Positions 1-64,000 of a stretch of 64,000 nt of DNA are shown here, piece by piece. Source of the DNA: Sulfobacillus acidophilus (GTDB lineage: Bacteria > Bacillota > Sulfobacillia > Sulfobacillales > Sulfobacillaceae). The translations under genes and the position numbers were made by a program. Location of the stretch: contig PXYV01000002.1 in the NCBI GenBank assembly GCA_003023745.1, positions 62,001-126,000 of the forward strand, read 5' to 3'. The notes under the pieces were generated by a model, which saw nothing but the letters and a program-made list of their open reading frames with translations, did not search any database and had not been told where the DNA came from. Within the stretch, counting starts at the first letter, position 1. Each line of letters starts with the position of its first letter.

Positions 1-1
1 G

Positions 2-1879
2 CATCTCTTGAATCTGGTCACGCTGGCAGAGCGTTACCTGCAATTAAATGCACCGACACAAGCGCTGCTCGTAGCTCAAGACCTTGTGCGCTGGGATCCG
101 TTCAACGAAGAACATTATCGACTTTGCCTCATAATCCATGCGGCGCGACAAGATTTGGCGTCATTGCAGCGTACCTATGATCAAGCCGAGGAACTTTTCC
201 GCCGAGAACTCCGCATGTCTTTGGGCAGGGAAACACGACAACTCTTTAACGATCTCACGAATGCGGTCAGGTCCCGTGAACTACTCGCGGCGCGCCGCGA
301 GTCTGAGTCATTTGAGACCGTTGCGGTAAGCACTGCAACCGAAGCCTTTCTCCGGTGGTTGAGAGAGCCTTCGGCATCCTCCACCTTTTACCTTTGGGCA
401 CCTCCCGGCGGAGGAAAAACCACATGGCTTGCTGAAGCTGCACGACTGGCCCAGGATCGAGGATGGCTTCTCATGAGGTGTCCACCAGGTCCAGACCGGG
501 TGGCTCGAGATCGACTCGAAGGTCGTCGGATACTCTTTGTGGTAGATTTAGATACGCCGACGTCATCGGCCTACGAGTTCGCAGTCAATAGCGCTAAAAG
601 TCTACCTTCTTTAATGGTGCGCTACGTTGTCACCGGGACATCTCCCCCCGAGTCTTTAGCGACTAGACGGCTCAAGATACCTGATCTACATTGGGTAGCG
701 ACTTTAGACCCTCTAAGTCCGGCCGAAATCCTCGCCTTGCTTGCCCGCGCGGGAGTGGCAGATCCAGCCATGGCTCAGGAAATTATGGCAGCAGCAGGAG
801 GGCTGCCCTTAGCGGTGAGGCAGGCGATCGACATTTGGACCGCGTCCAGCACCGGACAATTTTCCGCACATGATCGTTGGTTGAGGACCATGGCGACGCT
901 GATTCCCCGCCTTGTCAAGATGGCGGATCGCGTGGATTCTCGCACGCTCTCCGCCTGTTCACTGCTAAGCCATGTGGAACCCGAAGTGTTGTCCATGATT
1001 TTAGAGCGACCAATTTCTCCCGCGGAGTATCGTCGATTGACGGTATCTGGACTGTTTGTCGCGACTCCCGACGGTCTGGCTCTTCGGGGTGAAGTTCGGC
1101 GCTTGTTGCTCCGAAACTTTCAAAGTCAGGAACCCTTGGAATCGGCCAAGTTATTTCGTCGAGCCATCAATGTGCTGGTGCAGGAATGGGACGGACGGTC
1201 GGCGGACGAAAGAGAACACATTGCACGCGAATGCATTTTTTCCATTCGAGAGTTTCGCGGTCTTAACCCCGAGGGCTATCTTTGGCCGTGCCCTGGTCTG
1301 GAATTGACGGAACCTACAATTGAAGACCAGCCAGCCATGTTTCGGTTGCTTCAGTATTGGGTTCAGGTCCAACAAGCCTCCAGCTCTGCCCGCTTTTCTC
1401 GCGAATGGGACAATTTGATGGCATATCGAAGCCTTCGGCTACGTGTGGCGCGTGATAGCCGCGGAGAGATCTTGGGATTTAACGTGGCGGTGCCAGTGCG
1501 CCAGGATTCGCTTCCCGTGTTGCGTCACAGTCGCACCACCGGTGTGTTGGCCCAAAATAGCGAGTGGGAATCGGCGGTGGATCCGAACACGCGAGGCTGG
1601 GTCCTTCGAATGGTGGTTTATGGCCCGAAACGGTCAGCTACAGTGCAAGTTTTGTTAGAAACTGACCTGTTGGGGTTGTTTGGCGCCGCGTCGTCGCTGT
1701 TTGTCGCAACTCCCTTAACCCGCTATCAACATCTGTTGCCTGTGTTGGGCTTTCGGCGGCTCATGGGTACGGCGCGCTGGAACAATGGGAAGTTGCGTCC
1801 GGTCAACAATTATGTTCTCCACTTGCCCGGTGGATTTCCTGGCTGGGTTGCACGGTATTTCCAAGAAGGCTTTGCTTGA
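2..1879 (+). CDS. BTAD-domain regulator with AAA/NTPase domain (5' end outside window)
   Basis: The reading frame is open to the left edge, so the true start and probably an N-terminal DNA-binding domain lie upstream. The first ~90 visible residues are helical repeats typical of the bacterial transcriptional activator domain (BTAD) of SARP/AfsR-like regulators. A P-loop (APPGGGKTT) follows near residue 130, and a Walker B-like stretch (ILFVVDLD) near residue 175. The middle looks like a STAND-type NTPase. The last ~240 residues are unassigned. Such proteins are usually ATP-dependent transcription activators that often sit next to peptide or secondary-metabolite genes. Here the downstream neighbours are ruined peptide-exporter genes on the opposite strand, which suggests a former bacteriocin-type locus (inference). 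Domain assignment is good; target genes are unknown. Confidence 0.75.
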   Translation, partial: HLLNLVTLAERYLQLNAPTQALLVAQDLVRWDPFNEEHYRLCLIIHAARQDLASLQRTYDQAEELFRRELRMSLGRETRQLFNDLTNAVRSRELLAARRESESFETVAVSTATEAFLRWLREPSASSTFYLWAPPGGGKTTWLAEAARLAQDRGWLLMRCPPGPDRVARDRLEGRRILFVVDLDTPTSSAYEFAVNSAKSLPSLMVRYVVTGTSPPESLATRRLKIPDLHWVATLDPLSPAEILALLARAGVADPAMAQEIMAAAGGLPLAVRQAIDIWTASSTGQFSAHDRWLRTMATLIPRLVKMADRVDSRTLSACSLLSHVEPEVLSMILERPISPAEYRRLTVSGLFVATPDGLALRGEVRRLLLRNFQSQEPLESAKLFRRAINVLVQEWDGRSADEREHIARECIFSIREFRGLNPEGYLWPCPGLELTEPTIEDQPAMFRLLQYWVQVQQASSSARFSREWDNLMAYRSLRLRVARDSRGEILGFNVAVPVRQDSLPVLRHSRTTGVLAQNSEWESAVDPNTRGWVLRMVVYGPKRSATVQVLLETDLLGLFGAASSLFVATPLTRYQHLLPVLGFRRLMGTARWNNGKLRPVNNYVLHLPGGFPGWVARYFQEGFA

Positions 1880-2061
1880 CCGCTGTTTAAGATGGATCCT
1901 CGGGCATTTTGCTGCCAAGAGGACATGGACTACCGCAGTTTATGAACGCCCACTCATAACAGGAGAAATGTTTTGGCGGTGGTTCATCTCGCCGTGTTTG
2001 ACATTTTTCCCTTCCCTAACAAAAGAAAGGTGACCGGATCACTTCCAAATACATACAGGTT

Positions 2062-3748
2062 TTATGAAACGGGAATATCGCCCGTCGACTGTCCCAGATT
2101 AGATGTGGGCGGGATGACGCGGGGTTTCATTTCGGACAACGGTACGTGACCTGGTGAGCCAATTCTTTTGTCAGATAGACGGCTGCCTGATGGGGAGTTA
2201 AGAGTCGTCCTCAATCGTGGGTGGCGACGACGGTCTCGGAAAAACGCTCCAAATAGGAGAGGACGCGTAGACGCAAATTCCGGATCCAACGCGTCTAAGC
2301 CTTCGTCGAGTAACAGTACCTCGAGTCTCTGCAGGAGGGCCCGCGCCAACCACACACGGCTTCGTTCACCCTGTGAAAGTTAGCAGCCGGTTTCACCGAG
2401 AATTTGCCCAAGACCGGACGGCATGCGCAAGACCAGATCTTGTAGCCCTAAGGCAGCCAGAAGTGAGAACACATCCTGGAGAGTGGATTCTTAGGGGGCC
2501 AAGATTGGCCAAGCAACAGATTGACTGCCATTAATGCACCAAAGAGATGATTCTCATGTGCTTGCGGCACGAGTACTACGTGGCGACGCCACGCAGCGGG
2601 ATTGCACATGCCGGCTGGCACCCCGCCGAAGGTTAAAGTTGAGTTTGTGGCTTCCTTTAGGTGCGCTAGCAGGGCGAGCAGCGTTGATCTTTTCGGTCCC
2701 CGATGGCCCTGACACCACGATGCGTGCTGGTGGCGGCAAAACGACGTCGACGTCTTTTAACACGGGAACTTGCTGACCGGGATGGCGATATCCCAGCGAA
2801 CGCGCTTCCAACACACGATTACGGACAGTGGTCGAGATGCTGGTGCGACCGTTCGGACTGTCTTGAGCCGCCGAGAAAGACGCTGACCATACGGAGTGCA
2901 ATTGACGCCACGACGTCCAAACCTGGGCGACATGAGCTATTGACCCGGACAATCGGGAAAATGCTTGCCAAGCCGGCAGTACCCCGCCGAGAGCAATTGC
3001 CAGGGGTGAGCCCGAAGACGATCGGGCCGTACGAAAAACCGTCATTCCCTTCAGAGCTAACCAACGTTGAGGTATCGGCGACGAAAGGACAGCCGACATC
3101 TGATCGAGCCGGGCTGATACGTCGATAATCTGCATCTTCACCGGCGAGTGAAACACCTTGCACGAGCCGGGTGTCGTGCCCTATGAGCCGTTCGGTGAGA
3201 TCCGTAGTGAGGGTCAAGCGTTCCTGAGTCCAAGCCCAAAATCGTGCGCGGTAACCCAGAACCAAACCTGCCTGGAGGACATACCATCCAACCTCGGCGA
3301 AGAGCACGTAGGGGAAGTCCGTAATGCTGACAATTCGGCTCGCCACCACAAGTTCAAGCGCGCCGAGCAAACCGCCGGACCCCCCGGAAAACGTTAGGGC
3401 TTGCAAGGTTTCGGATTCAAACAGAATCCCCAGATACGTGCCTCGTCCAGCACGACGCACAGTTTCCGGTGAAAGATGGGTAACTTGCTCCAATAACCAA
3501 CGCTTCAGGCGAAGACCGATCCGCACTGAACCTACGCCCGCAAGTCTGGCCGCAGCTGCCTGGGCCAGTATTAGCCCTCCCAATAGCGCTAAGTACATTG
3601 TCCGGGTGTCGGATGGAAACGAGCCATGCAGCGCAGCGGTTCCGGCCACAGCCCACATCATCAGATACACGACATAATAGTCGACGTGCGCAGCCTTCGT
3701 TGCCAAACCTAAGGCAGTATTTGATCGCGAGGTCGGCCCGTATCGCAC
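2062..3748 (-). pseudogene. Decayed ABC exporter (membrane domain plus nucleotide-binding domain), second of a pair
   Basis: Pieces of one ABC exporter half can be read in three minus-strand frames in the right order. The membrane domain (about 3748-3150) carries hydrophobic segments such as LALLGGLILAQAAAA. Then come a damaged Walker A (SGPSGTEK, where GKS/T is expected, near 2700) and, after further frame changes, an LSQGE-like signature and Walker B (LEVLLLDEGLDALDP, about 2300-2350). Several frameshifts separate the pieces and no intact start is evident. The layout matches the ABC exporters that accompany peptide-maturation systems. It lies immediately downstream of the C39-type pseudogene on the same strand, so the two were probably one operon. 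The upstream limit is uncertain and could reach about 3960. Confidence 0.7.
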
Positions 3749-3808
3749 CAGGTGTTCTCCGCTTCGTTGACAATACCTGAGGTGAAGACGCGTGTTGGTG
3801 CGAATGGG

Positions 3809-4956
3809 TTAGATTGGCCCAGTTAAATATCCTCCCGGTTTTAGGTTGCACATGCCTACCTTGAAGAGCACCAAGACTGGTCGACACAGGCGGCGTCGCG
3901 TTCGACTGCGCGTCTGGACCAGCTCCCATGGCACGGTGAGTTGGCTCATCGTCTGCGGACACCGCAGACGGAGCCGAAAGGCAAAGACTCCTCTATGGCG
4001 ACTGCCTGACTCAGGAACGCGAACCGCTTCAGTTTGCGTCTGCCAAAGGGTGGAAAAGTGCGAGGGCAATTGTGTCTGCAGTTGCTCTGGAGCGCCGACT
4101 TGGACCATGGTTCCGCTCTCCATCACGGAGTACCCGAAAAAATTGTTGAGCTTCCCGCAAATCGTGGGTGATGTATAGCAACGTGGCATCGGTCCAGCGC
4201 TGACGGGATTCGGCTAACAGGCTGCGTCTCGTTGCGCGGTCGAGGCCGGAGAATGGTTCGTCCAATACGACGAAGCGCGCAGATGTGCGTGTTAGGGCTC
4301 GGGCAAAGCGAAGTCACTGACCCTCGCCGCCGAAAAGCAAAGCCTTGTCTTCGGTGTCGAGCCCCGGCTTTAGCGCGCATACCAGGTCGATGAGATGGGC
4401 CCTGGCGAGAAGGGCCTGCATGTCTGGTTGGAATTCGGTAGCCGCGTAGTCGGACCCGTACAAGATATTGTCGCGAAGGCTGCGATTCCAAAGAGTCACT
4501 GCCGGGCTGACCCATGCTGTGTGTGGACGAAACCCCGGTGCACCAAGAGCTGGTTTTGAAACCATGTTACCGAAACCCAACGCCTGCCTATGGTCGGATC
4601 CATAATCGACAGGAATCGACCGTAGCGGTACCAAATCGCCACAAAGTGCGGTCATTCCGTTCGCCAGCCGGACGACGGCGATAGCAGGCAGCACGTCAAA
4701 TAGCGGATTCAACAGTTGTTGCGTCGGCAACAGAATTTGCCCGGCGTCGAAATTGAGCGAACGCACTAGGTCTTTGAGGCCATCGATGGGCGTTCCATCC
4801 ACGGAGGTTCGACACGCCTCCCGCATCCGATCGTAGTCGACCTTAAGGCCGATCCCGCGCAAAAAGGTTGGTCAGCGATACGGGACCACAGTCCATCGAA
4901 GACGTCTGCACAACTTCCGGAACCCGTTGTCGGCGAGGCACGTGAGCAAAGGTCAT
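3809..4956 (-). pseudogene. Decayed C39-peptidase ABC exporter (bacteriocin-leader-cleaving type)
   Basis: An ATG at 4956 opens a frame with QTSSMDCGPVSL, which fits the catalytic-Cys motif of C39 peptidases. The frame stops after about 36 residues. Homology resumes in the next frame at about 4862 with the C39-like stretch KVDYDRMREACRTSVDGT and a following LPAIAVVRL, where the expected catalytic His context is degenerate. The text then jumps directly to late ABC-domain motifs (RDNILYG, then LFGGEGQ), so the transmembrane domain and Walker A are missing. Walker B/D-loop (DEPFSGLD) and H-loop (ITHD) follow at about 4265-4150 in another frame. A last piece (VMESGTMVQVGAPEQL) lies near 4130. Internal deletion plus at least three frameshifts make function impossible. 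The intact ancestor would have cleaved double-glycine leaders and exported peptides. Confidence 0.75.
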
Positions 4957-5404
4957 TTATGAAATACCACCGGTACAAGGTATCCGCTGCACACTATAAT
5001 AGTTCTCCCAGAAGACCGTCTCAGTTGTGTTCTACCGGCGGATTGTCCGTGTGTCTGAGATGGATACGTCAACGGTCACGATAGAGTTTAGACGCCGTTT
5101 GTATTTGGTTCAGAAATCGTTGAAATCTGTCGAAAAATCGGGTAGACATTCAGACACATTCAGATCCGAGCGTACCAGTTGTAGCGACCCTGAAGCGCCC
5201 TGGGATGGCTTGTGAAACCTTCTCTTGATGAAGCCAGCGGGGATACCCAATGAAGAACCTTCTACAACAGATTGCCCCCTCGACAAATAAGTCGCGTCGT
5301 GCCGGGATCGCGTCGTTATGGCACTCACAACGCATAATGCGGGTAATTTGGAGGCGAGCGACCCGATAATACGCATTGCCTGTTGCAGTGCCGAACTTCT
5401 TCTG
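4957..5404. other. Gene-free stretch
   Basis: It separates the minus-strand exporter pseudogenes from the 3' end of the Ig-like operon. A TATAAT hexamer at about 4995 has no convincing partner at -35 on either strand. A 62-codon plus-strand frame at 5027-5215 has no ribosome binding site or recognisable motif and is not called. Confidence 0.4.
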
Positions 5405-6928
5405 TCATGAGGGCAACCTGGGATGACTCCCCGCTTGGCGCGGTGCGGTCACGCGCAACACCACGTGAAATGCCGGTAGCCAGTCTCCTGGGTGATCCGC
5501 ATTGTACGTGAGCTGAGGCACCAGATAGTAGTTCGGCAACGATTGGGTACCCTTCCACACAGACGGGTAAATATCAATGAAGTGGAGTCCCGGTTTTCCG
5601 GTGGCCCGCAACTGAATTTGAAGGTTACCCTGGGAATTAAAAGCACACCCGAATCCGACAAAGCTGTTGTCGTAGTCCACGCTGTAAATATTGTCATAGT
5701 CAGTCCATCCGCCGCCCAGGATCGTAATCGTTACTAACGAGCCTTGCGGAGCGGGATCCGGAGCGACCGTTTCAACTTTGGGGAAAATGCGAAAGGTGGT
5801 CGCCGCAATGACGTGCTGGCCCAATGAGAGCGTGATGCGATGCGGCGGTCCTCCGAGGTCTGAAGGTACGGTATCGATCACTTTAAACGCGCCATGCGCG
5901 TTGGGCGTGACTAATCCAAACGGTATGGCCTCTGTTGCATACCCTTGACCACTGACATGGCTGCCTTTAACCGTCCACCATGTCACTTGATAGTGCTGGT
6001 GGGATTTAAGGCCGTGGCCTGTCAAAGTAAACGTGCTGCCTACCACCCCGCTAGCAGGATTTGCTACGAATTTGCCAACGGGCGCAGGTTGAAGAGTTGG
6101 CAGCTTGTCCGTGGTATTGTGCGGGGTTTCCGGCAGCACCGTGACCGGAAAAGAAAACGTAGGCATGTATGGGAACGGCGATTGTTGTTCGTTGAGGTAT
6201 GGTCCTCCCATGACGCCGTTGTTGACCGAAATCTCGTGAAGTCCGACACCCTCCGCCCTCACTGCAAAATGGGCGGTGCCGCGTGTGGAGACTGCGGTGA
6301 CATTTCCGGTCAGGTGATTGTCATACGTAACAGGAAATAGGGCAAAGTATGGCTGGTATCCAACACCGGTCATTGTAAACTGAAAAAAGCCACCCTGGGG
6401 AACCTGAGACGAGCGCAAAGTTACCGACGGGACCACCGTGACCGAACCCTCCGCGGCTAATGTTCCCGAAGCTACCTGTAGCCCGAGCAAGTGGGTACCC
6501 CCAAAGCCTTGGGGGATTGAAAAGCGCAATCGAAGACTGCCATGGGATCCGCTCACACCATGTCCTAATGTGGCCGTTCCATAACGATATTTTGCACCTA
6601 TAAACGTTGGGCCGTCCACCTTCCACCGCCCCTGCACGGTTTGCCACACTAAGGACACGGCTGTGCTTGGTGGTAAACCACGGGCGATGAGCTGTTCGGT
6701 TTCGCCGACCGTGGGATAGGCTACATTGAGCGAAATGGTCCCCGGATGGGCGACGAGCCGGGTCCAGGAAAATTTATTTGAAGTAGGGGCGGCGACGGTG
6801 ACCGCCCCCCAAATAAGAATACCGGCTATTGTAGCGACGGCCGAAGCGCCCAACACGGTAAGCGGGACATTACTCGTCCACGGCCAGGTAGACAGGCGTC
6901 GAGTCCACAACGTTGCCATACGCGTCAT
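5405..6928 (-). CDS. Membrane-anchored or secreted protein with Ig-like repeats
   Basis: This 507-residue protein has a hydrophobic segment at about residues 22-47, acting as an uncleaved anchor or signal, followed by a Gly/Thr/Val-rich beta-sandwich-type extracellular region. Repeated blocks of the kind NPASGVVGSTFTLTGHGL and DPAPQGSLVTITILGGGW resemble tandem IPT/Ig-like folds. The ATG at 6928 is preceded by GAGGTGA with six-base spacing, inside the last codons of the preceding gene. The 59-base overlap and shared orientation indicate one operon with translational coupling. No catalytic motif is visible. A role in cell-surface structure or adhesion is inferred. The specific family is not recognised. 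Confidence 0.75.
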   Translation of the reverse strand: MTRMATLWTRRLSTWPWTSNVPLTVLGASAVATIAGILIWGAVTVAAPTSNKFSWTRLVAHPGTISLNVAYPTVGETEQLIARGLPPSTAVSLVWQTVQGRWKVDGPTFIGAKYRYGTATLGHGVSGSHGSLRLRFSIPQGFGGTHLLGLQVASGTLAAEGSVTVVPSVTLRSSQVPQGGFFQFTMTGVGYQPYFALFPVTYDNHLTGNVTAVSTRGTAHFAVRAEGVGLHEISVNNGVMGGPYLNEQQSPFPYMPTFSFPVTVLPETPHNTTDKLPTLQPAPVGKFVANPASGVVGSTFTLTGHGLKSHQHYQVTWWTVKGSHVSGQGYATEAIPFGLVTPNAHGAFKVIDTVPSDLGGPPHRITLSLGQHVIAATTFRIFPKVETVAPDPAPQGSLVTITILGGGWTDYDNIYSVDYDNSFVGFGCAFNSQGNLQIQLRATGKPGLHFIDIYPSVWKGTQSLPNYYLVPQLTYNADHPGDWLPAFHVVLRVTAPRQAGSHPRLPS

Positions 6929-7709
6929 GTCCAGTCACCTCGATTTCATACGCGCCCGGTGGTGTCTTGGACGGAACTTGCAGATTGCCATCCCAAGACT
7001 TAGTCACGCGATCAAAATGAAGGGCCACGGTTGTGATCGCCTTGGGCGTACCACTGCTGGTTGTCACGCCTGCGGAGCCCAATTCGGCAGACACCTGCCC
7101 TTGGGTCAATGGAACCTCGACGGTCTTTTTACCTTCCGGGACGCTAAGGTCAATCGGAGCGTTGATGGTGAGCCACGTGTCGGTCTTGACGAACGGCGTG
7201 GATTTGCCCGCCGCCGTGACGCTGACCGTTGGAGTGTACGTATAGGGCACAATGGTGGGGAGTGAGTTCGGCGTGGGAAACGGATAGAAGATACCGTGTT
7301 CGCCATTGGTTGAGTCCGTGGCAGTAATCGTGTACGTCATGGTGCCCAATTTCGCATTCATCGGAATGACCCACGTGGCTACCCAATACATGGGTTTGCC
7401 TGGAAAGGGATGGGGAATATCTATCATCGGCAATGTTTTCCCGTCCGACAAATGCACCGAGACCTTATCCGTCGGTGGCGCTAATGTTCCGTTTTCGGTG
7501 CGGACCTCCGCCCGAAACACAATCATCGTCCCGCGGGGATACTGGCCAGTTACAATGCACCCTTCATTGGCGGACACCGTGTCGCCGTTGACCAAGAGCA
7601 CCGATGGGGAGGTCGCGTTAAGCGGGACGCGTGCCGCCGCGGTCAACCAAAGCCCTGAAATCAAGACCAGTCCTGCCGTCCACGCCTTGGTACTATACAT
7701 GTGCATCAT
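6870..7709 (-). CDS. Secreted protein with Ig-like domains
   Basis: The product of about 279 residues has a classical signal peptide: a short charged start, a hydrophobic core (AGLVLISGLWLTAAA) and a likely cleavage site after the Ala run. The mature part is rich in Thr, Val, Pro and beta-strand patterns and ends with a phrase typical of Ig-like or invasin-type repeats (PPGAYEIEVTGHDAYGN). The start is placed at ATG 7709. AAAGGA sits about ten bases upstream, whereas the longer TTG option at 7727 would put that site inside the gene. Its 3' end overlaps the following Ig-like membrane protein by 59 bases. The two are probably exported together and may interact. Function is unknown. Confidence 0.75.
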   Translation of the reverse strand: MMHMYSTKAWTAGLVLISGLWLTAAARVPLNATSPSVLLVNGDTVSANEGCIVTGQYPRGTMIVFRAEVRTENGTLAPPTDKVSVHLSDGKTLPMIDIPHPFPGKPMYWVATWVIPMNAKLGTMTYTITATDSTNGEHGIFYPFPTPNSLPTIVPYTYTPTVSVTAAGKSTPFVKTDTWLTINAPIDLSVPEGKKTVEVPLTQGQVSAELGSAGVTTSSGTPKAITTVALHFDRVTKSWDGNLQVPSKTPPGAYEIEVTGHDAYGNVVDSTPVYLAVDE

Positions 7710-8494
7710 GGATATCTGTCCTTTCAATGAGGTCTTATCTTGTCTTGCTGCTCATGCAAGTCGATCCGATCGAAATTGTAGAAACGCGAACCAAGATGGT
7801 GACAATTCGTCACCTTGAGTTCCTAAACCCATCATGTCATCGGCTCCGATCCCAAAGCGATCCGTGCGATTGAGGACGGTTAGCACCAGTCCGTTGGCTT
7901 CGTAAGTCCGCTAACCGGTGGGTAAAGTTCCACCGGGTATCGACAATCTCACGGGTAGGCGATGACAGGACGGAGCTGCCCCATTACTTGGGGCAGTGAC
8001 GGCATCCCCGCAATTCTAAAAGCAGTCGGAATTCCGATAGACCTGGGCAGTTTCCCATAGCAGTAGTTGGGAAATAACATAGTCAACAGACATGTAGGAT
8101 CATAATGCGTGAGATCTAATTTTTCGTCTTACCCTGCGTCGATGCATCATGACGCCGTTGACTTGCCGGATAAGAAGCGCGTGGAATCGCGGTGGTTCGT
8201 GAAGACAGTCGGGGGTCCGGCAAAGCGACGGAATATGGCATCGGAGCGGTCTCATTCCCAGATTCCGTCATACCGTATTTAACGGTATACTTCCAAGCCA
8301 ACACGCCAAACGAGTTTCGCGTTTGTAATCACGGTCCTCCAACTTTTCAGGTGCAGCCCGAGTGGCATAGGCATTTGCATGGGTCGGGGCGAGTCTGATC
8401 CCTAGCGCGGAGGAGTTGTTGACTTTCAGGGTTATGTGCTTGCATCTCATTCCGTACGGCATCAACCTGTTTGAACGGTCAAAGCGGGTGTGAC
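7710..8494. other. Gene-free spacer rich in perfect inverted repeats
   Basis: No credible gene is present. The stretch carries a series of unrelated perfect hairpins. Arms at 7877-7884/7910-7917 (8 bp) partly overlap arms at 7915-7921/7930-7936 (7 bp). Others are 7976-7982/7990-7996 (7 bp), 8051-8057/8068-8074 (7 bp), 8136-8140/8151-8155 (5 bp) and 8270-8276/8282-8288 (7 bp). On the minus strand it would be the upstream region of the Ig-like operon, so a long structured leader or a small RNA is possible. Neither is proven. Confidence 0.5.
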
Positions 8495-8525
8495 CCAGGA
8501 GTAAACTCAGCGAGGTTACTCCTGG
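8495..8525 (-). terminator. Probable terminator hairpin after the deoxynucleoside operon
   Basis: Ten-base perfect arms (CCAGGAGTAA / TTACTCCTGG) flank an 11-base loop, 15 bases past the stop codon of the phosphorylase gene. No T-run follows on the minus strand, so efficiency or Rho-independence is uncertain. Confidence 0.5.
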
Positions 8526-8540
8526 ACTAGGCGGGTGGTA

Positions 8541-9842
8541 TTACGTGGGCATATCGACGGTGGTCACCCGGTCTAATATCAAGCCTGAATCATTGTCGCG
8601 TTGTGTGGTTTCACCGTATCTAACGGTTTGGGCAAGCCCATCAAGAGCCTTTTGGGCATCGTCGTTAGTTCGCGCATACACTACACCGAGGAGATCGCCG
8701 GGTTGAATGACTTGGCCGACTTTGACATAGCATAAAAGACCGACTGCTGGATCGACGGCGTCTTCGAGGCGATGGCGGCCAGCACCGAGGTTAAGCGCAA
8801 CCTGCCCGATGCCACGCGTATTCAAAGAGGCAATTCGTCCAGCGGTCGATGCATGCCATTCGCGTCGCACCGGCGCTAAGGGAAGCGGCCCATCGAGGGC
8901 TTGAGGCGACCCGCCTTGACGTGCAACCCATTGGGTAAACTTTGTCCAGGCACGTCCATCCTCCAGGGCGGCACGCGCTTCAGCATGCGCCTTGTTCAAA
9001 TCGGTGCCGTGCGCCAGATGGATCAGCTCGGCTGCTAATGCCAGAACTTCCTCCCGCAGATCCGCTGGACCTCTTTGTTGTAGGCAGTCCATTGCCTCGT
9101 TAACTTCAATTGCGTTGCCGACCGCCCATCCCAACGGTTGCTGCATGCTGGTGATTAAGGCCGTGACGTTGCGATTGTAATAGCGCCCGATGCGGACCAT
9201 CAGTTGCGCGAGTGCCCGCGCTTGTTCTAAGTTGGCCATAAACGCTCCACTGCCGACCTTGACGTCCAGCACCAGGTTCGGAGTGCCAGCTGCAAGTTTC
9301 TTAGACATGATGGACGACGCAATCAGTGAAATATTGTTGACGGTTCCGGTCACGTCTCGGAGTGCGTAAAGGCGTCGATCGGCCGGCGCCAATTCACCCG
9401 ACTGGGCCACCACCGCGACACCAATTTCCTCAACCTGGCGCTTGATGTCTTCTACGTCTAACGTTGTCTTAAAACCAGGGATACTTTCCAGTTTATCCAG
9501 TGTGCCCCCGGTATGGCCTAGCCCTCGTCCAGACATTTTCGCCATGGGAAGGCCTAAACTGGCCATCAGTGGAGCTAACACCAATGTCGTTTTATCACCA
9601 ACGCCACCCGTCGAATGTTTGTCCACGAGTCCTAAGGGATCGGGTTGAGGGTGTGAAAACGCCATCGCTCCCGTGAGCCAAAAGGATTCTACGTCGGTTA
9701 ATCCGTTTAATACGACGGCCATGAGCCACGCCGACAACTGGTAATCCGGCCACGTGTTATCGACAATGCCGGCGACGAGGTGTTCAATATCGTCGTAGCT
9801 CAAGGCAATGCCATCGCGAGTCTTTTCAATAATATCAATCAT
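8541..9842 (-). CDS. pdp: Pyrimidine-nucleoside (thymidine) phosphorylase
   Basis: The cytosolic enzyme cleaves thymidine, deoxyuridine or uridine with phosphate to the base and (deoxy)ribose-1-phosphate. At 433 residues it has the usual length of the family. The family signature is seen as SGRGLGHTGGTLDKLESIPG at about residues 100-120, and the phosphate-binding KHSTGGVGDKTT lies near residue 80. The C-terminal alpha/beta domain is complete. It is the last gene of a three-gene minus-strand operon, 3 bases after deoC. The pair fits a pathway from deoxynucleoside through deoxyribose phosphate to acetaldehyde and glyceraldehyde-3-phosphate. A deoB-type phosphopentomutase, needed between the two steps, is not in the window. 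Whether it is strictly thymidine-specific (deoA) or broad (pdp) cannot be read from the sequence. Confidence 0.93.
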   Translation of the reverse strand: MIDIIEKTRDGIALSYDDIEHLVAGIVDNTWPDYQLSAWLMAVVLNGLTDVESFWLTGAMAFSHPQPDPLGLVDKHSTGGVGDKTTLVLAPLMASLGLPMAKMSGRGLGHTGGTLDKLESIPGFKTTLDVEDIKRQVEEIGVAVVAQSGELAPADRRLYALRDVTGTVNNISLIASSIMSKKLAAGTPNLVLDVKVGSGAFMANLEQARALAQLMVRIGRYYNRNVTALITSMQQPLGWAVGNAIEVNEAMDCLQQRGPADLREEVLALAAELIHLAHGTDLNKAHAEARAALEDGRAWTKFTQWVARQGGSPQALDGPLPLAPVRREWHASTAGRIASLNTRGIGQVALNLGAGRHRLEDAVDPAVGLLCYVKVGQVIQPGDLLGVVYARTNDDAQKALDGLAQTVRYGETTQRDNDSGLILDRVTTVDMPT

Positions 9843-9845
9843 GCA

Positions 9846-10628
9846 CTAATCCTCCCGTCCGAGCACAACCCCAGTTTTCGACATGCCGAGGCGGTTGGCA
9901 CCTGCAGCCACAAGATCCAGAGCCTCTTGCCAGGAATGAATTCCCCCCGATGCTTTGACACCTACGGTGGCGCCCACCGTGTCGCGCAGCAGAGCGACAT
10001 CTTCCACAGTAGCTCCCCCGTGTCCAAACCCGGTCGAGGTTTTGACAAAGTCGGCTCCGGCGGCGACAGACAACAGAGCAGCAATCCCCTTCTCATCGGT
10101 GGTCAAGAGGCCCGTTTCGAGAATCACCTTTAAGATGACGGGAGAGGGAGCCGCTGCCCGGACAGCTCTCAAATCGGCCAGGACGGCGTCATAGGCGCCC
10201 GCTTTCAAATACCCTATCGCGATGACCATGTCTAACTCTTGTGCTCCTTGATCAACACACCATTGGGCTTCGTATGCTTTTGCCGGTGTCGCCATAGCTC
10301 CTAAGGGGAATCCGACAACCGCTGCGATTTGCACGGCGTCCCCCAAGCGTGTGTGCGCCAGCGGGACATATTGGCTGTTAATGCAAATGCTATACGTACC
10401 CCATTCCTGCGCCTCTTGGCAAAGCCGCTCAATCGCGCTTGGTGTAATTTCGGCATAGAGGGCCGTGTGGTCAATATAACGTGCTAAACTGGCGCGGTTC
10501 GGCAGAACCGGGGCTGACCAGGACGTACGTGTCAATTGCAGCAGGCGTTGTTGTTCTTCTGCGCTTAAATACGGCTCAATGCGTTGATACCACTCGTTCC
10601 ATTGATTCAAAACTACACCTCCGCTCAA
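9846..10628 (-). CDS. deoC: Deoxyribose-phosphate aldolase
   Basis: This class I aldolase splits 2-deoxyribose-5-phosphate into acetaldehyde and glyceraldehyde-3-phosphate. The Schiff-base lysine is in FVKTSTGF and the second catalytic lysine in VGVKASGGI, both in the expected order. The core (ARYIDHTALYAEITPSAIERL onward) is full length. About 40 residues precede it (WNEWYQRIEPYLSAEEQQRL), an N-terminal extension seen in some family members. The gene overlaps the upstream permease by four bases and is followed after three bases by the phosphorylase, so translation is likely coupled along the operon. Confidence 0.93.
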   Translation of the reverse strand: MSGGVVLNQWNEWYQRIEPYLSAEEQQRLLQLTRTSWSAPVLPNRASLARYIDHTALYAEITPSAIERLCQEAQEWGTYSICINSQYVPLAHTRLGDAVQIAAVVGFPLGAMATPAKAYEAQWCVDQGAQELDMVIAIGYLKAGAYDAVLADLRAVRAAAPSPVILKVILETGLLTTDEKGIAALLSVAAGADFVKTSTGFGHGGATVEDVALLRDTVGATVGVKASGGIHSWQEALDLVAAGANRLGMSKTGVVLGRED

Positions 10629-11983
10629 GATGTGACGACCTCGTTGCTATATCGCGGTATCGCCCATCCTGCGTAAATGATAGCAGCGATCAAACCGCCA
10701 ACTACGGGCAAGGGTAGTACCGTCGTGAATAGGCCAGGTAGCCAGGTGCTACCCCACACACTGATGACGACCCCTACCGCGAACGAAACGATGGCGGACC
10801 AACTCCACCAGGCTCGAGCCGTTTTGGGGTGCTCGAAAAAGGCCGACGCTGGGGTGCGCTTGCGCTGTACCCAGACCCAGTCGACCAGCATGACAAATGT
10901 AAAAGGAATGATGACGTCACCGATAACGTCAAGGAATCCCGAAACGTGGTTTAAGATTCCGAGGATCGCCAAGACTGTTCCTAGAATTCCAAGAATGATC
11001 GTGGCAATGGGCTGTTCCCACTTTGTCGGTCGATGCACCGTGTTGAGCGCCACTAACAAATCCACCGTTGACGGATAGAGATTCATGGCGTTGGTGTGGA
11101 TAATGGCTAAGGCGACGCCAACGGCGGCGATGACACCCCAGACAGGTGCATGCGCGCCTAAAAGGGCCAAGTTCCAGTTTCCAGTTGCTTGTTGCGAGTA
11201 CATGCCCATGATGCCCATGACCAGCACCGATGCCATAATCCCGATTGACGGCGCCAAGAAGAAGGCGGTTTTACCCCGCGAATCGGAGGCGGGTCGTGCA
11301 AACCGGGATACCGTGGACACTTTGTAGGTCCATGCGAGAATCGAAAAGGTAACAATTGTGGTGATTGCGCTGCCCCACTGCATGGGGGCGGTAGCACCGG
11401 GCATCGACACATGATATCGTGAAAAAAGCAGGTAGGCCAGTACGCCATAACAAACCAAGAGCACAACCGAAGTATAGCGATAGAAATATTCGAGCCACTT
11501 CATGCCAAAAAGCACTAAAAAGACTTGAATGGCGCCGATGGTCCAAAACCAAAGTGAACCAGGCATGTGGGTAATCGCGCTCAACGTCTCGCCTGCCACC
11601 GCCGTATTCAGACCAAACCAGCCCATGTTGACAAACGTAAAGAGGACGGAGAACAAGAACGCACCCGCTGTGCCGTAGCTCTTGCGAGCCACAATCAACC
11701 CAGTTAACGGCACCTCGCGGCCCATTTCTGAAAAGAGTCCCGTAGGTATTACGCCTATCAGCCAACTGAGGACGATTGCCAGGATCATATCTGTGACGCC
11801 AAAGTGAAAAAGCAGCGCTCCAATAAGGGGGGTGGTCGCGGATGCCGAAGCCATCAGCCAGACCACTGTCATCTTGCCGGGGGACATCGTTCTTTCGCGG
11901 TCTGGTACCGGCAAAACCCCGACCGTTTCAACTTGCCCTAAAATGCCGCCATCATGCCCTTTAGGTGAATCGATAGACTTCAC
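10625..11983 (-). CDS. NCS1-family nucleobase/nucleoside permease (CodB-like)
   Basis: The 452-residue polytopic membrane protein has about 12 hydrophobic segments. The N-terminal pattern (ASATTPLIGALLFHFGVTDMI) and the central aromatic/Gly helices (FVNMGWFGLNTAVAGETL) are typical of the cytosine/purine permease (NCS1) family. It heads an operon with deoC and pdp, so the substrate is probably a pyrimidine base or a deoxynucleoside (inference from context). The start is GTG 11983, preceded by AAAGGAGGAACC at good spacing. A strong promoter lies at 12072-12100, leaving a leader of roughly 80 bases. Cytosine/allantoin/purine specificity cannot be assigned. Confidence 0.85.
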   Translation of the reverse strand: MKSIDSPKGHDGGILGQVETVGVLPVPDRERTMSPGKMTVVWLMASASATTPLIGALLFHFGVTDMILAIVLSWLIGVIPTGLFSEMGREVPLTGLIVARKSYGTAGAFLFSVLFTFVNMGWFGLNTAVAGETLSAITHMPGSLWFWTIGAIQVFLVLFGMKWLEYFYRYTSVVLLVCYGVLAYLLFSRYHVSMPGATAPMQWGSAITTIVTFSILAWTYKVSTVSRFARPASDSRGKTAFFLAPSIGIMASVLVMGIMGMYSQQATGNWNLALLGAHAPVWGVIAAVGVALAIIHTNAMNLYPSTVDLLVALNTVHRPTKWEQPIATIILGILGTVLAILGILNHVSGFLDVIGDVIIPFTFVMLVDWVWVQRKRTPASAFFEHPKTARAWWSWSAIVSFAVGVVISVWGSTWLPGLFTTVLPLPVVGGLIAAIIYAGWAIPRYSNEVVTS

Positions 11984-12071
11984 CCTGGTTCCTCCTTTTT
12001 TAGAGACGTGAACTCCACACCGCGCACGTGAAAGTCAATAACTGCACTCAAGAGATCAGACGTCCAATGTC

Positions 12072-12100
12072 ATTATAGAAATGGGTCGGTTGCTTGTAAA
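12072..12100 (-). promoter_or_regulatory. Sigma-A-type promoter of the permease-deoC-pdp operon
   Basis: On the minus strand TTTACA (12100-12095) is followed after exactly 17 bases by a perfect TATAAT (12077-12072). Transcription would start near 12065 and give a leader of about 80 bases before GTG 11983. The leader contains two copies of TTCACGT about 20 bases apart, a possible regulator site. Confidence 0.7.
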
Positions 12101-12273
12101 TATTATGCTGGGTTCCCGATTTGCCATTCCTCGTATAGGCGGGTGGCGCGTAGGCGAAAGAATGTTCATGGCCAAGTATAGCTATTCCTAAGTAACGTGC
12201 GAATCCTCAATGTCCTTCGGAGTCCACCGCCAACGAAACGGGACGGGATCCTGAGTGAGCCAATCAATAGACG

Positions 12274-12760
12274 CTAACATCCGGTCAGAAGTTCATCCGG
12301 AGAGTTCACCCGGATTTCCTTCAGCAACTGTTTCGACAGCTTCGCGAAAACCTCGATCAGGTTCAGCCATGACGCATTTTTCGGCGTCAAGACGAAATCA
12401 CAACAATTGGGCACCGTCGCTAAATAGGCTCGGGTTTCGCGCGAGGTGTGCGCGGAATGATTATCCAGGATAATTTGAATCTTGAACCCCGGGGGATATT
12501 TCTGGTCGAGCGCTTGCAAAAACTCGACGAACTCGGTGCTCCGATGGCGTGGGCGGACCATGCCCAGGATTTCGCCGCTCGCGAGATCGATCCCGGCCAG
12601 GAGGCTTACCGTGCCATGCCGGACGTATTCGTGGTCCCTTGGCCAGGCGCCCTGGCCTGTGGCGGGCTGGAGCCGGTCGGGTGGGTGTCTTGGTGCCGAG
12701 CGCCTGAATGCCGGACTTTTCATCGGATGACCATCGGACGGTGGGCTATCCGTGATCAGC
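12274..12760 (-). pseudogene. IS630-family transposase remnant
   Basis: The minus strand holds the C-terminal part of an IS630-type DDE transposase. The first catalytic Asp context (SSDEKSGIQALGTK) is in one frame near 12710. The frame then shifts to RDHEYVRHGTVSLLAGIDL, the second catalytic Asp (IILDNHSAHTSRETRAYLATVPN region) and the terminal Glu (SWLNLIEVF) at about 12350. A frameshift near 12650 and loss of both ends make it inactive. No flanking inverted repeats are evident. It lies just after the 3' end of the acyl-CoA dehydrogenase gene. Confidence 0.85.
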
Positions 12761-12802
12761 GACGAGGCGTCGTGAGTCCCGAGTCCGAATCCGGGCTTGT
12801 CC

Positions 12803-13954
12803 TTATCCTTCAATGTCCTTGCGCAATTGCGCGGCAATAATATTCTTTTGAATTTCGGAGGTTCCTTCGTAGATACGGGTAATGCGGGCATCGCGATAAA
12901 AGCGTTCAATGGGGTAGTCGGCGATGTATCCGATACCACCATGAATTTGCACAGCTTTGTCGGCAACGCGGTTATACACTTCTGATCCGTACAGCTTTAA
13001 CATGGCGGCTTCTTTGATCACATTTGCACCTTGGTCGACTAGCCAGGCGACGTGATAGGTCATCCAACGGAGCGTTTCAATTTCTGTGGCCATGTCTGCT
13101 AAATAATGCTGGATCACTTGCTGATCGAAAATGGGCTTGTTAAACTGGTGGCGCTCCAAGGCGTATTGGGTTGACCGTCGCAAAAGATATTGGCATGACC
13201 CCAGCGAGCGGGCCGCCAGGCCGGAGCGTCCGTTGGCCAGTATCTTGAGGGCGTTGACATAGCCTTCGCCTTCTGGTCCTAGGCGGTTTTCTTCGGGAAT
13301 TTCAACGTCCTCAAAAAATATTTGGGCCGTATGTGAACCACGTAGTCCCATTTTTTTCTCAACGGTGCCCACCCGAAAGCCGGCAAATTGGGGCTCGACA
13401 ATGAATGACGTGATGCCCTTGGCGCCCCTGGTGGGGTCGGTGACCGCCATGACGGTAAAGACTTGGGCTTCGGGGGCGTTGGTGATGAAGACTTTTTGGC
13501 CATTTAAAATATAGCGGTCGCCTTTTTTGACGGCGCGGCTTCGTAGCGCAGCGGCGTTGGAACCCGCTTCGGGTTCGGTTAGGGCAAAAGCCCCAAGCCA
13601 TTCACCTGTCGCCATCTTGGGAAGATAGCGCGCTTTTTGTTCGGCGTTGCCAAAAGCGACAATTCCGACGGAACCGATGCCGTTGTGCGCGCCCAGAATG
13701 GTTGTATAGCCATTGATCGTCTGCCCTAACTCTTCAAAAATGGCGCACTTGTCCACCATGTTAAGGCCTAATCCCCCGTATTCCTCGGGAATGCTTAGCC
13801 CGAACAACCCTAGCTGCCTTGACTGCTGCAAAATCTCTTCGGGTACGTGGTCTTGCTCTTCAATTTGGGCAGCTTTGGGCTCCACTTCGTGGGCAATAAA
13901 GTCCGCAACGGCCGACTTCATTTGCAGAATTTCGGGCGAGAGGGTGAATTCCAA
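12803..13954 (-). CDS. Acyl-CoA dehydrogenase
   Basis: The FAD-dependent enzyme introduces an alpha,beta double bond into an acyl-CoA and passes electrons to ETF. At 383 residues it is full length. Signatures are GAFALTEPEAGSNAAALRS near residue 125, the ACAD C-terminal block (QIHGGIGYIADYPIERFYRDAR) and the catalytic Glu context IYEGTSEIQ at the usual position near residue 365. The start is TTG 13954 with GGAGGAG seven bases upstream. It is monocistronic: an IS630 remnant lies downstream, a gene-free stretch upstream. The catalytic Glu position is that of short/medium-chain enzymes, but the exact acyl chain (butyryl, isovaleryl and so on) cannot be told. Confidence 0.92.
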   Translation of the reverse strand: MEFTLSPEILQMKSAVADFIAHEVEPKAAQIEEQDHVPEEILQQSRQLGLFGLSIPEEYGGLGLNMVDKCAIFEELGQTINGYTTILGAHNGIGSVGIVAFGNAEQKARYLPKMATGEWLGAFALTEPEAGSNAAALRSRAVKKGDRYILNGQKVFITNAPEAQVFTVMAVTDPTRGAKGITSFIVEPQFAGFRVGTVEKKMGLRGSHTAQIFFEDVEIPEENRLGPEGEGYVNALKILANGRSGLAARSLGSCQYLLRRSTQYALERHQFNKPIFDQQVIQHYLADMATEIETLRWMTYHVAWLVDQGANVIKEAAMLKLYGSEVYNRVADKAVQIHGGIGYIADYPIERFYRDARITRIYEGTSEIQKNIIAAQLRKDIEG

Positions 13955-14699
13955 GGGCAGTCTCCTCCATTATGTGATCGCGAAAATTAATTAGGAGCTG
14001 CGATCTATCTCGGCGATGTAACTCACCATTATGTTAGCACGCTCAGCCTGGAGTTCCTAGCGACCAATGTTGGCATTCTCCGAGGACCCAGATGGGGAAC
14101 CATCGATGCAAACAAGGGGCCATGGTCTCGGCCCGGCAGCGGGCCACCGAGTACAAGTTTGGGGAGAGGGGCTGCGAAATACAATTGTTTCCTGTGACTG
14201 TATGGTCGCTATCCTCTGTTGACGGCAAGCATTATGACCCCAACAATCATGGAAATGCAGTTATCCACGCTGCGCTGTCAAGGAGTCCTTCATGAGCCGA
14301 CCCTTGACAGATTGTGAATTTGTGGGAAAACTCGGCCGTTGCCGATCATGCCGTCTGACTACTATTGGCGAGTGAACGGGTCGTTTCGCGCGAAAACGAC
14401 TGCGGACGACCGACTCGGTTCCGCCGAAGTGCCCCAAACAGTTCGAAGTTACAATCTTGGGACGCCGGGGTGTGCTGGAGCAACAGCGTGCCTGAGTATT
14501 CGTCACTAGTAGGGTTTTTGTGGTGGAACCTAACCCCTGGCGTCACGATTGTGTCAAACCACAAGAATTCTTGCTGGCCAAGGATATGTATCCACTAGCT
14601 CCGAATCCCAGCTGTCAAAAGTACGTGAAGGCTCTGACGCGTAAAGACTGGTTGGCGACTGTGCGGTCAGTGCCATCACTGAAAAGAGGGGGTTCAATC
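13955..14699. other. Gene-free divergent spacer with inverted repeats
   Basis: This spacer lies between the minus-strand acyl-CoA dehydrogenase and the plus-strand zinc dehydrogenase. Two perfect inverted repeats stand out: 9-bp arms at 14275-14283/14302-14310 and 7-bp arms at 14380-14386/14394-14400. No gene with a ribosome binding site was found. Promoters for both flanking genes should lie here, but no convincing -35/-10 pair was identified. Confidence 0.4.
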
Positions 14700-15833
14700 G
14701 TGAAAGCTGTTGTTTACGAAAAGCCATTTCAGGTGACAGTGCGGGACGTGCCGGATCCAAAAATCCTGCATCCGTCTGATGCCATTGTCAAAATTACGAC
14801 AAGCTGTATCTGCGGGTCGGACCTGCACATGTATGAAGGACGTACGGCTGCCGAACCGGGAATTGTATTTGGTCACGAAAATATGGGGATCATCCAAGAG
14901 GTGGGGTCAGCAGTCAGTCGTCTCAAGGTGGGTGACCGCGTGGTGATGCCGTTCAACATTGGGTGTGGTCACTGCCAAAACTGCGAGGCGGGATTTACTG
15001 GATTTTGCACCGAAGTAAATCCGGGATTTGCCGGAAGTGCCTACGGCTATGTTGCAATGGGGCCATATCCCGGGGGCCAGGCGCAGTACTTACGCGTGCC
15101 TTGGGCGGACTTTAACGCGCTATCACTGCCGGCGGGCACAGAACACGAAGAAGACTTTGCGCTGTTAGCGGACATATTTCCGACCGGATGGCACGGAGTG
15201 ACCTTATCGGGATTTCAGCCCGGAGAATCTGTCGCGGTATTCGGGGGTGGACCGGTTGGTGCCATGGCTGCCTATAGTGCCGTCTTGCGCGGGGCATCAG
15301 AAGTGTATTTGGTGGACCGCGTGCCGGAACGGTTGGCCAAGGGACGATCTATTGGCGCGATTCCCATTAATTTTGAGGACGGTGATGCCGTTGACCAGAT
15401 TCTGGCTTTGCGACATGGAGCCATGGTTGACCGAGCTGTGGATGCCGTGGGATATCAGGCGGTTCAAAATGGGAAAGAAGTCCCAAACACAGTTTTAGTG
15501 TCTATGGTTCGTGTCGTCCGGGCCACAGGTGGATTGGGAGTACCAGGCCTTTACGTTCCCTCTGACCCGGGTGGTGTGGATCCATTAGCCAAAGAAGGTT
15601 TCTTGTCATTCCCGGTGGGCAAGTTTTTCGAAAAAGGGCTGAAGATGGGTACCGGACAGTGCAATGTCAAGTCGTATAATCGCTATCTGCGTGACCTGAT
15701 CATCGTGGGAAAGGCCCAGCCTAGCTTCATTGTCTCGCACCAGATTACCATTGATGAAGCGCCCGACGCCTATCGAAAATTCGATCAGCGCATCGAAGGC
15801 TACACGAAGGTCCTGATCCACCCCAACAGTTAG
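14700..15833 (+). CDS. Zinc-dependent alcohol dehydrogenase, formaldehyde-dehydrogenase-like
   Basis: This medium-chain dehydrogenase of 377 residues has the catalytic zinc ligands in CICGSDLHMYEG and GHEN, and the structural-zinc cysteines in GCGHCQNCEAGFTGFC. A Rossmann motif (VFGGGPVGAM) lies near residue 180. The long inserts and the C-terminal part match the glutathione-independent formaldehyde dehydrogenase (FdhA) group, which oxidises formaldehyde or other aldehydes with NAD. The start is set at GTG 14700 because AGAGGGGG precedes it and the conserved domain begins there. The longer frame from 14520 has no similarity. A strong terminator follows at once. The true substrate is not certain. 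Confidence 0.85.
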   Translation: MKAVVYEKPFQVTVRDVPDPKILHPSDAIVKITTSCICGSDLHMYEGRTAAEPGIVFGHENMGIIQEVGSAVSRLKVGDRVVMPFNIGCGHCQNCEAGFTGFCTEVNPGFAGSAYGYVAMGPYPGGQAQYLRVPWADFNALSLPAGTEHEEDFALLADIFPTGWHGVTLSGFQPGESVAVFGGGPVGAMAAYSAVLRGASEVYLVDRVPERLAKGRSIGAIPINFEDGDAVDQILALRHGAMVDRAVDAVGYQAVQNGKEVPNTVLVSMVRVVRATGGLGVPGLYVPSDPGGVDPLAKEGFLSFPVGKFFEKGLKMGTGQCNVKSYNRYLRDLIIVGKAQPSFIVSHQITIDEAPDAYRKFDQRIEGYTKVLIHPNS

Positions 15834-15849
15834 TGATGACGCGGCGCGT

Positions 15850-15885
15850 CGAGAAAGAGGCAACCCCCTCTTTCTCGGCTTTTGT
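15850..15885 (+). terminator. Rho-independent terminator
   Basis: Eleven-base perfect arms (CGAGAAAGAGG / CCTCTTTCTCG) flank a six-base loop, followed by GCTTTTGTTTT. It ends the dehydrogenase transcript only a few bases before the aquaporin ribosome binding site, so aquaporin expression must rely on readthrough or on a start inside or near this hairpin. Confidence 0.9.
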
Positions 15886-15900
15886 TTTGGAGGGATGGCA

Positions 15901-16713
15901 ATGACAAGCGAATACCAACTGTGGCAGAAAATGCTGGCAGAATGTATTGGGATTTTCTTTCTTGTATTTGTTGGAGCAGGAACGGCGGCTATGACATTGA
16001 TATTAAACCACGGGGCGCCGCGTTATACGACTCATGATATCGGCATCGGGGCATTGGGGGGAAGTGCCGATTGGTTGGCGATTGGTCTGGCTTTTGCATT
16101 TGCCATTATGACGATGGTCTATATATTTGGCCATGTCAGCGGTGCTCACATTAACCCCGCTGTTACCTTAGCGCTCTTAGTTCGCGGGTACATCCGCGGC
16201 AAGGAAGCGGTTGGCTATTGGGTCGCCCAGTTTATCGGAGCAATTTTGGGAGCGTTTGCGATTGCGCTGGTATATGGGCGGGCAGGATGGCTCATTGGTG
16301 GGCTAGGAGCCCCGGGCCCGTTTCCGGGTGTGCCCTTGTGGCGCGCCGCAACGGCCGAATGTATAGGACAGTTTGGCTTGGTGCTCGGTGTTTATGGCCT
16401 TGCTGTCAATAAGAAGGCACCCAACGGCTGGGCCGGCCTAATTATCGGACTGAACATTGCCGGATTGATTGTTTTGCTCGGGAATGTGTCGGGTGCCGCG
16501 ATCAATCCGGCACGCACGGTGGGACCAATATTTGCGGACTGGGTATTGGGTGGCGCCGATCTTTGGCGCATTGTGCCAGCTTATTTGATCGCGCAAATTG
16601 TGGGTGCGCTGGCTGCGGCTTGGATTTATCCGATAATCGCTGATTTTACGCGGGCAAGTCGAACGCCGTCCCAGACGGTTATCCAACCGGATGACCAGAT
16701 CCCGGTTCGTTGA
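15901..16713 (+). CDS. MIP-family channel (aquaporin/glycerol facilitator)
   Basis: The inner-membrane channel of 270 residues has six predicted helices and both NPA boxes: SGAHINPAVT near residue 82 and SGAAINPARTVGP near residue 200. The second half carries the Arg after NPA that forms the selectivity filter. It would pass water or small neutral solutes; glycerol specificity cannot be decided. ATG 15901 is preferred over ATG 15895 because GGAGGG directly abuts the first ATG and is six bases from the second. The gene stands between a terminator upstream and a convergent regulator downstream, 25 bases away. Confidence 0.9.
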   Translation: MTSEYQLWQKMLAECIGIFFLVFVGAGTAAMTLILNHGAPRYTTHDIGIGALGGSADWLAIGLAFAFAIMTMVYIFGHVSGAHINPAVTLALLVRGYIRGKEAVGYWVAQFIGAILGAFAIALVYGRAGWLIGGLGAPGPFPGVPLWRAATAECIGQFGLVLGVYGLAVNKKAPNGWAGLIIGLNIAGLIVLLGNVSGAAINPARTVGPIFADWVLGGADLWRIVPAYLIAQIVGALAAAWIYPIIADFTRASRTPSQTVIQPDDQIPVR

Positions 16714-16738
16714 GGCAAATACCAGCGCTTCGTTCCTG

Positions 16739-17863
16739 TTACGATCCGTGGAATCTGTGGATGTTCTCTAGCAAGGTATGACCTTCCAATGCCATCCACA
16801 GATTAGTTAGCTGTTCGGTGTCTTTAATTGTGATGCCGAGCAGCTTTTCGGCGTGATGCACCCGATACAAGACGGTATTGGGATGCACATAGAGATTGTG
16901 CGCTGTTTTAGATAGAGATTGTCCACACGCCAAGTACTCTTTGAGGGTGGCTAAAGTCGCTTGGTGTTCGTCCTGTAATAGTGGGCCAAGAACGGTGTTG
17001 ATTAAATCTTCCAAACTCTCGGGTGTCATTTGCAGGAGAAAGCGAATCATGTGACGCTCGACTGCATCATTGATGAGACCGTCTAAGCCAAATCGGTTAG
17101 CGAACTGCATCAACGACTGGGTTTCCTTCAAAATTTCCGGGAATGCCGTTAAGTTCGGCATCATTTGCAGATAGGCGCGGATGGGGAATGTTGCTTCGCG
17201 TGTCCACTGGTCCAACCAATGCTCGACGTGATACCGGGATTTCTCCCGAGACCAAGGCTGTAGGATGAGAAGACCATCGGGAAGATACGCTAGCCATGGG
17301 AATTGACGGCGGTAGCGCCACGCTTGGGCAATGAGATAGCGTCGCAACACTTCCATGCCCTGAAAGGGGATCGGCATCGCCGTCTCGAATGCCATTAGCG
17401 CCTTACCTGCGCTATCGTCTAGACCGCAGAGCGATAAAAGTTGAACAACCTCCGGCGTCAGGCCGTACTCCATGACGAGTCGCACTTTTTCACCGCGGCG
17501 TTCCGCTTCGGTTTCGGCCCATTCGGTCAACTCCATGATGGTTAGCGCTGTTTTTAAGAGCAGCGTTTGAAATGGCTTGCTTTCGCCGAGGGACGTCGTA
17601 TCAAAAGCACTGACAAGCGTCGCAAACACCTCGCCATGAAGAACCAGCGGGTGACGGTACCTAAGTCCTAAAGTCTGGTGCTCGGATGTCGCGATACAAA
17701 GCGGAATGCCATAGCGATCGTACAAGACAAAATTAGGGGTGTTCAAGAAGTCTGTCCATTGATCGATAAGGGTTTGCAACTCGTCCAATAATTCATTGCC
17801 GTAGGCAACGGCTGTCTGTACCATGTGTTCCCATTCGCTCGGATTTATTAACGGCATTGTCAT
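16739..17863 (-). CDS. PucR/CdaR-type transcriptional regulator
   Basis: The C-terminal ~60 residues form the PucR-family helix-turn-helix (TLKEYLACGQSLSKTAHNLY, then HPNTVLYRVHHAEKLLG), which in this family activates purine-catabolism or sugar-acid genes. The preceding ~310 residues are an effector-sensing region without a clear named domain. The start is placed at ATG 17863, where GAGGAG lies seven bases upstream. The 34-residue longer version from 17965 has no ribosome binding site. It converges on the aquaporin. Its target could be its own gene, the aquaporin/dehydrogenase pair or the distant nucleoside operon; the sequence does not decide. Confidence 0.85.
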   Translation of the reverse strand: MTMPLINPSEWEHMVQTAVAYGNELLDELQTLIDQWTDFLNTPNFVLYDRYGIPLCIATSEHQTLGLRYRHPLVLHGEVFATLVSAFDTTSLGESKPFQTLLLKTALTIMELTEWAETEAERRGEKVRLVMEYGLTPEVVQLLSLCGLDDSAGKALMAFETAMPIPFQGMEVLRRYLIAQAWRYRRQFPWLAYLPDGLLILQPWSREKSRYHVEHWLDQWTREATFPIRAYLQMMPNLTAFPEILKETQSLMQFANRFGLDGLINDAVERHMIRFLLQMTPESLEDLINTVLGPLLQDEHQATLATLKEYLACGQSLSKTAHNLYVHPNTVLYRVHHAEKLLGITIKDTEQLTNLWMALEGHTLLENIHRFHGS

Positions 17864-18433
17864 AATAAGCTCCTCATAAAAATCGGTTGGGCATACGATG
17901 ATATCGGCTGGGTTTTGAATCACACATATAATATGGATTCTCGCCATATCGCCTCGCCCGTCCATTTCTCATGCATGTGGAGCTCGAAGAGAGGGCGTGG
18001 CGTCTCGTTCTATAACGATCGAAAGCATTCATCGACAGCTCGAAAATTATCAATCGACATTATTATAACAGAATTCTCAGTTATATCGATCTGCGCATGC
18101 CAATATTTGTTAAATTCGACGCTTGTGCGATACCTGCCGTGCGATTGGCACAACTCCGTGGATAAAGCCCGTTCCTGGCGTCGAACTGTCTTAGAAGGTG
18201 CTCTTCAGTGATATTCCTCACAACCGTTCGGTCGTGGACCGAATGGGCAGCGTAGCCACATACGTTTCGGACCGTGCGCGGCCGTATGAGATAGACAGTG
18301 GTTGAGATGCGCGTTGACGGCACGACGCCATGCGTTTGGCCTCCGACAAGCCGATTCGAATGAGGAGCAAGGGATCCTTGGTGCGTTGGCCAAACCGTAG
18401 ATACCCATCGGCTGGTGTTGTCCCAAGCTCCGA
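17864..18433. other. Gene-free stretch with a nested palindrome
   Basis: This is the upstream region of the PucR-type gene and the downstream region of the membrane-protein gene. TATAAC and GTTATA arms enclose the palindrome AGAATTCT at about 18060-18085, a possible operator about 200 bases before the regulator. Nothing else is convincing. A 118-codon minus-strand frame (18081-18437) lacks motifs and a ribosome binding site. Confidence 0.4.
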
Positions 18434-20233
18434 TCATTGCTGCCTAATCCGTGGATGCCTCCAGTAAAATGTACGACCTTGGTGTCCAGAGGGAGGGCCG
18501 AGCGAGGCTGTCAGCCATTGTTTCATGACCCGTTCGTGCGCCATGGGGGTCAGGACGACCAGACTTGTGTCGGTTTGGGCTAAAAACTGTTGAAAAATTC
18601 GACGGGGATGCCTAAGATGGCGGCTGAAGTTCAAGGTAAGGGTTGAGCGCGGACCGTAAAGTTGTATGGAAGCCCAGTCCCAAACCAGCAAAAGGTCATG
18701 TTTTAACACCGCGTTGTTTGGACTCAGGTATCCTTCAGCCAGACGGTATCCGAAGTGGTTTTCAATTTGCGTATACAACACGTTATTGTCAGGGTTGTAG
18801 GAGACATCGTAGGGGAATACTAACAGCACTTCACGGGCCGTGATATGGTGTTGTTGCACCTGTTGTGAAATCCAGCGGTTGGCATGAAGCGGCTCGACAG
18901 GGAAGCTCTTGGGCCACCAACTGAGGAGAACCGCACCTGCCCAGGCGATACCAACAACCTTCCAGGCGTTTCGGGAGATTTGTGCCATATAGGTTGCCAC
19001 GAGAAGTCCCAGTCCCCAAAACACACCCCACATGAAGCGATCGAAGATGATGTCGCGCAAGATCGGGACAATGCTAAGTACGATGCCGGGCAGGGGAATG
19101 CCGGTATCCAGACGGTTCGATAGCATAAGAAAATCGCCCAGGGATAGAACGAGTAACCAGGCCGTCCAAATTAAGAGTCCCCGTTGTACACCATCTCGTT
19201 TGGAACGGGTGCGCCACATCAAGAGAACAAAGCCGAATAAAAAGACGATGCCTAAATATCCGTCTTGTTCCATGACGTTGCCCGTCAGGTGAATACGTCC
19301 GAGATAGGTCAACCAGGTGTGCACTGGGATGAATAAGTTGGCGAGATTGATTTGATAAGTGTCGATGGCCGAAAACGGATAAAAGGGCTGATCAGGTGTT
19401 ATGAGTTGCCAGGCAATGAGAGGCGCTAAGACGGTCAGCAGAACAGCCAGGCTCTTGGCATAAGCTAGGCAGATGCGGCGAACATCTGTCCAGGCGCGCT
19501 GGCCGTACAGGGCTTGGTGCACAAGGCCATAAAGGCCAAAGCCAATCATGAGTTGAGTCGTGACAAAATATTCTTGATTGGTGAGCCAAAGACACACCCC
19601 GAGGACTAAAACCCGAGCAGTCAGCCATGAAGTGGGCAACGGTTGTCGCACAAAATCGACGACAATAGCAAACAAGACGAAAGAAAAGCCGACCCACATC
19701 AAATCCGTATGCCCTAGTGCCTGATTGGTCCAATATGCGGCGCTTGACATTAACAGCGAGGCCAGCGCACTGGTCCAGCGGTGTCCGCTGATGTGCGCGT
19801 AGCTCCAGTACGCGCACACGGAACTGAACCACCAGCCGCCAAAGGTGGCAAGGTTATAGCTGGTGCTTAACGAAAGAATATGCCAGTTGACCAAAAGGCT
19901 GAGAGGAATAAAAATCAAGGGGACGCCTGTATCCCAAAAAATATTGTTGCCCCACGGGTAACTGACTAACCGCGTAAAGGCGAGCTGATGGCCATGGAGG
20001 ATAGCGTAACCCCACCAAGAGAGAAACCATAGATAGATCGAGGAGTCTCCCGCTAAGGCGATGGGGCGGTGAACCCAGATCCACCAACTGTGGTGCACCA
20101 TGGCGAAAATGATTAGCCCCTGTGCCAGGGTCACGGTCACAATCGGCAAGAACTGTACAAGTCGCTTAGAGATCGGTGTCAAGAGCTGTGACCGGTCGAG
20201 CAGCAGGCTTGTCTGAAAACTCTTGAGCGTCAT
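18434..20233 (-). CDS. Polytopic membrane protein, GT-C glycosyltransferase-like
   Basis: The 599-residue protein has 10 or more hydrophobic helices and an early acidic loop (GDSSIYLWFLSWWGYAILHG) in the position where GT-C glycosyltransferases keep catalytic acidic residues. A C-terminal soluble part of about 150 residues follows. This architecture matches lipid-linked-sugar membrane transferases. The start is ATG 20233, with GAGGTGG five bases upstream; a GTG at 20242 lies within that site. It stands alone between gene-free stretches. The donor and acceptor are unknown, and family membership rests on topology and the acidic loop only. Confidence 0.7.
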   Translation of the reverse strand: MTLKSFQTSLLLDRSQLLTPISKRLVQFLPIVTVTLAQGLIIFAMVHHSWWIWVHRPIALAGDSSIYLWFLSWWGYAILHGHQLAFTRLVSYPWGNNIFWDTGVPLIFIPLSLLVNWHILSLSTSYNLATFGGWWFSSVCAYWSYAHISGHRWTSALASLLMSSAAYWTNQALGHTDLMWVGFSFVLFAIVVDFVRQPLPTSWLTARVLVLGVCLWLTNQEYFVTTQLMIGFGLYGLVHQALYGQRAWTDVRRICLAYAKSLAVLLTVLAPLIAWQLITPDQPFYPFSAIDTYQINLANLFIPVHTWLTYLGRIHLTGNVMEQDGYLGIVFLFGFVLLMWRTRSKRDGVQRGLLIWTAWLLVLSLGDFLMLSNRLDTGIPLPGIVLSIVPILRDIIFDRFMWGVFWGLGLLVATYMAQISRNAWKVVGIAWAGAVLLSWWPKSFPVEPLHANRWISQQVQQHHITAREVLLVFPYDVSYNPDNNVLYTQIENHFGYRLAEGYLSPNNAVLKHDLLLVWDWASIQLYGPRSTLTLNFSRHLRHPRRIFQQFLAQTDTSLVVLTPMAHERVMKQWLTASLGPPSGHQGRTFYWRHPRIRQQ

Positions 20234-20478
20234 GCGTGCCACCTCGGACCGATTGTACCAAGAGGCGCACTTGACATAGACCTTTTACAGCGGATTTAAG
20301 GGGTAAATCCGCGTTAGCTGGCTTAAATCGGTGCGCAATTTGCTGCCACGCCTCTTACCTACGAATATGCGTGCGGTTGTCGTTTTTTGGTGCATGCGGA
20401 ATACCTGCCCGACACTTAGATTTTTGGATGGATGAAAGAAGTGCCTCTTGCACAGGTTAAATAATCGTAGAATACTAT

Positions 20479-20507
20479 AAATTGAACACGAGTCGTAAAA
20501 TTGAACA
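20479..20507 (+). promoter_or_regulatory. Direct repeat, candidate operator of the acyl-CoA operon
   Basis: AAATTGAACA occurs at 20479-20488 and again at 20498-20507, a period of 19 bases (about two helical turns), 16 bases before the crotonase start. A weak promoter-like pair (TTGCAC 20448-20453, AATACT 20471-20476, spacing 17) lies just upstream. The TetR-type regulator of the cluster is an obvious candidate ligand, although TetR sites are usually inverted repeats. Confidence 0.45.
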
Positions 20508-20522
20508 AAGGTCTGATTTAGG

Positions 20523-21284
20523 ATGGAGCCGGTTAGCTATGTTGTCACAGACGGAATTGCCGTCATTACGTTAAATCAGCCTGAGCGGCGCAACGCGTTG
20601 AGCGCCGCTATTCGAACCGGACTGCGGGAGCGATTTGAGCAGTTTAATGCCGATGGTGCGGCGCGCGTGGCGATTGTCACGGGGGCAGGAACGAAAGCTT
20701 TTTGCGCGGGAGCCGACTTGAAGGAAATGGCCGAGGAGTCGATTGGCCTGCCCGGCCGCGATTTCATGCCAATTTTGAACCGCAATATCTGGGTCGACAA
20801 GCCGGTGCTGGCTGCGGTCAACGGCGCGGCATTGGGCGGTGGATTTCTGTTGGCGATGATGTGTGATTTGGTGGTAACCGTCGAGCATGCCATGTTTGGC
20901 ATGCCGGAAACCAAATGGTCCCGTGGGGCACCCTGGTCCGTGCCCTTGAGTTGGATGATCCCTCAACGCATATGGATGGAAATGGCCTTGACCGGTGAAT
21001 CCATTGACGCGCATCGGGCGTACGCGATCGGCCTGGTCAATCGCATTTCAACGCCTGAGCACTTGATGGCCGACACCATCCAGCTTGCCGCAAAGATTCG
21101 CGACAATGCTCCGCTCACGGTGAACGCGACGCGACGGATGATTTATATGACCACCGAAATGGGACGAACGGCTGCGTGGGATGTGGCCGATGCGCTGTTT
21201 GAGCGGGTCTACAGCAGCGAGGATGCGATAGAAGGGCCCAGGGCATTTCGGGAACAGCGACTCCCGCAGTGGAAGGGGCGATAG
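20523..21284 (+). CDS. Crotonase-family protein (enoyl-CoA hydratase/isomerase)
   Basis: The 253-residue crotonase fold has the CoA-binding and oxyanion-hole segments TKAFCAGADLKEM and NGAALGGG. The residue that corresponds to the first catalytic Glu of enoyl-CoA hydratase is Leu here (GGGFLLAMMCD instead of GGGxELAMxCD), while the second Glu (FGMPET) is kept. Hydratase activity is therefore doubtful; isomerase, hydrolase or decarboxylase chemistry is possible. It is the first gene of the acyl-CoA cluster, two bases before the AtuA-like gene. The start ATG lies after a weak AGG site. The crotonase family is certain, the reaction is not. Confidence 0.85.
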   Translation: MEPVSYVVTDGIAVITLNQPERRNALSAAIRTGLRERFEQFNADGAARVAIVTGAGTKAFCAGADLKEMAEESIGLPGRDFMPILNRNIWVDKPVLAAVNGAALGGGFLLAMMCDLVVTVEHAMFGMPETKWSRGAPWSVPLSWMIPQRIWMEMALTGESIDAHRAYAIGLVNRISTPEHLMADTIQLAAKIRDNAPLTVNATRRMIYMTTEMGRTAAWDVADALFERVYSSEDAIEGPRAFREQRLPQWKGR

Positions 21285-21286
21285 GG

Positions 21287-22624
21287 ATGAAGGAGACGGT
21301 AAGGATAGGCTGGGGTTCCGCATATGCCGATGATAATCTGGACCCGGCAGAGGACTTAGCCCAATTTGGGCGCCTTGACGCGCTTTGTTTTGACGCGCTG
21401 GCCGAGCGTACCCTGGCCTTGGCGCAAATCCGGCGCCGCCACGATCCTCTCCAAGGTTACGATTTGCGGTTGGACGAGTTCGGCCGGCGCTTTTTGCCCT
21501 ACGCGGCGCAGGGCCTAAAGCTTGTCACGAACATGGGAGCAGCCAACCCGATGGCTGCGGCTCACCGTCTCTCACAGATCGCCCAGGAAATGGGACTTGG
21601 CACCGTACGCATTGCCGCGGTCACTGGAGACGACGTTACCGATGCCATTTTGGCGTTAGATCCGCTGTTAGACGAAAATGGCCGGGCGTTGTCGCAAATG
21701 CCAGGCAAACCCGTGTGTGCCAATGCCTATATTGGGGCCGAGCCCTTAGTGCAGGCCTTAAATCAGGGGGCTGATGTGGTCGTTGGGGGGCGGATCGCCG
21801 ATCCTTCCCTAGGGCTGGCAGTGCTGCGCCACGGTTTCGGGTGGTCCGACACCGATTGGAATCGTCTGGGCCAAGGCATCGTGGTTGGACATGTATTGGA
21901 GTGCGGCACGCACGTCACTGGGGGGAACTTTGCCGATCCCCCCTATCGTGTTGTTCCCCACCTTGACCGCCTGGGCATGCCGTTAGCGGAAGTGAAGGGC
22001 GATGGGTCAGCCATCATTGGCAAGCTTGACTCTTCGGGCGGCATGGTGACGACGGAAACGGTTAAGGCTCAACTTGTCTATGAGATTCACAACCCGGCCC
22101 AGTACTTCACACCGGATGTCACTGCTGATTTCTGTGGCGTGGAAGTGCTGCCGATTGGCCCGGATCGGGTAATGGTCGTGGGAGGCCGGGGCACCGCGCG
22201 TCCGCAAACGCTTAAGGTATTGGTCGGTATTGATGAGGGATGGCATGCAGAGGCAGAGATTTCGTTTGCCGGTCCAGGCGCCTATGAGCGGGCTCGGTTG
22301 AGTCAGCAGATCCTCTTGCAACGCGTCGAGCATTACGACCGCCAGGACGTCGCGGAGGTGCGTTGCGACTTAATTGGTATCAACGCCATCTTTGGTCCGG
22401 CAAGCCCTCAGCCTGCGAGTTTTCCTGAAGACGTGCGAGTGCGATTGGCGGCTCATACCTGGCACCAAGACACGGCCGAACGTTTGACGCGTGAGGTCGA
22501 GTGGCAATATTTTGGTCCCTCGGGCGGGGGAGGGGTACGCCGTCGGGTGACGCCACGGCTGGCCATGTACAGTACGCGTATCGATGCGCAGGCCGTACGG
22601 CCTCGCGTCGCGTTCATTGGTTAG
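21287..22624 (+). CDS. AtuA-like protein (DUF1446, acyclic terpene utilisation)
   Basis: This 445-residue member of the AtuA/DUF1446 family has characteristic segments IGWGSAYADDN at the N-terminus, KLVTNMGAANPMAA near residue 80 and GGRIADPSLGLAVL near residue 170. AtuA is required for citronellol/geraniol degradation in Pseudomonas, and relatives occur in many acyl-CoA operons; the reaction is not established. ATG 21287 is chosen because AAGGGG precedes it. The start 18 bases upstream overlaps the crotonase stop. It is followed by its usual small partner, which in other bacteria can be fused to it. Confidence 0.88.
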   Translation: MKETVRIGWGSAYADDNLDPAEDLAQFGRLDALCFDALAERTLALAQIRRRHDPLQGYDLRLDEFGRRFLPYAAQGLKLVTNMGAANPMAAAHRLSQIAQEMGLGTVRIAAVTGDDVTDAILALDPLLDENGRALSQMPGKPVCANAYIGAEPLVQALNQGADVVVGGRIADPSLGLAVLRHGFGWSDTDWNRLGQGIVVGHVLECGTHVTGGNFADPPYRVVPHLDRLGMPLAEVKGDGSAIIGKLDSSGGMVTTETVKAQLVYEIHNPAQYFTPDVTADFCGVEVLPIGPDRVMVVGGRGTARPQTLKVLVGIDEGWHAEAEISFAGPGAYERARLSQQILLQRVEHYDRQDVAEVRCDLIGINAIFGPASPQPASFPEDVRVRLAAHTWHQDTAERLTREVEWQYFGPSGGGGVRRRVTPRLAMYSTRIDAQAVRPRVAFIG

Positions 22625-22635
22625 GAGGTGCAGTC

Positions 22636-22992
22636 ATGCGTGTATCCTTGCGGGAAGTGGCTTACACGCGTTCGGGGGACAAAAGCGACACATCCAACGT
22701 GGGGGTGGTCCCATATCGTCCGGACGATTTGGCGTGGTTAGAGCGCGAATTGACGGTCGATCGGGTGCGCGAAGCGTTTTCGGGGCTCGTTGTAGGAGAT
22801 ATTCGCCGCTATGTTCTACCCGGCATTCACGCCTTGAACTTTGTCATGGAGCATGCCTTAGGCGGTGGCGTCTCACGCTCGCTCAATTTGGACGCGCATG
22901 GCAAGTCCTGGGGGAATCTGATGCTGTCGATGGAAGTCGAGGCGCCACAGGGCTGGTCGCCGGCTTGGCCGGAGGTGTCGGCCCATGACTGA
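22636..22992 (+). CDS. Small AtuA-associated protein (AtuA C-terminal-like domain)
   Basis: The 118-residue protein matches the domain found at the C-terminus of longer AtuA proteins. The sequence begins MRVSLREVAYTRSGDKSDTSNVGVV at the start, of which SGDKSDTSNVG is the recognisable motif, and ends with HALGGGVSRSLNLDAHGKS. TAGGAGGTG precedes ATG 22636 at ideal spacing. It overlaps the next gene by eight bases. It presumably forms a complex with the AtuA-like protein, giving the two halves of one ancestral polypeptide (inference). No catalytic residues can be assigned. Confidence 0.85.
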   Translation: MRVSLREVAYTRSGDKSDTSNVGVVPYRPDDLAWLERELTVDRVREAFSGLVVGDIRRYVLPGIHALNFVMEHALGGGVSRSLNLDAHGKSWGNLMLSMEVEAPQGWSPAWPEVSAHD

Positions 22993-25000
22993 GCCCATAC
23001 TTTGGACACCGTCGTCAGACCGCGTGGCTCAGAGTCATTTGAGTCGATTTTTAGGGTGGCTTCGTGGTCAAGGCCACCCGTTTGCCGACTACCAGGAATT
23101 GTGGGAGTGGTCGACCAGCGATCTGGAGAATTTCTGGGAAGCCGTCTGGCACTATTTTGCCTTACCGGATCGTGGCGACGGTCCGGTGTTGTCCTCTCTT
23201 AAGATGCCTGGCGCACGCTGGTTTGAGGGTGCGCGCGTGAATTATGCTGAACAATTACTGCCGCGATTTTCTTCCCAAGAGACGATGCTGGTGTCGATCA
23301 ACGAACGGGGTGGCCGACAAGAGTACTCGCGCGCAGATGTTGGGCGGGAAATAGGAGGGCTGCAGGCGCAAATGAGGCGTTGGGGGATTTCGTCAGGTGA
23401 CCGCGTCGCTGCCTACCTTCCCAACATTCCGCAAACGGCCATCGCCTTTATGGCGGCAGCGGGAATGGGCGCTATCTGGTCGGTCTCATCGCCCGATTTT
23501 GGGGTTGCGAGCGTGATTGACCGATTTCGGCAGCTTGAGCCGCGCCTATTGTTCGTGGTCGATGGCTACTGGTATAACGGCACCTGGTATGATCGCCGCA
23601 ATGAGTCAGCTCAGATTCGAGACGCCTTGCCTACTGTTGAGCATGTGATCACCGTCAGCAGCGAGATGGTTGCCTCGTCATGGATGAAGGAGGCGCTTTC
23701 GTGGGAGGAGGCCGTTCAGCAACCTTCCGATCCGATATTTTTACCACTGGATTTTTCCCATCCGCTCTGGGTTTTGTATTCGTCGGGAACCACTGGCCTT
23801 CCAAAACCCATCGTGCATGGTCACGGTGGGATGCTGCTGAGTCACTTAGTGAACATTTACTTTCACTTAGACGTGCATCCCGGCGATCGCTTCTTTTGGT
23901 TTTCCACGACTGGCTGGATGATGTGGAATGTGTCGATGAGTGCGCTCTTGGCCCGCGCTGCCGTTTATCTCTATGACGGTAGCCCGGCGGCCGCAGGCAT
24001 GAACACGTTGTGGGAAATGGCGAGTCGCGAGCGATTAACCGTGTTCGGGACCAGTGCGGCCTTTTTGCAGCAAAGTATGAAGGCCGAATTGCATCCGCGA
24101 CGGGACTTCGATTTGTCTGCCTTAACGACGATTGGGTCTACCGGATCGCCTTTATCGCCGGAAGCCTTCGAGTGGGTCTATCGCGATGTTAAACAAGATG
24201 TATGGCTAGCACCCGCGAGTGGGGGCACCGATATCTGCGGAGCCTTTGTGGGAGGCTGTCCCCTGCGGGAGGTGCGCTTGGGCGAAATGCAGTGCCGAGT
24301 TTTGGGGGCGCGGGTGGAGGCGTTCGATCCGCAAGGCCATTCCCTCGTCGATGCGGTGGGAGAACTGGTGGTGACGAAACCAATGCCCAACATGCCCCTT
24401 TATCTTCTGGGCGATGCGGATTTTTCCCGCTATCGGGAGAGCTATTTTGGGCCATATCCCGGGATATGGCGCCACGGCGACTGGATTCGCATTACGCCGA
24501 CGGGTGGGGCGGTAATTTACGGTCGTTCCGATTCGACCATTAATCGGTATGGTGTGCGCATGGGATCGAGCGACATCTATCGTGCGGTTGACACAGTACC
24601 GCAAGTGGACGACAGCTTGGTGGTCGACGTTGAGGCTCGGGGTGGTCAGTCGTTCATGCCGCTGTTTGTCAAGGTGAGGTCGGGAGAGGTGTGGGACGAG
24701 TCGTTGGAGACTGCGATTCGCACGGCCATTCGCACCCGCCTCAGTCCACGTCATGTGCCGGATGTCATTGTGAATGTGCCGGATATTCCCAAAACGTTGA
24801 GCGGGAAAAAACTGGAGGTGCCGATTAAGAAAATTCTGATGGGCGTACCAACTGCGCGAGCAGTAAATTTAGACGCGATGGCCAACCCCGAAAGTTTGGC
24901 GGCGTATCTCGACTATGCACGTCAGTGGCAAGACCGCCTTCGTCCTCAGAATAGCGTGTGGTTTGGGGACAACGATGAGAATGGGGGACATGGGCAATGA
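22985..25000 (+). CDS. aacS: Acetoacetyl-CoA synthetase
   Basis: The 671-residue ANL-superfamily ligase activates acetoacetate to acetoacetyl-CoA with ATP. The length, the N-terminal ACAS_N-like region (ENFWEAVWHYF), the P-loop LYSSGTTGLPKPIVHGHGG near residue 260 and the C-terminal Lys (KTLSGKKLEVP) fit this subfamily better than acetyl-CoA synthetase. It overlaps both neighbours (8 and 4 bases), so the operon is translationally coupled. In context it would recover acetoacetate released from a leucine- or terpene-type pathway. Propionyl or other beta-keto acid specificity is possible. Confidence 0.85.
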   Translation: MTEPILWTPSSDRVAQSHLSRFLGWLRGQGHPFADYQELWEWSTSDLENFWEAVWHYFALPDRGDGPVLSSLKMPGARWFEGARVNYAEQLLPRFSSQETMLVSINERGGRQEYSRADVGREIGGLQAQMRRWGISSGDRVAAYLPNIPQTAIAFMAAAGMGAIWSVSSPDFGVASVIDRFRQLEPRLLFVVDGYWYNGTWYDRRNESAQIRDALPTVEHVITVSSEMVASSWMKEALSWEEAVQQPSDPIFLPLDFSHPLWVLYSSGTTGLPKPIVHGHGGMLLSHLVNIYFHLDVHPGDRFFWFSTTGWMMWNVSMSALLARAAVYLYDGSPAAAGMNTLWEMASRERLTVFGTSAAFLQQSMKAELHPRRDFDLSALTTIGSTGSPLSPEAFEWVYRDVKQDVWLAPASGGTDICGAFVGGCPLREVRLGEMQCRVLGARVEAFDPQGHSLVDAVGELVVTKPMPNMPLYLLGDADFSRYRESYFGPYPGIWRHGDWIRITPTGGAVIYGRSDSTINRYGVRMGSSDIYRAVDTVPQVDDSLVVDVEARGGQSFMPLFVKVRSGEVWDESLETAIRTAIRTRLSPRHVPDVIVNVPDIPKTLSGKKLEVPIKKILMGVPTARAVNLDAMANPESLAAYLDYARQWQDRLRPQNSVWFGDNDENGGHGQ

Positions 25001-26535
25001 CACATGCGGAATTAAGCCAGGCGCTGTTTACACGGCTTAAACAAGCGCAACAGGGAGGCCCGCAGAAATATCACGACCGCCTTCATGAACAGGGAAAACT
25101 GGGGGTGCGCGAACGCATCGGGCGATTTTTGGATCCAGACAGTCCCTGGATGGAGGATGGTCTCTTAGCTCGCACCCTGGATGAGGGGCTGCCTGGTGAT
25201 GCGGTAGTCACAGGGGTCGGCATCATGCAGAACCGACCGGTGGCCATCATTGCTAATGATCCCACCGTGAAAGCGGGCGCTTGGGGACGGGTGACGGTGC
25301 AAAAAATTCTTCGCATGCAGGATTTGGCACTGAAAGCCAAAGTGCCGCTAGTCTATATGCAGGACTCCGCCGGAGCCCGGCTGGATGAACAATTTGATAT
25401 ATTTCTCGACCGGCGCCACGCCGGCAAGATCTTTTATAACCAGATTCAAATGTCCGGCGTTATTCCCCAAGTCTGCATTTTGTTTGGGCCTTCTCCGGCC
25501 GGGGCCGCCTATCTGCCGGCTTTTTGCGATTTAGTCATCATGGTAGATGGCCACAGTTCCAGTTTCATCGGTTCCCCACGGATGGCCGAGATGGCTACCG
25601 GCGAAAAGGTCTCCATGGAGGACTTAGGCGGAGCCCGCATGCATTGTATGCAGAGTGGGTTGGGTGACTTGCTGGCGGTCGCGGAAGAGGAGGCTATTGG
25701 TCTAGCTACTCAGTTTTTGACCTATCTTCCCAACAGTTGGGAAGAAGAGGCGCCTGTGGCCGCGAGTCGCCCACCCGCATCAGCCCTAACCGTGGAGGAG
25801 ATTGTGCCAGCCGAGCAGAACGTGCCTTACGATGTGCACGATCTGATCGCGGCACTGGTGGATGAGGCTTCCTTTATGGAGTTAAAACCGCTGTTTGCTC
25901 CAGAACTGGTCGTGGGGTTGGCCCGTCTAGACGGTCGAGTTTTGGGGGTGTTGGCCAATCAACCGAAAGTGAAAGGCGGCGTGTTGTTTTCGGACTCGGC
26001 TGACAAGGGAGCATGGTTTGTTCAGCTTTGTCACGCCTATGGCGTGCCGCTTTTATTTCTGCAAGATGTCTCCGGTTTTATGGTGGGATCGGCGGTGGAG
26101 CGCCAGGGGATCATTCGCCATGGCGCCAAAATGCTGTCTGCGGTCGCTTCGGTTACGGTGCCGCGCATTGCGGTTTTAGTCCGCAAAGCTTATGGGGCCG
26201 GGTATATGGCCATGTCAGGCGCTTCCTTTCAAACGGACATGGTTTTGGCGCTGCCGACCGCCAAAACGGCCATTATGGGTCCGGAAGCCGCGATTAATGC
26301 CGTTTACTTTAATAAGATTCAAGAGCTCCACGGCGATGAGCGGGCCGCCTTTATAACAGCCAAACGTGCTGAATACGAAAGTCGGCTCGATATTCTCAAT
26401 GGCGCCTCGGAGTTTTTCGTGGACGCTGTCATTCCGGGATCGTGCTTGCGCGAGGAACTCATCTTTCGCTTTGGGTTATTGCACAACACGCGGGAAGCGT
26501 ACATGCCGAAGCGGACGATGGTCATTCGGGGGTGA
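24997..26535 (+). CDS. Acyl-CoA carboxylase, carboxyltransferase (beta) subunit
   Basis: This 512-residue member of the biotin-dependent carboxylase transferase family has N- and C-terminal crotonase-like halves. VYMQDSAGARLDEQFDIF and the GPSPAGAAYLPAFCD segment form the acyl-CoA site of the N half, and GAGYMAMSGASFQTD that of the C half. The N half resembles methylcrotonyl/geranyl-CoA carboxylase beta chains, in line with the AtuA-like neighbours. It transfers carboxyl from carboxybiotin to the acyl-CoA. It starts inside the previous gene (ATGA overlap). No biotin carboxylase/BCCP alpha subunit gene lies in the window, so its partner must be elsewhere. Propionyl-CoA is an alternative substrate. 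Confidence 0.88.
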   Translation: MTHAELSQALFTRLKQAQQGGPQKYHDRLHEQGKLGVRERIGRFLDPDSPWMEDGLLARTLDEGLPGDAVVTGVGIMQNRPVAIIANDPTVKAGAWGRVTVQKILRMQDLALKAKVPLVYMQDSAGARLDEQFDIFLDRRHAGKIFYNQIQMSGVIPQVCILFGPSPAGAAYLPAFCDLVIMVDGHSSSFIGSPRMAEMATGEKVSMEDLGGARMHCMQSGLGDLLAVAEEEAIGLATQFLTYLPNSWEEEAPVAASRPPASALTVEEIVPAEQNVPYDVHDLIAALVDEASFMELKPLFAPELVVGLARLDGRVLGVLANQPKVKGGVLFSDSADKGAWFVQLCHAYGVPLLFLQDVSGFMVGSAVERQGIIRHGAKMLSAVASVTVPRIAVLVRKAYGAGYMAMSGASFQTDMVLALPTAKTAIMGPEAAINAVYFNKIQELHGDERAAFITAKRAEYESRLDILNGASEFFVDAVIPGSCLREELIFRFGLLHNTREAYMPKRTMVIRG

Positions 26536-26540
26536 TGGAC

Positions 26541-27170
26541 ATGAGTGAGACAGTAAGCCGCTTGGCGCAACGCAAGGCCAAGCGACGACAGGAGATATTG
26601 CAAGCGGCAGCCCAACTATTTTCGCAGCGCGGCTATGACGCAACGACGGCCGATGCCATAGCCGAGGTCGTCCATTTGACGAAATCGGCGCTGTACACGT
26701 ATGTCGGTAGCAAGGAAGAAATTGCGGTCTTGTTGCTAGAACAGGTGGTTGAACAGCTGTTGCATAACGCCCGCGAGATTGAAAGCGAGCCGGTTTCGCC
26801 GGTCGACAAGCTGTATCGCCTGATTGTGCGTCATGTAGAAGTCATCGGACATCACCCGGCATCGTCGCTGCTATTCTTGCATTCCGAACACATTTTGTCG
26901 GCGGCACAGTATCCTCGCCTATATGCACTTCGAGATCAATACGAAGCCTTGATCCGGCAGTGGATTGCTGAAGGGAAAGCGGCAGGGATATTTGATGTCC
27001 GTGACGTGCGTATTGCCGGGTGGCTCATGTTGGGGAGTTTAAACTGGGTCATTCGCTGGTTTTCACCGCAAGGAACCCTGTCAACCGAATCGATTGGACA
27101 TGAATATGCGCGAATTCTGCTGCGCGGACTGTCTTCAGAGAAAAAGGAGCAACAGCAAGAGGAGGCGTGA
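26541..27170 (+). CDS. TetR-family transcriptional regulator
   Basis: The protein is 209 residues long. The N-terminal HTH (RRQEILQAAAQLFSQRGYDA, then TTADAIAEVVHLTKSALYTYV) is a clear TetR DNA-binding domain. The C-terminal half resembles the FadR/LiuR-type TetR ligand-binding domain. It lies in the middle of the acyl-CoA operon and probably represses it until an acyl-CoA binds (inference). ATG 26541 is preferred since GGGGTG lies six bases upstream; ATG 26535, overlapping the previous stop codon, is an alternative. The candidate operator at 20479-20507 is the obvious site to test. Confidence 0.9.
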   Translation: MSETVSRLAQRKAKRRQEILQAAAQLFSQRGYDATTADAIAEVVHLTKSALYTYVGSKEEIAVLLLEQVVEQLLHNAREIESEPVSPVDKLYRLIVRHVEVIGHHPASSLLFLHSEHILSAAQYPRLYALRDQYEALIRQWIAEGKAAGIFDVRDVRIAGWLMLGSLNWVIRWFSPQGTLSTESIGHEYARILLRGLSSEKKEQQQEEA

Positions 27171-27172
27171 TC

Positions 27173-28321
27173 ATGACCCATACCGAAGAGCAGGCGGCCA
27201 TGTTGAACACCGTGGACAAGATCGCGGATCGCTTTGGCCACACCTACTGGTTAGAGCATGCACGGGCAGGTACTTTTCCAAAGAAATTGTGGGCGGAACT
27301 TTCCCAAGCCGGTGTAATGGGTCTGGCTTTGCCGGAACGCTATGGGGGGAGCGGTTTAGGGCTCTTTGAGATGGCTTTAGTGCAAGAACGTCTGGCTGAG
27401 CGGGGTGTGCCGTTGCTGTTGATGGTCGTAGGACCGGGCCTCAGTCTTATGATTATGGCGCGCCATGGGAGTCAGTCGCTCAAGGAGCGTTTTCTGCCGC
27501 AGGCGGCCCAGGGTCGCAAAATTTTCTGCTTTGGGATAACAGAGCCTAACGCCGGGTCCAACACCTTGAAAATTTCGACGACAGCCACGGCGCGCCATGG
27601 GGAGTGGATTGTCACTGGATCTAAACATTTTGTGAGTGGTGCCGACCAGGCTGATTACATGCTAGTTGTCTCGCGGACCGCGCCGTACCAAGCAGGCCGA
27701 CACGATACCTTGACGCTTTTCGTCGTGGATATGACCGATCCACGGGTTCGTCTGCGAAAGCAGCCGATGCATTTGCTGACGGCGGAGCACCAATTTGAAG
27801 TGGTATTTGACGACGTTATCGTTCCCGACGCCGACCGTATCGGAGAAGTAGGCGAAGGATTTCGGTATCTCTTTGACGGATTAAATCCAGAACGCATTAA
27901 CGTCGCGGCGCTGGCAATCGGCATGGGTCGACGACTGCTGGATGCAGCGGTGGGTTATGCCAGCCAGCGGCAAGTCTTTTCATATCCCATCGGCGCGCAT
28001 CAGGCTATTCAACATGCCCTGGCCGAAGCCAAAATTCATTTAGAATTAGCCAATCTGATGAACCACTATGCGGCCAAATGTTATGACAGGCAGGAAGATG
28101 CGGGGGGTTGGGCGAATATGGCCAAGGTTGGAGCGGTTGATGCGGCATTGGAGGCGGCTGACATTGCGATTGAGGTGCATGGCGGCAATGCGTTTACCGA
28201 AGACTACGATTTGCTGTCGCAATGGGAACTGTGTCGGCTGTTCAAGACTGCTCCGGTGGCCCGTGAGTTGGCGTTAAACTATGTAGGCGAGCATGTTCTG
28301 GGGTTGCCGCGGTCACGTTAA
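27173..28321 (+). CDS. Acyl-CoA dehydrogenase-like protein, variant catalytic segment
   Basis: The 382-residue member of the acyl-CoA dehydrogenase superfamily has the N-domain, the FAD/substrate loop FCFGITEPNAGSNTLKIS near residue 125 and the C-terminal HGGNAFTEDYDL segment. At the place of the usual catalytic YEGTSEIQ the sequence reads LFKTAPVARELALNYVGEHV, a form known from a subgroup of actinobacterial-type FadE proteins. The general base may therefore sit elsewhere. ATG 27173 follows GAGGAGG at ideal spacing, two bases after the TetR stop. A role in branched-chain or terpene acyl-CoA oxidation is inferred from the operon. Confidence 0.85.
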   Translation: MTHTEEQAAMLNTVDKIADRFGHTYWLEHARAGTFPKKLWAELSQAGVMGLALPERYGGSGLGLFEMALVQERLAERGVPLLLMVVGPGLSLMIMARHGSQSLKERFLPQAAQGRKIFCFGITEPNAGSNTLKISTTATARHGEWIVTGSKHFVSGADQADYMLVVSRTAPYQAGRHDTLTLFVVDMTDPRVRLRKQPMHLLTAEHQFEVVFDDVIVPDADRIGEVGEGFRYLFDGLNPERINVAALAIGMGRRLLDAAVGYASQRQVFSYPIGAHQAIQHALAEAKIHLELANLMNHYAAKCYDRQEDAGGWANMAKVGAVDAALEAADIAIEVHGGNAFTEDYDLLSQWELCRLFKTAPVARELALNYVGEHVLGLPRSR

Positions 28322-28368
28322 TTTGCGACCGCTAACCGGCGAATTTATTGGAGAAAGAAGGGGTTTCC

Positions 28369-29961
28369 ATGTCGTTGCCATCGACCACGCGCCGTGACCA
28401 CGAGTCTGAGACGGCGTTCTTAGCGCGGTTGCACGAACGGTATCAGGGCCCAGCGACCATGGATCGGATGTTGTTTACGAGCGTTGCGGCTAATCCGGAC
28501 AAAGTTGCGCTGGTGGACGGACAAGGTCGGCGACTTACGTATCGGCAGTTGGGGGATGAGGTGTCGGCTTTGAGTTCAGGCTTAGCGGCACGCGGCTTGT
28601 CCGCTGGGGACCGCGTGGCCGTCATGATGCGCAGCCATGCCCGCTATGTCGAAAGCTATTATGCCATTATTACTGCGGGCATGGTGCTCGTGCCGCTCAA
28701 TGTGCGTTTAGCGCCTCCGGAGCTTTCCTACATTTTGGCAAATGCCGGCGTCAAAATGGTGTTGGCGGACCGCGAGTTTGAATCGGTGGTTAGCGCAGCG
28801 TTTCAAGAGGGGCATACCAATCTGCCGGTGGTGTGGACGGAACCGGGTGAGGGGAGTGCTTTTGACAGCCTCTTGCAGCCTGGCACCGGCGTGCCTGCAC
28901 AAATCGCTGAAGATTCATTAGCTGCAATATACTATACATCGGGGACGACAGGTCGACCCAAGGGGGCCATGATTACGCATCTCAACATGGTGGCGGTGGG
29001 TCAACAAAATGTGGAGGCGTGGTACTTTGACTCCCCCGAAGTGGTGGAGCTCGAAATCTCTCCCCTGTTTCATGTGTCGTTTCAAGAGTTTGGCCCGACG
29101 ATCCACGCTGTAGGCGGCACTCTGGTCGTGGACAACTTTTCTCCCAGCCGCAGCCTCGACTTGATCGAACGGGAGAAAATCAACTCATTCTTTGCGGTGC
29201 CCTCCATGTTGTTCATGATGATGGCGGAATTGGCTAAAACTCCGCGCGATGTCTCGTCGGTTCGCATCGTCAAATACGGGGGGGCCCCGATGCCACAAGA
29301 TAAGCTGCGCGAGCTCAGCGATGTGTTTGGCGGTGCACTCTTAGTGCAAGGATTCGGTCAAACCGAGTCCACTGGGATGATTGCGGTAACTTGGCCGGAT
29401 GAGGTGACTCAATACCCGCTATCGACCGGTCGCGCCATCTCAGGTTGTGACATCCAGATTGTCGATGATGATGATAGGCCACTTAAGCGCAATCAAGTGG
29501 GCGAGGTCATCGCCCGCGGGCCGCAAGTGATGGCTGGGTACTGGCAAAATCCCGAAGCTACGGCCGAGACACTTCGAAACGGCTATCTACACACAGGCGA
29601 TCTGGGTTATTTGGACGATGGCGATCGTTTGTACATTGTTGACCGGAAAAAAGATTTGATCATTCGTGGGGGACAAAATATCTATTCAGCTGAAGTCGAA
29701 GAGGCTATTTACAGCCATCCGGCGGTGGCGGAGGTGGCGGTGGTTGCGAAGCCGGATCCGATTTTGGAAGAGGTGGTCGCTGCCTTTATTCGCCTGAAAC
29801 CCAATACCAGTGCCACCGAGGCTGATCTGGCTCAACATCTGGAAGGACGCATTGCCGTGTATAAACGGCCCGTGGCTTACTATTTTGTCGAGGATTTTCC
29901 GCGCACCGCCAGTGGCAAGGTACGCAAGGTGGAGTTGCGGGAACGGTTGGCACAGGCTTAG
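28369..29961 (+). CDS. Acyl-CoA ligase (AMP-forming)
   Basis: The 530-residue ANL enzyme makes acyl-CoA from a free acid, ATP and CoA. The AMP-binding motif YYTSGTTGRPKGAMITHLN lies near residue 190. The A5/A8 region reads HTGDLGYLDDGDRLYIVDRKKD, and the C-terminal catalytic Lys is in RTASGKVRKVE. ATG 28369 is preceded by GAAGGGG; the frame from 28348 would begin inside that site. It lies 47 bases after the dehydrogenase, so it is the last gene of the cluster or a readthrough partner, and it would supply the CoA thioester that starts the pathway. Chain length preference is unknown. Confidence 0.9.
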   Translation: MSLPSTTRRDHESETAFLARLHERYQGPATMDRMLFTSVAANPDKVALVDGQGRRLTYRQLGDEVSALSSGLAARGLSAGDRVAVMMRSHARYVESYYAIITAGMVLVPLNVRLAPPELSYILANAGVKMVLADREFESVVSAAFQEGHTNLPVVWTEPGEGSAFDSLLQPGTGVPAQIAEDSLAAIYYTSGTTGRPKGAMITHLNMVAVGQQNVEAWYFDSPEVVELEISPLFHVSFQEFGPTIHAVGGTLVVDNFSPSRSLDLIEREKINSFFAVPSMLFMMMAELAKTPRDVSSVRIVKYGGAPMPQDKLRELSDVFGGALLVQGFGQTESTGMIAVTWPDEVTQYPLSTGRAISGCDIQIVDDDDRPLKRNQVGEVIARGPQVMAGYWQNPEATAETLRNGYLHTGDLGYLDDGDRLYIVDRKKDLIIRGGQNIYSAEVEEAIYSHPAVAEVAVVAKPDPILEEVVAAFIRLKPNTSATEADLAQHLEGRIAVYKRPVAYYFVEDFPRTASGKVRKVELRERLAQA

Positions 29962-29967
29962 GGTGTT

Positions 29968-29997
29968 CGGAGCTGTCCTGACAAGGAGGCAGCTCCG
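29968..29997 (+). terminator. Hairpin after the acyl-CoA cluster
   Basis: Arms of eight bases (CGGAGCTG / CAGCTCCG) flank a 14-base loop a few bases past the ligase stop. No T-run follows, so it may be a weak or Rho-dependent terminator. Confidence 0.4.
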
Positions 29998-30074
29998 GCC
30001 CTCTCCTCAATCGTGTAAAATCCCCTTCCTTTAGGCTTGTTTAGCTGCAGCGAATGTGAATCGTTCGACAGATT

Positions 30075-30103
30075 TTTATTCGCCCTTTGGCGTCGGGTAC
30101 AAT
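30075..30103 (+). promoter_or_regulatory. Candidate promoter of the 503-residue membrane protein
   Basis: TTTATT (30075-30080), 17 bases, then TACAAT (30098-30103). The start point would be near 30110, which supports translation from ATG 30134 rather than from the upstream GTG at 30056. The -35 box is weak. Confidence 0.4.
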
Positions 30104-30133
30104 GGTCGAAACGATGCAAAGGGTCGATATGGG

Positions 30134-31645
30134 ATGGCAACGGTTGGGACGGATAACGTTGTCGCGGAACCGCGGTTACCACGGTGGATACCGCGCTTTC
30201 GTTTTTACACGGTTTTTACGTTGACAGGACTGGCCCTGGTCGTACCGGTTTTGTATTTTATGCGCAAGGGCTTGACCGGAGATTTTTGGTGGGTTTGGGC
30301 CAGTGGCGAGTGGATGTCGCGCCATCACCGTATTTTTCTGTCAAACCCTGGCACATGGAATGGCGCTACTCTTGCGGGGAAATCTTGGGTCAACCTCGAG
30401 TGGGGCTGGGAATGGTTTTTGTATCAAATCAATCCTCACCTGAACCCCCTAACTTACATCGTCTTTTTAGTGGTTTTTGAGGTGCTCATGCTCTTGGCCT
30501 TTTTATGGGCTATCGAGGCCATGGCCCCACACTTGACGGCTGAGATCCGGTGGGCCTTATACGCCGTTTACGCCGTGTTGGCGTTCCCATTTACCGTGGG
30601 GTTGCGGGCAGAACTCTTCTCTTATGTGGCATTTCCGCTGCTTTTAGGGATCATTTGGCGAGCACGGCAAAACATCCGGTGGCTTTGGGCGCTCGATGGA
30701 CTCACGCTGGTGTGGGCGAATGTCCACGGAAGTTGGCTCATGATCTTGGTGTTAATGGCGCTTGAGGTTGGGTATAGCATGCTTCGTCGATCTTGGCGCG
30801 ACGCCCTGTGGCAGTCCATTTGGGGGTTGGTGGTGCCGGTGCTGGCAGTCATCGCGCTGACACCATCGCATCTGACGACACTGACCTACGCCTGGTGGTT
30901 GGATCACAATCATTACATTAATACGTATATTCAGGAGTGGCAGTCCATCAATTTTCATGATACAACCTACCTAGTGTTTGGCGTGGCTGTATTTGCAGCA
31001 TGGTTGTGGCGGGGGCGAACGCACCACGATTATCCTTTGCTGTTGGATATTTGGTTTATTGGGGTTACCCTGGCATTCTTTGATGAAGTACGGATGATAA
31101 CCTATTTTGGTATGACGTTTATCCTCTGGCTCGGCTATGGATTAGCGCAACGGGCACACAATTATGATTGGCTACCTAACCGAACCGGCTTACATGCGCA
31201 GCGCTGGGCTCTGGTAGGGGGACTGATGGCTGGACTTGGGGTGAGCTTGGTTGTCGCCTTTGTCACCCAAACGCAGTGGACCCGTCCCGCCGTTCCCTCG
31301 AAGATTGTCGCCTATGTAAACGAGGTGCCTCATGGCGTCGTGTTTGCTCCAATTGATGACGGTGGTTATCTCATTGCGCACCGTGTGCACGGAGTCTTTA
31401 TCGATGGACGGTCTGATTTCTTTTTGGCGCACGGGACCCGATTTCAAAATTACGTGAGTTTAATTGTGGATCAGTCTGACAATCCCCGGCGAGTGGCCCA
31501 CATTTTTAAAGAAGATCATATTACCATGGTGGTTTGGCCCGAAGGTCAATTGAATCCCACGTTGGGATGGTATATGGCTACGCGGCACTGGCATGAGGTG
31601 CTGTCGTCTCACGATTGGTTGGTGTATGTGCCTAAGAATGCTTGA
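30134..31645 (+). CDS. Polytopic membrane protein, GT-C-like
   Basis: The 503-residue protein has about 10-11 hydrophobic helices. A first external loop with acidic and aromatic residues (LTGDFWWVWASGEWMSRHH) and a C-terminal soluble part (GVVFAPIDDGGYLIAHRVHG region) are common in membrane glycosyltransferases of the GT-C/PMT type. ATG 30134 is favoured because AAAGGG lies about ten bases upstream and a TACAAT box lies between it and the longer start. It is monocistronic and ends convergently 20 bases from cpaE. The sugar substrate is unknown; a role in surface glycosylation is inferred. Confidence 0.7.
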   Translation: MATVGTDNVVAEPRLPRWIPRFRFYTVFTLTGLALVVPVLYFMRKGLTGDFWWVWASGEWMSRHHRIFLSNPGTWNGATLAGKSWVNLEWGWEWFLYQINPHLNPLTYIVFLVVFEVLMLLAFLWAIEAMAPHLTAEIRWALYAVYAVLAFPFTVGLRAELFSYVAFPLLLGIIWRARQNIRWLWALDGLTLVWANVHGSWLMILVLMALEVGYSMLRRSWRDALWQSIWGLVVPVLAVIALTPSHLTTLTYAWWLDHNHYINTYIQEWQSINFHDTTYLVFGVAVFAAWLWRGRTHHDYPLLLDIWFIGVTLAFFDEVRMITYFGMTFILWLGYGLAQRAHNYDWLPNRTGLHAQRWALVGGLMAGLGVSLVVAFVTQTQWTRPAVPSKIVAYVNEVPHGVVFAPIDDGGYLIAHRVHGVFIDGRSDFFLAHGTRFQNYVSLIVDQSDNPRRVAHIFKEDHITMVVWPEGQLNPTLGWYMATRHWHEVLSSHDWLVYVPKNA

Positions 31646-31664
31646 GGGAGGGAGTGTTGACCCT

Positions 31665-32819
31665 TTAGGTGGATCTTCCTGACCTCCAAGCGGTCCGAGT
31701 CAACCGTGATCCCGTCTTTTTTTGCCGCTCTTCATTGGCTAACTCGTTCGCTAGCGCCACGATCGCACGGGACAAGGGTGAATTCTCCTCGTGTGTCACA
31801 AATGGTACGCCTTGGTTGGCGGCGCGCACGGGCATATTGCCAGCACTTGGCAAATCGAAGATGCGGGGGATCTTGAGAATAGTTGCGACATCGGCTCGTT
31901 CGATGCCGGTTTTCGAGCCGGTGCGATTGAGCACTAGTCGGATCTTCTCGGCGGGATAGCGAAAGCTTTCGCGAAACAGGTTGAGTGCTTGTCCAACGGC
32001 GCGCAACGTGACCACATCAGGGGTGCAGAGAGTGAGGATGGTGTCACTGATATCTAGCCCAATGATGTTGGTTTCTTGGTATCCCGGTGCTAGGTCAAGC
32101 ACGACGAACGCGTAGTCTTCACGCAATGTCTGAATAATCTCGACCAATTCATTGCCGGGAATATCTTCTGCTTGGTCGGGTGTAAGCGGCGCAGCCAGCA
32201 CATGGACATTGCCTGGAGCTGGGATAAGTGCGGCCTTCAGTTGGGTGGGGTCGGTTACAACATCGTGAATCGTCAATTTGGGACTTAAGGCCAACATGGT
32301 GCAAACGTCGCCAAATGCCAGATCGAGGTCAATGATTGCCACGGGTTCATGGTTGCGTTCTGCTAACGCGACGGCGAGATTAACGGCCAAGGTTGTTTTG
32401 CCGACACCGCCTTTCGAAGAGAAAATGGACAATACCTGGCCTAGTTTGCGGTCGCGGGGATATAGTGGGCGCGCCACGCGTTCAAGGGCACCTAAAAGTT
32501 CAGTAGGCCAATCATGTGCGGCGATTAAATCTTTAGCTTTGATATCTAACGCGTAGCGCGTGGCGACAGATAGTTCGGAAGTGGCCAGCAACACAATAGG
32601 GTACGGAGTGCTACAAAGTTCTTGCGCGATCCCTGGGGCCTTTTGCAAAAGACGGTCATCGAGCACGACAACGCCTGGAACATCTCGTGCACAATCCGCC
32701 AGTGCGGTTTTTAGATCAGCACTGGAACCGAGCAGAACAACATCTTCCGGACGTTCCTTGAAGTAGGTCACCAAGTTGTCGCGTTCCGGCGACTTTGCGG
32801 CAATGTACAATGAAAACAT
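31665..32819 (-). CDS. CpaE/TadZ-like ATPase of the Tad pilus (copy 1)
   Basis: The 384-residue protein has an N-terminal response-regulator-like domain (about 1-120, VVVLDD in the receiver position) and a MinD/ParA-type P-loop ATPase (IFSSKGGVGKTTLAVNLAVALA near residue 135), with AIIDLDLAFGDV and VVLDLAPG in order. TadZ/CpaE proteins place the pilus machine at the cell pole. The start ATG 32819 follows AAAGGCGGG. A second CpaE-like gene lies at 40288 on the other strand; both keep intact Walker motifs. It is downstream of tadE/tadG-like genes on the same strand but 800 bases away. Confidence 0.85.
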   Translation of the reverse strand: MFSLYIAAKSPERDNLVTYFKERPEDVVLLGSSADLKTALADCARDVPGVVVLDDRLLQKAPGIAQELCSTPYPIVLLATSELSVATRYALDIKAKDLIAAHDWPTELLGALERVARPLYPRDRKLGQVLSIFSSKGGVGKTTLAVNLAVALAERNHEPVAIIDLDLAFGDVCTMLALSPKLTIHDVVTDPTQLKAALIPAPGNVHVLAAPLTPDQAEDIPGNELVEIIQTLREDYAFVVLDLAPGYQETNIIGLDISDTILTLCTPDVVTLRAVGQALNLFRESFRYPAEKIRLVLNRTGSKTGIERADVATILKIPRIFDLPSAGNMPVRAANQGVPFVTHEENSPLSRAIVALANELANEERQKKTGSRLTRTAWRSGRST

Positions 32820-33619
32820 AGTATCCCGCCTTTCTAGGCCACCGATTCAAATTCCTGAGATTTGCCTGCGTGCAGCATTCGTTTCGAAATATACCGCAAC
32901 CAGGCGCAAAACCGTTGACGGGCGTCTTTGCGAAATTTCTATTTCGTTGCGTCAGAAAGTCTGCTACGGGGGGACCATGAGATGCCTATTGCCCAAAGGA
33001 CATCTCTTACCCAGACGCGCATCCCCAACATGCTTTCGTCATCTAGCACTCGCGGACGAATTGACCGCCTTGCGGGTGATCTGGGATTTGAAACCCGCAG
33101 AACGAATCCGTGCACCCCCGTTCTTTGCTATGCTGCGAGGCAGTCTCTTGGTTCGCTCATTCCCGCGTTGTAATTCTTGCGCCATGCCCCTTCGCCAGAT
33201 GTGGCTTTGTACGATAGGGTTCAGCCATTGCGGCCTAGGAAAGCCGTTAGGGCCTGGTGCAGCGACAGCACAACTCAGGACGCTTAAAGAGTGATCCCGA
33301 AAAACTCCCACCACAACTCACGAGGGTTGATGGTGGGACAGTTCATGACCTCGAAATGTTTATTGCCAGTTGAGGCCCACGCGAGCCCTGCCCTCACACC
33401 GATACGTGCCCAGTACTGGTCGCGGGGACTGTAGAATCCATGACTAATGCAGGCGTCAGAGTGTCGGAAGGCCTTTGCGGTCTTAGCACGGTAACGCGAC
33501 TGACGACCTCCTCGCCACTCTTAACCGTTTTCGGCAATTCGGCATATGGCATGCGTATATGATAGCACTTTACCAATCTTGACATGTTTACGCCGCCGCT
33601 ACATCACTATGCAAACCTT
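32820..33619. other. Gene-free stretch with a strong hairpin
   Basis: An inverted repeat with 8-bp arms (TCCCACCA 33306-33313 / TGGTGGGA 33331-33338) and an inner AAC/GTT pair could end transcripts from the tadE/tadG-like genes. Another has 7-bp arms at 33071-33077/33093-33099. A 63-codon minus-strand frame at 33394-33585 has no ribosome binding site or motif, so it is not called. Confidence 0.4.
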
Positions 33620-34216
33620 TCATGACGTGCATCCTCCCGGCTGCGTCAAATACGAGACGTTGGTGCTGGGAGGGGTGGGTGTAGTCCACGTACTCGTTTC
33701 GTCATAAGGCGCGCCGGTTGGTTGTGATGTCGTCAGTCCGTCGGACGGTTGAGCATTTTGCACCATCATTTGATAGGTTTGGGCGATCTCGACCGTTGAT
33801 GGCAATAGCCCTGGGATCGGGACCATGGGGTGATACGTTAGCGCCACGGTCATTAATACGGTATCCTGCTCCGTGTTGGATTCGTTCCCGACGATGGCGG
33901 CGTAGCTCACAACCGGTACGTCCGAGTTTTCGAGATTAAGCCATTTGTTCGTGTCGAGTTGGTCATCCACGAGGCCGTACACGGTGGGGCTGTCTCCGGC
34001 GGCAAGTTGACTCGTGGCCGAATCGCCGGGGCAGCCGAGCGAATCACCGATGCTCGCGGCGCGAACTCCGACGCGTGCCGCTTGTTGCACGGTATCTACG
34101 GCGTTAATGTAAAGACCATACGTAATAATGCCGAGCAACAAAAGTAACAATATCGGCAGGACCAGCGCCGTTTCGACAAGTGCCTGTCCCGATCGCGACC
34201 GCAGCATCTTATTCAT
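33620..34216 (-). CDS. tadE: TadE-like pseudopilin
   Basis: The 198-residue protein begins with a short charged stretch and then GQALVETALVLPILLLLLLG, the TadE-type N-terminal motif with a single hydrophobic helix (about 10-32). The remaining ~160 residues are extracellular, rich in Ser/Thr/Pro, with Cys near residue 62 and close to the C-terminus (PGGCTS). It overlaps the upstream TadG-like gene by four bases (ATGA), so they are co-translated. It would be processed and built into or near the Tad pilus base. No RBS of its own is needed given the overlap. Confidence 0.85.
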   Translation of the reverse strand: MNKMLRSRSGQALVETALVLPILLLLLLGIITYGLYINAVDTVQQAARVGVRAASIGDSLGCPGDSATSQLAAGDSPTVYGLVDDQLDTNKWLNLENSDVPVVSYAAIVGNESNTEQDTVLMTVALTYHPMVPIPGLLPSTVEIAQTYQMMVQNAQPSDGLTTSQPTGAPYDETSTWTTPTPPSTNVSYLTQPGGCTS

Positions 34217-35433
34217 TGGATGAGAGTCACCTGTTGCACGGGTATGGCCCCGATCACGGTGGGGCTGTAGGTCACGCTGACGTTGCCATTAAGATTGACG
34301 AGATATCCGACGACGGCTCCATTGACGGTCACATTGCCCTTTAAGTCAATATAGCTGTCTGGAGCATAGAGCGCGCTGTTAACGGTGATTCTCCCCTTTA
34401 ACACAATAGACCCCGGGTCCGGGGGATCGTTGGGCGCAGGCTGCAAGGCGGTTGACGAGAGGTCGTCGTTGCTCGTAAAGGCGGCGAGCGCCAGTGTGCC
34501 ACCGTTGGATTGTGTAACATTGCCGGCTAGATAGATGCCGCCGCCAAAAGTGACCAGTGAGCCACTTACGCTGGCATTGCCGGTGATGATAATGTTGCCA
34601 TCCTCCACGACGTAATTTCCGTTTACGGTGGTATTCCCATCAATGGTTAAGTTTCCGTACACGACGTAGTTACCGTCCGTGGTAGTACTTCCACTAATGG
34701 TCATGCCGGTCGCATTGGTTGGCGAACCGATGGTTGTCGGATTTGTGGGCATCGCTTCGGGTACGGTCCATTGCGGCATTGCGATTTGAGCAGCTGGTTC
34801 GATAGTACCGGCAGCACAACTGGCCTGGCCGATGATTGACACCGACGGATCACCGCCGCACGTGCCATCGACACTCACATGGCCCTTGAGTTCCAGGTTG
34901 TTGTTGGAATGGACTGCCGCTGCCGGGGTGCTGCCGGTGCTGTCGACTGACACATTGCCACTGAGCAAGAGTTCCTGATTCGAGGGGTTGGGGTCGCCCT
35001 GAAACACGGCGAAGTTGAATGGCTGTCCCGGGCTGGCTGCGGCTTGGGCTTGCGCTGCAACCGAAAACGTGCTGTATCCGAATAGGGCTGCAAAAGTGCC
35101 CGGAACTTGGGTAGAGGCCGATGCTTGAACAATGGTGGGCCTGTCAGGCGTCGTGCTGGGTATCGACGATATTACGACATTAGTCGCTTGGGGATCATTG
35201 GCGGTGATATAGGATGCCGCGCTAGCGGGTGCCCCAGTGGCGCCGACACTTAGAGCTTTGGCGCCGGCCAGTGCCGCCGCATCGACGGCATTTTGCAGTT
35301 TCGCCTGCGCAAAATAAATGGTCCCCACGGTAAGACCCACTCCACCCATTCCCAACAGTAAAGGCAAGCTAAGCGCTACCATGACCAGTGCTTGGCCTTG
35401 TCGCATTCGCCACTGTTTCCAAAGGTGTCGCAT
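34213..35433 (-). CDS. TadG-like protein with a repeat-rich, beta-helix-like C-terminal region
   Basis: The first ~60 residues are the TadG/Flp-assembly N-terminal domain: RQGQALVMVALSLPLLLGMG membrane segment, then YFAQAKLQNAVDAAALAGAKAL. From about residue 150 the protein is made of short repeats of the type GNVSVDS, GNTTVNGNYVV, KGNVTVNGAVVG, each about 18-20 residues. These resemble the right-handed beta-helix passengers of PilX/DUF7305-like proteins. The passenger is unusually Asn/Gly/Thr rich. The start follows AAGGAGG. It is the first gene of a two-gene unit with tadE. It may display a polymer-forming or adhesive rod at the Tad pilus site (inference). Confidence 0.75.
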   Translation of the reverse strand: MRHLWKQWRMRQGQALVMVALSLPLLLGMGGVGLTVGTIYFAQAKLQNAVDAAALAGAKALSVGATGAPASAASYITANDPQATNVVISSIPSTTPDRPTIVQASASTQVPGTFAALFGYSTFSVAAQAQAAASPGQPFNFAVFQGDPNPSNQELLLSGNVSVDSTGSTPAAAVHSNNNLELKGHVSVDGTCGGDPSVSIIGQASCAAGTIEPAAQIAMPQWTVPEAMPTNPTTIGSPTNATGMTISGSTTTDGNYVVYGNLTIDGNTTVNGNYVVEDGNIIITGNASVSGSLVTFGGGIYLAGNVTQSNGGTLALAAFTSNDDLSSTALQPAPNDPPDPGSIVLKGRITVNSALYAPDSYIDLKGNVTVNGAVVGYLVNLNGNVSVTYSPTVIGAIPVQQVTLIQ

Positions 35434-36107
35434 CCAACCCGACCTCCTTAGCTTCCAGTTGGATTACAACGCGTGTCGGATTTTATCGTAACTGCATGTA
35501 TTCGACGCGCTCTTACGCACCCCTTTTTTCGGACAAGGTTTTTTCAGCGATTTGGCAAAGCCCGAGGGCGAAGAAGACCACTCCCGGGGACCCTTTTTCC
35601 GTATCGTGGAGGCGTGCTCGTGTAGGGAGCTGGGCGGTCCGGCTACTGGATCATTTTTGTACACCGATTTTCCTAACTGAGCACCTGTGGGAGGCGTGTA
35701 GTGATTGCGCGGTGCATCTTGGTTATGAACCTAACGAGCAATGATGGGAAATGGACTATCCAGAGAGATCCCGCGCCGCGCACAGTGCGGGGAATTTTGG
35801 AGTACTGAGATGCCTTCGTAGCCTTAGTGACGTGATCGACCCCTGACGTGGGTTGGAAGTGGGCTTGGCGAAAGTTACTTTCCCGTGCTCGCACGCCACG
35901 ATCGGAATTTTGCCCGGAACATCAGCGACTGCTCGCATGTCTTTTTGCCCATATCGTGCGACAGAATATTTAACGACTCGGATCACATGCAGTCTGGACA
36001 AATCTTCTTGACTCTATTTTCTCACGTTCTTGCGAGAAAGATGGCAGAACTATGGCCCGGTTGTTTGAAAGAGCGTAGGAAGAGATGTGAATCCGCGAAA
36101 CATGATG
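35434..36107. other. Gene-free stretch
   Basis: Short overlapping frames only; none has a ribosome binding site or a recognisable motif. A promoter for the TadG-like gene should be near 35450-35500, but no confident box is seen. Confidence 0.35.
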
Positions 36108-37223
36108 TTAGGTCGCCTCACTGGCGGGGCCGCCCATTACACCGGAAAAGCGTTGTAAAATTCGGGAAAATACCACCAACCCTTCCAAACGGGCTACCGG
36201 TGCCCCCAAGCAGAAGTGGATACCCCGGCCAAACGCCAGATGGCGGTTGGGGGTCCGAGCGACATCAAACTGGTCCGGATGGAGGAACTGATCGCCATCA
36301 CGATTAGCGGCGCCCAGTACCGCTACGACCGATTCGCCGGGTTGGGACCGATGTCCGCCAAAATCCATACGATATGTGGCCATTTGCACCGGGGAATCGT
36401 AGCGCAACATTTCCTCCACGGCGGGCGGACGGCATGAGTTTTGCATCGGTGCGCAAACGCTGCTGCTGGCCCGATGCTCGAGGAGTGCATGCCAGCCGTT
36501 CCCTAAGAGATTGGTGGTGGTTTCATGGCCAGCGATGAGCAGCAAGACGCACATGCCTAAGAGCTCCGCATGCGAGAGCCGCTCACCGTCTTCTTCCACG
36601 GCGATTAAGGCGCTGGGCAAATCATTTGATGGGCTATGGCGTCGCTTGAGAATAAGGGTGTTAAAGTACTCTGCAATAGATCCCATTGCATCAAGGGAGG
36701 GTTCGGCGGTGTCTCGATCCAAGAGCGGATCGGCGATAATGGATTGAGACCAGACGCGAAAATGCTCTCGATCGCTCGGTATTCCCAGTATTTCTGCGAT
36801 GACAATGACCGGAAGAGGCATCGCCAAGGCTGCCATGAAATCCACCGATTCCTCCGCCACGATCTGGTCGAGAAGCCAGTCGACAATGTCTGTAATGCCT
36901 GGCTCCAACTGTTTAACCATCGTGGGGGTAAATGCCCGATTCACTAGTCCGCGAAGACGGGTATGGTGCGGCGGGTCCTGAAACAGCATGGTACGACCAA
37001 ACAGACCTTCGTGGTGATAACCCATGCGGTTGACATCCTTCCAGATTGGAGCATCCTTTAAGATGGCCTCGCAACCGTCATATGAGGTAACGTACCAGGC
37101 CCCTTGCTGATCGCCGTCCTCCAGGCGCAGCACGGTGTCTTCTTGTCTCCAGTTGTGGTATATGGCGTACGGGTTTTCTAATCCCTCCGACGTGCTTAAC
37201 GCTCGCGCATCTGAGACCACCAT
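36108..37223 (-). pseudogene. Cytochrome P450, locally frameshifted and C-terminally short
   Basis: The P450 frame of 371 residues has the I-helix (LLIAGHETTTNLL), the ExxR region (VEEMLRYDSPVQM) and the heme-binding Cys loop (LAFGRGIHFCLGAPVARLEG). Between GWHALLEH and AVEEML the frame reads RASSSVCAPMQNSCRPP, whereas the neighbouring frame reads GQQQRLRTDAKLMPSA, the expected sequence. So a one-base loss near 36473 is cancelled near 36420-36428. The C-terminus stops after RILQRFSGVMGG, about 25-30 residues early. ATG 37223 is preceded by GGAAGGAG. The scrambled K-helix approach and the lost tail argue for a decaying gene, although an open frame remains. If functional it would be a CYP107-like soluble monooxygenase. 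Confidence 0.75.
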
Positions 37224-37832
37224 ATCCACTCCTTCCTTGACCAGAGAGTTTTCCAGTTAAAGAAATCTTCGGCTTGCAAGGGCTCTTTAAAACCCATTCT
37301 CACGATTGCGACAGGGTATCTAACCATCGCAAAAATTGGCTGCTTCCAGGTTAGAACGGACCTGGTGGTCGGTCAAGTGGCCTTGGGACAAACATTGACG
37401 TTGGTGAAGCATTCGCGAGGGCACCATACCATCGTATCTGAGCGACTATCGCAAAGCCGCGACCGGAAAGCTATACCGATTCAACCCACGTTCACAGTCT
37501 GAAGCCTTAAGGCCAAGTATCATGATTGTCCAGGGATTTTTTTCCGCTGGTTTGCCGCATACCGTCCAGGAGGCGGCGCATGAGCGCGAAGAATTGACGG
37601 GTATTCGTTCAACCGGACGATCGTGCAGACGTGGCTAGCAGCGGCTTTGATCCTCGTCAAATTCGAGTCCGTGCTGGGGTACGCGGCTTCTTAACGTCGC
37701 TAAGATATTTCAAGGCGCGTTGTAAACGGAAAGCCGCGCGAGTAGAATGCAAGCAGAATTTCCAATCCGGGGTTCAGGCTGTGACTTTCACCACTATGGG
37801 GGGATTGCATTACGACGGTTCATCAGTACGAA
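37224..37832. other. Gene-free divergent spacer
   Basis: It lies between the divergent P450 and hydrolase genes. No promoter pair is convincing. Short frames here, including one around 37520-37630, show no recognisable similarity. Confidence 0.35.
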
Positions 37833-38795
37833 GTGCAATGGGAGCTTGGACCTACGACCATGTATGGAACGATGACCACTCCTCAAGTGGGAGGAGAGGT
37901 TCCTGGAGTGGTTTTCATTGCCGGCAGTGGTCCGACGGATAGAAACTGGATCTCGCCGCTCTTGCCGGGCACCAACGGGAGCGCTGCCCTTATTGCGCAC
38001 GCACTGGCAGAAGAGGGCTTTGCCTCGCTACGTTACGATAAACGCGCCAGCGGACCTCATGTGGCCGAAAACTTTCCTCAACTCATGGGAAAACTGAGCA
38101 TGGAAACCCATCGCGACGAGGTTGCCAGTGCTGTTGAACAGCTGGCTCAGCAGCCAGCCATTCGCACAGAGAGAATCTTTGCATTGGCCAACAGCGAAGG
38201 AACGCTGCACGCGCTCAACTACCAACGTCAAAAACCTGGCCGACCTTTCGCGGGATTGATTCTAACCGGACCACCGGGACGGAGCGTGGGAGCGGTGGCA
38301 CGCTCTCAGTTGGAAGCCCAAGCGACTCGTGTCGATAACGGCGACGGCTTGCTTGCCCTCTACGAGGAAGCCATTGCCCGCTTTTTGGCCGGTCAGCCGG
38401 CCAACCCGGACCCTGCTCTTCCGGAGGGTGTGCGGGCATTGATCCAATCACTGGAATCTCCGGCCAATCTTCCCTTCAGCCGAGAATTGTGGACGACCGA
38501 TGCGTCTTTGTGGCTCAGGGATGTGAATGTGCCGACGCTGATCATCATAGGCAAAAAGGATCTGCAGGTGGACTACCAGATAGATGGCGCTGCGCTTCGC
38601 ACCAGCGCTCAGGGAAACTTGACGATCACCTTTTCATTTCCAGACAATGCGAATCACGTGCTCAAGTATGAACCACGCCCCCGAAGCGCATTACGAGGAG
38701 AAGACGTGGGGAGTCGGTACAATGCCAATGACGCCGAACTTGATCGGGAGACGATGGATGCGATCTTGCATTGGCTAGGGAATCAAGCGCACTAG
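37833..38795 (+). CDS. Alpha/beta hydrolase, serine aminopeptidase S33-like
   Basis: This alpha/beta-hydrolase is about 320 residues long. The oxyanion-region motif is FIAGSGPTDRN. The nucleophile elbow reads ALANSEGTLHAL, with Ser after Asn rather than the common GHSxG. The acid is in IIGKKDLQVD and the His in DNANHVLK. The lid region is short. The start is uncertain: GTG 37833 is used, but similarity (YEVQWELGP) seems to begin just before it, and ATT 37809 preceded by GGGGGG is an alternative. It probably hydrolyses an ester or small amide. It sits alone between the halves of the Tad locus, next to the P450. Confidence 0.75.
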   Translation: MQWELGPTTMYGTMTTPQVGGEVPGVVFIAGSGPTDRNWISPLLPGTNGSAALIAHALAEEGFASLRYDKRASGPHVAENFPQLMGKLSMETHRDEVASAVEQLAQQPAIRTERIFALANSEGTLHALNYQRQKPGRPFAGLILTGPPGRSVGAVARSQLEAQATRVDNGDGLLALYEEAIARFLAGQPANPDPALPEGVRALIQSLESPANLPFSRELWTTDASLWLRDVNVPTLIIIGKKDLQVDYQIDGAALRTSAQGNLTITFSFPDNANHVLKYEPRPRSALRGEDVGSRYNANDAELDRETMDAILHWLGNQAH

Positions 38796-39254
38796 TGGGT
38801 TGTCGCCCATTGGTATAACGGGAGTGCGCGACTCGGATGGTCGTTTGCCTCTCGTTGAGCACTGGACTGCCCGCCAAACGGCGTATGCGCGGGCAATGTC
38901 CGAGTGGGGCGGCGCTACGGTTGGGTAACCACAGGGGGATTCTCGGAGATCGCAGTGACGGTTCGCAATGCACTGCCTAAACCGGTTTCTTGGGCGGTTT
39001 ATTGGACGTCGCCATCCGGTGGTTGCGTCGCTCATCTTTATGCGACCTTGTCGATTGAGCTAACTAGCCGCATTGCCCTTGACTAGTCGCCATACAAGGA
39101 CGCGGAATGGACTATCCAAAAATCAAAGCGATCCATTTCAGGTCAGTAATACTACCCGCGCAAAAAAGTGCCTGTCGAAAAAAGGGAAACTCTTTAGTCT
39201 GCTCGAACCGATCTCGATAATACCGGCATGACCGGAAACCGGATGGGGGGGACA
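38796..39254. other. Gene-free stretch upstream of the pilin gene
   Basis: The pilin promoter probably lies here. TTTAGT (39193-39198), 17 bases, GATAAT (39216-39221) is a possible sigma-A pair, but the -35 is poor. Confidence 0.35.
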
Positions 39255-39446
39255 ATGATGAACTCGATTGTGGCATTGATCTCCAAATTGTTTGCGCGCC
39301 TGCACCGGCATGAGGAAGGACAGGCCCTCGTGGAGTACGCGTTGATTCTAGCACTCGTGGCCGTGGTTGTGGTAGCAGTGCTAGTGGTGCTGGGTGGGGG
39401 CGTGCACAACACCTTAAACAACGTGGCTAATTCGATTACGGGCTAA
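39255..39446 (+). CDS. flp: Flp-type major pilin
   Basis: The 63-residue type IVb prepilin has a short basic leader ending RHEEG, then the processing site G/QALVEYALI with Glu at +5 and Tyr at +6, and a hydrophobic helix (VAVVVVAVLVVLGG). Prepilin peptidase would cut after Gly. It is the main fibre subunit of the Tad pilus. ATG 39255 is chosen because GGGGGGACA directly precedes it; ATG 39228 is weaker. A hairpin follows the gene, which may let the pilin mRNA be made in excess over the assembly genes. Confidence 0.92.
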   Translation: MMNSIVALISKLFARLHRHEEGQALVEYALILALVAVVVVAVLVVLGGGVHNTLNNVANSITG

Positions 39447-39462
39447 GTGGTATTCGGCGGAT

Positions 39463-39501
39463 AGGCGCACGCACAACGGGACCGTGCGCCTCACGGTTTT
39501 T
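39463..39501 (+). terminator. Terminator with an overlapping alternative hairpin between flp and cpaB
   Basis: Two exclusive hairpins share bases. The large one pairs 39463-39471 with 39483-39491 (9 bp). The small one pairs ACCGTG (39481-39486) with CACGGT (39492-39497) and is followed by TTTT (39498-39501). Only the small one is a classical terminator; the large one would disrupt it. Simple partial termination after flp is the conservative reading. Confidence 0.65.
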
Positions 39502-39531
39502 GGCTGAGGCATGACGTCGGGGGGTACGGAC

Positions 39532-40275
39532 ATGATTCGAGGCGGGAGCATGGGCACGTTCTTGCGTGTAAACCGCTGGCTCTTGGCAGCGTTGCTTGCC
39601 TTGGGGGTGGCGGTCTATGTCTCGAGCCGTTACGTGCATCAAGTGCTTGCGGTTCAGTCATCCACGCACACCACGCAACCTGTGACCACAGACGTGGTGA
39701 TCGCTCGAACATCTTTACCCGCATTTAGCGTGATTGGGGTCGGCGATGTCATGATAGAGCGGGTGCCGGTGACACAGGCCCCCCCTGGTTCCTTTTCACA
39801 GGTTGACCAAGTGGTGGGGAAGTGGACCAACGAATCGTTGTCCCAAGGAATTCCCGTGGTAAGTTCCGCGATTTTTGCCCCTCAGTCGGCCAACATTTTG
39901 GCGTCCCGAATACGACCGGGCGACATGGCGGTTGACCTGCCACTCACCGCGAATGATGTTGTGGACGGACTCGTTCAACCGGGTGACGCCATCAGCCTGT
40001 TTGCCACCATTACGGAACATAATGGCCAACAGGCGACCGAAGACTTTCTGAATCAAGTGAAAGTGTTAGCGGTTAACGGGAGTATGACGCCGGCCACGAG
40101 TTTGACTGTCGGGCAGAACTTGACGCTGATTCTGGCACTGCCGCCTCGGCAGATTGCCCAACTGTTGTTCATGCAACAAAAAGGACCAATCTATGCGGCG
40201 TTGGATGCACCCAACGCCAAAACCCCCGTGCCTATCCCCTATACCACCTCGCAGTGGCAAAGTCCGGTACCATAG
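39532..40275 (+). CDS. cpaB: CpaB/RcpC pilus assembly protein
   Basis: The 247-residue protein has an N-terminal membrane helix (WLLAALLALGVAVYVSS), a SAF-like domain (TTDVVIARTSLPAFSVI and onward) and the CpaB region (SRIRPGDMAVDLPLTANDVV, then GLVQPGDAISLFAT). CpaB proteins link pilus and envelope. The start is ATG 39532, after GGGGGG; ATG 39550, preceded by GAGGCGGGAG, is possible. It is separated from flp by a terminator and is 12 bases before the second cpaE, so it heads the assembly operon. Confidence 0.88.
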   Translation: MIRGGSMGTFLRVNRWLLAALLALGVAVYVSSRYVHQVLAVQSSTHTTQPVTTDVVIARTSLPAFSVIGVGDVMIERVPVTQAPPGSFSQVDQVVGKWTNESLSQGIPVVSSAIFAPQSANILASRIRPGDMAVDLPLTANDVVDGLVQPGDAISLFATITEHNGQQATEDFLNQVKVLAVNGSMTPATSLTVGQNLTLILALPPRQIAQLLFMQQKGPIYAALDAPNAKTPVPIPYTTSQWQSPVP

Positions 40276-40287
40276 GAGGAAGCGGCA

Positions 40288-41418
40288 ATGCTCACTGTGC
40301 ATATTTTGGCTAAGCCGGGTATCATGAGTCTTGTGTCGACTGCTCTTGTTGGCGATTCCGAGATTAGTTTGGAATTGCGTACTAATAATCTGCGTGAGAT
40401 CTTGGGATTTCAGTATCGAGACGTACGCGACCTTCTTATTGTAGACGACGCGATTTTAAGCGAGGCGCCGGGTTTGGTGCAGTCAGTGGCTGATTTACCG
40501 TGCCGCAAACTCTTAATCGGATCTTTGAGCGATATGGAGGCTGCTCGTCGGGCCTTAACGTTACAGTCAACGGCCATTGTCGAAGCCGATCGCGTGAATG
40601 ACGATTTGGTTGCGGTCGTAAAAGCGTTGTTAGACCCTCCAGTGACTCGCGAACCATGGGTTGCTGCCATTTATTCCGCCAAGGGTGGCGTGGGAAAGTC
40701 GACTTTGGCGTTAAATTTGGCGTGGGCCTTAGCTATGTATTCGGAGTTTAATGTAGCCCTGATTGATTGTGATCCGCTGGGAGACATTGGGGCTATGATT
40801 CAGGAGAGACCGGGGGCTACTTTGTCTGATCTCGTTCGCGGTTTGGGAGCCGGAATGGACGACGACCGGGCGTTGCAGAGTTTGTATCGCGTTCAGGCAC
40901 TGGGGCTGACTATTATACCGGCAGAACCCAATGCCCAAAGGGCGCTGGAACTGCGTTCGGCGGATTTGGAGCGGGTCTTGGCATTAGTCCGACAAACACA
41001 TGGATACGTGGTGTTGGATTTGCCTATCGGTCTCACCGATCTCAATTTAACCGCGTTAGATCATGCCACTGATATCATTGTCATGGCGGCTCCGGAACGC
41101 GTTACGCTGGGCACTGTACGACGTTCTTTAGATATTCTGCATCGCTTCTATTCGGGTAAGATAGCGGTGCTGCTAAATCGGGCGGATTCTGACACCGGTC
41201 TGACCGATGGGGACATTGAACAGGCTTTAGCTCATCCTGTGCAATATGTACTGCCCAGTGGAGGGAGTTCGCCGGTGCGGGCTAGCAATACAGGAAGGCC
41301 GCTGGTCTTGTTTGATCCCAAAAATCCGCTGGCGAAGTCCATTATTGCGATGGCGCAAGAGATTGCTGGACAGCGTGAAGGCGTGCGGCGCAGGCCGCGA
41401 CGCTGGCTTATACGCTAG
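40288..41418 (+). CDS. cpaE: CpaE/TadZ-like ATPase of the Tad pilus (copy 2)
   Basis: The 376-residue protein has an N-terminal receiver-like domain (LLIVDD) and a MinD-type ATPase with YSAKGGVGKSTLALNLAWAL near residue 130, ALIDCDPLGDIG and VVLDLPIG. AGGAGG precedes ATG 40288. It lies in the assembly operon between cpaB and cpaF and is the positional cpaE. It differs clearly from copy 1, whose deviant-Walker motif region reads AIIDLDLAFGDV. Both copies keep the catalytic Lys, so both may be active. Confidence 0.9.
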   Translation: MLTVHILAKPGIMSLVSTALVGDSEISLELRTNNLREILGFQYRDVRDLLIVDDAILSEAPGLVQSVADLPCRKLLIGSLSDMEAARRALTLQSTAIVEADRVNDDLVAVVKALLDPPVTREPWVAAIYSAKGGVGKSTLALNLAWALAMYSEFNVALIDCDPLGDIGAMIQERPGATLSDLVRGLGAGMDDDRALQSLYRVQALGLTIIPAEPNAQRALELRSADLERVLALVRQTHGYVVLDLPIGLTDLNLTALDHATDIIVMAAPERVTLGTVRRSLDILHRFYSGKIAVLLNRADSDTGLTDGDIEQALAHPVQYVLPSGGSSPVRASNTGRPLVLFDPKNPLAKSIIAMAQEIAGQREGVRRRPRRWLIR

Positions 41419-41429
41419 GAGGACAGCCC

Positions 41430-42794
41430 GTGTCACTCAAGGAACGGATGCATGGCACCGCGCTCAAAGCACAACCATTAAATCTGACTAAGTCGCAGGT
41501 GACGGTAGATTCCGCCGCTCCGGTGGAGCAGCCCGCTTATCTCAGCGACCGCTTTGTCCTTTTGAAAACAGACGTGCAAAACGCATTGCTGGCCCGCATT
41601 CAAAATCCCGAAGAACTAACCCGCCAGCAATTGATGGCTGAGATTCTGGCACTAGTCGAGGGGCACAGCGGTATTTCACCGATGGAAAGAAGTTCGCTCA
41701 CGGATGGACTTGTGAACGAAATTTTGGGGTACGGCCCGATTCAACCGCTATTGGATGACCCCGATATTTCCGAGATTATGATTAATCGCCATGACCAGAT
41801 TTATGTGGAACGGCAAGGCCAATTGCTGAAGACTGGGGCGGCCTTCCGCGATGAGAGTCACGTCCGCGCAATTTTAGAAAAGATGCTGGCGTTTTCGGGA
41901 CGCCGCATTGATGAGTCCAGTCCTATGGTTGATGCGCGTTTGCCTGACGGATCCCGTCTAAATGCCGTTTTACGGCCATTGGCGGTAAGTGGGGATTCCA
42001 TTACGATCCGCAAGTTTTCGCAAAACCCTTTCCGCTTTACTCAATTGGTGCAGATGGGGACCTTGTCGGTGGCAATGGCTCAATTTTTGGAAGCTGCGGT
42101 GCGCGGCAAACTGAACATTATCGTTTCCGGCGGCACCGGATCCGGCAAGACCACGACGCTAAACGCCCTGTCCGCTTTTATTCCGCCGAGTGAACGCATT
42201 ATCACGATTGAGGACGCGGCCGAGTTGCAACTGCAACAGGAACATAAGGTGACCTTGGAAACGCGTCCAGCCAACATTGAAGGGCGCGGCGGAATTCCCA
42301 TGCGAGAGTTGGTGCGCAATGCCTTACGCATGCGTCCCGATCGCATTATCGTTGGTGAGGTTCGCGGAGGTGAGGCTCTTGACATGTTGCAAGCCATGAA
42401 TACGGGTCATGAAGGAAGCTTGACAACCGTACACGCCAATAGCCCGCGCGACTGTTTGAGCCGGATTGAAACGATGGTGCTCATGGCGGGGATCGAGTTG
42501 CCGTTGGCGGCGATTCGCTCGCAAATTGCATCGGCCATCGATCTGGTCGTACAGCAAGCGCGGATGCTGGATGGAACGCGTCGCATTATTCGCATTGCGG
42601 AAGTGGTGGGAATGGAAAGTGGCGTTATCACAATGCAGGACTTGTTTACCTTCGAACAGTATGGCGTTGATGAAATGGGACGAGTGCAGGGACAGTTTCG
42701 GGGCTGCGGCATCCGCCCCCGCAACGGGGAAAAATTATCTGCTCAAGGTATTGACTTGCCAAGCCATCTTTTTAGTGGTGAGGTGGGGAAATGA
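41430..42794 (+). CDS. cpaF: CpaF/TadA secretion ATPase
   Basis: The 454-residue hexameric ATPase powers Tad pilus assembly. The N-terminal domain reads NEILGYGPIQPLLDDPDISEI, then the Walker A VSGGTGSGKTTTLNAL near residue 230, followed by Asp- and His-box segments (IITIEDAAELQL, MNTGHEGSLTTVHAN). GTG 41430 is preceded by AGGAGG. The four-base overlap with tadB couples them. The C-terminal ~40 residues are variable. No TadA-type truncation is seen. Confidence 0.93.
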   Translation: MSLKERMHGTALKAQPLNLTKSQVTVDSAAPVEQPAYLSDRFVLLKTDVQNALLARIQNPEELTRQQLMAEILALVEGHSGISPMERSSLTDGLVNEILGYGPIQPLLDDPDISEIMINRHDQIYVERQGQLLKTGAAFRDESHVRAILEKMLAFSGRRIDESSPMVDARLPDGSRLNAVLRPLAVSGDSITIRKFSQNPFRFTQLVQMGTLSVAMAQFLEAAVRGKLNIIVSGGTGSGKTTTLNALSAFIPPSERIITIEDAAELQLQQEHKVTLETRPANIEGRGGIPMRELVRNALRMRPDRIIVGEVRGGEALDMLQAMNTGHEGSLTTVHANSPRDCLSRIETMVLMAGIELPLAAIRSQIASAIDLVVQQARMLDGTRRIIRIAEVVGMESGVITMQDLFTFEQYGVDEMGRVQGQFRGCGIRPRNGEKLSAQGIDLPSHLFSGEVGK

Positions 42795-43708
42795 TCTCTT
42801 TGCGATTAGCATTGGCTATCGTTTGGCCGTTAGCGTTTCTATTTTTAGCAATTGCCGTCGGGCAATCGATGCAGGCACGTGCCATCTACCGCCGTGCCCG
42901 CCTGGTGCCACGCGCTGATTTCTCACTGCCGGCAATCACGGAAAAACCCCAGCGGCGATTCACTCTGTACGAACGTTGGAGTGCAGGGCCAGCAGCCGCG
43001 GCCTTAAGACTGCGAGTTGGCGAATATGTGGTATTTCGCGTGCTCAGTTTCTTGGTGCCATTTCTCGTCGGCCTCTTCGTTCGGGGCTTGGTGGGTGGCG
43101 TCTTGTTGGGCTTGGTGGGATTGGCCGTAGTGACCATGTATTTTCGCATGAAACAAAGTCGATGGCTTAAGGAAGCAGAAGAGGCCTTGCCTGAATTTTT
43201 ACGGGCCGTGTCGAGTGCGCTTAGGGCGGGGTCTTCGTTGTCACAAGCGATGGCGCTGGTCGCAGGCGATACCCCAGGACCACTTGGGGATGAAGTGCGG
43301 CGCGTGCTGCGGCGCGAAGCTTTGGGATTTAGCATTGCGGAAACATTGTCGGAACTGAGTCACAGGATTCCATCACGCGACCTGGGATTGGCCGTCATGG
43401 CCATCAGCATTCAACGTGAAGTCGGGGGCTCGTTAGCCGATGTGCTCGACAATATCGTGCAAACCATTGATGATCGGCAGCGATTAAAGTCTGAAGTGCG
43501 TGTGCTTACGGCACAAGGCCGATACAGCGGATGGCTTTTGACGGTTTTGCCTTTTGGGCTAGGGCTTTTGCTGTGGTTTACTGATCCCCATTACACGGGG
43601 TTGCTGCTTACGACACATTTGGGATGGGCCATGCTTGGGGGCGCGGCCCTGTTAGTTGGTATGGGCGGGTTAATTATCAACCGTTTGGTGCAGACGCCCG
43701 AAATGTGA
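42791..43708 (+). CDS. tadB: TadB inner-membrane pilus assembly protein
   Basis: The 305-residue T2SSF-domain protein has an N-terminal helix, helices near residues 80-115 and two at the C-terminus (WLLTVLPFGLGLLLWF and GGAALLVGMGGLIINRL). The central T2SSF segment (EALPEFLRAVSSALRAGSSL) is typical. It would form the membrane platform with TadC. It overlaps cpaF by four bases and lies 16 bases before tadC. Confidence 0.9.
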   Translation: MISLRLALAIVWPLAFLFLAIAVGQSMQARAIYRRARLVPRADFSLPAITEKPQRRFTLYERWSAGPAAAALRLRVGEYVVFRVLSFLVPFLVGLFVRGLVGGVLLGLVGLAVVTMYFRMKQSRWLKEAEEALPEFLRAVSSALRAGSSLSQAMALVAGDTPGPLGDEVRRVLRREALGFSIAETLSELSHRIPSRDLGLAVMAISIQREVGGSLADVLDNIVQTIDDRQRLKSEVRVLTAQGRYSGWLLTVLPFGLGLLLWFTDPHYTGLLLTTHLGWAMLGGAALLVGMGGLIINRLVQTPEM

Positions 43709-43724
43709 AAGAAGGGATGATGGC

Positions 43725-44654
43725 ATGGCTTTGCTGGATGTTTCCGCTTTTTTAGTAGCGGTGGCCCTATTTGGGTTGGCGCGTTGGCAGCGGGAGCGAC
43801 GAGCGGCACGCTGGCAGCACATTGTGACGAGTCGACTAGCTGGCGAATGGACCATGCAAGCGGCTATCGATCCCGACGATGAGCTCTATGCGCCCTATTG
43901 GAATCGTGTCATCTGGCCCAAACTCACTCGTTTTAGCGTCCGGATGGCAAAGCGTCTCACCCCTGCTAATGTTCGCCGAGAACTCGACCAAAAGTTAAAA
44001 TTAGCCGGTAGTAAGCAAACAGCGGAAGCATTTTTCATGATGCGAGTCCTGATTGCACTCACTGCTCTATTGGTTTCGGCTACACTGGCGTTTTTGTTGC
44101 CTTCCTTGTCGTTGGCCGAACGGTGCCTGGCGCCGCTTGTCGTGATGATCGCCGTGTACTTATTTCCTGCTATTCATCTCAATACTCGGGCAGAGCGGAG
44201 ATTGCAAGAGATTGATCGCGATTTACCTGAAGTCTTTGATTTGCTCAGTGTCAGTGTCGAAGCGGGATTGGCGTTTGATGCGGCTTTACGCAAGGTCGTG
44301 GGCCGATTAAGCGGCGCCACCAGAGATGAATTTTCACGGGTCTTGGGTGATATGCAACTGGGCATTCCCCGTGCGCAGTCCCTAGCCCAATTGGCCCAAC
44401 GAACACGATCAGCGCCGCTAAGACGGTTTGCAGGATTGGTGGCTCAGTCCGATCGCACGGGTGGCGGCATCGGCGCTGCTTTGAAAATTCAGGCTCGGGA
44501 CATTAAGGCGTACCGAGCGGCCCGGGCACGTGAACGAGCGGCTGCGTTGCCCATTAAGATTTTGATGCCCATGGTAATGTTTATCTTTCCTGCAATGTTC
44601 GTCATCATTTTAGGACCAGCGGTCGTGTCGGTTGTGAGAACGTTTCATCTATAA
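43725..44654 (+). CDS. tadC: TadC inner-membrane pilus assembly protein
   Basis: The 309-residue protein is a second T2SSF-domain protein. ERRLQEIDRDLPEVFDLLSVSVEAG marks the domain in positions 155-180 (the motif core is DLPEVFDLLSVSVEAGL). Four hydrophobic helices are visible; the last is MFIFPAMFVIILGPAVVSVV. ATG 43725 follows AAGAAGGG. It is the last core Tad gene of this operon; a DUF192 gene follows after 22 bases. Confidence 0.9.
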   Translation: MALLDVSAFLVAVALFGLARWQRERRAARWQHIVTSRLAGEWTMQAAIDPDDELYAPYWNRVIWPKLTRFSVRMAKRLTPANVRRELDQKLKLAGSKQTAEAFFMMRVLIALTALLVSATLAFLLPSLSLAERCLAPLVVMIAVYLFPAIHLNTRAERRLQEIDRDLPEVFDLLSVSVEAGLAFDAALRKVVGRLSGATRDEFSRVLGDMQLGIPRAQSLAQLAQRTRSAPLRRFAGLVAQSDRTGGGIGAALKIQARDIKAYRAARARERAAALPIKILMPMVMFIFPAMFVIILGPAVVSVVRTFHL

Positions 44655-44676
44655 GAGCCCAGAGGACAATGGCGCC

Positions 44677-45027
44677 ATGCGACATATTTCGGTAAGAGTT
44701 TCTGGAACGGACGAAGTGGTGGGTAGCAAGATACGGCTCGCTCATAATCCTTGGCAACGGTTTTTAGGACTTATGGGAACGCGCGATTTGCCCTCGGGTA
44801 GTGGCATGTTGTTCGAGAAAACGAATGCCGTGCACGGGTTTTTTATGCGCTATGCCGTGCGTTTGGTGTTTTTAGATAGTCAGGGTCGGGTGCTGGTGGT
44901 GACGCAATTGAAGCCATGGCACGTCGGGCCGATTGTGCGTCAAGCTCGGTATGTGTTGGAATTGCCGGAGAATGCGTCGACCGGAATGGTCCACCCGGGT
45001 GATCAATTAATCTGGGAAATTCAGTAG
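44677..45027 (+). CDS. DUF192-family protein
   Basis: The 116-residue protein matches DUF192: RFLGLMGTRDLPSGSGMLF, then HGFFMRYAVRLVFLD and a C-terminal VLELPENASTGMVHPGDQL. These proteins are small and often lie at the end of Tad or exported-protein loci; no reaction is known. It follows tadC at 22 bases and is probably in the same transcript. No signal peptide is present here, unlike many relatives, so it may be cytoplasmic. Confidence 0.88.
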   Translation: MRHISVRVSGTDEVVGSKIRLAHNPWQRFLGLMGTRDLPSGSGMLFEKTNAVHGFFMRYAVRLVFLDSQGRVLVVTQLKPWHVGPIVRQARYVLELPENASTGMVHPGDQLIWEIQ

Positions 45028-45151
45028 ACTGGTGACAGGTTAACGCACATCTCTTGGTCCATGCATTCAAACGTCCCGGGTCTAGGTGCGGGGTTGAGAT
45101 GCCTACTCTGAGGTCGAGGAAACGGGCACCGCTACGAGGTTGCCAGATATG

Positions 45152-45529
45152 CTACGAAGAACTTTCGATGGTGCGATGTCGCCAAAGTTGCCACAGTCGA
45201 GTTCCGTCATTAGGGATGATACCCCAGGGAATGACATTACCAATCCATTGCACCAACAACAACAAGACCCACCAATGAAAGTATTGCGGGGCAATGATGG
45301 ACGCCATCGCCACGACAAAGATTTCAGCGCTGGGTCCGGCTAACAGTGTGACGGCGATTTGGCGGTTGGAAAGAGATCGTACAGACAGGCGGACTCCAAC
45401 CATCCAGCCTTGATGCTCCACTCCAAGCCAACGTCCACCAAGAATCCGTGTTACGACAACATGACCAAGTTCATGTGCTGCGATCATCATACAGGCGACC
45501 CATAATAACACTAAAATTGGCTCTAGCAT
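45152..45529 (-). CDS. Small M50-like membrane metalloprotease
   Basis: The 125-residue protein is unusually small for the family. An N-terminal helix contains AAHELGHVVV, a zinc-binding HExxH. A later IIPNDGTRLW matches the NxDG-type motif of site-2 proteases. Three or four hydrophobic segments are seen. AAAGGGGGG precedes ATG 45529. It converges with the Tad operon. It may cleave a membrane protein within the bilayer, but lies just next to the Tad locus rather than in it. Relation to pilin processing is speculation. Confidence 0.7.
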   Translation of the reverse strand: MLEPILVLLWVACMMIAAHELGHVVVTRILGGRWLGVEHQGWMVGVRLSVRSLSNRQIAVTLLAGPSAEIFVVAMASIIAPQYFHWWVLLLLVQWIGNVIPWGIIPNDGTRLWQLWRHRTIESSS

Positions 45530-46019
45530 ACGTCCCCCCCTTTAGACGCTGTTTACTTCGAGTCTAAGGCGAGAAATTCCTGCCCGTAGTCGATAACCCT
45601 GTCCTGAAAAGGCGGAGCCAGGAGATCTTTGAGTGAGGCACGACGTCGCGGGTTGACAACGGCTCGATGAGCCATGTTGTCATGGGGAAGAGAGTGTCGG
45701 TCAGTACAACGAGGATAGACTCTAGACACCGAAAAACCACATGAAGAGCGTTCTCCAATGGGTGACTGCCGCAGGCTCTACAAAGCCTTAGCGCCATGAA
45801 GTACAAACCCCGGCTTTAGCCGGGAGGAAGGAAGGCAACCAATCGGTAGACGAAGTATCTTCTGGTGTACTCATGATCGGACATGTTTGACGGTGCTGAC
45901 GTGAAACACCGTATAGAGTGGGCAGTATCCTGCAATACCGGTCGCTAGCGCGATGACGCCAATAACGTCCCAGAGCCAACCCGCCGTGACACCACTGAAT
46001 AACCCCACGAGAACTGAAC
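45530..46019. other. Gene-free stretch with an IS-end-like hairpin
   Basis: CCCGGC-TTTA-GCCGGG (45809-45824) looks like the subterminal hairpin of an IS200/IS605 element, but lies about 200 bases beyond the hairpin assigned as this element's end. It may be a remnant of another copy. No gene is recognised. Confidence 0.4.
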
Positions 46020-46053
46020 CTCCCCATGGCTAAAGCCAGGGGGTTCTAAAAGT

Positions 46054-47589
46054 CTATACCTTTGCACTCTCGCAGGCTCTCACGGTGGCTTGCGCCATCG
46101 CTACACCATCCCGCGTCTCATGTTCGGGCAGACTCTCTTTTTCGGACGACCTGCTCTGACTCCGAAAGGTTCCGAAGGAGGAAGGCCCGGGCCTTCCACT
46201 CGCAGGTTGGTTGTACGCCTGTTGCCAAGCCGTCCGTAGGAGCGGTTCCGCACCCGGCCAATGCTCATGCGCATCAGTCACTTGCAGGCGTTCGTTTTCT
46301 ACATGCTTTGCGAGATACGCACTAAACAAGTCTCGTTGCATCACGACGCCACAGTCGCAAACGTGGACTCGCTCAGATAACTTTTTCTTGTGCTTCTGGC
46401 CGCAAAGACACACTTGCGATAATGCCGTACGATATGTGCTGAATTCTTCCACTTTCCCGCCAGCCCTTTCAGCCTTGCGGGTGAGGATGGAGAGAAACAG
46501 CTTGGGCGCACGCACGCTGATGGAACGGCCGTACCTCTTCTGAAGCGCTTTGTAGCTGAGTTTTTCCGTTTTAACCTGAACGCCCATGGCAATCACCTGA
46601 TTCGCGAGTTGTCCGTGGAGGGTGTTCCGATGGGCCGCTTCGCGACGATAAAGCTCCTGGAGCTGGACGTCTGTCTTCTGTTGATGACGGCTTTTCTTGA
46701 TTGGGGGTTTCCCTTTAATGGCACGCCCTGTTTCATCGTAGCAATCGGGATTGTTGGCGCGGCGCTGGCGGTCTTGCTTGCGTTGCAGCCGACGAATTGT
46801 CTTGTGGTCTCTGACGACTTCATCGGCAAATTGCATGAGCGTGGCTTTTGTGTCTCCGACAATCGCAATGGTCGAGGGGCCAATATCCAGCCCCACGGTT
46901 TCCTTGCCGATGGGATGCATGGGCTCGCCCTGTTCATTCACTTTGATAGAGGGAACCCCTTCGCAAACCAGTTGCGCAGCGTAGCGCGTTTTCCCGCGGA
47001 TATTCCGTCGAATCAAGCGCACGTATTTGATACGGGAGGAAAGACCATGCTGGATCACGGGGTCCTTCTCGGCCCCTTTGATCATGGGGAGTTCTAAGCC
47101 CTTCCATACCACACGATCTGTCCTCCAGCGAATACAGGCCGCATTGGTTTTCCCTTCGAGACTGTGCAGACCGCGCTGACCTTTGAAGCGCACCGTTTTT
47201 GCCTGGCCCCATGCAACCTTTTGCACCGCCTCAAACGCCCGTTTCGCCAGTTTCTGCACCACATGGGAGTCCAAGTGGTCCCCTAGCCATGTGGTCCGAC
47301 GCATCTCATCCGCCACCGCTTCCAGGGCATAGACGGAAAAACCGTGCGCGTGGCGAGCGGCCGAAAAGTGAGCCTGCCGCTCCTTTTTGTCCGTGCTTTT
47401 CTTAGCTTTTGTATACCAGAGGGATTGTCTGACAAGGGAGAGTCGTTTTCTGGCTTCACCCAACAACGCATTATACATTTGGCGTCCTGCTTCAAACCGT
47501 GCTTCTAATGTGCGTTCTTGGCGGCGCGTGATGTGCAGAGGAACTTCACATACAAAAGAGGGCGTCTTGCTCTTCGACTTCTTAGACAT
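46054..47589 (-). CDS. tnpB: TnpB, RNA-guided nuclease of the IS200/IS605 element
   Basis: The 511-residue protein is longer than most TnpB. The RuvC catalytic Asp is in GLDIGPSTIAIVGD, the Glu in KTEKLSYKAL and the last Asp in QRDLFSAYL. The zinc finger between them has the shape CLCG...CDCG. TnpB uses an omega RNA to cut DNA and help keep the element in place. The start is ATG 47589, eight bases inside tnpA; the frame continues upstream to 47652 but similarity begins at MSKKSKSK. The C-terminal ~90 residues after the last Asp are unusually long and polar. Confidence 0.9.
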   Translation of the reverse strand: MSKKSKSKTPSFVCEVPLHITRRQERTLEARFEAGRQMYNALLGEARKRLSLVRQSLWYTKAKKSTDKKERQAHFSAARHAHGFSVYALEAVADEMRRTTWLGDHLDSHVVQKLAKRAFEAVQKVAWGQAKTVRFKGQRGLHSLEGKTNAACIRWRTDRVVWKGLELPMIKGAEKDPVIQHGLSSRIKYVRLIRRNIRGKTRYAAQLVCEGVPSIKVNEQGEPMHPIGKETVGLDIGPSTIAIVGDTKATLMQFADEVVRDHKTIRRLQRKQDRQRRANNPDCYDETGRAIKGKPPIKKSRHQQKTDVQLQELYRREAAHRNTLHGQLANQVIAMGVQVKTEKLSYKALQKRYGRSISVRAPKLFLSILTRKAERAGGKVEEFSTYRTALSQVCLCGQKHKKKLSERVHVCDCGVVMQRDLFSAYLAKHVENERLQVTDAHEHWPGAEPLLRTAWQQAYNQPASGRPGPSSFGTFRSQSRSSEKESLPEHETRDGVAMAQATVRACESAKV

Positions 47590-47974
47590 TTTTTTGGTTT
47601 TCGATGTACTGTTTGATGACGGCAAGCGGGGCACCTCCCACGGTGGAAACAAAATAGGAGTTTGTCCAAAGCGTCGGCAAACGATTTTTTAACCACGGGA
47701 ACTCTTGGCGCAAGTGATGGGCACTGCGCCCTTTCATCAACCGAACGAGGCGGTGAATGCCAAACTGGGGATCGACCTCAATAAGAAGGTGGACCTGATC
47801 CGGCATGACCTCCAGTTCGATGATTTCCGCCTGACGCTCTTGCGCCACTTCGTGAAGAATGGCTTTTAAACGTTCTTCCACTTCGCTGGTGAGTACGCGG
47901 CGACGATACTTTGGACACCATACCACAGGGTATTTACAAGAGTAGACGACATTGTGATTGGATTTGTATTCCAT
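47582..47974 (-). CDS. tnpA: TnpA, Y1 transposase of the IS200/IS605 element
   Basis: The 130-residue Y1 transposase has the catalytic Tyr in VIKQYIENQKN near the C-terminus. The HUH motif reads PDQVHLL, so the first metal-binding His is Gln (a single change from CAC or CAT to CAG). Other conserved segments (LMKGRSAHHLRQEFPWLK, TNSYFVSTVGG) are intact. The protein might be inactive or use altered metal binding. It sits upstream of tnpB as usual. Confidence 0.9.
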   Translation of the reverse strand: MEYKSNHNVVYSCKYPVVWCPKYRRRVLTSEVEERLKAILHEVAQERQAEIIELEVMPDQVHLLIEVDPQFGIHRLVRLMKGRSAHHLRQEFPWLKNRLPTLWTNSYFVSTVGGAPLAVIKQYIENQKNV

Positions 47975-48072
47975 ATAAGTAGTATATTACAACAATCTAT
48001 CTAATGCAATTGAAGACAAAAGATTCGCCTAGCGGCGAGCGCCTGATATCCCCAGCGCTCAAGCGCGGGGCT

Positions 48073-48544
48073 TTACGGCGCGTTTGGTAATATAATTCCT
48101 AAAACAATTCGCACGCTGCGGTCGGTAGAGCCCATATTGCGCTTCATCAAAATCTCCTCCTTTCGCATTGGTTTCGGTTTCTTGCTCCAATTTCATTATC
48201 CGTGCACAAATGTCGGTAACCTATGGCTATTCGTTCCTCTGGTAAGGACCATTGGATCCGCATACCAACGCCAATGGACTTACCTCAACAGGGGGGTGCA
48301 ATGAGCGATTGTGGTGGGGCATATGCCATGTGGTGAGGTGTTAGTGTGGGTGATCACAGAGACGACCTAACGGGTGACCTGGAAGTTGGCTAGGGACCTT
48401 TGTTGAAAAATCGTTCGACATCACTCACGGTTTTTCTTGCACCGACCTAGCCTCTGACGGATGATTATTATAAGAACATTAGTTCTTGTATATAGGGTAG
48501 ATGGCCAGACGTAAAATTCTTATAATTAGGGAGTGAACAGACTG
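48073..48544. other. Gene-free stretch upstream of the Rpn-like gene
   Basis: It contains the palindrome AAGAAC-ATTA-GTTCTT (48472-48487) and a TATAAT (48521-48526) without a good -35. It is otherwise empty. Confidence 0.4.
48472..48487 (+). promoter_or_regulatory. Palindrome resembling a Gram-positive LexA (DinR) box
   Basis: AAGAACATTAGTTCTT has the core GAAC-N4-GTTC of Firmicute SOS boxes, 58 bases upstream of the Rpn-like start. The inner four bases and outer flanks deviate from the full consensus (CGAACRNRYGTTYG-type), so LexA binding is only a hypothesis. Confidence 0.4.
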
Positions 48545-49495
48545 ATGGAGTTGTTAGATCCTCGAATCGACCTCGTGTTCCGTGGTATTTTCGGGGTCGA
48601 GCGGAATACCGATTTGTTGTTAGATTTGGTGAACGCGGTGTTTATTGATGCGGAGCAACCACGTGTCTCGCAAATCATGCTCTTAAATCCATTTAACTTG
48701 CCAGAAAGCGCGAACGAGAAGACTAGCGTGGTCGATATTAAGGCACGCACCGAATCTGGCATGGTAATCGATGTCGAGATGCAAGTAGCTAATCTGCGGG
48801 ATATTGTTCCGCGTAGTCTCTATTATCTTAGTCGAATGGTGAGTGATCAGGCGTTCAGTGGCTTTCAGTATCGTGATTTGCGAAAGACGGTGGCTATCAA
48901 CATTTTGGACTTTCGCTATTTCTCGTCTGATCGGGACCATACCGTGTTTCGCTTGCGTGACGATTTAGGAGAGGTGGTCTATCCGGATTTGCTGGAGTTG
49001 CATTTCCTGGAGTTGCCGAAATTTGACATCAATAAGTGGGAATATACCCGGCGTTCGCTCTCGCGATGGCTTGCATTTTTCCGACACGGCGGTGGCGAGC
49101 GCGGAAAGGAGTTCATGATGAATGATCCGATGATCCAAAAGGCTCAAGCGGAACTGGAACGACTGAGCCATGATCCGGCAGCTCGCGAGGCCTACGAGGC
49201 GCGGCTGAAGTGGCTGAACGACTACGTATCGGCTATGGGTCAAGCTCGGGATGAGGGATGGGAGCAAGGCCTTCAGGAAGGCCGCGAAGAAGGGCGACAA
49301 AAAGGGCGCGAAGAAGGGCGCGAAGAAGGCCGAGAAGAAGGGAGACACCAAGGCAGATTAGAGGGGCGAACTGAAGCGATGCGTGATGTGGTGCAACGAC
49401 TGATGATGCAGGGGTGGCAGGCACCACGCATTGCTGAACTCTTGGGGATTTCCGTTGGCGACGTGGAACGGATTAGCTCGATGTCGTCGGACTGA
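48545..49495 (+). CDS. Rpn-family PD-(D/E)XK nuclease/putative transposase
   Basis: This 316-residue protein opens with MELLDPRIDLVFRGIFG, the Rpn/PDDEXK_2 family start. The catalytic core has VVDIKARTESGMVIDVEMQV (Asp, then ExQ-like), fitting the (D/E)xK-type nuclease fold, followed by IYYLSRMVSDQAF-like segments (here SLYYLSRMVSDQAFSG). A charged repeat of the type EEGREEGRQKGR occupies about residues 245-280, then a small HTH-like tail (IAELLGISVGDVERI). ATG 48545 is preferred over GTG 48533 because the AGGGAG site is adjacent to the latter. Family members stimulate recombination in E. coli. Confidence 0.88.
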   Translation: MELLDPRIDLVFRGIFGVERNTDLLLDLVNAVFIDAEQPRVSQIMLLNPFNLPESANEKTSVVDIKARTESGMVIDVEMQVANLRDIVPRSLYYLSRMVSDQAFSGFQYRDLRKTVAINILDFRYFSSDRDHTVFRLRDDLGEVVYPDLLELHFLELPKFDINKWEYTRRSLSRWLAFFRHGGGERGKEFMMNDPMIQKAQAELERLSHDPAAREAYEARLKWLNDYVSAMGQARDEGWEQGLQEGREEGRQKGREEGREEGREEGRHQGRLEGRTEAMRDVVQRLMMQGWQAPRIAELLGISVGDVERISSMSSD

Positions 49496-50282
49496 CCCGG
49501 TCCAATGCTACCGCGTCAAGCCTGCCGGCCGAACGGCCGCCGATTGCCGCTATCACACCAAAGACCAAACTCTGGGTTTTCCGACCAGAGCGGCCTGTCC
49601 TAGAACATTTCGGTGCCGCTCCGGGATTGTGAATGTGGATGGCATCGGGAAGAGCGGCAAGGGCATGGACTGCCTGCCGTAGTGGTTATGTTCGAGACCA
49701 GAGCAATCGGTTCCGTGGCTGTAGCGCATTAAGATCGATTAACACGGTTCGGCGATGAAATACCGCAGCAGTAGTTTCGGATACTCGGGGAGCGATTTGC
49801 CCCCCGAGTTTTGCTGTGCATTGACATAGCAGGATGACCGGGGAAACTGAATCGATGTGTGCGTAGGGGTTAGTCCGTATACTTGGACTGGGTCATTGGA
49901 TTGGGGAGCACACGGATCATGAAGCCGAATGGTCCAACCGGGGACTGTTGCACCGGACAGCGATTCATAAGTAATACACGGAAATTTGCCGCCGCAATGT
50001 TGACAAGGCCATACCAAGAGGTGAAGGGACGTTTTTGATTCGCCGATCTTAAGAGTTTTGCCGTTTGCGTTACGATGCAATCAGCAACCCGGTGGTGAGA
50101 TAGTCACCGCGAAATCGTCAAAAAATTCCGGCCGGGGTTATTTCGGGCTGCGTATAACATTTGGAAGAGCAGGACAAAATGACACGAAAGGCATGAACAC
50201 GTGTAGCCTGTTTGAGTCATAGTGTCGATTCACGTCATGTGATACGATCAACGTTAATTTAACAAAAGGCAGGGATGCAACA
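49496..50282. other. Gene-free stretch with a hairpin
   Basis: A hairpin with 8-bp arms (ACTCGGGG 49783-49790 / CCCCGAGT 49802-49809), followed on the plus strand by TTT, may end the Rpn transcript. A minus-strand frame of 113 codons (49739-50080, TTG start) has clustered Cys (CQHC) but no ribosome binding site and overlaps this hairpin, so it is not called. Confidence 0.4.
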
Positions 50283-51317
50283 ATGGCCCTCAATGCCAAG
50301 CAATCCATCAATCCACCTTCTCTTGTGTTCAAGGTATTCGCGGTGGTTGCTGCTGTAGGAATGTTAATCATCAATCTGGTGGGATTCTTGGATGCTCAGA
50401 CTGATTCGGCACTCGGCTGTGGCAGCGACTGGCCCTTGTGCAATGGCAAGCTGATCCCCTCGTTTACGAATGAGCATGTCATTATCGAATTTGCTCATCG
50501 TGCCTTAGTCGGGGGATTTGCGATCATTGCAGGCATTTTTCTAATTTGGGCCCTCATCGCCTATCGTCAATTTCTCGAAGTCAAGGTCTTGGCCTGGTTG
50601 GGAATTGCGTTCATTCTTATACAGTCGGGATTAGGGGCGTTGGCTGTTCTGTTTGTGAACCCGGTTTCAGTCTTGGCGTTGCATTTGGGATTTGGGATGC
50701 TAGCGATGATCGGTGTGGTTCTATTGGCGATTTTTATGTTCCAGATGGGTGCTAACGCTAAGGGGGATTCTTCTGGATTATCGATGCGCAACGAACCCAT
50801 TGGGTCACAAACTCGATATGGAATTCTGGCTGTGTGGCTCTATACTTATATAGCCATTTATTTTGGCTCTTACGTTGCGTTTCGTGGTGCAGGTGTTGCC
50901 TGCCCAACCTGGCCCTTATGTAACGGGAAAGTTTTCCCTGGGTTTAGCGGACTGATCGGTTTGGATTTTATTCATCGTTTGGTCGCCGTCGGATTGGCTA
51001 TTTTGGCGGTCTGGCTCGTAATACACTTGCGCAAGGTGAGTCGCTCACGCCCCGATCTGGTCCGCGGTGGCGTGTGGTTTCTCATAACAGTTTTGCTGCA
51101 AATTGCCACGGGTGCAAATGTGGCTCTAAGCCATCTGGCGACAGGCCCTTATATGCTTCACATTGCTAGTCTGATGCTCTTGTTTACGGTGCTTAGTTAT
51201 TTGGGGTTGCAAGTCATGCCGGGGGGGCAAGCCAGTCGTCAGCCTATACGTCCCGAACGCACGGCGGCCGCTAGAATCTCCAACCGGCATGGTCGTGGAG
51301 TGACAGAGCACTCCTAG
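50283..51317 (+). CDS. ctaA: Heme A synthase (CtaA/COX15)
   Basis: The 344-residue, eight-helix membrane enzyme oxidises heme O to heme A for aa3/caa3-type oxidases. Heme-ligand histidines appear in pairs: IIEFAHRALVG and LALHLGFG in the first half, DFIHRLVAVG and MLHIASLML in the second. Two extracellular Cys motifs, CGSDWPLCNGK and CPTWPLCNGK, are the CtaA Cys pair repeats. A loose SD (GGCAGGGA) precedes ATG 50283. No ctaB or cox genes lie nearby. The presence of the gene supports aerobic respiration. Confidence 0.95.
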   Translation: MALNAKQSINPPSLVFKVFAVVAAVGMLIINLVGFLDAQTDSALGCGSDWPLCNGKLIPSFTNEHVIIEFAHRALVGGFAIIAGIFLIWALIAYRQFLEVKVLAWLGIAFILIQSGLGALAVLFVNPVSVLALHLGFGMLAMIGVVLLAIFMFQMGANAKGDSSGLSMRNEPIGSQTRYGILAVWLYTYIAIYFGSYVAFRGAGVACPTWPLCNGKVFPGFSGLIGLDFIHRLVAVGLAILAVWLVIHLRKVSRSRPDLVRGGVWFLITVLLQIATGANVALSHLATGPYMLHIASLMLLFTVLSYLGLQVMPGGQASRQPIRPERTAAARISNRHGRGVTEHS

Positions 51318-51472
51318 TGGTTGGCGGTCAAGGCTGGTTTTGGTGGTATGCTTGGTTTCGTTAGGCCATTTTCCACAGACGTCTGATGTTTGGCTCGCCA
51401 CCGCGTTTCTAAGGGATAACTCCCTCGTGAGTACGCCACCTTCCCTGGTTTAATCAGGCTGAGGTGGAGCGC

Positions 51473-52873
51473 GTGAAGGTAGTCGTGTTTGGTGCAGGCT
51501 ACGTCGGGTTGGTTACGGGCACGGTTTTAGCCTACGTCGGGCACGACGTGACCTTGATCGACGTGCGCAACGAGATCGTCCAAGCAATTCAAGCAGGGAT
51601 TTCGCCTATTTATGAGCCAGGGCTGGATCCTCTTGTGAGGCGGGCGGTGTCCAGTGGTCACCTACGGGCCACGACGGAGAAAACGGTGGTAGATACCGCA
51701 GCGGTTATCTATATTGCGGTAGGGACGCCGCCCCGAGAGTCGGGCGCTCCCAACCTGAGCAGCGTAGAACAGGTCGCACGCACAATTGGAGCGACTCTGA
51801 AATCGTCCAAACGGCCGGTGATCATTAACAAAGCGACTGTGCCAATTGGGTCGGTGTATTTGGTAGCGGGATGGGTGTCAGAGGAAGCGCGCGGGCGCCT
51901 CATTCCTGGTACGCATTTTGCGGTGGTTTCAAACCCGGAGTTTTTGCGCGAAGGAGTGGCCGTTTACGACAGCTTATACCCGGATCGCATTGTTGTGGGA
52001 ACCGAGGACGATTGGGCGAGAGAGCGCGTTCTCGCGCTCTATGCCCCTATCGTGGGCCGTCGATTTGTGCATCCCCCTGGAATTCCCAAACCCGCGCTGA
52101 AAGACTCGCCTGTGCCGGTTGTTAACGTGGATTCCGCCTCCAGTGAAATGATCAAATACGCGGCCAACGCGTTTTTAGCCACAAAAATCTCATTTGCGAA
52201 TGAGATCGCTGCGTTATGTGAATTGGTCGGAGCGGATATTGTCCGGGTCATGGCCGGTGTCGGCATGGATTCCCGCATTGGCGGCCAGTTTTTGCAGGCG
52301 GGAGTCGGATGGGGGGGTAGTTGCTTTGGCAAGGATGTTTCTGCCCTTCTGTACACCGGACGCGAACACCATTACCAATTGGCCCTGCTAGATGCGGTAC
52401 ACCGAGTCAACGAAGGCCAACGTCTCAAAATGGTCCAACACCTGCGAAATTTGCTTCGGCCGATTAAGGGCCGCAAGGTTGCAATTTGGGGTTTGGCGTT
52501 TAAACCACAGACCGATGATGTGCGGGATGCGCCAGCCTCTACCATCATTCGCGAGTTACTAAAACTAGGCGTCCAAGTGTCGGCTTACGATCCGGTGGCC
52601 TTAACGAATTTTCGGCGGATGTATCCCGATCTGCACATTCAGTATGTTACTGATCCGATCGCCGCTTTACACGGAGCGGACGCTTTAATGATTTTGACAG
52701 ATTGGCACCAATTTCAGCAAATGGACTGGCAGCACGTGGCGCGGGCTCTCAATTATCCGCTTCTCATTGACGGGCGCAATCTGGTCGACCCTCAGCTGGC
52801 TCGGGATGCAGGTTTCATCTATCGCGGGGTGGGCCGGGGGTCGGGGCTGATGGATCCGGCGTTCAATCGGTAG
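51473..52873 (+). CDS. ugd: UDP-glucose 6-dehydrogenase
   Basis: The 466-residue enzyme oxidises UDP-glucose to UDP-glucuronate with 2 NAD. The Rossmann start VVVFGAGYVGLVTGTVLAYVG is near the N-terminus (core GAGYVG). The catalytic set is in SNPEFLREG (Glu), MIKYAANAFLA (Lys, Asn) and GWGGSCFGKD (catalytic Cys). The C-terminal UDP-binding domain (WGLAFKPQTDDVRDAP) is complete. The start is GTG 51473, with GAGGTGG upstream. GDP-mannose dehydrogenase is the main alternative. It opens the glycan region and would supply uronic acid for a surface polysaccharide. Confidence 0.93.
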   Translation: MKVVVFGAGYVGLVTGTVLAYVGHDVTLIDVRNEIVQAIQAGISPIYEPGLDPLVRRAVSSGHLRATTEKTVVDTAAVIYIAVGTPPRESGAPNLSSVEQVARTIGATLKSSKRPVIINKATVPIGSVYLVAGWVSEEARGRLIPGTHFAVVSNPEFLREGVAVYDSLYPDRIVVGTEDDWARERVLALYAPIVGRRFVHPPGIPKPALKDSPVPVVNVDSASSEMIKYAANAFLATKISFANEIAALCELVGADIVRVMAGVGMDSRIGGQFLQAGVGWGGSCFGKDVSALLYTGREHHYQLALLDAVHRVNEGQRLKMVQHLRNLLRPIKGRKVAIWGLAFKPQTDDVRDAPASTIIRELLKLGVQVSAYDPVALTNFRRMYPDLHIQYVTDPIAALHGADALMILTDWHQFQQMDWQHVARALNYPLLIDGRNLVDPQLARDAGFIYRGVGRGSGLMDPAFNR

Positions 52874-53345
52874 CCGCGTCACAAGCTGTGGAGGTTGGCG
52901 CTGTTGACAATGCCGACCGTGTCGTCGTGAGATCGTTGGATTTCACGACACGTTGATGCCTGGTCTAAACACAGGCGTGACCCTGCCACTGCGCCCGGGA
53001 AACGAAACATCATGAACAGCGACCCGCGTTAAGCAAATGCTACGCCATAGTCAGGAAGGCGTCTTGACTCAACGATCGGTCGCCCATCGCCGACCCATCG
53101 GGCTGGATCGAAGGGTGGATTTTGCGGTGATGTTGACGTCGAGACCAGTTGACCTAATGTGCGCCGATGCGCAGGGGTCGATTTGACGGCGTTGCGACCA
53201 ATATAGGCGATGGGCATCAGAGGGGATAACCCTCCCGTCGTTGCGGGTGGTTTCCCTGTGGTGTATGCGGTCGATGGATCGGAAAATAACGGCGAAGACA
53301 TTTGAGGTTCGAGGGCGATGGCTCCGTTTTGTGTGGAGGATGAGA
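52874..53345. other. Gene-free stretch with an imperfect inverted repeat
   Basis: CGTGTCG(TCG)TGA and TTCACGACACG at about 52917-52953 form a bulged hairpin, a possible terminator after ugd without a T-run. No gene is recognised in the remainder. Confidence 0.4.
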
Positions 53346-54212
53346 ATGGCGGAACCGTACACTGCATCACCGGAAAGAAGCCAAAATACACAATCCCAAC
53401 GCTCAGTACAGGCGCCCTATTTTTGGGGGACCAGTTTGAGCGTGCTCTTTCTTGTGCAAGCGGTGCCTAATATGTCGTCGTTCGTGATCCTGCACATCAT
53501 ATTTATCATCGTATCCTTCTCAGTGATTTTGATCGTGCCAGGTGCATTTGTCGTAGGACTGCTCATCCCGACGAATATTGTGGTATCGCCGTTGGGACTC
53601 TTTGGACTGTCCAGTATCGCCAGTCTTTTCGTGAGTTTGACGGTCGGCTATGTGCTGTCGTCCTACCGCCTCTTAGATGCTCATTGGTTGTTTTTGGGTG
53701 TCGGGTCAATCTCGGTAATTCTAGTACTGGCCACCTGGCGGGTGCGCGGACCGAACTTTTGGCTATGCAAACTCAAGACAAAACGTCCGCAGCAGTGGAT
53801 CATGCGCCCCACATGGTCTAGCCTGACCATGATCGTGGTGACGCTTACGCTGTTTGTTTTGGCTGTTGTGACAAGCGTTCAATCAGATTATAGGGTCTAT
53901 CCTAGCGTGTATTTAGCCAACCGTCAGGGTCATCTTTCGGGATATCCGATGCAATTGCAGAGGGGACAGACTGAGGTTGTGGTGCTGCATGTGGATAACG
54001 CAGGAGGACGGGACGGCGCATATACGGTGAAAGAGCGTGATAACGGTCGCATTCTCTGGTCGTTACGTACGGTAGTTGCCGGCAATAAGGCTTGGGCGCA
54101 TCCACTCAGGTTACCAACAACAGCTCTTGGCCTGAATCGCGTGCACGTGCTTGTGGTGCAAAGGGGCAGATTGATCGCGAATTTACATATTACATATCGT
54201 GTCCGCGGGTGA
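53346..54212 (+). CDS. DUF1616-like membrane protein
   Basis: The 288-residue protein has four to five hydrophobic helices in the first 200 residues (ILHIIFIIVSFSVILIVPGA; GLSSIASLFVSLTVGYVLSS; SLTMIVVTLTLFVLAVVTSV), then an extracellular beta-rich domain of about 110 residues. This is the architecture of DUF1616 proteins, found in archaea and some bacteria, often next to glycosylation genes. ATG 53346 is six bases after GGAGG; the ATG two codons earlier abuts that site. It lies 28 bases upstream of a glycosyltransferase. Function is unknown. Confidence 0.65.
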   Translation: MAEPYTASPERSQNTQSQRSVQAPYFWGTSLSVLFLVQAVPNMSSFVILHIIFIIVSFSVILIVPGAFVVGLLIPTNIVVSPLGLFGLSSIASLFVSLTVGYVLSSYRLLDAHWLFLGVGSISVILVLATWRVRGPNFWLCKLKTKRPQQWIMRPTWSSLTMIVVTLTLFVLAVVTSVQSDYRVYPSVYLANRQGHLSGYPMQLQRGQTEVVVLHVDNAGGRDGAYTVKERDNGRILWSLRTVVAGNKAWAHPLRLPTTALGLNRVHVLVVQRGRLIANLHITYRVRG

Positions 54213-54240
54213 CCCCGAAATTTCGCGTTATAGGTGACAT

Positions 54241-55398
54241 ATGAATATATTATGGATCCCTCACGCGCCGTGGCATGTACCCCAGCGTGAACATTATCTG
54301 TTGCAGGCACTTGCCCAAACATATCATGTTGTTGCCACAGATTGGGACACTGACTTTCGTCGCCTGGCTGACTACGTCAGTTCTCGTTATGTCCGTAATT
54401 TTATTCCCACACATTTTCACGACCGGGGAGTCACCGTATATCATGCTCCCCGCGTGAGCCCCGCCCTGTATTTTACCGCCGTGCGCCGGTACAACGATCG
54501 ACTCTATCAGCACACTTTAGCGCATATTGTTCGCAAACATCAGATTGACTGGGTGATTGGCTCCTTTGTGGTGCCGTATCAGGATTTGGGCGTTCCGGTG
54601 AGTATCGATGTCGGCGATGATAATGTCGCATATTGGCTGGAAGGGGGTGGACCATCGGATTATGCTCGAGAAATTCAAATCAATGAAGACTCATGGATAC
54701 GCGCCAGTCAGCACGTGACGGTCGTCTCGAACGTGTTGCGTGAACGCCTGCAGTCCCGGATCCCTCGAACAACACCAGTGACGGTCATTCCCAATGGCGT
54801 GGACTTGAAAACCTACGTTCCGGTCCGTGATCGGGGGCCAGTGAAGCGGGCATTGGGGCTCAATCCTAGTCACCACTACATTGCGTGCATCGGCAGCCTG
54901 AATCGTGTCAATGAAATGAAGCGCCTTTTAGCCCTGGCTCGCCGAATTCAAACGGAGCCTTCGGTGAGCTTAGTACTTGTCGGGACCGGAGCCATGATCC
55001 CGGTTTTGCGCGCCCAAATTGACAAGGAGCGACTTCAGCGTGTGATATTGGCGGGGTTTCAAACCGACGTGCGTCTTTTGCAGTATTTTCAGGCGTGCGA
55101 AGTGGGATTGTGCCCCTATCGCGTAACTCCAGGCCTTCAGGCAGCGGCGCCGCTACGCCTTTTACAATACTCCGCTGTCGGGGCCACTGTCGTCATTCCG
55201 GTTCTTGAGGAAGTCCAGAAGATGGGCTTTAGCAATGTCTTGTTTTGCCACGATTCCGACGACAATTTTGTTGAGACCGCCATTCAGGCCCTAGATGTGC
55301 CTGGCCACGTGCCCCCTAATATTAATGCGTATGATTGGGGCCATTTAGCGAACGAATTGGCCGAAGTCCTATTGCCGAAGGACTTGCGCCAGAGATAG
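54241..55398 (+). CDS. Family 4 glycosyltransferase
   Basis: The 385-residue GT-B-fold enzyme has an N-terminal domain with NILWIPHAPWHVPQREHYLL and VVSNVLRERL, the inter-domain VIPNGVDLKTYVP typical of GT4, and the donor-binding region of the C domain (LVLVGTGAMIPVL). The usual late ExxxxxxxE (EAMA-type) motif is weak: residues AAPLRLLQYSAVGATVVIP occupy that place. It would transfer a sugar from a nucleotide donor. AGGTGAC precedes ATG 54241. Donor and acceptor cannot be told. Confidence 0.85.
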   Translation: MNILWIPHAPWHVPQREHYLLQALAQTYHVVATDWDTDFRRLADYVSSRYVRNFIPTHFHDRGVTVYHAPRVSPALYFTAVRRYNDRLYQHTLAHIVRKHQIDWVIGSFVVPYQDLGVPVSIDVGDDNVAYWLEGGGPSDYAREIQINEDSWIRASQHVTVVSNVLRERLQSRIPRTTPVTVIPNGVDLKTYVPVRDRGPVKRALGLNPSHHYIACIGSLNRVNEMKRLLALARRIQTEPSVSLVLVGTGAMIPVLRAQIDKERLQRVILAGFQTDVRLLQYFQACEVGLCPYRVTPGLQAAAPLRLLQYSAVGATVVIPVLEEVQKMGFSNVLFCHDSDDNFVETAIQALDVPGHVPPNINAYDWGHLANELAEVLLPKDLRQR

Positions 55399-55479
55399 CA
55401 GTGTTCATTGAGGGCCAGAACTGGGGTTGCACGATTGCGAGCATCGTTGCGGGTGTCGATAGTATCCGTATGACACGAC

Positions 55480-57039
55480 TTAAGGGGTCACCTCAAATGG
55501 TGAACGAGGGATCGCGGAGAATATTTTAGCCTGACCATTAGAATAGACTAGGTTCTGGCGATTAAAGTCAGGGAGCGGATCTTTCAGTTCGATCGCATCC
55601 GCTACGATGTTGGGCGACCATAGCCACAAGGAATATCGCGGCAGTGACGGGATCCCTCCGCCGGACACGTACCAAGGGTCATTTTTGGGCCACCAGGTCG
55701 CGGCTACATTTCGCAGGCGTTCATCGGGTCCCGCCCACAGGTATTGTGGTCCTTGGCGATGGCGGAGATAGAATAGGACGGCTTGTTTTTCTGCGGACGA
55801 GTAAAAGAGCCACTGGTTGGAGATGGCGGGATCGAGTGTGGTTTCGAGGATGCTCATCGTCAAAAACAGGCCCATGAAGACGATGGCTAAAAGGTTCAGA
55901 GTTTTTGCCAGGTGGTTTTGCCGATACAGCGACGGTACGATCCGACTAATTCCCAAGGCCACGAAAGGCACTGCAAAGAGGGCGAAGTAAGTAAAATTCC
56001 GCACTTCCAGATTGTTCCCGGCGGCTAGTCCAGTCAAGTCCACTGGCACTGCGACAAAGACCAATGCGGCGATGGCTGCATAAAAGCTCAACATGACAAG
56101 CCAAGGAAGGGAAAGGGGTGTACGGCGACGAAATGGAACCCAGATCATGAGTACCCATGCCAAAAAGGACGCAGTAATGGTGATCCAGCGAAAGGCCGAA
56201 GTGGTCAGATAGACAGGCACACTGACCCACTGTTCGGCAGGGGCACTGAGGGGATTGCTCGACGCCTTTTGGGTCAGAAACAAGACTCTCAGCTTCTGCA
56301 AGGTTAACAACAGGAGGTGGGCGTCTGACCGGGCTGGGGGAAAGACGAGCCAGACGTCAACCACGATAATGACTAAAGAAATAATGATGAGGCGAAATAC
56401 CGGGGTGAGCGCAGCGGCTTTGGGGAATCCCGTGCGCCAGGCGAACAGGCTGCCGCTAATTAGATAGGCGACTAAACCCCAAATAATCATGATGGTGAAA
56501 TAATCGTTCACGATGACATTGAGAGTCATGCACATATAAAAGATGACTTCCCATGTGAACCGGTCTGTCAGCGTTGCGCTCTTGAGGAAACGCACCAGTG
56601 CCCAAGCTCCAGCTAGAATAAGGACGATGGTGAGTTTCTCGTGATTTCCGCGCAAGAGCGTGAACATGATGTTGGGAACCATCACCATGAGTAAGACGGA
56701 AAGCTCTGATAGGGCGATATGTTCTGTAAGCTCTACATAAGTGACCAGAGCCATCACGAAGACGAATGTGACGCCAAGGAAAGGGAGAATGGTGGTGTTA
56801 ATAAATCCTGCCGGAAGGTGGGTTGTCAGTTGCATGATCGCGAGCCACAACTGGTAGCCAAATCCATGGGGATATTGCGTCGGGAAGATGATGGTGTGAT
56901 CACGCGCGGTTAAAATGGCATCATGGGTGAAAATGGCGGTATCGTTTTCGGTCCACAATCCGCGGTATCGGATGATTAAGTAGGCCGCATAGAACAAGCC
57001 TAAGCTCAGAACAAGCCCGAAACTTGGCTTAAACCGCAT
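55480..57039 (-). CDS. Polytopic membrane protein, GT-C-like
   Basis: The 519-residue protein has about 10-12 hydrophobic helices. An early external segment (WTENDTAIFTHDAILTARDH) has acidic residues in the usual position of GT-C catalytic Asp/Glu, and a soluble C-terminal part of about 90 residues follows (QGPQYLWAGPDERLRN). The long open frame upstream to 57492 is not used: it has no similarity and overlaps the previous gene. The chosen ATG 57039 lies 17 bases past that gene's stop and lacks a clear SD, so coupling is likely. A role in surface glycan assembly is inferred. Confidence 0.75.
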   Translation of the reverse strand: MRFKPSFGLVLSLGLFYAAYLIIRYRGLWTENDTAIFTHDAILTARDHTIIFPTQYPHGFGYQLWLAIMQLTTHLPAGFINTTILPFLGVTFVFVMALVTYVELTEHIALSELSVLLMVMVPNIMFTLLRGNHEKLTIVLILAGAWALVRFLKSATLTDRFTWEVIFYMCMTLNVIVNDYFTIMIIWGLVAYLISGSLFAWRTGFPKAAALTPVFRLIIISLVIIVVDVWLVFPPARSDAHLLLLTLQKLRVLFLTQKASSNPLSAPAEQWVSVPVYLTTSAFRWITITASFLAWVLMIWVPFRRRTPLSLPWLVMLSFYAAIAALVFVAVPVDLTGLAAGNNLEVRNFTYFALFAVPFVALGISRIVPSLYRQNHLAKTLNLLAIVFMGLFLTMSILETTLDPAISNQWLFYSSAEKQAVLFYLRHRQGPQYLWAGPDERLRNVAATWWPKNDPWYVSGGGIPSLPRYSLWLWSPNIVADAIELKDPLPDFNRQNLVYSNGQAKIFSAIPRSPFEVTP

Positions 57040-57056
57040 TTTCGCACGCGCAGGTC

Positions 57057-59474
57057 TTACTGTTGTGTCCACGAAATTCGCCTCCAGGTATAACCGACTG
57101 CCCACAACATCAACCCTAATATCACGGCAACCTCGACAAAATGGCCCGGATCGGCTGGACTCAGGTCTAATAGGAGTGGCCGTCGTACGCGGATTACTTT
57201 GATCATTTGGCGCTTCAGTGTATGGTGATTGGCTGTAATAGAAAGTACTTGGCGACCTAGTCGGTGCGGAACCCAATGGAGCACTACTGAGTGGCGGATA
57301 TGCCCGGAGAGGGTGACTTGGTGCACCCCCACAACTCGGCCGTTTTCCTTGAGTTGGATAACGCCCGCCCACGGCACTGTGCCCTCGTTGGCGAGCACGA
57401 GGCGTGCGGTTTGTAGTGCGAAGAGTCGGGGTGCAGAGAGTGTGCGGCTTATCAGCCGGACATGGGCCGGCGTGGCGCGAGAAATGTTCCATGCGTGTGT
57501 TTTCATGGTGTACTGCAGTTGATAGAGGCCTTTCTTAAGATGTGTTGCCGATGCGCCCAACACAGCCGCAGCATTCACCGCCCTGGCCAGATGCATCCAT
57601 AGCGCGATGTGGGTGGACGACAAAGTCACGTTGATCACGTGGGCGTGAGGAAAGTGGACGATTGGTCCCTTGAAGTCGTCAACCCACGAGGATAGCGTCA
57701 AGGGCGGTCGGCCTGTTTGATATGACGCGACGGTCCGCGCAAACGCACTCCAAGCCGCCTTTCCCTGGGGTACAGGCAAGAGGCGATTGGAAAGAGACTG
57801 GTTCGGGCGTGAAAGTGTAACCGTGGCTGGAGTAATGGAAAGCAAGAACGGATTCAGATCATAGAGGGAATCTAACGTGTGTCCTTTCCAATGATAACTT
57901 TGCAGACGGCCAGAAATGCGCTGCAACATCCACACGTTTTGGTAGGGGCTGCCGCCAATGGCGGTTGTGCGCAAAATAAGACGATGGCCGAGATTTTGGA
58001 TGCCTCCTTGGGCATTGAGTAGATGAACGAGGCGGTCGACGGGGCTAACGTACAATTCGGGCTTGCGAAAATAGTCGTTGCTATATTCACCGCGAAATCC
58101 GACAGGTAACCCCCGATGGGAACTATCAGTTAGAGCATCGTTGGGCAGCAGAAAGGGGTGGGAGAGATAGGGTGTGGGGGTCGAGCTCAATCCTCCTAGC
58201 CAGGTCCACAGAGTGGGAGATCCGGAGCCACCATAAAAATAGTTGCCCTCCGAACCCGGATAGCCATTACCTAATTGGACAAATGTGACGAGCGGCCACT
58301 TGCGGTTAAGCACGGTGGACGGCAAGGTGCGACTGTTTAAACCATAGAATTGAGCGGGACCGATTTTGACCAAGTGCCTATCCTGGTAGAAGCCGGCCAA
58401 TTGCAATGAGTAATCCCACACTTGCGGATTGGTGGTCTTCCAGGAGACGCGAAAGAGGGTCCGCTGAATATTGGTGGGGGGCAATCCACCCGTATCGCCT
58501 GGCGGGAAGTTTTCTTCCCGAAAGATCATGTCAGCTAGTCGACCTGGTTGATAACCATAAAACACAAAAGGCGACTCAAAGTCCACGTGTGGCGGGGGAG
58601 AATAGGAGTTGATATCGTATATCCCAGCATATTCAAATCCAACGTACGGAAATTGCTCCAGCGCATATCCTAGAACATTAAAGAAAATGGGGCTGGGATT
58701 AATGGTAAACCAATTGGCATTGGCAATGCCGTCGCCTGGCAGATACCCGATACTGAAATAGGGGAATAACGGAATTAAACTGGATTGCACGCGAAAGGGC
58801 GGCGATCCAGCCATTCGGGCGGTGACACCAAACACGGGGAATCCAAAACCATGGACCGTCTTCGATTGGTATTGGCGTCCGAGTGCGTGGGAGACTTCCC
58901 ACTGAGGGACCCCCTGGTGGCCGCCAATTGTAATCCTGGAGGCCACAGACTGATCACTTTTCGGGGTTGATCGATTGTGCCCCGGCCAGACGGTTTCGAC
59001 CAGGTTATAGTCAGTTTTATTATGAACAATCCATCCTCCACCTCGGGAAACTAGCCTAATGGTGGGTAATGCGTGACGGACGGCCAGATGATGAGCGAGG
59101 GTCATGACCTCCAGCGCCGGGTGTTTGGGTCCCGAAGCGTAGAATGTCGCCTGGCCACGCTTGCGAAATTGCTGAAAGTCAACCACTAGCCAAATATTGG
59201 TGATGTTGCCGAATGCAAACGAATACGTTACGTTGTGCACGCCGTAGCGTTTCCACCAATCGGGTCCGGATGCTAACGGCAAAGCCTTGCCACTCTGGCT
59301 ATATGCCCGGACCCACACCGTGACCCCATGAATGTGAAGGGCAATGGGTAAAGGAGCCGTGGCGGCCTGAACTGGTGGAGATAGCGCTGCAAACGTGGAA
59401 AGACTCAGGCTTAGGGCCACTAACCGACAGAAATGCTGATGGAGTTTGCTATGAAATACCTTAATTGACAACAT
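57057..59474 (-). CDS. Large secreted, C-terminally anchored protein of unknown family
   Basis: The 805-residue protein starts with a signal peptide (RLVALSLSLSTFAALSPPVQA; cut after AQA-like Ala) and ends with one membrane helix (VEVAVILGLMLWAVGYTW) and a short basic tail. The mature part is rich in Gly, Pro, Trp, His and Tyr (patterns such as GGHQGVPQWEVS and FGFPVFGVTARMAGSPPF), with no recognised catalytic motif. A C-terminal Ig-like segment (GVIQLKENGRVVGVHQVTLSG) is likely. It would sit on the outer face of the membrane. ATG 59474 is supported by an apparent promoter that leaves almost no leader. It is followed by a GT-C-like gene. No named family is recognised; a polysaccharide-binding or -processing role is guesswork. 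Confidence 0.75.
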   Translation of the reverse strand: MLSIKVFHSKLHQHFCRLVALSLSLSTFAALSPPVQAATAPLPIALHIHGVTVWVRAYSQSGKALPLASGPDWWKRYGVHNVTYSFAFGNITNIWLVVDFQQFRKRGQATFYASGPKHPALEVMTLAHHLAVRHALPTIRLVSRGGGWIVHNKTDYNLVETVWPGHNRSTPKSDQSVASRITIGGHQGVPQWEVSHALGRQYQSKTVHGFGFPVFGVTARMAGSPPFRVQSSLIPLFPYFSIGYLPGDGIANANWFTINPSPIFFNVLGYALEQFPYVGFEYAGIYDINSYSPPPHVDFESPFVFYGYQPGRLADMIFREENFPPGDTGGLPPTNIQRTLFRVSWKTTNPQVWDYSLQLAGFYQDRHLVKIGPAQFYGLNSRTLPSTVLNRKWPLVTFVQLGNGYPGSEGNYFYGGSGSPTLWTWLGGLSSTPTPYLSHPFLLPNDALTDSSHRGLPVGFRGEYSNDYFRKPELYVSPVDRLVHLLNAQGGIQNLGHRLILRTTAIGGSPYQNVWMLQRISGRLQSYHWKGHTLDSLYDLNPFLLSITPATVTLSRPNQSLSNRLLPVPQGKAAWSAFARTVASYQTGRPPLTLSSWVDDFKGPIVHFPHAHVINVTLSSTHIALWMHLARAVNAAAVLGASATHLKKGLYQLQYTMKTHAWNISRATPAHVRLISRTLSAPRLFALQTARLVLANEGTVPWAGVIQLKENGRVVGVHQVTLSGHIRHSVVLHWVPHRLGRQVLSITANHHTLKRQMIKVIRVRRPLLLDLSPADPGHFVEVAVILGLMLWAVGYTWRRISWTQQ

Positions 59475-59480
59475 ACGGTA

Positions 59481-59509
59481 ATTATTGCACAATTATTCCA
59501 ATCATTCAA
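59481..59509 (-). promoter_or_regulatory. Promoter of the large secreted protein, apparently leaderless
   Basis: On the minus strand TTGAAT (59509-59504), 17 bases, AATAAT (59486-59481). Start codon ATG 59474 lies only six bases past the -10, and no ribosome binding site precedes it. The transcript may begin at or within a base or two of the ATG. Confidence 0.55.
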
Positions 59510-59525
59510 GGGAAAGGCTGATATA

Positions 59526-60674
59526 GTGATCACGCTGATTTTGATAGTCGCCTGTATGATTGCTTTGAGTAAATGTTTATGGCTGTATTATGCCAGCATC
59601 CGTATAAAGACTGAGAGCCCCGACTGTGTACTTTTTCCCGAATCTTTTGAGCCATTGGTAAAGGTGTCACTCATTGTGCCGGCCTGGAATGACGCAGGTG
59701 TTCTCGAACGGTGTTTGAATGCGCTCGTCCGTGAAATGCGCACGGTAAAGATGCAATCCGAACTGATTGTGATTGCGGGCGGAGAAGATGCCAGTTACGA
59801 ACGGGCATTGGGCTGGAAAGCTCGTCAAGCGGATAGCTTAGATGTGACCGTTCTGGCGCAGTCCGCGCACGGAAAGAATCGTGCGCTCAACGACGGTGTC
59901 GTCAACGCTCACGGACAAATTCTCGTCCTAGTCGACGCGGATACCGAAGTGTTGCCCGGCTGGCTTCCGGCTTTGATCGAACCCCTTGTTCGCGGCCAGG
60001 CGGCTGCCACAACGGGCTGTTTTTGTCCCTTTCATAAGACATCGGTGTCTACCGTTTTCGTAATCGAGCAATACCTTGCACAAGTTGTGGGACGTCGTGG
60101 AAACTTATTTGGTGGCGGGACAATCGCATTGACACAGGAGATCTGGAGCCGAATCGGCGGATTTCCAAATGACGTGACAGTGGGTGTGGATTGGGATTTG
60201 ACGCAGAGGGTGCACCGTCGAGGGTATGTGACTAAGTTTGTGCCATCGGCGTCCGTGATGACAGAGATTGCCGAATCATGGTGGGAGTTCTGGCGCGCGG
60301 AAGTGCGCTGGCGTCGAGGTTGGTGGGCGCTGCAGCGAACGTTGAAAGCAAGAATGATGGCACTTTATACGGCAGTTACAAGCGCATTAATGTGTTGCTC
60401 ATTGGTCTTGTTAATTGGGGCGTTAATTGGGCCCCGCGATCTCCGCTACTTATTGGCATTGGCTGCACTGACGATTTTGATATGGTGTTTGGGACCATAC
60501 ATTGTGCGCATCGTCCTCTACTGGCGGCACACCCGCACAGCACTGACAAAACAAGATGTTGCGGCCTATTTGCTAGCCGCGTATGTGTCCTCGCTGGCTC
60601 TAATCGCAGGAATATTTACCCCCGGCCAACTTGCCCCGCATTTTAAGGGTCAACGGACGCGTGATGTGGCATGA
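59526..60674 (+). CDS. Family 2 glycosyltransferase, membrane-bound
   Basis: The 382-residue GT-A enzyme has an N-terminal helix, then VSLIVPAWNDAGVLERCLNA, the DxD-type motif LVDADTEV, and the processive-type block VGVDWDLTQRVHRRGYV (acid) followed by EVRWRRGWWAL (similar to the QxxRW motif). Three or more C-terminal helices follow. GTG 59526 follows AAAGG. The gene overlaps the next by four bases. It may build a polysaccharide or glycolipid. It is divergent from the large secreted protein, so one intergenic region of about 50 bases serves both. Confidence 0.88.
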   Translation: MITLILIVACMIALSKCLWLYYASIRIKTESPDCVLFPESFEPLVKVSLIVPAWNDAGVLERCLNALVREMRTVKMQSELIVIAGGEDASYERALGWKARQADSLDVTVLAQSAHGKNRALNDGVVNAHGQILVLVDADTEVLPGWLPALIEPLVRGQAAATTGCFCPFHKTSVSTVFVIEQYLAQVVGRRGNLFGGGTIALTQEIWSRIGGFPNDVTVGVDWDLTQRVHRRGYVTKFVPSASVMTEIAESWWEFWRAEVRWRRGWWALQRTLKARMMALYTAVTSALMCCSLVLLIGALIGPRDLRYLLALAALTILIWCLGPYIVRIVLYWRHTRTALTKQDVAAYLLAAYVSSLALIAGIFTPGQLAPHFKGQRTRDVA

Positions 60675-61237
60675 AAACCGGGTGGGATCGGTACTCGCAG
60701 GAAACACGTTACTTGTTGGATGTTGTCTCTTTTGCAGTGCATCTGGCGGCTCCTCAAAATCGTGTGATTGGGGTACATGCGGCTGCCCGGGAGTTATTCC
60801 TAGACTTGCAAGATCGATTAAGCCCACAGTATTCCCTGTTGTGGGAGAAGGATCCCGTGAGCACGAAGTCAGGCGTGATTCATTTGTTAAGCTGGGAATC
60901 TGGCTTGAGTGAACTGCATCTGTCGACAGCTGATTTTGTGGTGCTGGCGATGCGCAACCGATGCAGTTTCAAGAGCTTGAAATATGGAAAAAGGCCTTCC
61001 GAAAGTCTGGTTAAAGCGTTGCGATTGCTACGCCGGGACGGTTTTCGCGTGCAATCATGGGGCGTTTATGCACCGGGACAGTTAGCCTGGTACGAAATAG
61101 CGCTTACGGTTCGCCGATTGAACCGGCATGATCTCGCCTTTTATTTGAGCGACCGCGGGGACCTATCCCCGGTGGTGCACGGGGGATGGTGGGCGCGGTG
61201 GGCTAACTATGGGGTGCTAATGGGGGTGAGGGATTGA
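60671..61237 (+). CDS. Protein of unknown family in the glycan cluster
   Basis: The 188-residue protein has no signal peptide or membrane helix. It has a mixed alpha/beta pattern (LLDVVSFAVHLAA, NRVIGVHAAARELFLDL, DFVVLAMRNRCSF) and a C-terminal aromatic part (VVHGGWWARWANYGVL). A methyltransferase-like fold is possible but no SAM motif is visible. It overlaps the GT2 gene at its start and the barrel-type gene at its end by four bases each, so the three proteins are almost certainly made together in equal amounts. Function unknown. Confidence 0.75.
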   Translation: MKTGWDRYSQETRYLLDVVSFAVHLAAPQNRVIGVHAAARELFLDLQDRLSPQYSLLWEKDPVSTKSGVIHLLSWESGLSELHLSTADFVVLAMRNRCSFKSLKYGKRPSESLVKALRLLRRDGFRVQSWGVYAPGQLAWYEIALTVRRLNRHDLAFYLSDRGDLSPVVHGGWWARWANYGVLMGVRD

Positions 61238-62508
61238 ACAACTGGACGGATGCTGTTCATCAGGCTTTGGCTCGAGTGGACGGTTGGCTAGACAGCATGT
61301 GGACTAATCAGGGCTACACCGGTCCGATTGCACACTGGTGGGAAAGCAACTTCCTATATACGGGTCCATTGTACGATTGGCGTTACGAGGGTATTATTGA
61401 CGGATATCGCCTATTATTCCGCAAGACGGGCTGCCTTTCATATCTCTACAAGGCAATTAGAGCCGCCGATGTCGTCATTGCGGCACAGCTGTCGGATGGT
61501 CGCTATCGTAATTCCTCATTCCAATTTGGACCGGTGGCCGGGGGAACGCCACACGAAGCTGCAATCGATGCCGCCTTGTTTCGACTTGCCGAAGATCTGC
61601 GCACGATTGACCATAAGCGCGCGGCCCGTTACGAAAGGGCGGGCCTCATGAACATTCGCGAATACTGGGTGCGTACGCTGTGGACGGGAAGCGGCTTTGC
61701 CGACCAACCCACTAATCCGGTGTTAGTGGCAAACAAGCACGGCACCTTGTTAGAGGCATTGTGTGCGGGAGGTCTGGTCGATGGGTGCTGGAGTCAGTAC
61801 ATCGATACCTGTGTCCAAGTTATCTTTGTCTGTCAAGTCCCCCACGGCCCACAGGCAGGAGGCACGATCCATCGGGGTATTGGGCCTTCACGTTTGGCCA
61901 TCCCGATTTATACGGCGCGAGCGATGAATGGACTGGTTAGTTTGTATGAGCGCGATCCCCGACCCGAACTTAAAGAGGCGGTCCTTCGGTCGTTGCCTTT
62001 TTTTGCTCGAACTGTGGGTGATCACGGGGTGATTTGGGGCATTTACGGCGATGGACGGCGCGCGCGTTCGCCGGAAATGATTGCAGGATCGGGCGATGTG
62101 TTGCGGCTGTTGTGGAGGGTCCGCGATTGGGATTCGTCTGCAAACGCTCTGTTGGAGGGCCATCTAGACAAAATATTAAGACAACAACAGCCTGGCGGCG
62201 GATTTCCAACGGCTGCGGGATTTGCGGTTAAAGGCCGAGATCTCAGCCCTCATTGTGATGATGTGCGCGACGTGGTGCCGGTCGTGGGGTGGGTGGATAA
62301 AATGTTTCGCGCCCTAGTGTTGTTGAGCGACGCTGGGCCGACTAGGCACAAGCCAATTGCGCCGCAACCATATCGCCGAGTGGTCGGGTGGCGCGGACAC
62401 CCAGTGACGTGGGAAGAGACTCCAACAGACATCCGCATTCTGCGAAAAAACCAAGTGGTGTATCATTGGCCCAAGGGCCAATGGGCCCCTACTATTTATG
62501 CGTTGTAG
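61234..62508 (+). CDS. Alpha/alpha-barrel-like protein, possibly glycosidase or lyase
   Basis: The 424-residue protein has repeated helical hairpins with Trp, Gly and acidic loops (YDWRYEGIIDGYRLLF, GTPHEAAIDAALFRLAEDL, GGGFPTAAGF) that resemble the six-hairpin glycosidase fold. No family-specific catalytic pair is certain; Asp and Glu in EGIIDG and HEAAIDAA are candidates. There is no signal peptide, so it acts inside the cell or before export. TTG 61234 overlaps the previous stop; GGGGTGAGGG precedes it. It converges with a GT4 gene with a 13-base overlap. Substrate unknown. Confidence 0.65.
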   Translation: MNNWTDAVHQALARVDGWLDSMWTNQGYTGPIAHWWESNFLYTGPLYDWRYEGIIDGYRLLFRKTGCLSYLYKAIRAADVVIAAQLSDGRYRNSSFQFGPVAGGTPHEAAIDAALFRLAEDLRTIDHKRAARYERAGLMNIREYWVRTLWTGSGFADQPTNPVLVANKHGTLLEALCAGGLVDGCWSQYIDTCVQVIFVCQVPHGPQAGGTIHRGIGPSRLAIPIYTARAMNGLVSLYERDPRPELKEAVLRSLPFFARTVGDHGVIWGIYGDGRRARSPEMIAGSGDVLRLLWRVRDWDSSANALLEGHLDKILRQQQPGGGFPTAAGFAVKGRDLSPHCDDVRDVVPVVGWVDKMFRALVLLSDAGPTRHKPIAPQPYRRVVGWRGHPVTWEETPTDIRILRKNQVVYHWPKGQWAPTIYAL

Positions 62509-63656
62509 GGAATTTTAGGATGAAACTTCATCCGGTGCACCTCCACTGCCTGTTCACAGGCTTTTTCTAACGCATCGGCGATGACCGGCCAGGCGTAGTG
62601 ATTTTCAACATGCGTACGTCCCCGTCGGCCCATCTGACGACGTTTTGCGTCATGGCTCATCATCCACTGCATGCTGGCAAAAAGGGCGTTGTCATCATTG
62701 ACTGGAACTATTAGCCCCGTTGTATTGTGTGTGACGACGGACCGGACGCCAGGCAGATCCGTGGCAATAACCGGGGTGGCACACGCCATGGACTCGGCTA
62801 GCACCATGCCAAAAGATTCGGTACGGTTAGACGGAAGCACGGTGAAGTCGGCTGCCTGATAATACAGGGGAAGGCGACTGGTGGGACACTGGTCGTCAAA
62901 TCGAGTACGCTGTGCCAAACCGAGGCGGCAGGACAGTTCGACGAGCGACTGACGCGATTCGCCACGGCCGATAATGACGATGACAAGGCCGGGTATGCGG
63001 GCGGCCACGCGCAAGAGGGCCGGGACGTTTTTAAATCGGTGCGCGGCATCCAATCCGCCGACAAAGAGAGCCATGGGGCGCGACACCGGAAGTTGAAGCA
63101 TTTGTCGGGCCATAGCTTGGTCAGAGGGAACGAAGTGCGCAGTATCTACGCCGTTTGGTACTTCGACGGCACTGAAATTGGGGAAAAGACTGGAAAAATG
63201 GTCTTGGCTGACTGCAATTCGGATCGTCGACTGCTTTATCAGACGTCGCTCTTGAACCGTATTGTAGGCGATAAAAAGCCACTTCTTTATACCACCTGCC
63301 TCGACCAGGCGATTGTGATAGGTTAAGACAACTGGAGTCCGGTAGCGGGCCGCACTTGCCATGACCGCCTCGGCGCCGAAGATAAAGGGATAGTGGAGAT
63401 GGATGAGATCGTATCCTTTCAGCGCAGCCGAAAGGTGTGGCAAAAAGGGGGCATTGCCCACGGAAAAGAGCGCTGGCAGGCGCTTCACAAAAAGGGCGCT
63501 GGTTTCGAAAACATCTGTGATGCGTGGGCGAGCTATTGGGGTGATGACGGTCACTTGGTGGCCACGTTCGGCTAACAATCGGGCGTTGTGATAGGCGACG
63601 TAGCCCACTCCTCCGTGATAGGGCGGGAATGTGGCCGTAACTTCTGCGATCTTCAT
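62496..63656 (-). CDS. Family 4 glycosyltransferase
   Basis: The 386-residue GT-B enzyme begins MKIAEVTATFPPYHGGVGYV (Gly-rich acceptor loop) and has VEVPNGVDTAHFVP, VVIIGRGES-like (here IVIIGRGES) and the GT4 donor motif SNRTESFGMVLAESMACATPVIATD (residues include E-x7-E between TESFGMVLAE). AAAGGAGCG precedes ATG 63656. The upstream continuation to 63716 has no similarity. It probably adds one hexose to a glycan or glycolipid. Its 3' end overlaps the barrel-type gene by 13 bases on the other strand. Confidence 0.93.
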   Translation of the reverse strand: MKIAEVTATFPPYHGGVGYVAYHNARLLAERGHQVTVITPIARPRITDVFETSALFVKRLPALFSVGNAPFLPHLSAALKGYDLIHLHYPFIFGAEAVMASAARYRTPVVLTYHNRLVEAGGIKKWLFIAYNTVQERRLIKQSTIRIAVSQDHFSSLFPNFSAVEVPNGVDTAHFVPSDQAMARQMLQLPVSRPMALFVGGLDAAHRFKNVPALLRVAARIPGLVIVIIGRGESRQSLVELSCRLGLAQRTRFDDQCPTSRLPLYYQAADFTVLPSNRTESFGMVLAESMACATPVIATDLPGVRSVVTHNTTGLIVPVNDDNALFASMQWMMSHDAKRRQMGRRGRTHVENHYAWPVIADALEKACEQAVEVHRMKFHPKIPYNA

Positions 63657-63678
63657 GATACGCTCCTTTGTTTTCGGT

Positions 63679-63999
63679 TTAGCGAGTCTGTGGCTTGGGG
63701 GTTGACTGGCGGCCACTGAGCAAACGGTAAAATACTCGATTGAAGCATCTTAGTCCGGCGCGAACCCAAGGAGAATCACTCACTTCCAGCGGCAGCTCAC
63801 GCGCCATAGTCGGCAAAATGTGGGTCAATGGCGGAAAATCACGGGTTGGCAGGGGACTGGTGAAGGGGTGTTGGTGTGCTTTTGTAAACGCTTTCCAATA
63901 GGCCCAACCATGCAAGGCGGCTGAGATGGCCGCTAAGGCCGCGACTATTCGCAAACTCCAGGCGATGCGTCGGCGCAGTTCGTGAGAGTAGAGTTTGTG
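63679..63999 (-). CDS. C-terminal end of a membrane protein (5' end outside window)
   Basis: The frame is open to the right edge. The visible part begins HKLYSHELRRRIAWSLRIVAALAAISAALHGWAY at the edge (helix core IVAALAAISAALHGWAY), then a soluble tail of about 65 residues with many Pro and Arg. The gene upstream is probably a membrane glycosyltransferase or related enzyme of the same cluster, with the GT4 gene 22 bases downstream. The family cannot be identified from this fragment. Confidence 0.6.
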   Translation of the reverse strand, partial: HKLYSHELRRRIAWSLRIVAALAAISAALHGWAYWKAFTKAHQHPFTSPLPTRDFPPLTHILPTMARELPLEVSDSPWVRAGLRCFNRVFYRLLSGRQSTPKPQTR

Positions 64000-64000
64000 G

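Follow-up and report, generated by a model that had tools for sequence, protein, structure and literature searches.

An eight-gene AtuA operon of Sulfobacillus acidophilus that most likely degrades a methyl-branched fatty acid and probably borrows its biotin carboxylase

A compact operon in the window (the whole 64,000-nucleotide stretch of Sulfobacillus acidophilus DNA analyzed here), comprising eight genes on the forward strand at 20523-29961, most likely degrades a methyl-branched fatty acid. The carboxylase alpha part that is missing from it is probably borrowed from the genome's single copy (AccC). We consider it reasonably probable that the model holds as a whole, with removal of a beta-methyl branch, a lyase formed by two AtuA proteins (AtuA-N and AtuA-C), and a carboxyltransferase (CT) loaded by the single AccC via a BCCP encoded elsewhere.

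We infer the reaction order, the cleavage polarity, and the substrate, which is named as a class only (a 3-methyl-branched acyl-CoA). The ligase and the acyl-CoA dehydrogenase would yield a 3-methyl-2-enoyl-CoA, the AccC-loaded CT would carboxylate its methyl branch, and the crotonase would hydrate the carboxylated product to a 3-hydroxy-3-alkylglutaryl-CoA. AtuA-N and AtuA-C, as the two subunits of a lyase with the fold of citramalate lyase, would cleave this intermediate instead of HMG-CoA lyase, and acetoacetyl-CoA synthetase would re-activate the freed acetoacetate (or a close 3-oxo acid).

Gene content and conservation of the operon

The gaps between the eight genes are tiny (2, 11, -8, -4, 5, -4, and 26 bp; range -8 to +26), so that the tightly packed set can be regarded as one operon-like unit. 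It begins with a crotonase (enoyl-CoA hydratase, ECH; 20523-21284; PF00378, 6.8e-52), a putative 3-alkylglutaconyl-CoA hydratase whose exact substrate is proposed from its operon position. AtuA-N, the proposed large lyase subunit (21287-22624; PF07287, 3.5e-131), has its ATG 2 bp downstream of the ECH stop, with an alternative GTG start at 21269, and is followed by AtuA-C, the ferredoxin-like AtuA part and proposed small subunit (22636-22992; PF23544, 2.1e-32); acetoacetyl-CoA synthetase, or acetoacetate-CoA ligase (22985-25000; NF002937, 906.8 bits against a cut-off of 639; TIGR01217, 742.3 bits against 520.9); and the CT, or beta chain, of an acyl-CoA carboxylase (24997-26535; PF01039, 5.1e-143). 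The remaining genes encode a TetR-family regulator (26541-27170; PF17932, 2.1e-30; PF00440, 1.6e-13), an acyl-CoA dehydrogenase proposed to make the 2-enoyl-CoA (27167-28321; PF00441, PF02770, PF02771), and an AMP-forming acyl-CoA ligase proposed as the activating enzyme (28348-29961; PF00501, 1.7e-86; NF004837, 486.5 bits against a cut-off of 476). For the dehydrogenase and the hydratase, the best matches among solved structures and NCBIfam models were generic and none was specific for isovaleryl- or methylglutaconyl-CoA; the solved chains nearest to the dehydrogenase are generic acyl-CoA dehydrogenases. Pfam and NCBIfam profiles recovered every gene named in a first-pass annotation of this DNA, and its statement that the cluster includes no gene for biotin carboxylase (BC), BCCP, or HMG-CoA lyase is true of all eight proteins. 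The TetR regulator was absent from its gene list.

The same eight genes occur in the same order in three relatives (loci L050, L053, and L056), so the arrangement is not due to chance, and AtuA-N and AtuA-C are kept between hydratase and synthetase in 4/4 eight-gene loci. Another same-order locus (L063) is without acetoacetyl-CoA synthetase. Across 20 AtuA loci of relatives, a CT was nearby in 16 and absent nearby in four, and none of the 20 had BC, BCCP, or HMG-CoA lyase near AtuA. The neighborhood method does detect an alpha subunit where one is present, since all three canonical Pseudomonas atu loci yielded it, along with AtuA, CT, ECH, and dehydrogenase, and no HMG-CoA lyase. A wider scan covered the best 80 of 568 confirmed AtuA loci, a mostly proteobacterial set biased toward the closest sequences, and among these 80 found a nearby CT in one, HMGL-like genes in two, and a weak BC-like match (67 bits) in one. 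Recurrent neighbors named by Pfam were TctC, TRAP, MFS, and ABC transporters, CoA transferase, and short-chain dehydrogenase; of the 10 representatives that were scanned, Pfam matched nothing in 3. Such neighborhoods fit an organic-acid lyase and tell little about carboxylase clusters; because most of the sequence-nearest AtuA pairs lie outside carboxylase clusters, the pair is not bound to this type of substrate.

The AtuA pair as a candidate lyase

AtuA-N has a homolog in subunit A of citramalate lyase (CmlA), to which a profile comparison matched it (PDB 9erq; E 2.3e-11). Among 21 AtuA-N proteins, 60 columns reach 90% conservation or more, and CmlA has the identical residue at 30 of these, as against 65/289 for the window protein overall. 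The predicted structure of AtuA-N (pLDDT 90) matched 9evf_A with Z 31.6 and rmsd 3.5 over 413 of 451 residues, with a second-best Z of only 9.2 and single-domain, ferredoxin-like matches beyond 9evf. For the AtuA-C model (pLDDT 87), an independent Foldseek search gave 9evf_B as top match (E 1.4e-4; TM 0.60/0.67, which is modest), a likeness at fold level only, with no sequence-profile match of AtuA-C to the CmlA partner. The two matched entries are chains of one complex, AtuA-N corresponding to the large and AtuA-C to the small. Since AtuA-N is homologous to CmlA and the modeled AtuA-C matches the small chain that accompanies it, the two together probably take the place of HMG-CoA lyase. The earlier claim that a lyase gene is lacking is thus not supported, given that the pair looks to be of the citramalate lyase type and that the literature already tentatively names AtuA as the Atu-pathway lyase (in passages of PMC4847356 and PMC9973270). 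In passages of a review, LiuE is named instead as the lyase that acts when acyclic terpenes are degraded (PMC4097962).

Both AtuA parts share with citramalate lyase (CmlA plus the small chain; 9erq, 9evf) a two-subunit architecture and a fold, whereas identity in the structural alignment is ~18%, the substrate differs, and the AtuA pair sits in an acyl-CoA operon. That each part matches one chain of an enzyme of solved structure provides a structural basis for the AtuA assignment, which the compact operon with split AtuA genes makes directly testable. On the other side, citramalate is unlike the proposed substrate, and the lyase role of the window proteins is a prediction. If AtuA released acetate and a 3-oxoacyl-CoA, following the Atu pathway as described, acetoacetyl-CoA synthetase would be superfluous.

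A broader generalization is conceivable, toward which we remain somewhat doubtful: AtuA pairs might constitute a widespread second 3-hydroxy-3-acylglutaryl-CoA lyase, of a fold unrelated to HMG-CoA lyase and recruited with at least four CT lineages. Branch-removal operons of this family would then have the CT as their sole dedicated carboxylase part, and one AccC would serve all acyl-CoA carboxylases, fatty acid synthesis included.

Carboxyltransferase lineage and the source of the alpha part

A search of the host genome, whose counts rest on a draft that is 89.58% complete, found one BC (AccC, on contig C1), three CTs, and, among 11 biotin/lipoyl matches, two stand-alone BCCPs (on contigs C65 and C2), both with the MKM biotin motif. 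The genome can therefore provide BC and BCCP to the window CT. The same imbalance recurs in the family: 31 of 34 genomes have exactly one BC other than pyruvate carboxylase and 26 have at least two CTs; 24 of these 26 have exactly one such BC, and AccA/AccD-like matches were found in 0/34. In three genomes with the same eight-gene operon (G013, G021, and G026), small stand-alone BCCP frames adjoin other CTs. AccC, BCCP, and CT would form a physical complex; the sharing is deduced from gene counts only. Mycobacterial AccA3 likewise is one BC-bearing subunit that serves several CTs (AccD4, AccD5, and AccD6, in passages of PMC5407890), although AccA3 combines BC and BCCP in one chain and here they are separate proteins. 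This lineage would make a simple model for the sharing of one biotin carboxylase among many carboxyltransferases.

In a tree, the window CT branches with Bacillota (Bacillus) MCC-type CTs and not with AtuC or geranyl-CoA carboxylase (GCC), and it is 54.7% identical to the CT on C2. According to PMC4673880, the substrate gate is Phe in MCC beta and Gly in GCC beta, the latter being three residues shorter there. By alignment, Ala142 of the window CT (codon at 25420-25422) would occupy the gate position; the residue is neither Phe nor Gly, and the protein retains the MCC-type three-residue insertion before the gate, which two Pseudomonas AtuC proteins do not have. Alanine is also found at the gate in Bacillus and Fictibacillus CTs with a BC match in the same locus and in the leucine-type CT on C2, and we have for this reason dropped it as a sign of a larger substrate. 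To judge from these sequences, the Phe-at-gate criterion for MCC beta may fail for Bacillota CTs.

Relation to the Atu and Liu pathways and alternative readings

The resemblance to a Liu/Atu pathway proposed in the first-pass annotation was upheld, as was its suggestion that the true substrate is perhaps other than leucine. AtuA, CT, acyl-CoA dehydrogenase, crotonase, TetR, and the lack of an HMG-CoA lyase are common to the Pseudomonas Atu cluster (atuABCDEFGH) and the operon, which has an AtuA-family lyase candidate together with CT, hydratase, dehydrogenase, and ligase; passages of PMC4847356 describe the Atu operon as including a CoA ligase, AtuH. In Pseudomonas, however, AtuA is one fused protein and alpha is present (3/3 loci), whereas here AtuA is split and no alpha (AtuF) lies in the cluster, the genome's only BC being on C1; AtuC has a Gly-type gate and three residues fewer; and acetoacetyl-CoA synthetase, present here, had no match in the three loci. 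The best-ranked open-licence literature matches included no description of an alpha-less AtuA operon. With the leucine/isovalerate (Liu) cluster and the Bacillus yng-type set, the operon would share the order of chemical steps (dehydrogenase, carboxylase, hydratase, lyase, acetoacetate), and it has a CT of Bacillota MCC-type lineage, but the AtuA pair stands in place of HMG-CoA lyase and the window cluster has no BC/BCCP.

The annotation had left two options for the beta chain, to borrow an alpha subunit or to act without one, and the genome favors the former. An alpha-less cluster could suit a CT working as a biotin-dependent decarboxylase or transcarboxylase, and the best NCBIfam name for the CT is indeed mmdA, albeit with a score of 411 bits where the cut-off is 999; yet AccC and two BCCPs are present, most family genomes have several CTs per single BC, and a genome search for the sodium-pump decarboxylase beta subunit (PF03977) gave 0 matches, on which we rejected a decarboxylase role and hold this option to be very improbable. 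A true acyclic terpene pathway of the citronellol/geraniol type, with geranyl-CoA carboxylase, would account for the atu-like gene set (AtuA, CT, ECH, dehydrogenase, ligase) and for a small gate residue where GCC has Gly. It is nevertheless improbable in view of the MCC-type insertion and grouping of the CT, the equally small gate of CTs with a nearby BC, and the finding of no AtuB/AtuG-kind short-chain dehydrogenase among the eight proteins.

There is somewhat more to be said for a scattered standard leucine/isovalerate pathway, in which the window set is redundant, draws on HMG-CoA lyase and BCCP from C2, and has an unrelated AtuA, although we still judge it unlikely. Contig C2 does carry a leucine-type cluster of its own, with BCCP, CT, HMG-CoA lyase, ECH, and a pair of acyl-CoA dehydrogenases; its CT is near the window CT in identity and in the tree, and the final enzyme of the operon is an acetoacetate-CoA ligase. 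But the C2 set is already full, with its own ECH and dehydrogenases, and the AtuA pair is both held in place in every eight-gene locus and predicted to have a lyase fold. The genome has five HMGL-like matches, and its lyases lie on contigs other than that of the operon. Of three matches scored by NCBIfam, where HMG-CoA lyase requires 246 bits, two were above (L019:9290-10303, 360.6; L008, 281.4) and one was just below (L009, 234.2). The first-pass annotation had supposed that an alpha subunit and a lyase with leucine-degradation partners elsewhere would make the cluster part of a scattered pathway. Such a lyase is indeed found on C2, and one AccC on C1; the window cluster, which encodes a CT, an ECH, a dehydrogenase, and a ligase for itself, is nonetheless a second, parallel set and not a scattered piece of the C2 pathway.

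The eight-gene operon and its predicted pathway

Gene calls and domain searches place eight genes on one strand at 20523-29961, in the order crotonase, AtuA-N (PF07287), AtuA-C (PF23544), acetoacetyl-CoA synthetase, carboxyltransferase (CT), TetR regulator, acyl-CoA dehydrogenase and CoA ligase, with intergenic gaps of 2, 11, -8, -4, 5, -4 and 26 bp. All genes named in the first-pass annotation are present, although the TetR regulator was omitted from its list. Its claim that the cluster lacks biotin carboxylase (BC), BCCP and HMG-CoA lyase is also correct for the cluster itself, but these roles are likely filled, by AtuA as the lyase and by a single AccC as the alpha subunit.

The operon is a variant of a known pathway type. 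Ordered as ligase, dehydrogenase, carboxylase, hydratase, lyase and acetoacetate activation, its enzymes would reproduce the chemistry of the leucine/isovalerate pathway, except that AtuA would occupy the position of HMG-CoA lyase. The presence of an acetoacetyl-CoA synthetase points to release of a free 3-oxo acid, most likely acetoacetate, whereas the Atu pathway, as described, releases acetate. Because a separate leucine-type set occurs on contig C2 (BCCP, CT, hydratase, dehydrogenases and an HMG-CoA lyase scoring 360.6 bits against a cut-off of 246), the window operon probably serves a different 3-methyl-branched acid, or the same acid under other control. Beyond the operon, a second acyl-CoA dehydrogenase (12803-13954, minus strand) has an alcohol dehydrogenase (14520-15833) close by, as well as a regulator of the PucR type (16739-17965).

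AtuA as a candidate lyase

Searched as a single sequence, AtuA-N gave only a weak match (E 0.11) to PDB 9erq, a member of the AtuA family that is named citramalate lyase subunit A (CmlA), and a profile built from 21 AtuA-N proteins retrieved the same entry at E 2.3e-11. The AtuA-N model (pLDDT 90) matched chain A of the citramalate lyase entry 9evf far ahead of the next match (Foldseek E 2.5e-24; Z 31.6, rmsd 3.5 over 413 residues, 18% identity). Within the aligned stretch, CmlA is identical at 30 of the 60 AtuA-N columns conserved at 90% or more; for comparison, the window protein shares 65 of all 289 positions with it. AtuA-C modelled alone (pLDDT 87) found the small partner, 9evf chain B, first (Foldseek E 1.4e-4; next match 5.5e-3); a sequence-profile search of AtuA-C against that partner gave no match. 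The adjacent genes thus match both chains of one lyase, and on these sequence and model comparisons AtuA likely supplies the lyase function seemingly absent from the cluster, an assignment that the operon makes testable. According to its title, the 9evf crystal contained ADP and pyruvate. Its ADP site might also accommodate the ADP portion of CoA.

AtuA is present in 24 of 61 genomes (the source and 60 relatives), with 25 matches including the window's own. We compared neighborhoods at 20 of the 24 other places (all but those in G030, G033, G052 and G053), some of which end at contig ends. All eight genes recur in the window's order at three of the 20 (L050, L053 and L056), a variant locus (L063) has no match for the synthetase, TetR or dehydrogenase, and a CT lies close to AtuA at 16 (not at L057, L064, L065 or L066). 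Domain searches of these stretches detected BC, BCCP or HMG-CoA lyase near AtuA at none of the 20. In contrast, all three Pseudomonas control loci (L166, L167 and L168), in which AtuA is fused, pair AtuA with a CT, a dehydrogenase and a hydratase and also encode an alpha chain containing both BC and BCCP parts, so the method is able to see alpha chains; HMG-CoA lyase was found at none of the three. In Bacillus sp. OK048 (L171/L067), AtuA-N and AtuA-C adjoin ligases, a dehydrogenase and a hydratase, with no CT nearby.

A single biotin carboxylase

As the first-pass annotation had proposed, an orphan alpha subunit was sought across the source genome (a 128-contig draft totaling 3,675,767 bases, with a completeness of 89.58%), and the only BC found was AccC (448 residues, contig C1, above the accC cut-offs), outside the window cluster. 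This AccC is likely the alpha subunit for the window CT. The genome also encodes three CTs and, among 11 biotin/lipoyl matches, two stand-alone BCCPs, one adjoining the C2 CT and the other a CT on contig C65 (L020) whose neighbors resemble, by sequence, an epimerase and a mutase. Not counting open reading frames roughly 1,200 residues long, which were assumed to encode pyruvate carboxylase, we found exactly one BC in 31 of the 34 same-family genomes (G000-G033); G028 (71% complete) has none, and G015 and G033 have two each. At least two CT matches, fragments counted, occur in 26 of the 34, and 24 of those 26 have exactly one BC. AccA/AccD-like matches of 60-75 bits appear in all six comparison genomes and in none of the 34, where low-scoring hits are confined to fragments of one broken G024 gene. 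Either acetyl-CoA carboxylation in the family must use PccB-type CTs, or AccA/AccD escaped the search. Together, the BC and CT counts and the missing AccA/AccD-like matches argue that one BC probably serves every acyl-CoA carboxylase here, fatty acid synthesis included. A mycobacterial alpha chain, AccA3, is described in PMC5407890 as common to several CTs. Candidate stand-alone BCCPs adjoin CTs other than the AtuA-linked ones in G013, G021, G026 (one small frame only) and G041 (two, both in long open frames and so assigned from their position). G024, with a single BC, has ten CT matches (contigs C31, C41, C47, C69, C134, C137 and C181), three of them pieces of one broken gene on C137.

Carboxyltransferase lineage and other window features

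In the tree, the window CT groups with Bacillota MCC-type CTs, away from Pseudomonas AtuC and LiuB, and a node with support 0.960 unites the window-type, Bacillus/Fictibacillus/C2-type and L059-L061 CTs. According to PMC4673880, the gate residue of the Pseudomonas enzymes is Phe for MCC but Gly for GCC, and GCC is three residues shorter; from the human-chain position and the described insertion, we infer that this Phe is the F of HFG. The window CT has Ala at the gate and MCC length, as do the Bacillus, Fictibacillus and C2 CTs, and the gate therefore gives nothing firm on chain length. Judged by eye in the alignment, the window CT retains two of the three specificity Phe residues named for mycobacterial MCC in PMC4347857. 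AtuA-linked CTs spread over several lineages (the window type, L059-L061, the L048 group, an L047/L055/L058 group near PCC-type CTs, and AtuC), which suggests that AtuA has been combined with different carboxylases.

Elsewhere in the window, a 532-residue protein (46054-47652, minus strand) with a Cas12f1-like TNB domain (PF07282, 2.7e-7) is probably of the transposon TnpB type. A secretion ATPase (PF00437, 2.5e-67) lies within a plus-strand gene run at 40288-44654, which, with a gene judged MinD/CpaE-like from sequence (31665-32819, minus strand), perhaps forms a Tad-like pilus set.

Follow-up and report, generated by a model that had tools for sequence, protein, structure and literature searches.

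Three closely packed genes at positions 59526-62508 of a stretch of Sulfobacillus acidophilus DNA raise the question of whether a membrane glycosyltransferase, a small protein and a barrel protein form a single unit that makes and edits a glycan inside the cell, as the original prediction from the DNA letters had it, or whether the real unit comprises fewer genes. In this study, we analyzed the window, i.e. the whole stretch of 64,000 nucleotides, and compared it with related genomes.

Organization of the three genes

The genes and their junctions, with the evidence for each, are as follows.

59526..60674, plus strand: membrane-anchored GT2 glycosyltransferase, 382 aa, GTG start (Pfam PF13641, 5.7e-21; alignment; hydropathy; subfamily HMM, 7e-34)
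60671..60674, plus strand: ATGA overlap between the GT2 and small-protein genes (ATGA at the same junction in L002)
60671..61237, plus strand: small protein, 188 aa, ATG start (AlphaFold2, fold search, motif check, alignments)
61234..61237, plus strand: TTGA overlap between the small-protein and barrel genes (ATGA or GTGA in L002, L017, L045-L048 and the archaeal L067)
61234..62508, plus strand: barrel protein, 424 aa, TTG start (AlphaFold2, PDB structure matches, invariant residues)

The three open reading frames and both four-base overlaps lay exactly where the original prediction had placed them. The corresponding locus of a congener (L002, genome G023) has the same gene order, and both of its junctions are ATGA overlaps, which backs the TTG start of the barrel gene; its GT2, small and barrel proteins are 47%, 43% and 63% identical to those of the window, respectively. 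The overlaps had also been taken to mean equal synthesis of the three proteins and a complex between them, and neither claim was supported. In the window, 9 of the 35 same-strand neighbor pairs overlap by 4 or 8 bases; thus, such overlaps by themselves indicate only ordinary operon packing, and we rejected them as a sign of a complex.

Hydropathy analysis revealed no segment of at least 1.6 in the barrel protein, which bears out the proposed absence of a signal peptide. Both the barrel and the small protein are predicted to be cytosolic, and the GT2, with one N-terminal (residues 1-25) and several C-terminal (residues 277-367) membrane segments, is predicted to reside in the membrane. In the GT2 subfamily alignment, D88, a DxD motif (residues 137-139; D137 and D139), D222 and R261-W262 were invariant, and the QxxRW motif was not found, the sequence there being A-E-V-R-W in the window and K-Q-A-R-W in the relatives. 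The earlier label "processive-like" therefore holds for the membrane segments and the D, DxD, D motifs, but processivity itself is unsupported because QxxRW is missing. The relatives of EpsD, PgaC/IcaA and MftF, which are GT2 enzymes with C-terminal membrane segments, have the GT-A motifs D, DxD, D and RW and the membrane segments in common with the window GT2; however, the latter scored far under all NCBIfam cut-offs and does not contain QxxRW.

Surrounding polysaccharide locus

The neighboring genes on the minus strand are listed below.

62496..63716, minus strand: GT4 glycosyltransferase, convergent with the barrel gene, with a 13-base overlap of the tails
57057..59492, minus strand: 811-aa protein with a signal-like N-terminal stretch (judged by eye), a C-terminal membrane segment and a large exterior part
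55480..57492, minus strand: polytopic membrane protein, whose real start is probably near residue 150 of the open reading frame

In relatives, the usual locus comprises two GT2 genes, a GT4 gene, a small open reading frame of ~175 aa, the barrel gene, the membrane GT2 gene and homologues of the 811-aa and polytopic genes, and in most of these loci the GT4 gene immediately precedes the small gene or is close to it. The features of the 811-aa protein make its export likely, and the polytopic protein is a candidate polymerase or ligase. Their genes are conserved across the order, and neither protein (window 55480-59492) had any Pfam or NCBIfam match; they may constitute a further undescribed pair. 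A flippase (PF01943) is encoded in L017, with homologues in the L016, L045 and L047 loci, and a flippase is also found in the archaeal L067. The combination of a flippase with several glycosyltransferases points to a Wzx-type pathway in the relatives, from which the window itself is judged.

Some other features were observed around these loci. In L018 (13323-13997, Pfam match) and L017 (1046-1717, a near-identical protein), a sortase gene lies at the border of the polysaccharide locus, as does a gene for a small exported-looking protein. In the window, a transposase of the PD-(D/E)XK family (PF12784) is encoded at 48533-49495, a few kb upstream of the locus. An extracellular polysaccharide of S. 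acidophilus is reported to be dominated by mannose (PMC13226494); no tie to this locus is claimed.

Distribution of the genes in bacterial relatives

A profile search detected the barrel protein in 17 of the 154 class genomes. The HMM of the small-protein family was positive in 15 of these 17 genomes and in 0 of the 137 others, and a small partner recognizable without a barrel was found in none of the 154. The two genomes missed by the HMM, those of the window and G023, encode a same-sized protein in the equivalent position and with the same overlap. Among the 15 non-congeneric barrel genomes, 14 had a family member within the fetched stretch; the exception, L021, is a 6-kb contig without the small gene, and the member is located on another contig of that genome (G004). 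In most loci, the stop codon of the small gene overlaps or nearly touches the start of the barrel gene, and in L022, L023 and L044 the small gene lies elsewhere within the locus. Fisher tests on the occurrence counts gave very small p-values, but they assume independence, and the genomes are related, so the counts are not independent events.

With respect to sequence divergence, barrel relatives with 33-39% identity were present in five other genera of the family. Direct searches beyond the genus with the window small protein, and with the window GT2 at E 1e-20, returned nothing in the family. In the phylum sample, the small protein had only one match, which was marginal and stop-interrupted, and for the module in the wider phylum there were only weak partial matches; viral contigs and phages contained no relatives.

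The GT2 followed the pair more loosely. In the window, L002, the archaeal copy described below and ten further loci, it lies next to the pair or elsewhere in the locus, and it accompanied the barrel in 13 of the 17 barrel genomes; conversely, the subfamily was strong (E below 1e-60) in 14 of the 154 class genomes, 13 of which also have the barrel. These figures count in favor of the original view, with the GT2, the small protein and the barrel as a single obligate complex, the GT2 being a processive synthase of a glycan that the barrel then trims. We consider such an arrangement quite improbable. The locus of G510 has kept the GT4, GT2, 811-aa and polytopic genes but is missing the small and barrel genes between GT4 and GT2, and in G003 the pair lies on contig C227 beside a DUF4012 gene, whereas the GT2/GT4 locus is on C119. 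In addition, no GT2 of this subfamily could be detected in G004, G009 and G010, which possess the pair (the G496 contig breaks off within the barrel gene, so the presence of GT2 there is not judgeable), and the missing QxxRW motif also argues against a processive synthase. Because G510 has the GT2 and lacks the pair, and G003 splits them by contig, the tight unit is the small-barrel pair, from which the GT2 is separable.

The same distribution bears on a simpler view, that this is an ordinary exopolysaccharide operon in which the genes merely ride together, with the small protein and the barrel each performing a tailoring role unrelated to that of the other. Stop/start overlaps are indeed common in the window, and the entire locus recurs as well as the pair. 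However, the pair is lost or relocated as a unit, independently of the remaining locus, and its two genes co-occur more strictly than the 811-aa and polytopic genes, which are found without the barrel or the pair in G006 and G008. We regard this view as unlikely to be correct. As for the original prediction of one undescribed three-gene module, the small, barrel and GT2 genes do recur across an order and in an archaeon, a literature search found no description of such a module, and the small and barrel genes are together in 17 of the 17 barrel genomes. This part of the prediction is supported, with the correction that the GT2 is a frequent but separable third partner.

The relocated pairs, found in two other genera, have different surroundings. 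In L020 (G003, 9453-12729), the pair is outside the usual locus and near the DUF4012 gene (Pfam). It is also outside the usual locus in L024 (G009, 11901-17621) and L025 (G010); here, a large gene near the pair is similar in size to the DUF4012 gene, and both match L046 3-1274. In G009 and G010, the pair is beside a PilZ-domain gene, which follows the barrel gene in L024 and L025, hinting at control by c-di-GMP.

An archaeal copy of the pair

A plasmid of the halophilic archaeon DL31 carries Halar_0628 (233 aa), an ATGA overlap, the barrel gene Halar_0629, the GT2 gene Halar_0630, a GT4 gene and a flippase gene. The archaeal barrel is 39.6% identical to that of L018 over 341 residues and retains the invariant residues of the family, and the GT2 is 37% identical to a bacterial relative over 304 residues. 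For the small protein, short matches to the small protein of L002 (E 0.002, single comparison) and to the family profile (P 0.026) fell in the same C-terminal stretch, and no match to the window small protein was obtained. These weak matches are consistent with, but do not establish, common ancestry of the archaeal and bacterial small proteins. Elsewhere in this region (L067, plasmid CP002989.1, 9302-17278), the first GT2 shares 42% identity with a GT2 from the bacterial locus. This suggests that more than the pair is common to both domains.

The small protein resembles a methyltransferase without the SAM motif

The AlphaFold2 model of the small protein was of mediocre quality (pLDDT 73, pTM 0.71) and showed a class I methyltransferase-like fold; all 50 structural matches listed were methyltransferases, with a best Z of 12.0 (VIA-align). 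Six or seven short strands were assigned in this model, compared with the seven strands of the Rossmann-like fold of class I SAM-dependent methyltransferases, which it resembles (Z up to 12). In contrast with those enzymes, the glycine-rich SAM motif I (GxGxG) at strand 1 was absent from 15 of 15 members of the small-protein family, and two G.G.G matches near the C-terminus of two relatives were chance-like. Since the SAM-binding glycine motif is missing, we call the small protein a pseudo-methyltransferase. Pfam, NCBIfam and PDB sequence searches with the small protein gave nothing above cut-off, and one member of the family had a weak TylF match (E 0.0046).

The window small protein itself scored no better than shuffles against the family HMM, and profile-profile comparison also failed; what places it in the family is its synteny, size, predicted fold and short motifs. 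It is probably a diverged member of the family. The predicted fold is not independent evidence of this, since the model was built on the distant family alignment.

The barrel protein: fold and candidate active site

The barrel model was of higher quality (pLDDT 82, pTM 0.89) and consisted of an (alpha/alpha)6 barrel followed by a C-terminal four-strand beta domain at about residues 380-413, in agreement with the alpha/alpha-barrel-like protein predicted earlier. Structural matches in the PDB with Z of 24-28 (VIA-align) included YPO2471, AGE/cellobiose 2-epimerases, GH76 and GH88/GH105. No match above cut-off was obtained for the barrel in Pfam, NCBIfam or PDB sequence searches, and the model suggests a new family within the six-hairpin glycosidase/AGE fold class. 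This fold is common to hydrolases, lyases, epimerases and non-sugar enzymes and therefore implies no reaction; thus, the fold is well supported, and a particular reaction is not.

Comparison with the individual relatives of the fold gave the following picture. First, members of the AGE superfamily (N-acylglucosamine 2-epimerase, cellobiose 2-epimerase and YihS) are likewise cytosolic (alpha/alpha)6 barrels of ~400 aa, with Z of 24-27 against the window barrel. They use two catalytic histidines at the N-terminal ends of helices 8 and 12. No histidine was found in helices 224-240 and 351-364 of the window barrel, a comparison made at the level of whole helices; the only invariant histidines in the family alignment are at 34, 107 and 213, and the Pfam GlcNAc 2-epimerase model matched 0 of 10 barrel members at E 0.1. 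Second, GH76 endo-mannanases share the six-hairpin fold (Z 24-27 for GH76 and GH88/GH105 together). Weak matches to Pfam GH76 (PF03663) were obtained for 4 of 10 barrel members, all under cut-off (best E 0.0023; 16.5 bits against a cut-off of 25.9 where a score was shown), the window barrel gave no match to PF03663, and the adjacent Asp-Asp that forms the GH76 catalytic pair was not invariant in the barrel alignments. Third, the unsaturated glucuronyl hydrolases of GH88/GH105 matched in fold (Z 24-25) and gave no Pfam match. The barrel family thus has no Pfam match to GH76 or GH88/GH105 above cut-off, and the window barrel further differs from these enzymes in having no signal peptide. Finally, the top structural match was YPO2471 (7tem) of Yersinia pestis, a protein of unknown function (Z 27.7, 325 residues, 3.1 A), but the identity was only 11% and YPO2471 is exported by annotation.

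The six-hairpin fold keeps its active site at the N-termini of the inner helices. Residues invariant in the barrel family, the archaeal copy included, were D48, W49, R50, Y51, H107, E108, N167, K168, Y226, R229, D346, D355 and K356, and in the model the polar ones map to the N-terminal ends of inner helices 2, 4, 6, 8 and 12 or close to them, i.e. to the inner-helix mouth. Alternatively, the barrel could be a non-catalytic glycan-binding subunit that, with the small protein, positions the nascent lipid-linked glycan for GT2/GT4 or measures its length. Such a role would fit the fact that no known catalytic dyad can be assigned, the lack of histidine in the helices corresponding to the catalytic-histidine helices of AGE, and a small partner that also looks like a pseudoenzyme. 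However, a dozen positions at the mouth, all charged or polar, are invariant in bacteria and an archaeon alike, which is more than a binding scaffold usually retains, and we consider a purely binding role rather unlikely.

Proposed function of the pair

The pair is probably an undescribed two-part enzyme that tailors a surface polysaccharide inside the cell, and cytosolic glycan editing, as the original prediction had suggested, is plausible in view of the modeled fold and the locus. In a Wzx-type pathway, cytosolic assembly of the repeat units on a lipid carrier precedes their flipping. The barrel, with a putative active site at the (alpha/alpha)6 mouth, would act on a sugar of an intermediate linked to a lipid or a nucleotide, with epimerase, lyase or glycosidase activity being most likely. 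The small protein would be a methyltransferase-fold pseudoenzyme that has lost SAM binding and serves as an obligate partner of the barrel for folding, substrate gating or docking, perhaps in a physical complex, and the adjacent membrane GT2 would usually supply or consume the tailored intermediate. In this full form, a two-subunit cytosolic carbohydrate-tailoring enzyme, made up of the barrel and a pseudoenzyme partner and working in a Wzx-type surface polysaccharide pathway, is a proposal that we judge about evenly balanced between right and wrong.

Little is known about enzymes that modify surface glycans within the cell ahead of export, and sugar enzymes with a pseudoenzyme partner are rarer still. 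Here, two protein families absent from Pfam and NCBIfam are inherited together across a bacterial order and on a haloarchaeal plasmid. Natural loss in G510 and natural separation in G003 make the role of the pair testable by comparing the polysaccharides of near relatives. More tentatively, and in our view less likely than not, the pair may represent a new two-component enzyme class of Bacteria and Archaea, in which a cytosolic six-hairpin barrel would edit lipid-linked polysaccharide intermediates, depend on a methyltransferase-derived pseudoenzyme and have moved with it between loci as a unit.
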